Origin: Anaerohalosphaeraceae bacterium
GTDB lineage: Bacteria > Planctomycetota > Phycisphaerae > Sedimentisphaerales > Anaerohalosphaeraceae
Assembly (NCBI GenBank): GCA_037479115.1
Contig: JBBFLK010000025.1
Location: 1 to 42,940 of the forward strand
Length of the DNA stretch: 42,940 nucleotides
Reading direction: 5' to 3'
The notes under the pieces were generated by a model. That model was given only the letters and a program-made list of their open reading frames with translations, was not told the origin of the DNA and searched no databases. Shown here piece after piece: positions 1-42,940 of this stretch (positions within the stretch are counted from its first letter, which is position 1; the number at the start of each line of letters is the position of its first letter). The position numbers and the translations under genes are program-made.

Positions 1-27
1 GCATCGCGCAAGTCTTGAATTTAGAAA

Positions 28-738
28 ATGCTAAAATTATTTTTTGGAAACGGCAAAGTTTTGAGAAAACTTTCAAGTTATCCAGATATTCACTATATAA
101 ACGAACTCCACTTGTCTGTATCTATGCGCTCTTTTCGGGCAGAAAATGTATCTTTATTTGTAAAACAACTCTTAGATCGGAAAAGTACAGACGCTCGGCG
201 TACTTTGTCAACCCTTGACCGCTATCCTATCGTTCTGACAAGAGATCTCTCTGCTGCTAAGTCATGGCTTCGGCAAAAAGCCAGAGGTACCGAGCGATAT
301 GGAATGGTGGTTTCTTCCCAAGCAGAGCGTCTAAAACCCTATGCCATCGATGTTAAATCCCCCATGAATCCTATCCATTGGTTTCTGAATGACAAGGACG
401 ATGTCCGGTCTTCATACTATCTCGAAGACGTGGCTACTGAGTTTGATATCCAAGGATTAGAGCTTGATTGGACATGCGTAGCGTGGGATGCTGATTTTCG
501 GTATTCCAATGATGGTTGGCAACATTGGGCTTTCAGTGGTAAACGTTGGAATCAAATAGTAAAACCTGAACGACGATTATACCAGCAAAACACGTACCGT
601 GTTTTGCTAACTCGAGCGAGGCAAGGAATGGTTCTTTTTGTTCCAATGGGTTGTAAAAACGACCCGACGCGAAACCCACAGTTTTATGAAAATACTTATC
701 GGTTCCTAAAAGAAGAAATTGGGATTCCTGAGATTTAG
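28..738 (+). pseudogene. C-terminal part of a DUF2075 (ATPase/helicase-like) protein, 5' end broken or cut
   Basis: The 236 readable residues match the C-terminal part of DUF2075 proteins, which are P-loop ATPases related to superfamily 1 helicases and often found near defence or mobile genes. Recognisable blocks are [68 protein letters not shown] and [17 protein letters not shown]; the last two are helicase motif V/VI-like. The Walker A and B region is absent. Only 27 bases lie upstream in the window, and the same frame contains stops at 16-18 and 22-24, so the gene is frameshifted, truncated, or enters in another frame. The ATG at 28 is simply the first in frame. Its base composition is more AT-rich than the genes to the right, which suggests transfer. 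Family assignment is confident; whether it is a pseudogene or a sequencing artefact is not settled. Confidence 0.65.
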
Positions 739-894
739 AAATTATGCGGCTAAGCTGTCAGAAACTCTTCCTTCTTTGTTTAATCGGATATTTCTTGAAT
801 AGTTTTTTGCTCTATTTTCCGATAGCTTTAAGAAAAACTCCCTTATTCGTAAAAGTGCACAGTTTTTTGATTCTACTATGCAATAAAAACACGC

Positions 895-1101
895 TTATGG
901 AAAAAGGACTATCCGTTTATGAGAATCATCTATACCAATCGACAAGTTAATATTTTCCATCATTGGCATATACTCATTCCCCTCTTCGTCTCTTGATAGC
1001 CATATCTGATAATCGTCAAAAGACTTCTTTTCAAGTTCAGATAGAACTTTTTTAAAATAACCGACAGTCATAATTGACAAATTATCATATCTTTTCTTCA
1101 T
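895..1101 (-). CDS. small hypothetical protein (68 aa)
   Basis: I do not recognise this family. The ATG at 1101 is chosen because AGGA lies eight bases upstream; a longer in-frame reading to 1173 exists but would overlap the upstream gene much more. The product is charged and soluble, with motifs such as YFKKVLSELEKKSFDDYQIWL and a hydrophobic end (KRIVLFP); no signal peptide or membrane segment is visible. The gene overlaps the 3' end of its upstream neighbour (stop at 1085) by about 17 bases, which implies translational coupling. Together they form a two-gene cassette in AT-rich DNA beside a broken DUF2075 gene. A toxin-antitoxin or immunity pair is possible but is only a guess from size and layout. 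Confidence 0.6.
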   Translation of the reverse strand: MKKRYDNLSIMTVGYFKKVLSELEKKSFDDYQIWLSRDEEGNEYMPMMENINLSIGIDDSHKRIVLFP

Positions 1102-1339
1102 AATCATTTTCCTGAGTTTCCTTTTGCTTTTCAATGTTACTGATGACGTATTGGTAATAATTTTTATTAGCAATTGCTTCTTGAGGATCTGAACATTCTT
1201 CTATGCAATCTGCTGATTGACAATAACCAGTTTCGATATACTCAATAGTAGCCTCCCAAATGTGCAGACGTTCATAGAGACATTCAAGAATGTGCTCCAC
1301 ATCATCCCGCTTTAAATATAATTTGACAAAACACCGCAT
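1085..1339 (-). CDS. small hypothetical protein (84 aa)
   Basis: This is an unrecognised small acidic protein. The start ATG at 1339 has AGGG seven bases upstream. The sequence looks largely helical (DDVEHILECLYERLHIWEA, then ANKNYYQYVISNIEKQKE) and has four cysteines, including CQSADCIEEC, which might bind a metal or may be incidental. It is the first gene of an overlapping pair with the 68-residue gene that follows, and both lie in the AT-rich left edge. There is no signal peptide and no clear enzyme motif. Coding status is supported by the ribosome site, the overlap and the codon usage typical of low-GC DNA; function is unknown. Confidence 0.6.
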   Translation of the reverse strand: MRCFVKLYLKRDDVEHILECLYERLHIWEATIEYIETGYCQSADCIEECSDPQEAIANKNYYQYVISNIEKQKETQENDYEEKI

Positions 1340-1532
1340 TTGTATCCCTTATGACATCTAATCCTGGCAATCTGACCTGAGAAATCAACGGACTATGAGT
1401 CACGGTGTGAAAATAAGAAGAAAGGAAAGAAATCTTTAACAGGGCTTAGAGGGATTTCCGCCTTCCTCCTTCACTCAAAACTTCGGAGGACAGGTCGCGG
1501 GAATAAGGGTGGATTTTGCCGGACTAATTATT

Positions 1533-5055
<3,523 letters not shown>

Positions 5056-5494
5056 AACAACCTGTGGAAACTTGCCGACAGCTGTATCTTATCGGAAGAA
5101 ATTTTTTTCAAAAACAAAAAATTTTCCTAAATGAAACAAGCCGTTCTCTGTCAGAACCTATTCGAAAAGAGTCCCGAAGGAAATCGGTGGAAGAGTTTTT
5201 TCGAACTCTCTTGTCTACGGGCATGAAAGAGGGGTTTTGACGCATTTTAAGAAATGATTGTTTTTGACGAGAACGGCTGAATGCATACGGTTCATTGAAA
5301 GAACCAAGAGCCTTTTGTATGCCTTCGGAAGAGAAATGGACCGTCAAAACGCCGCATCTCTGATGAAAAAAATGAAGGAAGATTGAACTTTTTGTCGATA
5401 ATTCTGTATAATCACCATCGATGAAATGCTCTTTGTCAAAGCCAAGACAGCAAAGAAAAAAGTACAGATAAACCCGAAAGGAGGTGACTGAAGA
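5056..5494. other. 439-bp intergenic region between nadD and the lysine-rich micro-gene
   Basis: No convincing protein gene is visible here on either strand; the open frames crossing it are short and lack ribosome sites. It holds the 5' side of nadD (minus) and, near its right end, a clear sigma70-like promoter (5383-5412) reading into the micro-gene. The rest is AT-rich with no further structure that I can support. Confidence 0.5.
5383..5412 (+). promoter_or_regulatory. sigma70-like promoter of the lysine-rich micro-gene
   Basis: TTGAAC (5383-5388), an 18-base spacer and a perfect TATAAT (5407-5412). Transcription would begin near 5419, leaving a leader of about 75 bases before the ATG at 5495. 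Confidence 0.7.
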
Positions 5495-5566
5495 ATGGCA
5501 AAGAAAGCCGCAAAGAAAGCCGCCAAGAAAACAGCCAAGAAGAAAGTCGCCAAGAAGAAAAAATAA
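5495..5566 (+). CDS. 23-residue lysine/alanine-rich peptide (histone H1 tail-like)
   Basis: An ATG at 5495 opens a 24-codon frame ending in TAA at 5566. The product starts MAKKAAKKAAKKTAKKK and ends VAKKKK; it consists only of Met, Ala, Lys, Thr and Val. The start is preceded by a near-perfect Shine-Dalgarno sequence (AAAGGAGGTGA, 5478-5488), a sigma70-like promoter lies at 5383-5412, and a perfect 16-bp hairpin terminator follows at 5589-5630, so it is a complete monocistronic unit. The composition resembles the C-terminal tails of bacterial histone H1-like and HU-tail proteins, so binding to nucleic acid is a reasonable inference. It could instead be the remnant of a longer H1-like gene, but nothing upstream continues the frame. 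Confidence 0.7.
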   Translation: MAKKAAKKAAKKTAKKKVAKKKK

Positions 5567-5588
5567 CACCCACACAACTGTGGCGCAC

Positions 5589-5630
5589 AAAGAGGGTTTT
5601 GCAGGAACTGCAAAATCCTCTTTTGTTTTT
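5589..5630 (+). terminator. rho-independent terminator after the micro-gene
   Basis: The arms 5589-5604 and 5608-5623 pair over 16 bp (one G-U) around a GAA loop, followed by TGTTTTT. It is oriented for plus-strand transcription and ends the micro-gene transcript. Confidence 0.9.
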
Positions 5631-5702
5631 CGGACAGACCCCCCTAAAATTATTTGGTAGTCCCTAAAGAAAAAGTTTTATAAGTATTTGTTAACAAATG
5701 AT

Positions 5703-6266
5703 TTAATAAATGCTTCCGCCTTCGCTGGCATACTGGTGAATCACATCAGCCGCCTCCTGCCGCAGCAGGTCCAGATGAACGTTGATTCCCCTCTTCTCCA
5801 GACCCGCACACCAATCTGAAGGTTTGTGTCCTTCATCAAACCCGGCTCTGCGTGCGTCTTCCTCGCGGGCGGCACAGACCACATAAGAGATACCTGACCA
5901 CGGAATCGCCCCCAGACACATCGCACAGGGCTGGCAGGAGGAATACAATTCATAGCGTCCGCCTGAAGGACAGGAAAGCCGGTGTTTGCCGACAGTCTTC
6001 TGGGCCAGAGAAAGGGCCGTAATTTCCGCATGGGCGATACTCAGACCGCAGGAAGCAACCAGATTGACGCCCGCGGAAATCAATCGTCCGCTGTTTTGTT
6101 CAAAGACAGCGGCGGCAAACGGTCCGCCGGTGCCGTGTTCGATGTTCATCCGGGACAGGCCGATGACCCATTTCATCTTTGCTTCGGCGGAGGGGAATGA
6201 TGGCTGGAAGGACTGCAGAAGATCCTGCAGCCACACCGGCAGGCTGACGGAAAAGACTGTTTCCAT
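5703..6266 (-). CDS. zinc-dependent nucleoside/guanine deaminase family protein
   Basis: This belongs to the cytidine/deoxycytidylate deaminase superfamily (COG0590-like: guanine deaminase, TadA and relatives). The zinc site is intact: H79-A-E81 in AHAEITAL, with E81 as the proton shuttle, and the cysteines C114 and C117 in CQPCAMCLGAI. Length is 187 residues, and an N-terminal stretch of about 30 residues precedes the core. The block GGPFAAAVFEQNSGRLISAGVNLV matches GuaD-type enzymes better than tRNA deaminase TadA, so hydrolytic deamination of a free base or nucleoside is likely, but the substrate cannot be fixed. It is transcribed away from the nitrilase-family gene at 6405. Confidence 0.88.
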   Translation of the reverse strand: METVFSVSLPVWLQDLLQSFQPSFPSAEAKMKWVIGLSRMNIEHGTGGPFAAAVFEQNSGRLISAGVNLVASCGLSIAHAEITALSLAQKTVGKHRLSCPSGGRYELYSSCQPCAMCLGAIPWSGISYVVCAAREEDARRAGFDEGHKPSDWCAGLEKRGINVHLDLLRQEAADVIHQYASEGGSIY

Positions 6267-6404
6267 TTCTCTTATCCTTTCTTACGGCTGGGCCGAAGCG
6301 GGCCTGTTTTTGCTTGCTTTTATCCCTTGGGATGATAGGTTTTTCTTTATCTGAAAAGGCTTTGGACGAAATCGCAAGACTTTTTTGAGTTTGGCAGCTG
6401 AATC

Positions 6405-7259
6405 ATGACGATACAGGGACAATTCCGAACGGCCACCTGTCAGTTTCCGGTGTGTTCTGATATTGCAGCCAATGCGGAACACATCCGCTCGCTGATGAAG
6501 CAAGCCGCCCGGGAAGGGGCGGATGTTGTTCATTTTTCCGAGTGTGCCCTCAGCGGGTATGCGAGCGTGGATTTTGAGACGTTTGAGGGCTTCGACTGGG
6601 ACCTGCTCCAAAAGGAGACCTTGACGATTGCGGCGCTGGCGTCAGAGCTGCGGATTTGGGTGGTTTTGGGGTCGAGTCATCGGCTTACGGCACCGCATAA
6701 ACCGCACAATAGTCTTTATTTGATCAGTCCGGAAGGGAAGATTGCCGACCGCTATGACAAACGGTTCTGCACGGAATGGGATTTGAAACACTACACACCC
6801 GGCAATCACTTTGTCTATTTTAACATTCACGGGATAAAATGTTCTTTGCTAATTTGTTTTGACCTTCGGTTTCCGGAGCTGTATCGGGCGCTGTACAAAG
6901 AAGGGGTCAAGGTGATTTTTCAATCCTTTTATAATGCCCGCCAGCAGGGCCCGAGCATCCATTCCGAAATTATGCGTCAGACGATGCAGGCCAATGCGGC
7001 CGACAACGGATTCTGGGTGAGCATGTCCAACTCCTGCGGCTGGTACTGTCCGTATCCGTCCTGCTTTATCCAGCCCGATGGGCGAATTCTTGCTCAATGC
7101 CCGGAGCATCAGGAGGGGATGATTGTCAACACGGTGGATTTGAGTCAGACATTTTATGACCCGTCCGGGCCATTCCGGGATTTGGCAATTCAGGGGATTT
7201 TGACCAATGGTCCGGGAGAGATTGCCGATGAACGGTCTGGCAATCGAACCTGTTTATGA
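6405..7259 (+). CDS. carbon-nitrogen hydrolase (nitrilase superfamily)
   Basis: The protein carries the full Glu-Lys-Cys catalytic triad of the nitrilase superfamily: E46 in SECALSGY, K119 in RYDKRFC and C151 in LICFDLRFPE. Such enzymes hydrolyse amides, nitriles or N-carbamoyl compounds in the cytosol. Length is 284 residues, within the family's usual range. The extra tail after about residue 260 (GILTNGPGEIADERSG) is not informative. The ATG at 6405 is used although its ribosome site is weak. The last 6 bases overlap the 3' end of the convergent XylR-type regulator. The substrate is unknown, and no neighbouring gene points to one. Confidence 0.9.
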   Translation: MTIQGQFRTATCQFPVCSDIAANAEHIRSLMKQAAREGADVVHFSECALSGYASVDFETFEGFDWDLLQKETLTIAALASELRIWVVLGSSHRLTAPHKPHNSLYLISPEGKIADRYDKRFCTEWDLKHYTPGNHFVYFNIHGIKCSLLICFDLRFPELYRALYKEGVKVIFQSFYNARQQGPSIHSEIMRQTMQANAADNGFWVSMSNSCGWYCPYPSCFIQPDGRILAQCPEHQEGMIVNTVDLSQTFYDPSGPFRDLAIQGILTNGPGEIADERSGNRTCL

Positions 7260-8447
7260 AGGGCTGCGGTGAAGCTGGCGGTATTTGTGGGGAAGCATTC
7301 CGGTGATTTCCAGAAATGCCCGCCGCATATTGGAGGTATAGTGAAAACCCGAGCGAAGGGCGACGGTTTCAATCGGCAGGTTGGTTTCGAGCAGGAGGGT
7401 CCGGGCCAGTTCGAAATGCGCTCGAATGATTTCTTCGTGGATAGACCGTCCCAGGGCCCGCTGGAATTTCATCTGGAGCGTGCGTTTGCTGATGCAGAGC
7501 TGCTCGGCGATTTCGTCAACCTGCATCGGGTGGGAGGCATGGCTTCGGATGTACCGCAGGGCCTTGATGAGTTCTTCATCCTCCAGGGCATAGATATCGG
7601 TGGAGCCGCGTTCCCGGACCCCGGCGGGCTGGATGCGAATCCACTGCCCTCGCATCTGTTCCTTGCCGCTGATAATGTCGTCCATCAGCCGAGCGGCCTC
7701 ATAGCCGGCTGTTTTAAAATTGAAGGCGATGCTCGACAGCGGAGGGGTGCACAGATTGCAAATGGCCTGGTCATCATCCACCCCCAGCAGAGCGATTTCC
7801 TCTGGAATCCGCAGGCCCGCTTCGGCGGCGACAGTGCTCAGATGACAGGCCAGCACATCATTGCTCACCAGAACGGCAATGGGTTTAGGCAGACGCCTGA
7901 GCCAGTCTATCAGAGGCTGCTGTCCTTTCTGGAGGATGGTGTCAATCCACAGTTTCGCCGGCGGTACCGATTCCGTCCGTATTGGACGCGGGCTGCTTTG
8001 AAAGGTATGGAGCCGGCCGCCGTCCTGTTCGACATACCGCCGGAATGATTCCATTCTTTCGGTGGACCATCGGGCCTCGCTGATGCCGAAAAAGGCGAAT
8101 TGACTGAATTTTTTGCTCTGGAAATATTCGTAGGCCGTCCGGGCGATCTGGTCGGGGTCTGCACTGATATAAGGAATCGAGAGCAAGTTTTGAAGGGTCG
8201 AAAATGCGATAATCGGCATCTTGATTTTCAGGATTTGCTGGGCCATCATCGAAGTTTGGATGTTGGCAAAGGCCCCCTTGCAGCCGCGTTCTTTCAGGAA
8301 TTCGAGTGATTCCAGAGAAGAGTCCGCCCAAATGATTAAATCCCAATCGCCCTTGTCGCGGATATAATCGGTAATTCCCGACATAATGCCTTGAGTGTTG
8401 TGGGTGATGTGGCTGTAGGCAAAGGCGATTTTATTTTTTGGCTTCAT
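7254..8447 (-). CDS. XylR-type AraC-family transcriptional regulator with sugar-binding domain
   Basis: A cytoplasmic DNA-binding regulator of about 397 residues. The N-terminal ~270 residues are a LacI/periplasmic-binding-protein-like ligand domain (IAFAYSHITHNTQGIMSGITDYIRD; VLVSNDVLACHLSTVAAEAGLRIPEEIALLGVDDD). The C-terminal ~100 residues are an AraC double helix-turn-helix (DEIAEQLCISKRTLQMKFQRALG and TVALRSGFHYTSNMRRAFLEITG). This is the architecture of E. coli XylR. The start at 8447 (MKPKNKIAF) is preferred to the upstream in-frame codon at 8528, which would add a non-homologous Cys-rich stretch. It diverges from the first prepilin gene of the pectin region, and a perfect palindrome TTTTGCGCAAAA lies 24 bases upstream of its start, suggesting autoregulation. 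It probably senses a pectin-derived sugar (inference). Confidence 0.92.
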   Translation of the reverse strand: MKPKNKIAFAYSHITHNTQGIMSGITDYIRDKGDWDLIIWADSSLESLEFLKERGCKGAFANIQTSMMAQQILKIKMPIIAFSTLQNLLSIPYISADPDQIARTAYEYFQSKKFSQFAFFGISEARWSTERMESFRRYVEQDGGRLHTFQSSPRPIRTESVPPAKLWIDTILQKGQQPLIDWLRRLPKPIAVLVSNDVLACHLSTVAAEAGLRIPEEIALLGVDDDQAICNLCTPPLSSIAFNFKTAGYEAARLMDDIISGKEQMRGQWIRIQPAGVRERGSTDIYALEDEELIKALRYIRSHASHPMQVDEIAEQLCISKRTLQMKFQRALGRSIHEEIIRAHFELARTLLLETNLPIETVALRSGFHYTSNMRRAFLEITGMLPHKYRQLHRSPS

Positions 8448-8470
8448 TTTTGACGGCTGCGGCAAAAGAG

Positions 8471-8482
8471 TTTTGCGCAAAA
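8471..8482. promoter_or_regulatory. 12-bp palindrome, candidate operator upstream of the XylR-type gene
   Basis: TTTTGCGCAAAA is a perfect palindrome, 24 bases before the regulator start at 8447. Its core TTGCGCAAAAT recurs at 8613 and, with one change, at 25666, both upstream of prepilin-like genes. Binding by the adjacent regulator is inferred. Confidence 0.5.
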
Positions 8483-8612
8483 TAAATCCACAACAGACAA
8501 AAATACATCCGTGATTCCAAAAAGTCAATTAGAAATCAGACAAATGGCGACCAAGTGTATCTTAAAAACGGCTGCGGGCGTTTTCTCTCTTATCTTTATA
8601 AAATACAAGTCC

Positions 8613-8681
8613 TTGCGCAAAATCGTCTTTTTTTAAGCGCGAGATTGCCTTGTTCATCGGCTTTTGACAATCGAAAATAGC
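8613..8681 (+). promoter_or_regulatory. conserved 69-bp upstream element, copy 1
   Basis: The element holds TTGCGCAAAAT (8613-8623), a T-tract (8628-8634), AGATTGCCTTGT (8642-8653) and AATAGC ending at 8681. The same blocks occur with identical spacing at 25666-25734, although the DNA between them differs. It ends 55 bases before the prepilin-like gene at 8737, so it is a likely promoter/operator shared by both genes. Confidence 0.6.
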
Positions 8682-8736
8682 TGGTGTCGTAGATTTCTTT
8701 GATTGTAACCGATACCTTGCAGGAAAAGGGGATGCT

Positions 8737-9546
8737 ATGATGAAAAAAGCTTTTACCCTGATTGAGCTGCTGGTTGTCATTGCGATTATTGCGCTGCTTT
8801 TGTCAATCCTGCTGCCGGGGCTGAAAACGGCTAAGGACATCTCCAAGCGGATGATTTGTGCCTCGCGCCTTCGTCAGGTGGGGATTGCGATGCGTTCTTA
8901 CTCGCAGACCTACCCCTTCCTTCCGGATGCGGTGGACCGAAACGGCCGGCAGGAATCGGGGCACGGCTATGCGGTGTATCGAGGAGACAAGCCAGAGTGG
9001 ATTCTGGACAACGGCAAGCCGATCCCGATTCGCTGGGCGAAACTGTATGAAAGCGGTTTTATGGAAGAACCGAAGATTTTTTACTGTCCGGGCAACCGCC
9101 TGGAACTGTATCAATATGAATCCTATTGCAACCCGGCTCCGTGGGGGACGCTTCCGCAGGAATTTAACGCCCGCAACGGCAGCAACCAATGGGTCCGCAT
9201 CGGCTTTACCTATTTTCCCATCGCCCGCAATCCGGTGATGTCCACGACCATTTATGCGCCGGCGGAGTTTCCCAAGAAGTTTACAGACCTGCATCCGTCT
9301 CTGCCGTATGCGACGGATGTCTTGTGGGGTCGAAGGAATCTTAGTCATCAGCGTCTTCAGAATTCCGGTTCGGAGTTTAAGGCCTCCAACAATTATTCCG
9401 TCAATGCGCTCTATGCCGATGCTCATGTGAGCAACTGCAAGAATCCGGAGGTCTTCAAGCATGAGGTCTGGGACCGATTCGACAGCAGCCAGGTTAATTA
9501 TAATGAATATTACTACATTATTTTTCGTCTGATTGGAGGCCTGTAG
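8737..9546 (+). CDS. prepilin-type N-terminal methylation domain protein (type II secretion pseudopilin-like)
   Basis: Residues 1-30 ([20 protein letters not shown]) are a class III prepilin signal: a short basic leader, a cleavage site before FTLIE, and a hydrophobic helix that serves as membrane anchor. The residue before the cleavage site is Ala rather than the usual Gly. The remaining ~240 residues form a globular periplasmic or extracellular domain of a type common in Planctomycetota, containing IFYCPGN and, near the end, YSVNALYADAHVSNC, a variant of the H-x-DG-type motif. The ATG at 8737 follows AAAAGGGGA. It is the first gene of the plus-strand pectin run and 59 bases before the oxidoreductase. 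The exact role is unknown. Confidence 0.85.
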   Translation: MMKKAFTLIELLVVIAIIALLLSILLPGLKTAKDISKRMICASRLRQVGIAMRSYSQTYPFLPDAVDRNGRQESGHGYAVYRGDKPEWILDNGKPIPIRWAKLYESGFMEEPKIFYCPGNRLELYQYESYCNPAPWGTLPQEFNARNGSNQWVRIGFTYFPIARNPVMSTTIYAPAEFPKKFTDLHPSLPYATDVLWGRRNLSHQRLQNSGSEFKASNNYSVNALYADAHVSNCKNPEVFKHEVWDRFDSSQVNYNEYYYIIFRLIGGL

Positions 9547-9605
9547 GTTTTCCCTGATTTTGGAGCTTTAGGAAGCGATAGGCATCACAGCGAGAAGGTC
9601 CGCGT

Positions 9606-10823
9606 ATGATTCCGGTTGCCGTCATAGGTACAGAGGGGTATGCTTACAAACAGCTGGAGCGGATTTTCTTTTTAAATACCTGCTTTGAGGTGGTGGGGGT
9701 CTGCAGTGAGCCGAACCGGCGCGAGCAGGGCTACCGGATGTGCGTCGAGCGGGGGATAGAGATTTTCGATGATGTCCGGAGTCTGCTGGAGGCGGTCCGG
9801 CCGCGGGCAAAGGCGGTTTTTATTTTTACCGGAATTGACAGCCATTATCAGTATGCCCGGCAGTGTCTGGAGCAGGGGTTTGAGGTCTTTTTGGAAAAGC
9901 CGCCGGTTCCGACCATTCAGCAGATGGATGATTTGATTGCTTTGGAGGAACAGACCGGGCGTCGTGTGGCGGTGCTGTTTCAATATTTATACAGCGGAAT
10001 CGTTCAGACGCTCAAGCGACGGATTGTCTCGGGTGAATTTGGACAGGTGCGGCGGGTTCGTTCCCTGGCGGCCTGGCAGCGGCCGGATGCCTATTTTCGG
10101 CGGAATCACTGGTGCGGCACGGTGCGGACCTCCTGCGGAGAATGGGTGCTGGACGGAACGCTGAACAATCCACAGGCCCATGTTTTGAGCAATTCGCTGT
10201 ATCTGGCGGGTTCGCAGGCGGACCAGATGGCATATCCGCTGGTGGTGGAAGCCGAGCTGTACCGCGTGCATGAGATTGAGTCCGAGGACACCAGCAGCAT
10301 GCGGATTGTGTGCGAAAACGGCTGCGTGCTGATTCATAATACCACGCTCTGTTCGGCCTCGGAAGTTCGCAGCGAAACGGTGGTAGAGTGTGAGCGGGCA
10401 ACGATTACGTACCGCAATTTCAATCAGGCCCAGATTGTGTTTAAGGACGGCCGCCAGGCGGAGTTTCTGGAAGAGTCGGAAGACCCGCGGATGGAGATGC
10501 TTAAGGATGTGGCGTTCTGCTTTGAGACGGGCCGTCCTTATAAGGTGCCGCTGTCGCTGTGCCGTCCGTTTACGCTGTGTGTGAACGGGGCGTTTGATTC
10601 GAGCGGGGAGCCGGCGGATATCGACCCGGCTCACGTGGTCAAAAGCCGTCATAACGGGCTGCCGATTACGCTGATTAAGGATATTGTGCCGATTATGCAG
10701 CGGGCCCATTCGAGCTGCCAGCTGCTGTCCGAAATTCAGGTGCCCTGGGCCCGGCGGGGGCGTCCGATTGTGATGAAGGAATATTCAAGTTTTCCCGGTC
10801 AGCGGGTGTCGTGGGAAAGCTGA
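9606..10823 (+). CDS. Gfo/Idh/MocA family NAD(P)-dependent oxidoreductase
   Basis: A cytosolic sugar or polyol dehydrogenase-like protein of 405 residues. The Rossmann fold is at the N-terminus (VAVIGTEGYAYKQLERIF, with GTEGYA as a variant dinucleotide-binding loop), and the family EKP motif is clear in VFLEKPPVPT, its Lys usually serving in catalysis. The rest matches the C-terminal beta-sheet substrate domain (GEFGQVRRVRS). Lack of a signal peptide indicates cytoplasmic action. It lies between the prepilin-like gene and the secreted triple-domain enzyme, so it may process sugars released from pectin side chains, such as rhamnose, fucose or galactose derivatives (inference). AAGG precedes the ATG. 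Confidence 0.88.
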   Translation: MIPVAVIGTEGYAYKQLERIFFLNTCFEVVGVCSEPNRREQGYRMCVERGIEIFDDVRSLLEAVRPRAKAVFIFTGIDSHYQYARQCLEQGFEVFLEKPPVPTIQQMDDLIALEEQTGRRVAVLFQYLYSGIVQTLKRRIVSGEFGQVRRVRSLAAWQRPDAYFRRNHWCGTVRTSCGEWVLDGTLNNPQAHVLSNSLYLAGSQADQMAYPLVVEAELYRVHEIESEDTSSMRIVCENGCVLIHNTTLCSASEVRSETVVECERATITYRNFNQAQIVFKDGRQAEFLEESEDPRMEMLKDVAFCFETGRPYKVPLSLCRPFTLCVNGAFDSSGEPADIDPAHVVKSRHNGLPITLIKDIVPIMQRAHSSCQLLSEIQVPWARRGRPIVMKEYSSFPGQRVSWES

Positions 10824-11026
10824 CCCCGCCGGCCGCATCTGTCTGTACCTTGAATTTCTTCTCGGGCGGAGGGAGGGGGTGTTTTGTCTTTGCAGAGATT
10901 GGAAGAGTTTGAAGGATAGTTCGAAACCGGTTCTGCGGGCTGGCGGGGCAGGTTGGATTGCGGTAAACTGGGGTGCATCCGCTGCCTCCCGAGTCCGATT
11001 TGTGCCGGTTTGAAGGCGATGAAACA

Positions 11027-14000
11027 ATGAGTTTTTATTCCAGTCAGCGTCTGTTCAGCGGGGCAGCGGTCCTCGGGGTTGTGTGTCTGCTGTGTGTCGG
11101 GATATGTGCAGCCGACGTCGGGGCAGCCCTGCACGAAGGTATTGTCTTTGGGCAGGCGGGGGGACAGCCGCTGCTTCTGGATGTCTGTGTGCCGCCGGGC
11201 CAGGGACCTTTTGGGATTGTTCTGTATGTGCACGGCGGGGGCTGGAGCAGCGGCGACAAAACTCAGGACCGAGATGAACTGCTGGAGGTCTTTACGAAGG
11301 CGGGGTGGGTGTGGGTGTCGGTGGAGTATCGGCTGGCGCCTGCACATCGGTGGCCGGCGTGTCTGGAGGATGTACAGACGGCTATTCGGTGGGTGAAACA
11401 GCATGCGGCGGACTACAAGGGCGACCCCAGCCGGATTGTGCTGGCCGGATACTCCGCCGGCGGGCATCTGGCCTGTTCGGCGGCCATTTGGGCAAAGGAA
11501 GACACGAGGGTGCAGGGGGTCATCGGCCTGGCGCCGCCGGTGGATATGGTGGCCGACAACCAGCGCCGCGGCGGCCTGAGCACCTCGATGCAGAACCTGC
11601 TGGGGCTGGGGCCGGAACTGAACGAAGCATCCGCAGCGGTTTTGAAAAAGATTTCTCCGATTTGGGATGTTCAGGCGGGACTGCCGCCGTTTCTGCTGGT
11701 TCACGGCACCCGCGACCAGAGTGTCCCCTATCAGCAGTCGCTGGATTTGAAGGCGGCGCTGGAGCGCTGCGGCGTGCCGTGTGAGCTGATCACCATAGAA
11801 GGCGCCGGGCATCGGCTGACGGAATGGGAGCGGTTTGAGCCGCACTGGAAGGGAAAAATAGCCGATTGGCTCCGGAGGACCTTTGGTCCTTCTTCCTCCG
11901 GTTCCGTCCGGCGGATTGTCGTCAGTGCGGATGGAAAAGGAGATTATGCCTCCGTTCAGGCGGCGATTGATTCGATTCCGTCGAACAATGCGGAGCCGGT
12001 TGAGATTCTGATTCGGCCGGGCGTGTATCGGGAACGGATTGTCATCCCGGAAGGCAAGCGGCTGATTCGAATGAAGGGGGAGGATGCCCGCACAACGATT
12101 CTGACCTATCATTTGTATGCGGCGATGCGGGATGACAGCGGCAAAGAAATCGGCACGTTTGCGACGCCTTCGGTGACGATTCGGGCGGACGATTTTACCG
12201 CGGAGGACCTGACTTTTGAGAATACGGCCGGACCGGTGGGGCAGGCGGTTGCGCTGGCGGTCTTCGGCGACCGATGCATCTTTCGGCGGTGTCGGTTTCT
12301 GGGCTGGCAGGATACGCTGCTGGACCATCGCGGGCGGCATTATTATGAGGACTGCTACATTGCGGGGCATTGCGATTTTATCTTCGGCAGCGGCACGGCG
12401 TTTTTTGAACGATGTCATATCCATTGTTTGGAGGCCAGCTATATCACGGCCGCCTCGACGCCGCCGGAGCAGAAATGGGGCTATGTCTTCTCGAACTGCC
12501 GCATTACGGGGGACCCGGCGGGGCGGGCCAAGACCTATCTGGGACGCCCGTGGCGGGATTATGCGAGTGTGGTCTTTCTGAATACGGAGATGGCGGATGT
12601 TATCCGTCCGGAGGGCTGGCACAACTGGAATCAGCCGGCACGGGAGAAGACGGCCCGATATGCAGAGTATAACAGCCGCGGCCCCGGGGCCAATCCGACG
12701 GTGCGGGTCCCGTGGTCCCGACAGCTGACAAAGGAAGAGGCCCAACAAATTACAGTGCCTTCGGTTCTGGGCGGTCAGGACGGATGGAATCCAAAGGCGG
12801 CGGGTGTGCTGGTTGTTTCCGGTGGAGATTCTCAGGGGCTGCGGCTGTGGTACACGCGGGCGGCTCAGGAATGGACGGAGGCCCTGCCGATTGGGAACGG
12901 GCGTCTGGGGGCAATGGTTTTCGGCGGGGCGGCTCAGGAGCGGCTTCAGTTCAATGAGGATACCCTTTGGAATGGGGAACCTCATTTCTATCATCACGAG
13001 GGGGCGGTTCAATATCTGCCGCAAATCCGGCAGCTGCTGGCGGAAGGCAAACAGAAAGAAGCCGAAGAGCTGGCGGCCCGGGAGTTCATGAGTGTGCCGC
13101 TGCGGCAGAAATCGTATCAGCCGTTTGGAGATTTGTTCCTTCGTTTTGAGGGACATCAGGAGGTTTCCGATTACCAGCGGCAGCTGGATTTGGAGTCCGG
13201 CGTTGTTCGGATACAGTATCGGCTCGGGGATGTGAAATTTGAACAAACCTATTTTGCCAGTTTTCCGGACCAGGTGATTGTCGGAAAGATTTCATCCGAT
13301 CGGCCCTGGCAGGTTTCGTTTACGGCCTCTCTTCAAAGCCCGCATGAAGAGATTGCCGTCCGGCGAATCGATGACAGTCAGGTCGAGATGACCGGCCGGG
13401 TGAAAGACGGACAGCTGCGGTTTGCGGCACGGCTTCGCATCTGGACCGAAGCCGGAACGGTCAGGGTTCAGGAGGACGGGACAATTGCGGTGGAGCGGGC
13501 GGATGCGGCTTTTTTTGTGCTGACCGGCTTTACGAGTTTCAGGAACTTTCAGGATATCAGCGGCGACCCTTCGGCCAAGTGTGCCCAGACCCTGGAGAAA
13601 GTTGCCGGCAGAACGTATGCAGAACTTTTGACGACCCATCGAGCGGATTATCGGAATCTTTTCGGTCGGGTTCGTCTGGATTTGGGGCAGACGGCAGCGT
13701 CGGAACGGCCGACGGATGAGCGGCTCAAAGACCCGTCTGCCGACCCGGCCCTGGCAGCGCTGTATTTTCAGTACGGGCGGTATCTTCTGATTTCCAGCTC
13801 TCGTCCCTCAAGCCAGCCGGCCAATCTGCAGGGTCTGTGGAATGACCGGCTGAACCCGCCGTGGGGCAGCAAGTATACGGTGAATATCAACACGGAGATG
13901 AATTACTGGCCGGCCGAAGTCTGTAATCTGTCCGAGTGTCATCAGCCGCTGTTTGATTTGATTGCGGATTGTGCGGTCAGCGGGCGCAAAACCGCTCAGG

Positions 14001-15082
14001 CCCATTACGGGGCCCGCGGATGGGTGCTGCACCACAACACGGATTTGTGGCGGGGAACGGCGCCTATCAATGCCGCCGACCACGGAATCTGGGTGACGGG
14101 CGGGGCGTGGCTGTGTCATCATTTGTGGGAACATTATTTGTTTACCCAGGATGAGCGGTTTCTGGAGAAGCGGGCCTATCCGCTGATGAAAGAGGCCTGT
14201 CTGTTTTTTGTCGATTTTCTGACGGAGGACCCGAAAACGGGCTGGCTGATCAGCACGCCGTCCAATTCTCCGGAACACGGAGGGCTTGTGGCCGGCCCGA
14301 CGATGGACCATCAGATTATCCGCTCGCTGTTTGAAGCGACGATTCAGGCGGCCCGAATCTTAAAGAAAGATGAGGAGTTTGCTGCTCAATTAACGCAATT
14401 GAAAGGCAAAATTGCTCCCAATCAGATTGGCCAATACGGTCAGCTTCAGGAGTGGCTGGAGGATAAAGACAAGCCCGAGGATACCCACCGGCATTGTTCG
14501 CATTTGTGGGGTGTTTACCCCGGCCGGGATATTACCCCGCAGCAGCCCGAACTGTTTCAGGCAGCGCGGGTATCTCTTCAGGGACGGGGAGACGGGGGGA
14601 CCGGCTGGGCGAAGGCCTGGAAGATGAATCTGTGGGCGCGGTTTGGAGACGGCCGGCGGGCGCATCGGCTTTTGCTTGATTCCCTGAAAGCCAATACCTA
14701 TGCGAACCTGTTCAGTGCGCATCCGCCGTTTCAGATTGACGGCAACTTCGGCGGCACAGCGGCGATTGCCGAGATGCTGCTTCAGAGCCATCTGGACCGA
14801 ATTGACCTGCTGCCGGCCCTGCCGAGCGCCTGGCCGAGCGGTTCCGTTTCGGGCCTGCGGGCACGCGGCGGCTATGAGGTTGATATCGAATGGGAAAATG
14901 GCCGGCTCAAACAGGCTCGGATTCGCCCCTCCAGGGCGGGGGTTTGCCGAGTCAGGACGTCGGTGCCTGTGGAAATTGTCTCGGGCTTTCAGCGGGTTGA
15001 ATTTCGCAAGCCCCGGGAGGAGATTGCGGAATTTGAGGTGCAGCCGGCACGCATTTATACCCTGACTGCCGGCGGGGATTAA
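11027..15082 (+). CDS. secreted three-enzyme fusion: alpha/beta-hydrolase esterase, pectinesterase (CE8) and GH95
   Basis: A 1351-residue exported protein with a signal peptide (residues 1 to about 30). Domain 1 (about 35-290) is an alpha/beta-hydrolase esterase with oxyanion block HGGGW (69-73), nucleophile S143 in GYSAGG, and likely D230 and H262, so it may remove acetyl or feruloyl groups. Domain 2 (about 298-590) is a CE8 pectin methylesterase: GQAVAL, D429 in QDTL, D450 in DFIFG, and R507 in LGRPW; the 21-residue gap between the two Asp equals that of Erwinia PemA (D178/D199). Domain 3 (about 605-1345) is GH95 (alpha-fucosidase or alpha-galactosidase type) with NINTEMNYW (953-961), E1083 in SNSPEHG and D1238 in IDGNFGG. 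The start at 11027 is set by the signal peptide. All three sites look intact. Confidence 0.93.
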
Positions 15083-15126
15083 ACCAGAAAATCGAAAAAA
15101 TGTTTCTTATCGAAAGGATTTATGCG

Positions 15127-17622
15127 ATGAAGCGGAATCTGCGTTGGACCTGGGAACGGTTTCTTTTCACGATTTTGGCGGTCTGCTGGGTTTGCGGCTG
15201 TCCGGCCCGGGCCCTGACAGAGGAGGAGGGCTGGCAAAGTGTGCCGGAAATTCTGGCCCGCATTCAGCCGCCGACCTTTCCCGAACGGGATTTTCTGATT
15301 ACGGATTACGGGGCGGTCGGCGACGGAAAAACGGTTTGTACGGAGGCCTTCCGCAAGGCGATAGCGGCCTGTCATCAGGCCGGAGGCGGCCGCGTTGTTG
15401 TGCCGCAGGGGACCTTTCTGACCGGGCCGATTCATCTCAAAAGCGGGGTTAATCTGCATCTGAAAGAAGGGGCGGTTGTCCGGTTCTCCAACAATCCGGC
15501 GGATTACCTTCCGGTGGTGTTTACCCGGTTTGAGGGTACGGAGTGTATGAATTATTCGCCCCTGATTTATGCCTTCGAGCAGGAAAATATAGCGATTACC
15601 GGCAGCGGGGTTCTGGACGGCAGCGCCGATGAAAAGAACTGGTGGCCTTGGAAGACGACGCAGAAGGCGGATGTGCAGAAACTGGTCAAACAGGGAGAAC
15701 AGGGAGTTCCCGTGGCCGAGCGGGTGTACGGCGAGGGGCATTATCTGCGTCCGAATATGATTCAGCCGTATCGCTGCAAAAATATTCTGATTGAAGGGGT
15801 CACGATTCGCAACAGTCCGATGTGGCATATTCATCCGGTGCTCAGTCAGAATATCACCGTGCGGAATGTGAAGGTCATCGGGCACGGTCCGAACAACGAT
15901 GGCTGCAATCCGGAATCCTGCCGGGATGTGCTGATTGAGGGCTGTTATTTTGACACCGGCGACGACTGCATTGCGATTAAATCCGGCCGCAACAATGACG
16001 GCCGCCGTGTGAATGTGCCGTCGGAAAACATCATTGTCCGCAACTGCACCATGAAAGACGGACACGGCGGAGTGGTGCTGGGCAGCGAGATTTCCGGCAG
16101 CGTTCGGAACGTCTTTGTCGAGGAATGTCTGATGGACAGCCCCAATCTGGACCGCGGCCTTCGCTTCAAAACCAATTCCGTGCGCGGCGGGGTGATTGAG
16201 CGGATTTTCATGCGGAATGTGGAGATCAGACAGGTTCGGGAGGCGGCGCTGAAGATTGACTTTTATTATGAAGAGGGAGACAGCGGGCCGTTCAAGCCGA
16301 TTGTCCGCGATATTTTTATGACCAACGTGGTCTGCCGCAAGAGCAAGTACCCCTGGCACATCCGCGGCTATCCGCACAGTCCGATTCAAAATGTGGTGCT
16401 CAGGGGCTGTGTGTTTGAGAACATGGAAAAAGAGGGTGTGGCGGAGGCGGTCGAGTCGTTTCTGGTTCTGCCCAAGGACAATCCGACGGCCTCGGTGCTG
16501 CGGTGGTCGGAACGGATGATTCGCTCGGAGATGGAGCGGAATCCGCAGTCCTGGATGATTGATTTTTCGCCCAAACCGCGGTGGAAGTACCCGAACGGGC
16601 TGATGATGAAGGCCATCTGGACGGCGGGGATTCTCTATGACAAGCCGGAGTATCTGGAGTACGTCAAGAGTTATTACGATACGCTGATTACCGAGGACGG
16701 GCAGATTCTGACTTATGATGCGGCCACCTACAATATCGACAACATCAACCCCGGCAAAACGCTGATTGATTTGTATTTGAAATATCCGCAGGCCAAATAC
16801 CGCAAGGCGATTGAGGCTCTGCGGGAGCAGATGCGAACGCACCCCCGGACTTCGGAGGGCGGCTTCTGGCATAAGAAGATATACCCGCACCAGATGTGGC
16901 TGGACGGGCTGTATATGGGGGCGGCGTTTCTGGCTCAGTATGCGGCGGCCTTTGAGGAAAAGCCGCTGTTTGATGATGTGGCGCTGCAGTTTATTCTGAT
17001 GGAAAAGCACTCGCGGGATGCGGCGACGGGGCTTCTGTATCACGGCTGGGATGAATCCCGCACGCAGAAGTGGGCGGACCCGGCGACCGGCCGGTCGCCG
17101 CATTTCTGGGGCCGGGCGATGGGCTGGTACGCCATGGCCCTGATTGATACCCTGGACTACTTCCCGCCGGACCATCCGCAGCAGAAGGAACTGGTCGGCA
17201 TCCTGAACCGGCTGATGGAAGCGCTGATTAAGGTTCAGGACCCCAAGACCGGAGTCTGGTATCAGATTGTTAATCTGCCGAATGAAAAGGGCAATTATCT
17301 GGAGTCGTCCTGCTCGGCGATGTTTGTCTATACGATGCTCAAGGGAATTCGCAGGGGATATTTGCCTTCGAGCATGACGGCGGCCGCCGAAAAGGGGTAT
17401 GCCGGCATTCTGAAAGAGTTTGTGGAGATTGATGCCAACGGACAGGTTCATTACACCAAGGGCTGTTCGGTGGCGGGGCTGGGGGGCAATCCGTATCGGG
17501 ACGGCTCGTTTGCGTATTACATCAGCGAACCGATTCGAAACAATGACCCCAAGGCCGTCGGGCCGTTTATTCTGGCTTCCCTCGAGATGGAAATAAAAGC
17601 AGGTCTGATTGCTCCCAAATAA
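15127..17622 (+). CDS. secreted GH28 polygalacturonase fused to GH105 unsaturated galacturonyl hydrolase
   Basis: An 831-residue exported fusion. After a signal peptide (about 1-30), residues 45-450 are a right-handed beta-helix GH28 with all catalytic blocks: D258 in NNDGCNPES, D279/D280 in TGDDCIAIKSG, H313 in GHGG, and RFKTN. Residues about 455-831 form an (alpha/alpha)6 GH105 domain, which hydrates the unsaturated uronic acid at the non-reducing end of lyase products; D593 in MWLDGLYMG matches the catalytic Asp of YteR, and HGWDE and FWGRAMGWYAMAL are typical. The start ATG at 15127 has AAAGGA ten bases upstream. It lies 44 bases after the triple fusion and so is probably in the same operon. 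The fusion couples hydrolytic and post-lyase steps. Confidence 0.94.
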   Translation: MKRNLRWTWERFLFTILAVCWVCGCPARALTEEEGWQSVPEILARIQPPTFPERDFLITDYGAVGDGKTVCTEAFRKAIAACHQAGGGRVVVPQGTFLTGPIHLKSGVNLHLKEGAVVRFSNNPADYLPVVFTRFEGTECMNYSPLIYAFEQENIAITGSGVLDGSADEKNWWPWKTTQKADVQKLVKQGEQGVPVAERVYGEGHYLRPNMIQPYRCKNILIEGVTIRNSPMWHIHPVLSQNITVRNVKVIGHGPNNDGCNPESCRDVLIEGCYFDTGDDCIAIKSGRNNDGRRVNVPSENIIVRNCTMKDGHGGVVLGSEISGSVRNVFVEECLMDSPNLDRGLRFKTNSVRGGVIERIFMRNVEIRQVREAALKIDFYYEEGDSGPFKPIVRDIFMTNVVCRKSKYPWHIRGYPHSPIQNVVLRGCVFENMEKEGVAEAVESFLVLPKDNPTASVLRWSERMIRSEMERNPQSWMIDFSPKPRWKYPNGLMMKAIWTAGILYDKPEYLEYVKSYYDTLITEDGQILTYDAATYNIDNINPGKTLIDLYLKYPQAKYRKAIEALREQMRTHPRTSEGGFWHKKIYPHQMWLDGLYMGAAFLAQYAAAFEEKPLFDDVALQFILMEKHSRDAATGLLYHGWDESRTQKWADPATGRSPHFWGRAMGWYAMALIDTLDYFPPDHPQQKELVGILNRLMEALIKVQDPKTGVWYQIVNLPNEKGNYLESSCSAMFVYTMLKGIRRGYLPSSMTAAAEKGYAGILKEFVEIDANGQVHYTKGCSVAGLGGNPYRDGSFAYYISEPIRNNDPKAVGPFILASLEMEIKAGLIAPK

Positions 17623-17638
17623 ACAGAACGGGTTTTCT

Positions 17639-20600
17639 ATGGACATGTTCGGATTCCCGGACGGTTTGCGGTTCCGCCGAATCGCACTGGTTCTGGTTTT
17701 GCTGGCGGCCGGCGCCGCCCGGAAAACATCCGGGGCGGCGTACAATCCGCCCGAACGGATTCTGACCGAACGTCCGACGATGGAGGGCCGCACAGCCCGG
17801 CCGCTTCGATACCATCCGGAGGGCCGCGATTTTGTGATGGAAAACGGCCTGGAGTTTTTCAATCGTCCTTTGTACGGCGGCAATACGGCTTTTCGGGCGG
17901 ATGCGGGGGACAAGCCGGAGATTTCGCTGTATCTGCCCGGCCATGGGGGAAATGTCCGATTTGGAATCCGCACAAAAGACGGCACTCGCTGTCTGAATGA
18001 GGCCCGGCGAATTGTCAGCCGATACCGGGCCGGTTCCATGGTCTATGAAATCGAAGACCCGCTGCTGCCAAACGGTTCTCTGGTTTTGACCGTGCTGGCC
18101 CTTTATGAAAAGGAAGGGATTTTGGTCAAGGCGGAATTGCAGGCGGAAGCGGAACCCTGCGAATGGCTGGCGGCTGCCGGCGGAGCAAGCGGTAGGCGCG
18201 GGCGACGCGGCGGGGATATCGGCTGTGAAACGGAGCCGGTGTCGGAATTTTTCCGGTTTCGTCCGGAGTTCTGCAAAGGGAATACTTTTTCGATTCAGGA
18301 GAACATGTTTGTTCTGGATAGCCGGCTCGGTAGGCTGGCTGGGTTTTTCCCGTCTGGAGCCAAAGTTCAGACGGCGGACGGCCGGCGATGGGACAAGCTG
18401 GAGGAATTAGCGGCCTCCGAAGGCGGGGCCTCTGAGACGCCTGTAGTTTTTGCGGCGGTTCCCCTTCAGAAGGATAAACCTGCCTATTTCCTGTTCTATC
18501 GACTTGGGTCCGATGAGCAGGCGGAGTTTGACGGAAATTTTGAATCGCTCTTTGAGCGAACCGAGCAGCACCGAAGGCGGATTGCCGGTCAGGTGCTGGC
18601 GGATACGCCGGATTCCTTTCTGAATGCGGCGGTAGCGGCCCTTTGCGCGGCCGCGGACGGCATTTGGGATGAGCCGCAGGGCACGGTGATGCACGGTGCG
18701 GCGGCCTGGCGGACGGCTCTGGCGGGCTGGCGGGGGGCCTATGCCAACGATGCCCTCGGCTGGCACGACCGGGCCAGGCGGTATCTGCGATACTGGGCCC
18801 AGAGGCAGAATCTTCAGGAGGCAGCGGCGGAACCCGGACCTGACCCGGCCTCCCATTTGTCCCGCAGTCATCCGGCCAAACAGAGCCGCGGCGACATCGG
18901 CGGCCGGCACTACGATATGAATCTGGTTTATGTGGACGCCCTGTTTCGGCATCTGATGTGGACGGGGGATTGGGCGCTGGCGGAGGAACTCTGGCCGGTG
19001 CTCGAGCGGCATTTTGAGTGGGAGCGTCGGCTGTTTCGCCGACCGTTCGGGCCGGAGCGTCTTCCGCTCTATGAGGCCTATGCGGCCATCTGGGCCAGCG
19101 ATGATTTGCAGTACAGCGGCGGAGGGGTCACGCACGCCTCCGCTTACAACTATTATCACAATCAGCTGGCGGCGCAGCTGGCCCGACGGCTGGGCAAGTC
19201 TCCCCGACCTTATGAACGGGAGGCCGAACAGATTCTCAAGGCCATGCGGAAGTATTTGTGGCTGCCGGAGGACGGCTGGTATGCCGAATGGAAGGACTGG
19301 CTGGGCCTTCAGCAGACGCACCCGAGCGCGGCGCTGTGGACGTTTTACCATACGATAGACTGCGGGGCGGCGGACCCAATGCAGGCCTGGCAGATGAGCC
19401 GTTTTGTAGATACGCAAATTGCGCATATTCCCATCCACGGCCCCCAGATTCCCGAAGGCCTCTACTATACGCTGCCCACGACAAACTGGATGCCTTATAC
19501 CTGGTCCACCAACAATGTGGTGATGGCGGAAACGGCGCATACCGCCCTGGCCTACTGGCAGCTCGGAAGGCCGGAGAAGGCCTTTTCCCTGCTGAAGGGG
19601 TGCATCCTCGACAGTATGTATATGGGGCTCTGTCCCGGCAATCTGGGAATGACAACCTATTTTGATATGGCCCGGGGGGAAGCGCAGAGGGATTTCGGCG
19701 ATGCCGTGGGGATTGTCAGCCGGGCGGTTATCGAGGGTCTGTTCGGCATTCGTCCGGATGCGCTCCAGGGACGGCTGGTTATTTGTCCGGGGTTTCCGGC
19801 AGAGTGGGAATGGGCCCGGCTGCGGCATCCGGATATCGTATTTGCCTATCAGCGAAAGGATTTAGTCGAGACCTTCAGCATCCGTCCGCTGTTTTCCCGT
19901 CCGCTCAATCTGATTCTGCGAATACCAGCCCGAGGCACAGATGTGGAACGGGTCTCCGTAAACGGCCGCTCGGCCTTCTGGAGGGTTCTGGATGGGTCTG
20001 TGGGGACGGCGAGAATAGAAATTACTCCGCGTTTGGCGGATGCGTATGAGGTGCAGGTTGTTTGGAAGGGACCGGCACCGGCGCGGGCACAGACGGCTCC
20101 CGTTGCTGCGCAGGGGGAGGAATGGACGGCGAAAATTGACTCGGCGAGATTTCAAAAGGTTTTCGACCCGCAGGGGGCCCTGGACAAAATCCGGGTTCGG
20201 GGAGCATTTCTGGAGGGTCGAACGGCCGGAAAAGAAGGCCATCGGACGGTTTTTGCGGAAGTGCAGCACGGCCGTATGAAGTGGCTGGAACCGCTTGCTT
20301 TTGAAGTGCGGCCGCCTGTGGAGATTATTCCTTCCGTCAGTCAGGAGCCCAAGAGCATTCGGTTTCGAATTCGGAACAATACGGGCTATGTTTTCAGTGA
20401 GGCAGCGGTAACAGTGGGCACCTGGCACAGGGAGCAGCCGCTTTGGGTGCCGGCTTACGGGCTGTCGGAGGAGATTGTCCTGTCCGGTGAGGAAGTGCCG
20501 CTGATGCCGGGGTCAAATCGGGTTTGCGGGAAGTTTTCCGAGGGCCGTCGGGCCGAAGGCCTGGTGGTCAATTGGAAAATACCGCTTCGGCCGAAGGAGC

Positions 20601-21316
20601 GGATGGAGCCGGTGGTGTTGAAGGCGTTTTTCAATGACCGGCTCAGCCGCATTTTCCAGAATGAGTATCTCCGTCCGCGTTCCCCGTTCTGTTCGCTGTC
20701 GATTCCCAAACAGGGCATCGGCAGCTGGTGTGATTTTGCCAAAACCTTTGAGGTGGACGACAGCGGTCTGCGGCGCTGCGTGCAGGAGCAGGGCGGATTC
20801 TATCGACTGCCCCAGGGCATCGTGTTTGAATGGCCCGCCGACCCGCAGGACAAGAATATCATTTTTGTTTCCCGATGGGAGAATTACCCGAATGAAATCA
20901 CGATTCCTTTATCCGGACAGGCAAAACATCTGTATCTGGTGATGGCTGGTTCCACGAACTCGATGCAGAGCCGCATCGACAACGGGGAGGTGCTTGTGAC
21001 CTACGCAGACGGCAGGCAGGAACGGCTGGCCCTGCACAATCCGACAACCTGGTGGCCGATTGACCAGGATTATTTTCTGGATGACTACGGTTTTCGCAGA
21101 CCCGAGCCGATTCCGCCTCGTGTGTATCTCCGAAGCGGACAAACGGCCGTTTATGATGCGGCGGAATTCAAAGGCAAAGGCGGGACGGTTCCCGGCGGAG
21201 CCGCGACGGTTTTGGATATCCCGCTGGAGCCGGCCAAACCCCTTCAATCTTTGACTGTGCGGGCTTTGGCGAATGAGGTGATTATCGGGTTGATGGCCGC
21301 GGTGCTGGTATACTGA
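17639..21316 (+). CDS. large secreted DUF4450 protein, putative six-hairpin glycosidase
   Basis: A 1225-residue exported protein. A signal peptide is present (hydrophobic run RIALVLVLLAAGAA). The middle (about 330-760) matches DUF4450 proteins of pectin loci, with MHGAAAWRTALAGWRGAYANDALGWHDRARRY, HYDMNLVYVDALF, YAAIWASDDLQYSGGGVTHASAYNYY and TTNWMPYTWSTNNVVMAETAHTALAYW (cited here in part). The pattern suggests an (alpha/alpha)6 toroid like GH65/GH95/GH78. The N-terminal part resembles a beta-sandwich and the last ~450 residues hold beta-rich modules I cannot name. ATG 17639 is chosen over TTG 17609, which would overlap the upstream gene. Function is not established; context suggests an exo-acting rhamnogalacturonan side-chain hydrolase. 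Confidence 0.85.
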   Translation: MDMFGFPDGLRFRRIALVLVLLAAGAARKTSGAAYNPPERILTERPTMEGRTARPLRYHPEGRDFVMENGLEFFNRPLYGGNTAFRADAGDKPEISLYLPGHGGNVRFGIRTKDGTRCLNEARRIVSRYRAGSMVYEIEDPLLPNGSLVLTVLALYEKEGILVKAELQAEAEPCEWLAAAGGASGRRGRRGGDIGCETEPVSEFFRFRPEFCKGNTFSIQENMFVLDSRLGRLAGFFPSGAKVQTADGRRWDKLEELAASEGGASETPVVFAAVPLQKDKPAYFLFYRLGSDEQAEFDGNFESLFERTEQHRRRIAGQVLADTPDSFLNAAVAALCAAADGIWDEPQGTVMHGAAAWRTALAGWRGAYANDALGWHDRARRYLRYWAQRQNLQEAAAEPGPDPASHLSRSHPAKQSRGDIGGRHYDMNLVYVDALFRHLMWTGDWALAEELWPVLERHFEWERRLFRRPFGPERLPLYEAYAAIWASDDLQYSGGGVTHASAYNYYHNQLAAQLARRLGKSPRPYEREAEQILKAMRKYLWLPEDGWYAEWKDWLGLQQTHPSAALWTFYHTIDCGAADPMQAWQMSRFVDTQIAHIPIHGPQIPEGLYYTLPTTNWMPYTWSTNNVVMAETAHTALAYWQLGRPEKAFSLLKGCILDSMYMGLCPGNLGMTTYFDMARGEAQRDFGDAVGIVSRAVIEGLFGIRPDALQGRLVICPGFPAEWEWARLRHPDIVFAYQRKDLVETFSIRPLFSRPLNLILRIPARGTDVERVSVNGRSAFWRVLDGSVGTARIEITPRLADAYEVQVVWKGPAPARAQTAPVAAQGEEWTAKIDSARFQKVFDPQGALDKIRVRGAFLEGRTAGKEGHRTVFAEVQHGRMKWLEPLAFEVRPPVEIIPSVSQEPKSIRFRIRNNTGYVFSEAAVTVGTWHREQPLWVPAYGLSEEIVLSGEEVPLMPGSNRVCGKFSEGRRAEGLVVNWKIPLRPKERMEPVVLKAFFNDRLSRIFQNEYLRPRSPFCSLSIPKQGIGSWCDFAKTFEVDDSGLRRCVQEQGGFYRLPQGIVFEWPADPQDKNIIFVSRWENYPNEITIPLSGQAKHLYLVMAGSTNSMQSRIDNGEVLVTYADGRQERLALHNPTTWWPIDQDYFLDDYGFRRPEPIPPRVYLRSGQTAVYDAAEFKGKGGTVPGGAATVLDIPLEPAKPLQSLTVRALANEVIIGLMAAVLVY

Positions 21317-21334
21317 ACTCGGAAAGGAGTACAT

Positions 21335-22999
21335 ATGTTTAAAAGACAGGATGGTTTGAATCTTCTGGTTCTTTTGAGTCTGATTTTGGGTTCGAGCGTC
21401 TCTGCGGCCTGGCCGCCGGGGCTGCCGGTCTCTGAAATGCCGTTTTCCATGACGCCGCCGACAGAGCCGCAGATTCCGGACAGGCGGTTTGTGATTACGG
21501 ATTATGGCGCGGTCGGAGACGGACAGACGATGAACACAGAGGCCTTTGCCCGTACGATAGAGGCCTGTGCCAAAGCCGGCGGCGGACGAGTTGTGGTTCC
21601 GGCGGGGCTGTGGCTGACGGGGCCGATTCGTCTGGTCAGCCGGATGGACCTGCATCTGGAGAAGGGAGCGGTAATCCTCTTCAGCCCGAATATGGAGGAT
21701 TATCCGCTGATGGAGCGGTTTTTTGAAGGCCGCCAGGAAGTCCGTCGGATGTCGCCTTTGACGGGGGACAACCTCGAACACATTGCCATTACCGGCTCGG
21801 GAATTCTGGACGGTTCGGGACAGGCCTGGCGTCCGGTCAAAAAAGAGAAGATGACGGAACGGCAGTGGCGGAATCTTCTGGCCTCCGGCGGGGCGGTGGA
21901 GCCGTCAGGGACAATCTGGTGGCCCTCTGAAAAGGCCATGAAAGGCCCTCAAACCGTTGCGGAACTGAAGAAACGGAATGCTCCGGTAGAGGACTATGCG
22001 GCGGCGGGAGAGTTTCTCCGTCCGGTACTGGTGTCGCTGGTGAATTGTCGGACCGTGCTCCTGGATGGGCCGACGTTTCAGAATTCGCCGGCCTGGAATA
22101 TTCATCCGCTGCTTTGTGAAAATATGATTATCCGCAATATCCAGGTCCGCAATCCCTGGTGGAGCCAGAACGGAGACGGCCTGGATTTGGAATCCTGCCG
22201 CAATGTTCTGGTTTATAACTGTACGTTTGATGTCGGGGATGATGCGATTTGTATGAAGTCCGGCCGCGATGAATACGGACGGCGCCGCGGGAAACCCACG
22301 GAAAACGTGGTGATTTCCGACTGTATCGTCTATCACGGACACGGCGGGTTCGTCATCGGCAGCGAGATGTCCGGCGGCGTGCGGAATATTTGGGTGCGCA
22401 ATTGCAGTTTTCTGGGGACGGACGTGGGGCTTCGTTTCAAGAGCACCCGCGGTCGCGGCGGAATTGTAGAAAATATCTATATTCAGGATATTTTTATGTC
22501 CAATATCGCCACGGATGCGATTCAGTTTAATCTGTTCTATTCCGGAACAGCCCCTTCTCCGGAACAAAGTCTGGACCTGCCTGCGGCACCGGTGACGGAG
22601 GAGACCCCTCAGTTCAGAAAGATTTCAATGCAGAATATCGTTTGCCGCGGCGCTCGGCGGGCCGTCTATATGCAGGGACTTCCGGAGATGCCGGTCCAGG
22701 ATATCCGGATGAAGCATGTGGTGATTTCTGCCCGGATGGGCGGGATTTTTTTGGATACAGAACGGCTGCATTTGTCGGACGTATCCATTCGTCCGGAACA
22801 AGGGGCTGATTTGGGGTTTTATAACAGCCGGCAGATTGTTCTTGAGCGGCCGACTTTTTCCGGTACAAAAGACGGTTTTCTAATCCTGGCCGGCTCGAAA
22901 ACGAAGGATATCCGAATCCTCGGGGCCGAGCGTGCGGTATTTTCGGAGCAAATTCGGTATCAGTCCGGCTGTGATGCAAAGGTTCTTTCATGGGAATAA
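21335..22999 (+). CDS. secreted GH28 polygalacturonase-family hydrolase
   Basis: A 554-residue exported enzyme with a signal peptide (about 1-24) and a single GH28 beta-helix. The catalytic set is complete: D281 in NGDGLDLES, D302/D303 in VGDDAICMKSG, H336 in GHGG, and RFKS. The N-terminal block FVITDYGAVGDG matches the first GH28 in this locus, but the two proteins differ in the loops around residues 150-230, where this one has an insertion rich in Lys/Arg. That pattern is typical of exo-acting enzymes, so release of mono- or digalacturonate, or action on rhamnogalacturonan, is likely but unproven. It starts 18 bases after the DUF4450 gene with a strong AAAGGAG site. Confidence 0.93.
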   Translation: MFKRQDGLNLLVLLSLILGSSVSAAWPPGLPVSEMPFSMTPPTEPQIPDRRFVITDYGAVGDGQTMNTEAFARTIEACAKAGGGRVVVPAGLWLTGPIRLVSRMDLHLEKGAVILFSPNMEDYPLMERFFEGRQEVRRMSPLTGDNLEHIAITGSGILDGSGQAWRPVKKEKMTERQWRNLLASGGAVEPSGTIWWPSEKAMKGPQTVAELKKRNAPVEDYAAAGEFLRPVLVSLVNCRTVLLDGPTFQNSPAWNIHPLLCENMIIRNIQVRNPWWSQNGDGLDLESCRNVLVYNCTFDVGDDAICMKSGRDEYGRRRGKPTENVVISDCIVYHGHGGFVIGSEMSGGVRNIWVRNCSFLGTDVGLRFKSTRGRGGIVENIYIQDIFMSNIATDAIQFNLFYSGTAPSPEQSLDLPAAPVTEETPQFRKISMQNIVCRGARRAVYMQGLPEMPVQDIRMKHVVISARMGGIFLDTERLHLSDVSIRPEQGADLGFYNSRQIVLERPTFSGTKDGFLILAGSKTKDIRILGAERAVFSEQIRYQSGCDAKVLSWE

Positions 23000-23037
23000 A
23001 CCGGTCCGAAAACGGCGGGAACCGAAAGGATGAGCAG

Positions 23038-24732
23038 ATGAAGTATCGGACAACGGTATGGGTGATGCTGATGATGGGGACGGCCCTTTCGCAGGCGGCG
23101 GAGTGGCCGACACTGCGTTTGAGCCGCTATTTAAACAGAGAGGCCGCCTGGTACAGCAGTCCGGAGGCCTTGACGCTGGCGGACAATATCCTCACCTGGC
23201 AGGATGATTACGGCGGCTGGCCGAAAAATGTCAATACGGCTTCCAAACCGTATGACGGGAACCGCAAGGACCTCCATGGCACCTTTGACAACGGAGCAAC
23301 CATTGGAGAACTGCGGTTTCTGGCCCGCGTGTATAAGGCCTCCGGGCAGGAGCGGTATCTGCAGGCCTTTCAGAAGGGCTTTGAGATGATTCTCAAGGCC
23401 CAGTACCCCACGGGCGGCTGGCCGCAGCAGTATCCCCCGCCGGCCAAAACCTATCATCGCCACATCACCTTTAACGACAATGCGATGGTCCGGATTTTGG
23501 TCTTTCTGAAAGATGTCAGCCAATCGGAAGACTATTCGTTTCTGAAGGAGGAACAGCGACAGGCGGCTCGGTCGGCCTTTGAGCGCGGGATCGGCTGCAT
23601 TCTCAAGTGCCAAATCCGGGTCAACGGGGAACTGACCGGCTGGTGTGCTCAGCACGATGAAAAGGATTTAAGCCCGCGGGCGGCCCGAAGTTATGAACTG
23701 GTTTCGCTCAGCGGAGGCGAAAGTGCAGAGATTCTGCGTCTGCTGATGCGGCAGGAGGACCCCTCGCCGGTTATGGTCCGGGCCATTGTCAGCGGGGTAC
23801 GCTGGTTTGAGCGGTCAAAGATTGAGGGGCTTCGGCTCAAGTGGATTAACGGCAGGCGCATGGCGGTGCCGGACCCGGAGGCCCCCGCTTTGTGGGCTCG
23901 GTTTTATGAGATTGACACAAATCGGCCGTTTTTCTGCGACCGCGACGGGGTTCGAAAATACGATTACAATGAACTGGACCCTGAACGCGCCGAGGGATAC
24001 GCCTGGCTTGGAGACTGGGGCAAAGACGTTTTTCGCGAATTTGAAAAATGGAAGGAAAAATGGAAAGACCGGCTGGCAGCCGTCGAGAGGATTCGGATTG
24101 TCCTGACAGGGGATTCCACGGTTTGTGAGTTCCAGCCGACGGATTGGAGACGCGGATGGGGGCAGTATCTGGGCGAATACTTTTCGGATAAGGTAGAGAT
24201 TGCCAACCATGCACGGAGCGGGCGAAGCACCAAAACCTTTTTGAATGAAGGGCTTTGGGAAAAGGCCCTGGAAGAGAAACCCCTGTTTATCCTGATGCAG
24301 TTTGGGCATAACGACAATCATGCCCCGGAAAAGCCCGAATCGACAGCGGCGGATAAGGAATACACGGATAATCTGCGGTATTTTGTGGAGCGGGCCAGGG
24401 CAATTGGGGCGACGCCGATTCTGATTACACCGATGCACCGCCGCAAGTTTACCCCGGACGGCAGGATGAATGACACGCTCAAGCCGTATGCGGATGCAAT
24501 GAAGAAGGTGGCGGAGGAAAAGAAAGCGGCCCTGGTGGATTTGCATACGGCCAGCGGACAGCTGTTTGAACGGCTTGGAGAGACGGAAGCCGCCAAGATG
24601 TCCGATGACCCGCAGGACCGAACGCACTTCAACGAACAGGGGGCCCGAAAAATGGCGGAGCTGATTATGCAGCAGCTGCCTCAAGCGGAGCCGTCAATAA
24701 AGCCCTATTTGAAACAAAAAAACGAACAGTAA
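23038..24732 (+). CDS. secreted pectate lyase PL10 fused to rhamnogalacturonan acetylesterase (CE12)
   Basis: A 564-residue exported fusion. After a signal peptide (ending near SQAAEW), residues about 25-345 form a PL10 polygalacturonate lyase (PelA type): WQDDYGGWPKN, TFDNGATIGELRFLARVY, AQYPTGGWPQQYP, HITFNDNAMVRIL. Residues about 352-555 are an SGNH hydrolase of CE12 type: nucleophile S360 in GDSTV, the Asn block GHND, and D527/H530 in DRTHFNEQG. Together they would cut the galacturonan backbone and deacetylate rhamnogalacturonan. The start ATG at 23038 follows GAAAGGATG; the earlier ATG at 22990 overlaps the previous gene. PL10-CE12 pairing is a logical processivity aid, since acetyl groups block cleavage. 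Confidence 0.93.
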   Translation: MKYRTTVWVMLMMGTALSQAAEWPTLRLSRYLNREAAWYSSPEALTLADNILTWQDDYGGWPKNVNTASKPYDGNRKDLHGTFDNGATIGELRFLARVYKASGQERYLQAFQKGFEMILKAQYPTGGWPQQYPPPAKTYHRHITFNDNAMVRILVFLKDVSQSEDYSFLKEEQRQAARSAFERGIGCILKCQIRVNGELTGWCAQHDEKDLSPRAARSYELVSLSGGESAEILRLLMRQEDPSPVMVRAIVSGVRWFERSKIEGLRLKWINGRRMAVPDPEAPALWARFYEIDTNRPFFCDRDGVRKYDYNELDPERAEGYAWLGDWGKDVFREFEKWKEKWKDRLAAVERIRIVLTGDSTVCEFQPTDWRRGWGQYLGEYFSDKVEIANHARSGRSTKTFLNEGLWEKALEEKPLFILMQFGHNDNHAPEKPESTAADKEYTDNLRYFVERARAIGATPILITPMHRRKFTPDGRMNDTLKPYADAMKKVAEEKKAALVDLHTASGQLFERLGETEAAKMSDDPQDRTHFNEQGARKMAELIMQQLPQAEPSIKPYLKQKNEQ

Positions 24733-24832
24733 ATCAAGGAAACTGTTGCTTTTTTCTCTGAAAAAAACCATAATGACTTTGGTTAGGGGGAAGAAATCAG
24801 TTGGGGTTGGTAATCAGGGAAAGGGTTAAACT

Positions 24833-25612
24833 ATGGGCCCCAAACGAAAAGCCGCACCTGCCTTTACACTCATTGAACTGCTTGTTGTCATTGCCATTAT
24901 CGGTCTGCTGCTTTCCGTTCTGATTCCGGCTCTCAAGCGTGCCACGGCCTATGCCCGAAAAATCAGCTGTCAGTCCAATTATAAGCAGCTCGGGGTGGCG
25001 ATGGGCATTTATGAGCACCAGACCGGCTATAATTTCCGAAAGGTGAAAACCGCCCGGGGGTTGTCCGCAGCGGAACTTTCCAAGACCTGGTTTTGGGAAA
25101 ACGGGACTTCGGATTATGCTCACGAATGGCAGCCGTTTGCCGTCCGGTTCATTATGAATGCCGGTGTTTTGCCGGACCGTCAGGTCTTTTTCTGTCCCGG
25201 TTATACAAATTTAGATTATAAAAAGAATTATCCGAGAGACGCCTCCTCGCTGGTCCCACAAGAGACCGTGGAGTTGGAGCGGCGGTGGCTGGCCGCAACG
25301 GGTCCGATGCCGATGTTCTGGAGTACGCATATCTGGATATGGAAGAAAGAAATTCGGGAGGATGTCCGCTCTGTCAACAACCTCTCTTCCGGGGCCATGA
25401 TGGTAGATATGACCAACGGGGCCTGGGAGTTTGCGAAAGCCAGAGACCCTGACCGGCTCGGCCGGGTGATGAACACCGTCGGGATTCGCCGCCTATATCA
25501 GCACGCCAATGTTTTGTTGGAAGACATGAGTGTGAAAAATCCAACGGATGATGATGCCAAGCTCGTTCAGTGGCTCTGGAACTCGGACAGATGGGCAGGG
25601 ACGGGCTATTGA
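24833..25612 (+). CDS. prepilin-type N-terminal methylation domain protein, second copy
   Basis: The N-terminus [19 protein letters not shown] is a prepilin signal with Ala before the cleavage site, followed by a single hydrophobic helix. The body shares long blocks with the next gene: [16 protein letters not shown] (compare CRSNMRQIGLVFSNYE), [26 protein letters not shown] and [15 protein letters not shown], so the two arose by duplication. Length is 259 residues. It follows the PL10-CE12 gene after 100 bases. The globular part is unusual for a pilus subunit and is probably displayed on the surface. What it does in the pectin locus is not known. Confidence 0.84.
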
Positions 25613-25665
25613 AAACTTTTGCATTAAAAGACCTATTTTCTCTGGTTTTTGTTTTTTTTGATTTT

Positions 25666-25734
25666 TTGCGCGAAATTCACTTTTTTTTGTCACAAGATTG
25701 CCTTGTCCGGAATATCCCCTAAAGGGAGAATAGC
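25666..25734 (+). promoter_or_regulatory. conserved 69-bp upstream element, copy 2
   Basis: Contains TTGCGCGAAAT (25666-25676), a T-tract (25681-25688), AGATTGCCTTGT (25695-25706) and AATAGC ending at 25734. Offsets match copy 1 (8613-8681) exactly: 29 bases from the first block to the second and 39 from there to the end of the third. It ends 42 bases before the gene at 25777. Confidence 0.6.
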
Positions 25735-25776
25735 AAAATAGGAAAAAAGGGAACTTCTGGATAAGGACTCTGGATT

Positions 25777-26580
25777 ATGAAGAAAAGACCCGCCTTTACA
25801 TTAATTGAGTTATTGGTTGTAATTGCCATTATTGGGCTTCTTTTATCTATTGTCATCCCCAGTTTAAAGAAAGCCACTGAATATGCCCGCAAGATTGTCT
25901 GCCGGTCCAACATGCGGCAGATTGGTTTGGTCTTCAGCAATTACGAGTCTGAAACTCGCTATAACTTCCGAAATTTCAAGAGTTATAACTCGATTCCCGC
26001 CTCCGAGCGGACGAAGCACTGGTTTTGGGTAGGCGGGACGGCAGATTTGGCCCATGAGTTGCGACCCAGGGCGATTGGATTTGTGATGAAGGCCGGTCTG
26101 CTTCCGGACAGCAAAATCCTGTTTTGCCCGGGGGTAAAGAACGTATCGAGTGATACCAATTATTTGTTAAGCGATGTGACAGCCGGAAACCCCATTCCCC
26201 GGAACACCGATGATATTTATCGGGAACTCGGAGACTCACTGGACGATTCCCGCAGGCCGCTGTTCTGGAGTACGTATGCCTGGATCTGGAAAAAAGAGAT
26301 TCGCAGCGGAGATACCTCAGTCATGCAGGTAAACAACGGCTCCAGCGGCGCGATGATGGTGGATATGACCAACGGTCTGTGGAAGTATGCGGAGCAAACC
26401 GACCCGACCCGTCTGGGAGTTTTGATGCGGAGTCGAAATGTTCAGCGGGCCTTTTCGCACGGCAATGTGCTGATGCAGGATTATAGTGTGGCCAATCCGA
26501 GCGACCGGGATGAGCAGCTCAATCGGTGGCTGTGGGGGGCGCCGTATTGGGCGGGCAACCCGAGTTTCGATTACAAGTAA
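25777..26580 (+). CDS. prepilin-type N-terminal methylation domain protein, third copy
   Basis: A 267-residue homologue of the preceding gene with the signal [15 protein letters not shown], Ala at -1 and a single transmembrane helix. Shared blocks include [64 protein letters not shown] and [16 protein letters not shown]; the C-termini also align (NVLMQDYSVANPSDRD against [16 protein letters not shown]). It has its own upstream element, the same as that of the first prepilin gene, so it may form a new transcription unit. The role is unknown; being a pseudopilin of a type II secretion machine that exports the pectinases is one possibility (inference). Confidence 0.85.
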   Translation: MKKRPAFTLIELLVVIAIIGLLLSIVIPSLKKATEYARKIVCRSNMRQIGLVFSNYESETRYNFRNFKSYNSIPASERTKHWFWVGGTADLAHELRPRAIGFVMKAGLLPDSKILFCPGVKNVSSDTNYLLSDVTAGNPIPRNTDDIYRELGDSLDDSRRPLFWSTYAWIWKKEIRSGDTSVMQVNNGSSGAMMVDMTNGLWKYAEQTDPTRLGVLMRSRNVQRAFSHGNVLMQDYSVANPSDRDEQLNRWLWGAPYWAGNPSFDYK

Positions 26581-26690
26581 ACGGTTTTGCAGCAGCCAAA
26601 CTGGGGGACAATAAGTTGGAAAACAAGAGAAGTTCCGATCTTTTGTTCTTTTAATCCCCTTTATATCCTTCAACTTTTAGGAGGTCTTTT

Positions 26691-28934
26691 ATGATGAAAA
26701 GCAAATGGGTATTGGTTTTGACGACATGTCTGGGCTTGTGGGTTTTGGCCCAGGCGGCATCCGCCGAAGTAACAGACCCGAATATCATCACGAGCGTGGT
26801 GCGGTACAATTGTATTGAGGGTACCAGCTGCGACACCGACCCTGTTGTGGTCAAGGCCGGGCTGGTGAACGGAGCCCTGACTCACGTGGACCGTTCGTTT
26901 GTTTTCCGGGATGCCAATGATTTAGCCGGGATTGATTTTGTACGGACGGCGGTGGATGACAAAGCGAACGCGTCTCTGCAGATGGATGTGACGGTCAGCA
27001 AGGCAGGCACCCTCTTTCTGCTGATTGACAACCGCGTCGGCGACGGCAACGGGGCGAACCCTCCAACCATTGGGTCGGTGATGAACTGGGTCCTGACGAA
27101 CGGCTTTGTGCAGACCGGCTATACGGTCGGCGTGTTCAACCCGTCGGATTCCTCGACGGTTTATATGACCGCATATGCCAAGGAAATTGCCGGACCGGGC
27201 ACGATTTCACTGTATGAGCAGAACGACGGCGCCACCCGGATTACCTATCTGATTGCTGCGATTCCGGCGGGCTGGAACCTGCCGCCGTCGGTAATGGGGG
27301 TGCCTTCGACGGCCAGTGTGTTCCCGGGGGATGCCCTGGTGATTACCCCTACGATTGTCGATTACGGGCAGAATACCAACACAACGGTTCTGTGGGAAAA
27401 GGTCTCCGGCGGCGATGTGGTGTTCTCTCCGAATCCCACGTCTGCAAATGTGTCGGTTACGTTCCCGAGCGGACTGGGCGATTATGTTCTTCGGCTGACT
27501 GTAACGGACGGCGAAGGCAAGCAGACTGTCAAGACCGTACAGGTTGCCGTGACCATTCCGACCTTTGCGCTGCAGGCGGCCGACCACTGCATGGTCTGCA
27601 ATGATGCTCAGATTGGACCGAACAGCACACGCCGCACGACGATTTCGGATATCCGCAACTATCAGGATGCCTCAACGACACGCCGGCGAATTGCCTACTA
27701 CCGTTATAATATCGGTTCTCTGAAAGAGCCGGGCAAGGGGTTTGCCAACTGCTATCTGACATTGAATGTGGACAAAGGCACCTCGGGAAAACGTTGTTAT
27801 GTGTATGCTCTCCGGGAAGAAGTAGATGATATTACACTCAACGGCGGTACATGGAACACCATGCCCGGTGTGGTCAACACCCCGCCGCCTCCGGTGGGCA
27901 CCGAGATTACCCTCTCCACCCTGGACTGGGCGGATATTACGCCGCTGGTGTATTCCTTCCTGCGTCCGGCGACACTGGCCACCTGGGTTTCGTTCCCGCC
28001 TTCAGCGGCGCTGGACGAAGTGCTCAACTCGGATACGGACGGAAGCATCGTGCTGATGTTTGTCAGCCATGACCCCCAGAACGCCGATTTTGAAATTTGC
28101 TCTCCCAGTCACAGCCGCACGGAACCGGTCACAGGGCTCAAAGGCATTATTCTCCGCGGCGAGATTCGTCCACTGACCTGGGCGACCAAGCCGCAGCCGA
28201 TGAACAACACCAGCCAGAGTACGCGGCTGGCTCAGCTGAGCTGGACCAACCCGGCTCCCAGCCAGGAAGGCGCCGTCATCACCTGCGATGTGTTCTTTGG
28301 CGCCACCGAGCCGAATCTGCTGGCTCCGGACTATGGGCTGACCACGCTGGCGACCGGCATCAGCGGCAATTCCGTAGCGATTCCTTCGGGGATGCTTCAG
28401 GTCAACACGACCTATTACTGGGTGGTGGATGTCCATGACAGCATTGCCGGAACGACGCGAGGGTATGTCTGGACGTTCAATACGAATAATATGATTCCTC
28501 TGGTGGAGTTGGAGAAGCCGTCCCAGTATATTTGGCTGGGCAACGCAGGCGATCCGGCCACGGCAACGGCGGTCATCAACGCCACGGTGACGGATGACGG
28601 TTTCCCGCAGCCGTACACGCTTCTTTGGGAGCAGCTGAGCGGACCGGTGACGGTGCCGATTGTTCCCAATAATGTCGAAGACATTACACTGGTTCTGCCG
28701 CAGACGGGAACGTATGTGTTCAGACTGTCGGCGGACGACGGCAGTGTTGTCGGCTCGGCCATCACGCAGATTTATGTCGGCACCTCCCCGTGCAATGCGG
28801 CTCAGGCCAAGCCGACCTATGTGCGGATTCCGGCGGATATCAACAACGACTGCTTTGTGGATATGGCCGACCTGGCGGAGTTTGTCTCCCGCTGGCTGGA
28901 ATGCAACGTGAGTATGGAGGCACCCTGCCGATAA
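26691..28934 (+). CDS. secreted multi-module protein with C-terminal dockerin-like segment
   Basis: A 747-residue exported protein with a signal peptide ending near AQAASAEV. No catalytic domain is recognised. Modules by pattern: an N-terminal beta region (25-190), an Ig/PKD-like segment (about 195-285, DYVLRLTVTDGEGKQTVK), a DNRLRE/CBM96-like region (about 290-480), an FN3-like module (about 490-595, TTYYWVVDV...GYVWTFNT), another PKD/Ig-like segment (600-700) and a final ADINNDCFVDMADLAEF block (about 715-740) of dockerin type with one calcium-binding loop. It is probably a carbohydrate-binding or surface-attached accessory of the pectin system. A strong AGGAGGTCTTTT ribosome site precedes the ATG, and a strong terminator follows. 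Confidence 0.82.
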   Translation: MMKSKWVLVLTTCLGLWVLAQAASAEVTDPNIITSVVRYNCIEGTSCDTDPVVVKAGLVNGALTHVDRSFVFRDANDLAGIDFVRTAVDDKANASLQMDVTVSKAGTLFLLIDNRVGDGNGANPPTIGSVMNWVLTNGFVQTGYTVGVFNPSDSSTVYMTAYAKEIAGPGTISLYEQNDGATRITYLIAAIPAGWNLPPSVMGVPSTASVFPGDALVITPTIVDYGQNTNTTVLWEKVSGGDVVFSPNPTSANVSVTFPSGLGDYVLRLTVTDGEGKQTVKTVQVAVTIPTFALQAADHCMVCNDAQIGPNSTRRTTISDIRNYQDASTTRRRIAYYRYNIGSLKEPGKGFANCYLTLNVDKGTSGKRCYVYALREEVDDITLNGGTWNTMPGVVNTPPPPVGTEITLSTLDWADITPLVYSFLRPATLATWVSFPPSAALDEVLNSDTDGSIVLMFVSHDPQNADFEICSPSHSRTEPVTGLKGIILRGEIRPLTWATKPQPMNNTSQSTRLAQLSWTNPAPSQEGAVITCDVFFGATEPNLLAPDYGLTTLATGISGNSVAIPSGMLQVNTTYYWVVDVHDSIAGTTRGYVWTFNTNNMIPLVELEKPSQYIWLGNAGDPATATAVINATVTDDGFPQPYTLLWEQLSGPVTVPIVPNNVEDITLVLPQTGTYVFRLSADDGSVVGSAITQIYVGTSPCNAAQAKPTYVRIPADINNDCFVDMADLAEFVSRWLECNVSMEAPCR

Positions 28935-28973
28935 ACGTGTGAACGAAGCAGGGAGTATTCTGTGAGCAGATGG

Positions 28974-29013
28974 GCGGCCGGAAAGAAAAGTCAGTCTTTC
29001 CGGCCGCTTTTTT
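28974..29013 (+). terminator. rho-independent terminator between the modular protein and the PL1 lyase
   Basis: Arms 28974-28986 and 28995-29007 pair perfectly over 13 bp with an 8-base loop, followed by six Ts. It separates the upstream run from the PL1 gene, which starts at 29051. Confidence 0.93.
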
Positions 29014-29050
29014 CTATGAAGGATTGTATTTGAAGAGAAGGGATTGTCTT

Positions 29051-32000
29051 ATGAATCGATGGGGGATTGTCTGGATAGGTCTTTTGATTTTCGCAGGGAT
29101 AATGTCGGGTGCACCCTCCAATCCGCAGCCGGCGGTCGGGGAGTCGGTTGACCCGGATATGCTGCTTCTGCAGTGGACGCCGGATGCGGACGCGGTGCGC
29201 AGTGAGATTTATTTGGGGACCAGTGCGGCGGCGGTTGCAGCGGCGCAAAAGCCGTCCGGCGACGTGGACGGCAGCGGTACTGTGGATATTCTGGACCTGG
29301 TTTATGTGGCCGCCCAGTGGCTGGATAACCCGTCCTCACCCTGCCCGGACCTGGATTACAGCGGATGGGTGGATTTGGCGGATGCGGCGGAAATCAGCCG
29401 GCGATGGATGAGTGAGCCGGAGGTACTGTATTTGGGAGCCGCCGCCGGAAATTCGTTTGAGCCCGGTCAGCTGATTCCGAATAAGACCTATTACTGGCGG
29501 GTGGATACCGTCCGATGCGGCGGAATTGAGAAAGGACCGGTCTGGAGTTTTAAGACCAAACGTCCGGCCTTTCCCGGGGCGGAAGGATTCGGCAAATGGG
29601 CCTCCGGCGGACGGGGCGGCAGCGTTTATCACGTAACCAATCTGAACGACAGCGGACCGGGGTCTTTCCGCGATGCCGTCAGTGCTCCCAATCGAACGGT
29701 TGTATTTGATGTCGGCGGCGTCATTCGAATCATAGACCGCATTGTCGTCAGCAAAGACATTACGATTGCCGGCCAGACCGCGCCGGGCGAAGGGGTTGTC
29801 ATCTACGGCAACGGCTTGTCTTATACGGATGCCAACCGCACCATTACCCGGCATATGCGATACCGAATGGGCAAGGTCGGCACCAGCGGCAAGGACGCGG
29901 TGACCATCGCCGACGGGACGAATATGATTTTTGACCATTGTTCGATTTCCTGGGGGCGGGATGAGACCTTTTCCATCAGCGGCGGCACGGGCGAGGACCC
30001 GGGCTTTGTGACCATTCAGAACTGCATCATTGCTCAGGGGCTTCAGAACCACTCCTGCGGCGGGCTGATTCAGAACTTTAACGGCGTCAGTCTGTTTCGG
30101 AACCTGTATATTGACAACAATACGAGGAATCCGAAGGTCAAAGGCATCAACGAGTTTATCAATAATGTGGTGTATAACTGGGGGGTGGCCGCTTATATTT
30201 TGGGGGATTCGGAGGCCGACTCGTATGCGAATGTGATTCGAAACTATTTTATCAGCGGGCCGAATACCAGCTCGGCGGCCTTTACGAGGGGCAATCTGAA
30301 TTTTCACATTTATGCCCTGAACAACTGGCACGATTCCAACCGCAACGGGGTGCTCGACGGGGCGATTCTGGAGCAGGCGGCCTACGGGACCGTGGACTGG
30401 CAGACGGTTCCGTATAATTATCCGGGCGTCAGGACAATGCTGGGGGCACCGGCGGCCTACAAAGTAGTCGCCTCACGGGCCGGGGCGTTTTTCCCCATTC
30501 GCGACCGAATCGACACCCGCCTGATTAAAGAACTGCGGTCCCTGGGAACCAGCGGACAGCTGATTTCGGATGAAAATGCCGCTCCAATGTACGGGGTTGG
30601 GATTCTCGACAGCGGCATCTGTCCGACGGATACGGACCAGGATGGAATGCCGGATTACTGGGAACTGTCGATCGCGGGGCTGAACCCGTATGGGGCCGAC
30701 CACAACGGCGATGCGGACGGAAACGGCTATACGAACCTGGAGGATTATCTGAACTTTCTGGCGGTTCCGCATGCGCACGTGCAGAAAAACCGGCCTCGGG
30801 ATATCAATCTGCGGCGGTTTACCTCCGGATTTGATACCGGAGCGGTCTATACCGTTTTCGATGCGCAAAACGGTACCGTGCAGCTTTTGTCCGACGGCAG
30901 CACGGCCCGGTTTACGCCGAATCCGAACTATATCGGTCCGGCCTGTTTCCGCTATACGGTCAACGACGGACAAGTCTATACGGATACAGTGCTGCTGCTG
31001 GTTTCGGAATACGGCGGGCATCCGCTGCCGCCGAAGCATCCGTCCGGTCTGGTGCAGGGCTTGAATTACAAGTACTATACCGGCACCTTTGAGTATCTGC
31101 CGGATTTTGCCTTGCTGACGCCCGCCCAGCAGGGAACCATTGCCAATTTTGACATCAGCGGCGCGCCGGCTCCGGATTCTTTTGCCTATGTTTTTGAAGG
31201 ATTTATTGAGATCCCGGCGGACGGGCTGTACACGTTTTATCTGAATTCGGATGACGGCAGCAAGCTGTATATTGACGGCGGAATTGTGGTCAGCAATGAC
31301 GGGGTTCACGGAACACAGGAAGCCGAAGGCAGCGCAGCCCTGCTGGCGGGAATGCATGCCATTCGCGTCACGTACTTTGAAAAGGATGGAAACCAGCGTC
31401 TGGAAGTGCGCTGGGCCGGGCCGGGCTTCAGCAAACAGCTGATTTCCAACAGCGTTCTGTATCGGGGGCTGCTCGATACGGTTCCGCCGGCGGCTCCGAC
31501 GGGCGTGTGGGCGGCGGCATCCAATGCCCAGGTTGTGCTTCAGTGGAAAAACAACACGGAAGCCGACCTGGCAGGCTATAATGTTTATCGAACGACGGTC
31601 TCCGGCGGCGGCTATGTTCGGCAGAATGACACGCTTCTTCATGCACCGATTTTTCTCGATTCGTCCGTCTCCAACGGCACGCTTTACCATTATGCTGTTA
31701 CCGCCGTGGATGAGTCGTTTAATGAATCCCAGCGAAGTTATGAAGTGTCCGCCCGTCCGGCGGATTCGAATGACATCTGTCTGCTGATTCAGGAGCTGAC
31801 GGCCGGCTTCTGTCTGGTGGAGGGGACGGTTGACAATAACAATGCCGGGTTCACCGGATACGGTTTTGCCAACGGGACCAATGCCGTGGGCAAGGGAATC
31901 AACTGGAGCGTGTCTGTCGGACAGCCGGGGACTTATCAGATGGTCTGGCGGTTTGCTAACGGCACGACCTCCAATCGGCCGGCCAATCTGATGATTAACG

Positions 32001-32194
32001 GCGCCGTTGCTGTTTCGGGGATTGCCTTCGGCCCCACCGGCAGCTGGACAACCTGGAGCGAGGTGTCCTGCAGTGTTGTGCTGGGGGCGGGGACACATCT
32101 GGTTCGGCTGGACCCGACCACAAGCAACGGGCTGGCCAATATTGATTATCTGATGATAACAGGTCCGGATGTTGTTCCGGCGGCCTGTCAGTAA
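29051..32194 (+). CDS. secreted PL1 pectate lyase with inserted dockerin, PA14, FN3 and C-terminal binding module
   Basis: A 1047-residue exported protein. After the signal peptide (1-21), an FN3-like module begins (LQWTPDADAVRSEIYLGTS) and is interrupted at 66-124 by a complete two-repeat dockerin (DVDGSGTVDILDLVYVAAQW; DLDYSGWVDLADAAEISRRW), after which the module resumes (YLGAAAGNSFEPG, TYYWRVDTV, GPVWSFKT). PL1 follows (about 172-560): PGAEGFGKWASGGRGG, IVFDVGG-like VVFDVGGVIRI, ITIAGQTAPGEGV, DHCSISWG. Next are a Ca-binding-like DTDQDGMPDYWE stretch, a cadherin-like module, PA14 (about 670-805), FN3 (810-900) and a CBM35/CBM6-like end (916-1040). ATG 29051 has AAGGGA upstream; the longer frame starts before the terminator and is rejected. 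Confidence 0.9.
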   Translation: MNRWGIVWIGLLIFAGIMSGAPSNPQPAVGESVDPDMLLLQWTPDADAVRSEIYLGTSAAAVAAAQKPSGDVDGSGTVDILDLVYVAAQWLDNPSSPCPDLDYSGWVDLADAAEISRRWMSEPEVLYLGAAAGNSFEPGQLIPNKTYYWRVDTVRCGGIEKGPVWSFKTKRPAFPGAEGFGKWASGGRGGSVYHVTNLNDSGPGSFRDAVSAPNRTVVFDVGGVIRIIDRIVVSKDITIAGQTAPGEGVVIYGNGLSYTDANRTITRHMRYRMGKVGTSGKDAVTIADGTNMIFDHCSISWGRDETFSISGGTGEDPGFVTIQNCIIAQGLQNHSCGGLIQNFNGVSLFRNLYIDNNTRNPKVKGINEFINNVVYNWGVAAYILGDSEADSYANVIRNYFISGPNTSSAAFTRGNLNFHIYALNNWHDSNRNGVLDGAILEQAAYGTVDWQTVPYNYPGVRTMLGAPAAYKVVASRAGAFFPIRDRIDTRLIKELRSLGTSGQLISDENAAPMYGVGILDSGICPTDTDQDGMPDYWELSIAGLNPYGADHNGDADGNGYTNLEDYLNFLAVPHAHVQKNRPRDINLRRFTSGFDTGAVYTVFDAQNGTVQLLSDGSTARFTPNPNYIGPACFRYTVNDGQVYTDTVLLLVSEYGGHPLPPKHPSGLVQGLNYKYYTGTFEYLPDFALLTPAQQGTIANFDISGAPAPDSFAYVFEGFIEIPADGLYTFYLNSDDGSKLYIDGGIVVSNDGVHGTQEAEGSAALLAGMHAIRVTYFEKDGNQRLEVRWAGPGFSKQLISNSVLYRGLLDTVPPAAPTGVWAAASNAQVVLQWKNNTEADLAGYNVYRTTVSGGGYVRQNDTLLHAPIFLDSSVSNGTLYHYAVTAVDESFNESQRSYEVSARPADSNDICLLIQELTAGFCLVEGTVDNNNAGFTGYGFANGTNAVGKGINWSVSVGQPGTYQMVWRFANGTTSNRPANLMINGAVAVSGIAFGPTGSWTTWSEVSCSVVLGAGTHLVRLDPTTSNGLANIDYLMITGPDVVPAACQ

Positions 32195-32198
32195 GCCG

Positions 32199-34313
32199 TC
32201 AGTCGGCAATCAGCCGGATTAATCCCCAGAAGAAGATGAGGATTCCGATGGTCACGGCGGTGCTGGCCAGAAAGCCGAGTGTGTCCGTGCGGGTCCATTT
32301 GCAGAACTCCCAGCTGGAGCGGGGGAACAGCTTCAGATGGTCAAAACGGGACGGGTCCGCATAGCTTTTTTGGACTTCTTCGGCGTCCTTCTGCGGGTCC
32401 GGATGGACCGGCGTTTTCAGCCGGGCGTAAAACCGGTCAATGGTTGCCTGAAGACCTTTGTCTCGGGTGAACAGACTGATGGGAATCAGAAAGACAAACG
32501 GCAGAATGGAAGCGATCAGATAGCGAATCGTCAGGAGGGCCGAAGGGGTCAAAGAAGCCAGGTCGATGCCGAGGAGATGGGCGATAATCAGTTCGGTATG
32601 CAGCCGTCCGATGCCTTCGTAAGGGGAGTCGGGGTCATCGGGGTCCATTCGGGCGATGTTGTCGTAAAAGATGCTCACCGGCAGGATTCGAACCGGTTTT
32701 CGAATGAGCTGGCCGACTTCCTCCGCCAGGCCCTCCTCAACATCCGTCTGGCAGGCGTGAACCGAACGAACCACGGTCTGTTCACGGGTCTGCTGCGACA
32801 GCCAGGGCGAATGACGGACGGATTCAAAACAGGGAAGCAGATGCGGAAGAACGGCCAGAATAATCGAGCAGGCAATCACCTCGACATAGACAGCCGTACG
32901 CGTCAGACGCTTCCAGAACAGCAGCAGCAGGACGGGGGCGCCGAAGATGATGTTCAGCGAAGGCAGGGCCTTGACCAGATGGATGATGCTGAACGTGGTT
33001 ACGGATACATAAATGCTCAAAAGCAGAAAGCCGATAATGGCCAGGCGGGAGACATTAATATAGTGGCGGGGACTTTTGCCGGGAACGAAGGGCTTGTAGA
33101 GATGCCGAACGAAAAGGGCGGACAGATAGACGCAGACGGCATCCAGTGTGGACATGTTGGCGCCGAGGATGCCGGCCACCATCAGCCCTCGCAGTCCGGG
33201 ACCGAGCAGCTGGCGGCTGAGGATTCCCCAGGCCGTATCCGGGTCCGAAACCATATCGGCGCAGAGGGCGTAGGCAAACAGGCCGCAAAGCGCCCAGATA
33301 ATCGTCAGAATCCGTTTGGTGTAGGCCCCGCCGATATTGGCGATTCGGGCGGTCAGCTCGTCGCGTGCAGAGCCGTTGAGGGCCATATTACCCTGATGGC
33401 CTGTGATGCCGATGATGGTGACCACAACCAGGGCGGCAATCGAATTCCAGGCGAATTCATCGCCGCCCGAACCAAACACAAACAGCATATGATCCGGAAT
33501 TCGCCGGGTAAATTCCCCCCAGCCGCCCAGAGCAACCAGGGCCAGCGGAATCAGAAGGAAGGAAAACAAAAGGATAAGAAACCCCTGCAGGATATCGGTT
33601 ACGGCCGCCGCCCGAAAGCCCCCCATCGTTACATAGAAGCCGATAAACACCGTGTAAATCAGATAAAACCAGAACGGATGTGTGTAGGAAACAAATGCGC
33701 TGATTTGTCCTTTTTTATACAGGGCGTCAAGCCGTTCGTATTCGGCGGCCTCCTGCGGAGTCAGGATGGCGGTTTTCCGGAGCTTGATAAGCTGTCTGTA
33801 CCGCTCATACAGCTGGATGCTTTCTGCCTCCGCCGGCGTGTATTTTTCCGGGGGTTTGATGGTCATGGCCTGAAACGTCCGCAGCGAGGCCTTGTAGCCG
33901 ATTCCCATAATCAGGATGCTCAGCCAGATGCCGACGAGCGCGTAAATCGTCGGCAGGATTTTGCTCTGAAAGCGTTCTTCGAACAGTTCGGCCATCGTAA
34001 CCAGGCGGACGCGCCGGAACCAGCCGGCCATGAACCAATAATACGGACCCGTGAAGATGCCGATGAGCATCAGCCATACGCCGCCCAGCCCTTTCTCAAA
34101 GGCGAAACTGGCGGTGCGGATGGCGCTGTTGGCATCGCTGAGTGTGCCCATGTTCAGGAAATACTGCAGGAGTTTGTTGAAGGACCGTCCGGCCAGGAAA
34201 AAGTCTTCCTCGGAACGGATTTTTCCGTACACTTTTTGGCCGATGTACGTGATGGCCAGCAGATAGAAGAGAAGAATCAGCAAGTCTATCGGATGAAAAC
34301 CGAACAGTTCCAT
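32199..34313 (-). CDS. sodium:solute symporter family transporter (SSS)
   Basis: A 704-residue inner-membrane protein with about 13-14 hydrophobic segments and the SSS family look: DFFLAGRSFNKLLQYFLNMGTLSDANSA, GGFRAAAVTDILQGFLIL, SRQLLGPGLRGLMVAGILGANMSTLDA. It would take up a small solute with Na+, probably a sugar or uronic acid from pectin breakdown. Two hydrophilic insertions are unusual: about 60 charged residues after the fifth segment (KPPEKYTPAEAESIQLYERY onward) and a long loop plus tail near the C-terminus. The start is ATG 34313, six bases after AGAGGA; the TTG just before it is too close to that site. It is convergent with the PL1 gene (4-bp gap) and divergent from the GH43 gene. 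Confidence 0.9.
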   Translation of the reverse strand: MELFGFHPIDLLILLFYLLAITYIGQKVYGKIRSEEDFFLAGRSFNKLLQYFLNMGTLSDANSAIRTASFAFEKGLGGVWLMLIGIFTGPYYWFMAGWFRRVRLVTMAELFEERFQSKILPTIYALVGIWLSILIMGIGYKASLRTFQAMTIKPPEKYTPAEAESIQLYERYRQLIKLRKTAILTPQEAAEYERLDALYKKGQISAFVSYTHPFWFYLIYTVFIGFYVTMGGFRAAAVTDILQGFLILLFSFLLIPLALVALGGWGEFTRRIPDHMLFVFGSGGDEFAWNSIAALVVVTIIGITGHQGNMALNGSARDELTARIANIGGAYTKRILTIIWALCGLFAYALCADMVSDPDTAWGILSRQLLGPGLRGLMVAGILGANMSTLDAVCVYLSALFVRHLYKPFVPGKSPRHYINVSRLAIIGFLLLSIYVSVTTFSIIHLVKALPSLNIIFGAPVLLLLFWKRLTRTAVYVEVIACSIILAVLPHLLPCFESVRHSPWLSQQTREQTVVRSVHACQTDVEEGLAEEVGQLIRKPVRILPVSIFYDNIARMDPDDPDSPYEGIGRLHTELIIAHLLGIDLASLTPSALLTIRYLIASILPFVFLIPISLFTRDKGLQATIDRFYARLKTPVHPDPQKDAEEVQKSYADPSRFDHLKLFPRSSWEFCKWTRTDTLGFLASTAVTIGILIFFWGLIRLIAD

Positions 34314-34478
34314 CAAATCCTCTTCTCTTGTTTATGAATCGAAAAACGCATTTATCCGGTTATTGTATCCGGAAGACGAAGATGTTTCCACCCAATTTTG
34401 ACTGGACGAAAGGCAGCAAATATGGCAGAAAAAGGTTTACCGGGATGGAAAAAAGAAAGGAGCGCTGTAGAATTGCGG

Positions 34479-36143
34479 ATGATGAAATCTGTTCTCAAAT
34501 CCATTCTTGCGGCGGCGGTTTTGATGGCGGGCTTGTCGGGCAGTGTCTGGGGGGCCGGAGACCGACAGACAAAGCCGAGTTCGGCTGCGGGGCCGTTTGT
34601 GTCGAACGTCTGGGTTTCTGACCAGGGGGACGGGACCTACAAAAACCCGGTTTTGTATGCGGATTATTCCGACCCGGATGTCATTCGTGTGGGGGAGGAT
34701 TATTATATGACGGCCTCCAGTTTTACCAGTTTTCCGGGCCTTCCAATCCTGCACTCAAAAGACTTGGTCAACTGGACGCTTATCGGGCATGCAGTTCAGC
34801 GGTATCCCGAACCTGCGTTTGACAACCCGCAGCACGGCAAGGGAATCTGGGCGCCGAGCATTCGTTTTCACGAGGGGATGTTTTATATTTTCTGGGGTGA
34901 CCCGGACTATGGAATTTATCGGGTACGGGCTTCTCGCCCCGAAGGCCCTTGGGAGGAGCCGCTTCTGATTCTGCCGGGCAAGGGGCTGATTGACCCGTGT
35001 CCGCTGTGGGATGATGACGGGCGGGCGTGGCTGGTTCATGCCTGGGCGGGGAGCCGCGCGGGGGTCAAGAGTCTGCTGACCGTTCGTTCCATGGATTGGC
35101 AGGCCACCCGGGTGAGCGCAGAGGCCCGGCATGTTTTTGACGGCCATGAAAAGCATCCGACCATCGAGGGCCCCAAGTTTTATAAAGTCAACGGCTATTA
35201 CTATATTTTTGCGCCCGGCGGCGGTGTGACCAGCGGCTGGCAGGTGGTGCTCCGCTCCAAAGATATTTACGGCCCGTATGAGGACCGCATCGTGCTCCAT
35301 CAGGGTACGACGGCTGTCAATGGTCCGCATCAGGGCGGCTGGGTTGACACTCCGTCCGGGCAGTCCTGGTTTCTGCATTTTCAGGATGCAGGGCCCTATG
35401 GCCGGATTGTGCACCTGCAGCCGATGGTCTGGAAAGACGGCTGGCCGGTGATGGGCACGGATGCCGATGGAGACGGAACGGGAGAACCGGTTCTAACCTG
35501 GAAAAAGCCGCAGGTCGGCGGTGTGTTTCCTCGGATGACGCCGCCCGACAGTGATGAATTTGACGGCGATACCCTCGGCCTTCAGTGGCAGTGGCAGGCA
35601 AACCCCAACCCCGTTTGGTTTGCAAAAATCCGCGGGACGGATTATCTGCGGTTGTTTGCGATTCCGCTGCCTTCCCCGGAGGCGAATTTCTGGCAGGTTC
35701 CCAACCTGCTGCTGCAGAAGTTTCCAGCCCCGTCGTTTTCGGCTTCTGCGAAGGTTCGGCTTGTCCCGGAACAGCAGGTCATCCGCGGCGGGCTCGTGGT
35801 TTTTGGCGATGATTATTCGGCCCTCGAGCTGGCCGTCAAGGACCGTTCGCTTGTGCTGCGGCTGGTGGTCTGTATGCAGGCCGAACAGGGCGGACGGGAA
35901 GGGCTGGCCGCCGAAATCCCCCTTCAGACAGACACGGTGATTCTGCGGGTTCAGGTGACTGCCCCCAACGCCCTCTGTCAGTTCAGCTACAGTCTTGACG
36001 GCAAAGAGTTTATCTCGGTCGGGCGGCCGTTTCCGGCCAAAGCGGGACGATGGGTCGGGGCGAAGGTCGGCTTGTACTGTGTTTCGCAGGCCGGCTCACG
36101 GGCAGGCGGCTATCTGGATGCCGACTGGTTTCGAATCGAGTAG
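34479..36143 (+). CDS. secreted GH43 glycosidase with C-terminal beta-sandwich
   Basis: A 554-residue exported five-bladed beta-propeller enzyme. A signal peptide covers about 1-26 (MMKSVLKSILAAAVLMAGLS). The three acidic catalytic positions are present: D65 in SDPDVI (base), D172 in LIDPCPLWDDDG (pKa modulator) and E230 in IEGPKFYK (acid). The C-terminal ~190 residues (from about 355, DEFDGDTLGLQWQWQANP) are the beta-sandwich seen in GH43 beta-xylosidases and arabinofuranosidases. Removal of arabinose, xylose or galactose side chains from rhamnogalacturonan is likely; exact specificity is open. The start at 34479 is set by the signal peptide although its AGGAG is 16 bases away; TTG 34473 is an alternative. 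Confidence 0.9.
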   Translation: MMKSVLKSILAAAVLMAGLSGSVWGAGDRQTKPSSAAGPFVSNVWVSDQGDGTYKNPVLYADYSDPDVIRVGEDYYMTASSFTSFPGLPILHSKDLVNWTLIGHAVQRYPEPAFDNPQHGKGIWAPSIRFHEGMFYIFWGDPDYGIYRVRASRPEGPWEEPLLILPGKGLIDPCPLWDDDGRAWLVHAWAGSRAGVKSLLTVRSMDWQATRVSAEARHVFDGHEKHPTIEGPKFYKVNGYYYIFAPGGGVTSGWQVVLRSKDIYGPYEDRIVLHQGTTAVNGPHQGGWVDTPSGQSWFLHFQDAGPYGRIVHLQPMVWKDGWPVMGTDADGDGTGEPVLTWKKPQVGGVFPRMTPPDSDEFDGDTLGLQWQWQANPNPVWFAKIRGTDYLRLFAIPLPSPEANFWQVPNLLLQKFPAPSFSASAKVRLVPEQQVIRGGLVVFGDDYSALELAVKDRSLVLRLVVCMQAEQGGREGLAAEIPLQTDTVILRVQVTAPNALCQFSYSLDGKEFISVGRPFPAKAGRWVGAKVGLYCVSQAGSRAGGYLDADWFRIE

Positions 36144-36197
36144 CCGAAGTCCGGCACAGCAAAGCAGGGAAAGCCCAAAATGGGGAATCCGGCGGCA

Positions 36198-36899
36198 CTA
36201 CTGGCCGTCCGTCCACTTGCGAATCCCCGGCGGCTGTTTGATGCCGCCCCGTCCATTGGACAAATGAAAGTCGCGGATAATATCCGCCGCTTTCTGCGGG
36301 TCATCACAGACGGTAAAGACGTTCAGGTCTTCCGGGTCAATATATTGATGCTTTTTCTGCATAACCTCCGTCAGCCAGTCCACCAGTCCCTTCCAGAACT
36401 CGCTGCCCATGCAAACCACCGGGAAATAGGCCTGTTTAAGGGTCTGAATCAGCACAAGGGCCTCAAAATATTCATCCATTGTGCCGAAGCCGCCGGGCAT
36501 CACGACGAAGCCGTGTGCATATTTGAGGAACATCACTTTCCGGCAGAAGAAATACCGAAAGTGCAGGGAGAGGTTCTGATATTGGTTGGGAATCTGCTCG
36601 TGAGGCAGCTCGATGTTCAGCCCGATGCTTTTGACACCGGCCCGGCGTGCGCCTTTATTGGCGGCCTCCATGATTCCGCCGCCGCCGCCGGTAATAACGG
36701 AAAATCCTGCTTTTCCGATTAAATAGGCGGTTTCTTCGGCCAGCTGATAGTAGCGTCCATCCCGTTGTTCACGGGCCGAACCAAAAATGGATACAGCCGG
36801 ACCGATATTGGCCAGTTCTTCGAATCCTTCCACGAACTCGGCCATAATCCGAAAGATTCGCCACGGTTCTTCTGCAGGCAGTTTGCTGTATTCTGTCAT
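36198..36899 (-). CDS. TIGR00730-family Rossmann-fold protein (LOG-like nucleotide phosphoribohydrolase)
   Basis: A 233-residue cytosolic protein of the LOG / 'lysine decarboxylase-like' family, whose studied members release the base from nucleoside 5'-monophosphates, such as cytokinin precursors. The signature PGGFGTMDE is present, together with the glycine-rich VITGGGGGIMEAANKGA and the SIFGSAR start of the Rossmann fold. The start ATG at 36899 has GGAG seven bases upstream; an N-terminal extension to 36947 is rejected. It is convergent with GH43 (54-bp gap). The purpose in this region is not clear, and it is probably a housekeeping gene. Confidence 0.92.
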   Translation of the reverse strand: MTEYSKLPAEEPWRIFRIMAEFVEGFEELANIGPAVSIFGSAREQRDGRYYQLAEETAYLIGKAGFSVITGGGGGIMEAANKGARRAGVKSIGLNIELPHEQIPNQYQNLSLHFRYFFCRKVMFLKYAHGFVVMPGGFGTMDEYFEALVLIQTLKQAYFPVVCMGSEFWKGLVDWLTEVMQKKHQYIDPEDLNVFTVCDDPQKAADIIRDFHLSNGRGGIKQPPGIRKWTDGQ

Positions 36900-37027
36900 C
36901 CATAATCTCCGGAAACAAAAAACTCCATATCTATATCGGCCAGTCAAGCCTGAAAATCAAGTCTTTGTTTTTACAATCCATTTGGAAGGATGTTTGGGAA
37001 ATAATGAATGATAAAAGGAGGTCTACA

Positions 37028-37078
37028 ATGTCCTGTATCGGCCAATACAAACAAAAAAACGCTCTTCCCCCGGAATAG
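37028..37078 (+). CDS. possible 16-residue peptide gene with strong ribosome site
   Basis: ATG at 37028 opens a short frame ending in TAG at 37078 (product MSCIGQYKQKNALPPE). It is preceded by AAAAGGAGGTCTACA, a near-perfect Shine-Dalgarno sequence that would be hard to explain otherwise. The end of the frame overlaps the hairpin 37058-37084. It may be a leader peptide or a small independent gene, but no clear promoter is visible, and conservation is unknown. Confidence 0.35.
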   Translation: MSCIGQYKQKNALPPE

Positions 37079-37084
37079 AGCGTT
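37053..37084 (-). terminator. rho-independent terminator after the LacI-type gene
   Basis: AACGCTCT (37058-37065) pairs with AGAGCGTT (37077-37084). On the minus strand the stem is followed by a run of Ts (complement of 37053-37059), so it ends the LacI transcript; on the plus strand CTTTTGTTTT follows, so it may work in both directions. A second weaker hairpin (GCAAGC/GCTTGC) lies at 37101-37123. Confidence 0.85.
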
Positions 37085-37143
37085 CTTTTGTTTTCCCCTT
37101 GCAAGCTGTTTTGTTCGGCTTGCAAACACCCACCCAACCGCGA

Positions 37144-38199
37144 TTACAGGTTCGGTACCGGGCCGGTGGTCTGGGCCTCAAAAAACTGCACCGGCAACAG
37201 TACCTTCAGGGGCGGACTTTTCGGATAGCGGATGCGATTCAGCAGCCGACGCAGCGATTCGGCCCCCAACCGAAGCGCTGGGACGGATATGCTGGTTAAT
37301 CGCGGGCAGCCGAGCGTGTTGTCTTCACTGTTGTCAAAACCCGCTATCGAAACATCCCCCGGAACACGAAGCCCCCGATCAAACAGTCCTCGGCAAAGCA
37401 AATAACCCACCCAGTCATTGGCACAAACCCACGCACGAACTCCCTTTTTCACACGTTCGAGCACTCGGTCCAATTGTCCGTTCAGGTCCAGCTCCTTGTC
37501 CTCGAGTGTCCCGGGGCCCAGTTGACAGACGTTCTCGGGGACAAAGGGCAGGCCCAGACGGCACAGGGAGTTGACGTACATTGCAAAACGATTTCTGGCA
37601 AAGACCACCTGACCGCAGTTGCCGAAAAAGCCGATTTGCGTATGGCCGAGCAGAATCAGATGGTCCATCAGCATCGAAATCCCCTGGTTTTCATCCACGC
37701 TGATGACGTCTATCGGCAGGGGGGAATAATCGTACAGAATCGAGACACACGGAAAAGTCTCCGACAGCGTTCGAACCACATCCATCGGCCAGTGATTGGC
37801 CAAAATCAGCCCCTGAATCTGTCCGTCCCGCATGGCCGGCGGCTGATTTTCCGGATAGAGAATCTGTCGGCTGTCTTCCTCTTCAATGTAGTGCACAATC
37901 AGGGAGACATTCATTTTGGCACACTTTTCGCTCATTCCGGCAAAATAATGCGTGTGCTGCCATTCGTGGTGTTTTCGCAGGATGAGCACCCCAACCATGC
38001 AGGGTTTGGTTTCTTCTTCGATGGCCTGCCGGATATGGGTGCCTGTATCGTAGCCCAGCTTAGTGGCCATATTCAGGACGCGCTGGCGGGTCTCTTCGTT
38101 GATGTCGGAGTAGTCACCGCGAAGGGCTTTCGAAACGGTCGCTACAGAAATGTTTAATTTCTCCGCGATATCTTTCTGATTGACCCGTTTCTGTGTCAT
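37144..38199 (-). CDS. LacI-family transcriptional regulator
   Basis: A 351-residue repressor-type protein. The N-terminal helix-turn-helix and hinge are clear (VNQKDIAEKLNISVATVSKALRG, then TRQRVLNMATKLGYD). The remainder is the periplasmic-binding-protein-like effector domain (VGVLILRKHHEWQHTHYFAGM; VCANDWVGYLLCRGLFDRGLRVPGDVSIAGFDNS). The start ATG at 38199 (MTQKRVNQ) is preferred because the upstream extension is not family-like. Just upstream lies an inverted repeat CGAAAAAG-N6-CTTTTTCG plus tandem TTTTTCGAAA copies that may be its own operator. It could control the neighbouring pectin genes, but no matching site was seen there, so the target is uncertain. Confidence 0.92.
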   Translation of the reverse strand: MTQKRVNQKDIAEKLNISVATVSKALRGDYSDINEETRQRVLNMATKLGYDTGTHIRQAIEEETKPCMVGVLILRKHHEWQHTHYFAGMSEKCAKMNVSLIVHYIEEEDSRQILYPENQPPAMRDGQIQGLILANHWPMDVVRTLSETFPCVSILYDYSPLPIDVISVDENQGISMLMDHLILLGHTQIGFFGNCGQVVFARNRFAMYVNSLCRLGLPFVPENVCQLGPGTLEDKELDLNGQLDRVLERVKKGVRAWVCANDWVGYLLCRGLFDRGLRVPGDVSIAGFDNSEDNTLGCPRLTSISVPALRLGAESLRRLLNRIRYPKSPPLKVLLPVQFFEAQTTGPVPNL

Positions 38200-38210
38200 A
38201 ATAGGCAATC

Positions 38211-38260
38211 TAACGAAAATTAACGAAAAAGTCAAGTCTTTTTCGAAATTTTTCGAAAGA
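38211..38260. promoter_or_regulatory. candidate operator region of the LacI-type gene
   Basis: Two TAACGAAAA direct repeats (38211-38229), an inverted repeat CGAAAAAG / CTTTTTCG with a six-base gap (38224-38245) and a second TTTTTCGAAA copy just after it lie within 50 bases, starting 12 bases upstream of the start codon. This is the usual place for a LacI autoregulatory site. Confidence 0.5.
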
Positions 38261-38314
38261 AATCAGAAAATTATTTGTTTTGTAATTATTTATTGAAAAA
38301 GGGTTTAGGAAGAT

Positions 38315-39352
38315 TTAGACCGCTTCGGCGAAAGATTTAATTAATTCTTCGGTTTCTTCCCAGCTGATGCAGCTGTCCGTGAGCGAAACGCCGAATTTCA
38401 GGCCGCCGGGCGCCCCGATGCTCTGCTTGCCTTCTTTGAGGAAGCTTTCGAGCATAATGCCTGCGATGCTCTTGTTGCCTGTGCGAATCTGGTCGGCAAT
38501 ATCAAACAGGGCTTCCCGCTGGCGTTTGTGGTTTTTGTGCGAGTTGGCATGACTGCAGTCGATAATGATACCGTTGGGAATCTGGGCTTTTCTGAGCAGC
38601 ACCTCTGCAAAGGCGACATATTCGCTCGTGTAATTCGGCCCGCTCGAGCCGCCCCGCATCACGAGGTGTCCGTATTTGTTCCCGCGGGTCTCCGCAATAA
38701 TCACCTGCCCATTTCGGTCGATTCCGAGGAATGAATGGGCACTCATCGCCGCACGAATCGCATCCAGCGCGATTTCCAGATTGCCGTCTGTGGCGTTCTT
38801 AAACCCGATCGGCATTGACAGACCGCTGGCCATCTGGCGGTGAATCTGCGATTCGGATGTGCGGGCGCCGATGGCCGCCCAGGTAATGAACTCGGCCAAG
38901 TATTGCGGTACAATCGGGTCCAGAAATTCCGTCGCCGCAGGCAGTCCCATCGAGGTGATTTCCGACAAAATCAATCGCGATTGGCGAATGCCGTTTTCAA
39001 TATCATATGAGCCGTCCAGGTGCGGGTCGTACAGCATTCCTTTCCAGCCGAGCGTGGTGCGCGGTTTTTCAAAATAGGTTCGCATAATCAGCAGCAGTTT
39101 GTCGGCTACCTCATCCTGAAGCCGGCGCAGCCGGCGGGCATACTCCAGAGAGGCCTCCACATCGTGCAGACTGCACGGCCCCGTAATGACAATCCGCCGA
39201 CGGTCCCGTCCGGTCAAAATCGCCTCGACAGCCCTGCGGGACACCGCCACCACATGCGCCTGGGATTCCGTCTGAGGGATTTCCTCTTTGAGCTGACCGG
39301 GTGTAATCAGCGGCTTAAAACAGCGTATATTAAGATTATCTGTATGTTCCAT
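38315..39352 (-). CDS. 3-deoxy-7-phosphoheptulonate synthase (DAHP synthase, AroF/G/H type)
   Basis: This enzyme condenses phosphoenolpyruvate and erythrose 4-phosphate, the first step of the shikimate pathway for aromatic amino acids. The 345-residue length matches the class I alpha enzymes of E. coli (AroF/G/H). Family blocks are clear: ITGPCSLHD, MRTYFEKPRTTLGWKGMLYD, LPAATEFLDPIVPQY, IGARTSESQIHRQMASGLSMPIGFKN, and IIDCSHANSHKNHKRQ. The ATG at 39352 is chosen; a TTG at 39382 is farther from family starts. A promoter with TATAAT lies at 39382-39410. It is divergent from the ACT-domain gene, which is small enough to be an unrelated regulator. Which of the three paralogous names applies cannot be decided. 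Confidence 0.96.
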   Translation of the reverse strand: MEHTDNLNIRCFKPLITPGQLKEEIPQTESQAHVVAVSRRAVEAILTGRDRRRIVITGPCSLHDVEASLEYARRLRRLQDEVADKLLLIMRTYFEKPRTTLGWKGMLYDPHLDGSYDIENGIRQSRLILSEITSMGLPAATEFLDPIVPQYLAEFITWAAIGARTSESQIHRQMASGLSMPIGFKNATDGNLEIALDAIRAAMSAHSFLGIDRNGQVIIAETRGNKYGHLVMRGGSSGPNYTSEYVAFAEVLLRKAQIPNGIIIDCSHANSHKNHKRQREALFDIADQIRTGNKSIAGIMLESFLKEGKQSIGAPGGLKFGVSLTDSCISWEETEELIKSFAEAV

Positions 39353-39381
39353 AGGTCCTATCGTTTCTTCAGAAGGAAACA

Positions 39382-39410
39382 ATTATAGCACAAATCCGTC
39401 CAAAGAGCAA
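39382..39410 (-). promoter_or_regulatory. sigma70 promoter of the DAHP synthase gene
   Basis: Reading the minus strand: TTGCTC (39410-39405), a 17-base spacer and TATAAT (39387-39382). The -10 hexamer is about 30 bases before the start codon. Confidence 0.7.
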
Positions 39411-39515
39411 GAGCCCGGCTCCGGCGGCTTTTCATCAGCATTTTTCTGGATAAACCGGAAAAACCGACTATAATAGACCGGTGAAAGCAGGAATTGTCTC
39501 AGGAAGGACGTGTGT

Positions 39516-39821
39516 ATGGTCTCTCGAAAGAGTGAGAAAAAGAAGGTTTCCCAAATCTGCATTGTCACTGTCACCGGCAAAGACAAAGTCGGCATCATCG
39601 CCCGGATTGCCAATACGATGGCCAAAGCCAATATCAATATCATCGATGTCAGCCAGCGGATTATGGAAGACTACTTTGTAATGACGATGGCCATCGACAT
39701 CACGGAGGCGACCATTGAACTGGAAAAACTCCAGGCCCAGCTGAACAAAATTGCCCGCCAGATGGACCTGACCATCACCCTCCAGCACGAAAACATCTTC
39801 AAAATGATGCATCGCGTCTGA
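39516..39821 (+). CDS. ACT-domain protein (UPF0237 type)
   Basis: A 101-residue cytosolic protein consisting of a single ACT fold: SQICIVTVTGKDKVGIIARIANTMAKANINIIDVSQRIM followed by the second strand DYFVMTMAIDI (cited in part). Such stand-alone ACT proteins are thought to bind an amino acid or small ligand and modulate a partner; it is related to the GcvR/UPF0237 group. ATG 39516 follows GGAAGG at eight to nine bases. A TATAAT at 39469-39474 may be its -10, but no clear -35 fits. It lies 87 bases upstream of cas1, so cas1 could be transcribed from the same promoter; the link with CRISPR is probably positional only. The divergent neighbour makes DAHP, which hints at aromatic amino acid sensing. 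Confidence 0.9.
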   Translation: MVSRKSEKKKVSQICIVTVTGKDKVGIIARIANTMAKANINIIDVSQRIMEDYFVMTMAIDITEATIELEKLQAQLNKIARQMDLTITLQHENIFKMMHRV

Positions 39822-39908
39822 CCCCGCCCGACGTCGGCCCTCCTGTGAACTCTTTGGACCGATTTGCCGATAGGCACCCAAGCAGAACGAGCAGGAACGG
39901 GGTGTCGG

Positions 39909-40916
39909 ATGGGCACAGTGTATCTGCAGGAACAGGGGGCCAAAGTCTCCAGACAGGGGCGTCGGCTGCTGGTTTCCAAAGAGGACCAGCCGCTGCTGTC
40001 GATTCCGGTCCACCGCCTTCAGCGGCTGGTGATTATCGGACGAATCCAGCTGACGGCTTCGGCGCTGGCATTGCTGCTGGACCGGGGTGTTTCTGTGGTT
40101 TTGCTGACCGCTCGGGGCCAGGTCCGGGGGACGCTGCTTCCGCCGGACAGTCCCCGTACCGAGCTGCGGCGCCGTCAGTATGCCCTGGCCGGAGAGCCGG
40201 CTGAGACCCTGCTGTTCTGTCAGGAGCTTGTCCGGGCCAAGGCCGCTTCCGCGGCCAATGTTATCAGACGCTATGCGTACAACCATCGCCATTCTGAGCT
40301 GACGAAAGCGTCGGAGGAGATTCTCCAGACAGCCGCCCGGGTGGACGAACAGCCCACTGTCGATGCGGTGCGGGGCATCGAAGGCCTGCTCGGCAGAATG
40401 TATTTTCAGGCCCTTGTTGAAATTTTTCATTCGCTCGAGATGGATTTTGGAGGTCGGGTCCGCCGCCCGCCGGCTGACCCGGTCAATGCCTGCCTGTCTT
40501 ATGTGTATATGCTCCTGACTGCGCTGGCGCATAACGCCCTGCAGGCGACTCACCTGGACCCTTACTGCGGAATCATGCATGCTTCGATTCGGAATGCTCC
40601 GGCGCTGACGTTTGATTTTGTCGAGCAGTTCCGACAACCGATAGCGGACCGGTTTGTGATGCTTCTGTTTAACAAAAAAATCCTGCAGAAAGCGGACTTT
40701 CAGGTCGGCAGGGGGCAGCCGGCACCGGTTCTTTTGTCCGATGCGGCCCGAAAACGGCTGATTGCCGAATGGGAAACGTATCTGCATACCCCGCAGCGGC
40801 TGATGGAAAAACGCGAACCGCTCAGTCCGTTTTCGCTGATTTTCGAGCAGGCCGAAGAGCTGGAAAAGTCGATTCGGTCCGGGCGAATGTATCGCTTTTA
40901 TCGGCTGTGTCTGTAG
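39909..40916 (+). CDS. cas1: CRISPR-associated endonuclease Cas1
   Basis: Cas1 is the metal-dependent integrase which, with Cas2, inserts new spacers at the leader end of the array. The 335-residue protein has an N-terminal beta domain (VYLQEQGAKVSRQGRRLLV) and the helical catalytic domain with metal ligands E158 in GIEGLLGR, H224 in IMHA and acidic residues D236/E239 in LTFDFVEQFR; CQELVRAKAASAANVIRRY is also typical. The start is ATG 39909, since MGTVYLQEQG is the family start; an upstream extension to 39864 has no homology. It is 12 bases before cas2. No cas4, reverse transcriptase or effector gene adjoins it within the window. Subtype cannot be settled from Cas1 alone. Confidence 0.96.
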   Translation: MGTVYLQEQGAKVSRQGRRLLVSKEDQPLLSIPVHRLQRLVIIGRIQLTASALALLLDRGVSVVLLTARGQVRGTLLPPDSPRTELRRRQYALAGEPAETLLFCQELVRAKAASAANVIRRYAYNHRHSELTKASEEILQTAARVDEQPTVDAVRGIEGLLGRMYFQALVEIFHSLEMDFGGRVRRPPADPVNACLSYVYMLLTALAHNALQATHLDPYCGIMHASIRNAPALTFDFVEQFRQPIADRFVMLLFNKKILQKADFQVGRGQPAPVLLSDAARKRLIAEWETYLHTPQRLMEKREPLSPFSLIFEQAEELEKSIRSGRMYRFYRLCL

Positions 40917-40928
40917 AGAATCTCGAGA

Positions 40929-41204
40929 ATGTTTGTCGTGATTGCCTATGACTGTACGGATGATAAAAGGCGGCTGAGGGTCGCCAAGACGCTGCTTGAC
41001 TACGGCGACCGGGTTCAATACAGTGTCTTTGAAGCGGACCTGGACGGACCGCTTTTGAAAGAAATGATGCAGCGGCTGGCTCAGATTATCAATCCGCAGG
41101 AGGATTCCGTGCGGATATACCATATATGCCGCAACTGCCTTGAAAAAACACAATTTCAGGGACAAGGGCACTTGACACAGCAAGAGACATTCTTTATAAT
41201 CTGA
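40929..41204 (+). CDS. cas2: CRISPR-associated protein Cas2
   Basis: Cas2 is the small ferredoxin-fold dimer that bridges two Cas1 dimers during spacer capture. The 91-residue product has the typical N-terminal strand FVVIAYDCTDDKRRLRVAKTL with the conserved D8, then DYGDRVQYSVFEADLDG and a last strand RIYHICRNC. The ATG at 40929 lies 12 bases after cas1, so the two genes are probably co-transcribed. Unusually, its last ~33 bases contain a perfect sigma70 promoter (41172-41200) whose sequence is also coding (LTQQETFFII). It is followed by the leader and array with the usual cas1-cas2-leader-repeat order. Confidence 0.96.
   Translation: MFVVIAYDCTDDKRRLRVAKTLLDYGDRVQYSVFEADLDGPLLKEMMQRLAQIINPQEDSVRIYHICRNCLEKTQFQGQGHLTQQETFFII
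41172..41200 (+). promoter_or_regulatory. consensus sigma70 promoter for the CRISPR leader, inside cas2
   Basis: TTGACA (41172-41177), a 17-base spacer and TATAAT (41195-41200), all perfect matches to consensus. It lies within the last codons of cas2 (stop 41202-41204) and faces the array. Transcription would begin near 41207, about 160 bases before the first repeat. Confidence 0.85.
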
Positions 41205-41368
41205 GAAAATCGATTACAGAAAACTTGTAAGTTTCGGTCTTTCAAAAGTTTATAGAGATTTTGGCCTTTGGGAGGGCACAAAAAAATTGCCGAAAAAGGC
41301 CCTCAAAGAGGGGGTTACAGTTTTTGCCTTTGCAACCCCTTGAAAACAAAAGACTTGCAAAGGCCGGT
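41205..41368 (+). other. CRISPR leader
   Basis: A 164-bp non-coding stretch between the cas2 stop and the first repeat, with AT-rich start and A/T runs typical of leaders. It holds a small inverted repeat CCCTC-AAA-GAGGG (about 41310-41322) and GGGGTT...AACCCC that may fold in the transcript. CTTGCA, the first six bases of the repeat, occurs at 41354-41359, 15 bases ahead of repeat 1. Confidence 0.8.
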
Positions 41369-42922
41369 CTTGCATTTTTTCCCTGATGAATAAGGGATTG
41401 AAACCTGATCGGTTTCGACATCATGGCAGCCGTACACATTGATCTTGCATTTTTTCCCTGATGAATAAGGGATTGAAACGGCGTCGAGAGAATCCGAATC
41501 TTGTAACCGCGCGTGATGGACTTGCATTTTTTCCCTGATGAATAAGGGATTGAAACTCTACACCGCCGTCCGCGAAGGGCTGAAGATCGATATCGACTTG
41601 CATTTTTTCCCTGATGAATAAGGGATTGAAACTTGCAAAGTTTCTTTCGCTATGCGGATTTGGTGTTTTAACGCTTGCATTTTTTCCCTGATGAATAAGG
41701 GATTGAAACCGCCGCCTGCGGATAAGGACTGGCGGAGGCCAGCCCCGGCCTTGCATTTTTTCCCTGATGAATAAGGGATTGAAACCCGAGCCAGAATCTC
41801 TTCGGGCGGAGTCGCTGGACTATCTTGCATTTTTTCCCTGATGAATAAGGGATTGAAACCTCAAACCGCCCACAAACATCACATAAAATCCCATACTCTT
41901 GCATTTTTTCCCTGATGAATAAGGGATTGAAACCCCTCCATTTCAGGCAAGCCTGGACAGGCTGGTCTTCAATCTTGCATTTTTTCCCTGATGAATAAGG
42001 GATTGAAACACAAACTTTTCTCTAATGTCCGTTGCCCACTTGATTTGTTTTTCTTGCATTTTTTCCCTGATGAATAAGGGATTGAAACATCAAGTTGTTC
42101 TGTCTTTAAACGCACAGCGCCTCGATGACCCTTGCATTTTTTCCCTGATGAATAAGGGATTGAAACCGTAATTTCCATTCCCGTCCACCATATGCTGTCC
42201 ATAACTTGCATTTTTTCCCTGATGAATAAGGGATTGAAACAGTTCTATTTCTTGGAGCATTGGACACGTCTGTTAAAAACTTGCATTTTTTCCCTGATGA
42301 ATAAGGGATTGAAACTTTTTCAGGGGGAAGTAGATGTTTTGGACAAAGGCCAGAGACTTGCATTTTTTCCCTGATGAATAAGGGATTGAAACCGTAATTT
42401 CCATTCCCGTCCACCATATGCTGTCCATAACTTGCATTTTTTCCCTGATGAATAAGGGATTGAAACTTTTTCAGGGGGAAGTAGATGTTTTGGACAAAGG
42501 CCAGAGACTTGCATTTTTTCCCTGATGAATAAGGGATTGAAACCGTAATTTCCATTCCCGTCCACCATATGCTGTCCATAACTTGCATTTTTTCCCTGAT
42601 GAATAAGGGATTGAAACTTTTTTGCCGCTGTGCTCCCGTTCTTTGCGGATATAGGACTTGCATTTTTTCCCTGATGAATAAGGGATTGAAACTTCAGAAC
42701 TGTTCCAAATGCCGTTTCAGCCATATGATATCTTGCATTTTTTCCCTGATGAATAAGGGATTGAAACAAGTTTGTTTTAAAAAAGAAGTGTTCCTGCGGC
42801 TGTTCCTCTCTTGCATTTTTTCCCTGATGAATAAGGGATTGAAACCCCACTGGCTGTGGGGGGGACGTTTGGGAATGGCACATCAACTTGCATTTTTTCC
42901 CTGATGAATAAGGGATTGAAAC
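41369..42922 (+). CRISPR. CRISPR array, 21 identical 36-nt repeats, continuing past the window
   Basis: The repeat starts CTTGCATTTTTTCCC and ends AAGGGATTGAAAC, has a short internal inverted repeat (TCCCT/AGGGA), and is identical in all 21 copies. Repeats start at 41369, 41444, 41521, 41597, 41674, 41750, 41824, 41898, 41974, 42053, 42131, 42205, 42280, 42357, 42431, 42508, 42582, 42657, 42732, 42810 and 42887. There are 20 complete spacers of 38-43 bases plus a partial one (42923 to the end). The ATTGAAAC end gives the eight-base 5' handle of type I/III crRNAs when read on the plus strand, which fits the promoter side. Spacers 11, 14 and 16 are identical (38 nt), as are 13 and 15 (41 nt). 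No effector genes are in the window. Confidence 0.98.
42316..42617 (+). repeat. perfect 151-bp tandem duplication inside the CRISPR array
   Basis: Bases 42316-42466 (spacer 13, repeat, spacer 14, repeat) are repeated without a difference at 42467-42617 (spacer 15, repeat, spacer 16, repeat). Spacer 14 is also identical to spacer 11 (42167-42204), upstream of the block. Confidence 0.97.
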
Positions 42923-42940
42923 CAGGCAGCGGCCAGTCTC

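Follow-up and report, generated by a model that had tools for sequence, protein, structure and literature searches.

Can a dockerin sit inside another folded domain, and if it does, what is it doing there? The question is raised by a secreted-looking lyase encoded in a 42,940-nucleotide stretch of DNA from an Anaerohalosphaeraceae bacterium (assembly GCA_037479115.1, contig JBBFLK010000025.1, positions 1 to 42,940), referred to here as the window. A sequence-only reading of this DNA had proposed a two-repeat dockerin at residues 66-124 of the lyase, within an FN3-like module. Work on cellulosomes and on designed enzyme scaffolds commonly regards dockerins as plugs mounted at the end of a protein. 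A natural dockerin fixed at both ends in a β-sandwich would be a rigid plug which could be placed elsewhere in the chain. Dockerins away from the C-terminus, as here, have been described in Ruminococcus flavefaciens FD-1, where internal and N-terminal ones are no less active than those at the C-terminus (available part of PMC5301203). Unlike the present case, these dockerins are mid-chain and not within another fold, and their cognate cohesin system is known (same part of PMC5301203). Because dockerin activity in internal and N-terminal positions has been described before, the novelty lies in the nesting inside another fold, not in the position. No description of a dockerin nested in FN3 was found in the titles and abstracts of the open-licence literature, and the word 'dockerin' occurs zero times in the accessible portion of a paper on Phycisphaerae genomes (PMC11266412).

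The host protein starts with a signal-peptide-like N-terminus followed by the FN3-like domain with its dockerin, the PL1 lyase domain, an Ig-like domain, a PA14 domain, a second FN3-like domain and a CBM6/35 (Table 1). Judged by homology, the enzyme is a PL1-type pectate lyase: phmmer relates the lyase domain to pectate lyase 9buj_A (3e-31), the NCBIfam model PelZ gives 116 bits (1.4e-33), below the equivalog cut-off of 840 set for that model, and Pfam Pectate_lyase_4 stays under its cut-off (E 0.027). No terminal dockerin was found after the CBM6/CBM35.

Table 1. Features of the lyase gene and of its upstream neighbour (window positions; residues are those of the encoded protein)
Feature	Positions	Strand	Basis
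PL1-type lyase, 1047 aa, ATG start	29051..32191	+	gene call, domain scans
Signal-peptide-like hydrophobic N-terminus, residues 1-20, FN3 module directly after	29051..29110	+	read from sequence
FN3-like domain, whole including insert, residues 21-172	29111..29566	+	alignment, AF2
FN3-like domain, half 1, residues 21-67, ends YLGTSAAAVAAAQK	29111..29251	+	alignment, AF2, VIA
Inserted dockerin (predicted), residues 68-124, two EF-hand loop-helix repeats	29252..29422	+	loops, profile, AF2, Foldseek, VIA
Dockerin calcium loop 1, DVDGSGTVDILD	29261..29296	+	ligand-position check
Dockerin calcium loop 2, DLDYSGWVDLAD	29348..29383	+	ligand-position check
FN3-like domain, half 2, residues 125-172, KTYYWRVDTV ... 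GPVWSFKT	29423..29566	+	alignment, AF2, VIA
PL1-type pectate lyase domain (by homology), residues 173-520, end approximate	29567..30610	+	phmmer, NCBIfam
PA14 domain, residues 669-798	31055..31444	+	Pfam
CBM6/CBM35, residues 925-1037	31823..32161	+	Pfam, phmmer
Upstream comparison protein, 747 aa	26691..28931	+	gene call
Uninterrupted FN3-like module of upstream protein	28182..28487	+	profile match L041 441-542
Single-repeat C-terminal dockerin-like segment, upstream protein	28833..28904	+	L016 match 408-431, 17.4 bits

The insert and the domain around it

Is the insert a dockerin? The EF-hands of dockerins bind calcium through ligands at loop positions 1, 3, 5, 9 and 12. Both loops of the insert, DVDGSGTVDILD and DLDYSGWVDLAD, have oxygen side chains at each of these positions, and the alignment together with the helices of the AlphaFold2 (AF2) model (13-21 and 42-50 of the insert) reveals two duplicated EF-hand loop-helix repeats. 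Predicted alone, the insert reaches a pLDDT of 94.4 and adopts a dockerin fold, superposing in VIA on 2y3n_B with a Z of 10.0 and an rmsd of 1.4 over 55 residues; the 21 VIA rows with a Z of 2 or more are all dockerin-bearing entries. In Foldseek, too, the top matches are dockerins (2y3n_B, E 1.9e-3), calmodulin-type EF-hands following further down at low probability, and a profile made from 39 such inserts ranks dockerins first in the PDB (2y3n_B, 3e-8). Pfam Dockerin_1 (PF00404) gives the window's own insert 12.4 bits (E 0.19) against a cut-off of 22.9, and among 28 nested relatives scanned with the same model 13 are over the cut-off, 10 match below it and five are unmatched at E 0.01. All ligands of both calcium loops are present in 24 of the 39 nested dockerins, including the one in the window, and in the other 15 at least one loop is missing an oxygen ligand. 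Going by its model, the insert is a two-repeat dockerin of type I (PF00404) spanning residues 68-124, close to what had been proposed from the sequence.

Do the flanking segments close around it? The sequence-only reading had tied its proposal to a structure prediction, and flanks which did not form one domain would have spoken against it. The AF2 model of the FN3 and dockerin together, made from a 21-sequence alignment, has a pLDDT of 86.4 and a pTM of 0.79. Its strands (model numbering) lie at 3-6, 11-13, 20-23 and 30-36 before the insert and at 107-111, 126-135, 138-140 and 144-149 after it, and the two halves together build a β-sandwich of FN3 topology. The best VIA match, 7jgt, aligns 85 residues over the model range 1-152 (Z 8.6, rmsd 1.9), and all 50 listed rows align 82-89 residues across approximately positions 1-152 of the model, most of them being named FN3. 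Since the VIA alignment extends over the full range of the AF2 model, the flanks are one FN3 domain in that model, with the dockerin inside. The insertion loop comes after the fourth predicted strand, which would be strand C going by FN3 topology and the strand order of the model. Both flanks also align to uninterrupted FN3-like modules, among them the one in the upstream protein, an intact copy of the module to which the sequence-only reading had already pointed.

Recurrence, selection and origin

Is this layout peculiar to one gene? Other planctomycete proteins with the nested layout had been suggested as a check, and they turned out to be numerous. A profile run on fetched loci finds the FN3-like domain with a dockerin at the same insertion point in 39 proteins from 23 genomes of the host order (probably Sedimentisphaerales), with scores of 117-220 bits for a profile built from 21 of the 39 proteins it scores. 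The insertion point common to these proteins follows VY-L/F-GTD...V..A and precedes the f.G ... TYYWR-V/I-D half. Such a recurrence of one layout at one position excludes chance. Among 59 relatives searched, an insert-bearing orthologue is present in all five remaining genomes of the genus, and also in G025, G027, G029 and G055, together with other nested proteins. Searching the whole order with the best 32 candidates per genome scored, at least 25 of 118 genomes have a match at E up to 1e-20; G482 was dropped from these because of its low-complexity insert, leaving 24 genomes if the split form of G046 is counted. Across the phylum, with the best nine candidates per genome scored, full-length nested matches (approximately model positions 2-151) occur in at least four of 392 genomes, all from the host order. 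A scan of named genomes returned three nested loci out of 80 kept (L205, L206 and L207), which are the same records as G023, G052 and G450. Six of the seven families of the order that were sampled have the nested form.

Which proteins carry the module? By these searches it is conserved at a single site in secreted carbohydrate-active enzymes of the order. Apart from the PL1 lyases, the Pfam domains found over cut-off in nested proteins are GH3, GH106, glycoamylase-like, GH2_N, acetyl xylan esterase, GDSL lipase and metallophosphatase, as well as DUF3604, DUF5010 and DUF5060. A GH3 protein (L079) has a GH10 match just above cut-off; GH99-, GH141- and apiosidase-like matches stay below it, and several nested proteins have no enzyme domain recognisable by Pfam. 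The module usually has further domains after it, and it is the final one in one L077 protein, L168 and L170. One locus (L164 of G459, 1029-9954 +) has four consecutive genes with one nested FN3-dockerin module each, of which one has a GDSL lipase match and three are without a recognised enzyme domain.

Three loci were kept outside the 39: one in G482 with a low-complexity insert (L172), a split form in G046 (L174) and one of incomplete sequence in G479 (L173). In the G482 protein (848-4405 -, residues 188-327; 73 bits with the nested profile), the FN3 loop is filled by an Asp/Val-rich low-complexity repeat, which may be an EF-hand loop that has decayed or expanded. The G046 protein (2174-8869 +) has a three-level nest at residues 877-1199, between GH97 and GH16, in which an FN3 half is followed by EF-hand 1, a CBM35/CBM6 (about 1012-1121), EF-hand 2 and the other FN3 half.

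The nested dockerin is under purifying selection. Compared with the orthologues in G004, G003 and G001, its dN/dS is 0.04, 0.10 and 0.08 (the dS against G001 being 2.14, near saturation), and that of the FN3 halves is higher at 0.10, 0.16 and 0.29. Did the module arise once? In a tree built from just the FN3 parts (39 nested and 69 uninterrupted rows) the nested rows are scattered with poor support; the tree has 14 label changes compared with a mean of 31.8 after shuffling, and the AU test on it does not reject a single nested clade (p 0.378). The insertion point is identical and therefore suggests one origin.

Terminal dockerins and candidate partners

How does the nested dockerin relate to those at the ends of proteins? 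That dockerins are normally terminal, as the sequence-only reading had put it, holds in the own genome as a tendency, with 23 of 40 dockerin-like segments (45 loci examined) ending at most 11 residues from the C-terminus. As a rule it fails, the remaining segments being located just past the signal peptide or between domains. Single EF-hand dockerin-like repeats, such as the one ending the upstream protein, are seen in other proteins of this genome too. A second dockerin is absent from all 30 nested proteins whose C-terminus is closed, a count that includes two doubtful cases, L089 (apparent frameshift where a base is ambiguous) and L084 (a fragment of 169 aa); in two nested proteins with an open C-terminus, L078 and L083, there are very weak extra dockerin matches of 6-9 bits. 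Over all long loci, a separate terminal dockerin is present in 0 of 29 nested proteins versus 15 of 99 with an uninterrupted FN3 (Fisher p 0.022), a control into which other orders and phyla are mixed. When the window and the loci as far as L204 are the only ones counted, the figures are 0 of 29 versus 10 of 18 (p 8e-6). These p values are too small and serve as guides only, because of the kinship among the proteins and genomes and because the loci were picked by hand.

A sister lyase in G028 (L185) offers a direct comparison. It is 60% identical to the window's lyase over 528 columns, starting just past the insert. Its pre-lyase FN3 is uninterrupted and it has a dockerin at residues 1381-1433 of 1444. 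Depending on the lineage, the same enzyme therefore has its dockerin either nested in the FN3 or placed at the C-terminus. The FN3 is uninterrupted in the same manner in G024, where the gene runs off the contig end. We infer from these comparisons that the nested FN3-dockerin module replaces the usual terminal dockerin.

What would such a dockerin bind? A search of the genome for cohesin-like partners had been suggested, and it found none: the own assembly (G000; 52 contigs, 99.85% complete) has no match with PF00963 or with a profile of eight cohesins from the order, and neither model finds in it a scaffoldin with several cohesins. A congener (G005:C67) has one weak cohesin match (E 9e-4). 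In the host order as a whole, Dockerin_1 is found in 118 of 118 genomes (over cut-off in 117) and a cohesin in six of 118. Of the 24 genomes that have the nested module, 20 gave no match to a cohesin. Most dockerins of the order are therefore left without a known partner. The nested module is present in four of the six cohesin-bearing genomes versus 20 of the 112 others (Fisher p 0.015 with G482 left out, kinship making this p too small). With the nested form in those four genomes and dockerins on several of the cohesin proteins there, a cohesin-dockerin system seems to exist in the order. A docking role for the nested dockerin, which the sequence-only reading had pictured as holding the enzyme by a loop, is plausible from its family.

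The cohesin proteins of the order have features of their own. Two long S8 peptidases, L178 of G037 and L179 of G010, consist of S8 peptidase, TIG, cohesin, dockerin and cohesin in this order, and could possibly be a self-assembling protease or a scaffold. In G463 (L177, 2935-6504 -) two adjacent small proteins have one cohesin each and, by eye, dockerin-like repeats at the C-terminus. The available part of PMC11557425 describes a Coh-Doc-Coh protein in Limihaloglobus sulfuriphilus, an order of domains which resembles the cohesin-dockerin-cohesin of the G010 and G037 proteins, and the part of PMC6461901 at hand puts forward a hypothetical 'planctosome' of planctomycete cohesin and dockerin proteins. 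Unlike the module studied here, no nested dockerin is mentioned in these parts of the two papers (PMC11557425, PMC6461901), and the window's genome is without a detected cohesin.

Possible roles and the surrounding locus

The reading we favour, with a probability of roughly 0.6, is that of a composite FN3-dockerin docking module that replaces the terminal dockerin and takes over its task, the calcium-dependent tethering of the enzyme to an extracellular partner. How could it work? From the fold and the ligands it follows that calcium would fill both loops and fold the dockerin. The FN3 sandwich would keep both dockerin ends together, in the way that cellulosomal dockerins are stabilised by a clasp within the molecule or by an X-module, and would set its binding face near the lyase in a fixed pose and not on a floppy tail. 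This face would then bind a putative surface or scaffold protein, tethering the enzyme. The partner may be a very divergent cohesin, another receptor or one from another organism.

How does this compare with known ways of supporting a dockerin? X-modules are said to stabilise the adjacent dockerin (available part of PMC5590126). The XDoc dyads of type II cellulosomal systems (2b59, 5g5d and 4u3s are among the VIA rows of the insert) are alike in that a separate module and a dockerin make one unit. They differ in that their dockerin is a separate domain downstream of the X-module, whereas here it is inside the sandwich. The intramolecular clasp reportedly goes back to a paper by Slutzki in 2013. 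In a clasp the head and tail of the dockerin are held together, which is stabilising according to the accessible text of PMC5864761 and PMC4728124. Terminal residues make the contact there, whereas in the nested module the ends would be tied covalently by the host domain.

The evidence can be read in other ways. It is highly improbable that the flanks are unrelated half-domains or a linker around an ordinary internal dockerin. No Pfam fn3 match in the lyase is listed at E up to 1, the identity of the module to the solved FN3s of the VIA rows is low, and Foldseek is weak on the whole model (best E 1.1e-3), which we attribute to the interruption of the FN3; yet the AF2 model and the VIA rows span both halves, the flanks align to uninterrupted modules, and the G028 sister lyase has the empty site. 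Could the dockerin repeats have been pasted by neutral shuffling into a tolerant FN3 loop, with no specific role? We regard this as quite unlikely. The low dN/dS of the dockerin, the calcium ligands that are mostly retained, the missing second dockerin in the chain and the spread over six of seven sampled families weigh against it, even though dockerins abound in the order and copies of this FN3 module in the own genome, and a calcium loop is imperfect in 15 of the 39 nested dockerins. The Asp-rich insert of L172 and the CBM inside the dockerin of L174 also favour shuffling, as they indicate that the loop tolerates material.

A rather doubtful alternative, though one to be kept in mind, accepts the true dockerin fold and drops the cohesin: in this lineage, the dockerin would be a calcium-dependent adhesion, sorting or stabilising element for the cell surface, the matrix or another secreted protein. 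The imbalance between Dockerin_1 and cohesin across the 118 genomes, with no cohesin detected in the own genome, fits this view, as does the placement of 23 of 40 own-genome segments at the extreme C-terminus, in the manner of a sorting tail. It fits less well with the four cohesin-bearing genomes, out of six, that also have the nested form, and with the several cohesin proteins there that carry dockerins. The composite docking module can also be taken further, and we do so tentatively: the nested dockerins might be a distinct 'in-loop' class in which the FN3 clamps both ends, giving a rigid and reusable cassette which one planctomycete order shuffles among its secreted enzymes for polysaccharide breakdown and which replaces terminal dockerins and binds an undetected cohesin or another receptor, with a dockerin that can even open for a CBM between its EF-hands, as in G046 (L174).

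An FN3-dockerin cassette of this kind would let one ask whether fixed termini change the stability, the dual binding mode or the mechanical strength of a dockerin, and nested dockerins sharpen the question of what dockerins bind in the cohesin-poor Planctomycetota.

The neighbourhood of the lyase gene is a pectin-degradation locus (window 10973-24729 and 34398-36140) encoding BD-FAE/pectinesterase/GH95 in one frame, GH28-GH88, GH28, Pec_lyase-GDSL and GH43, with an SSF symporter at 32202-34316. Just upstream of the dockerin-bearing proteins, at 24833-26580, are two adjacent type-IV-pilin-like proteins, the first with an N_methyl match and the second with a similar start by sequence.
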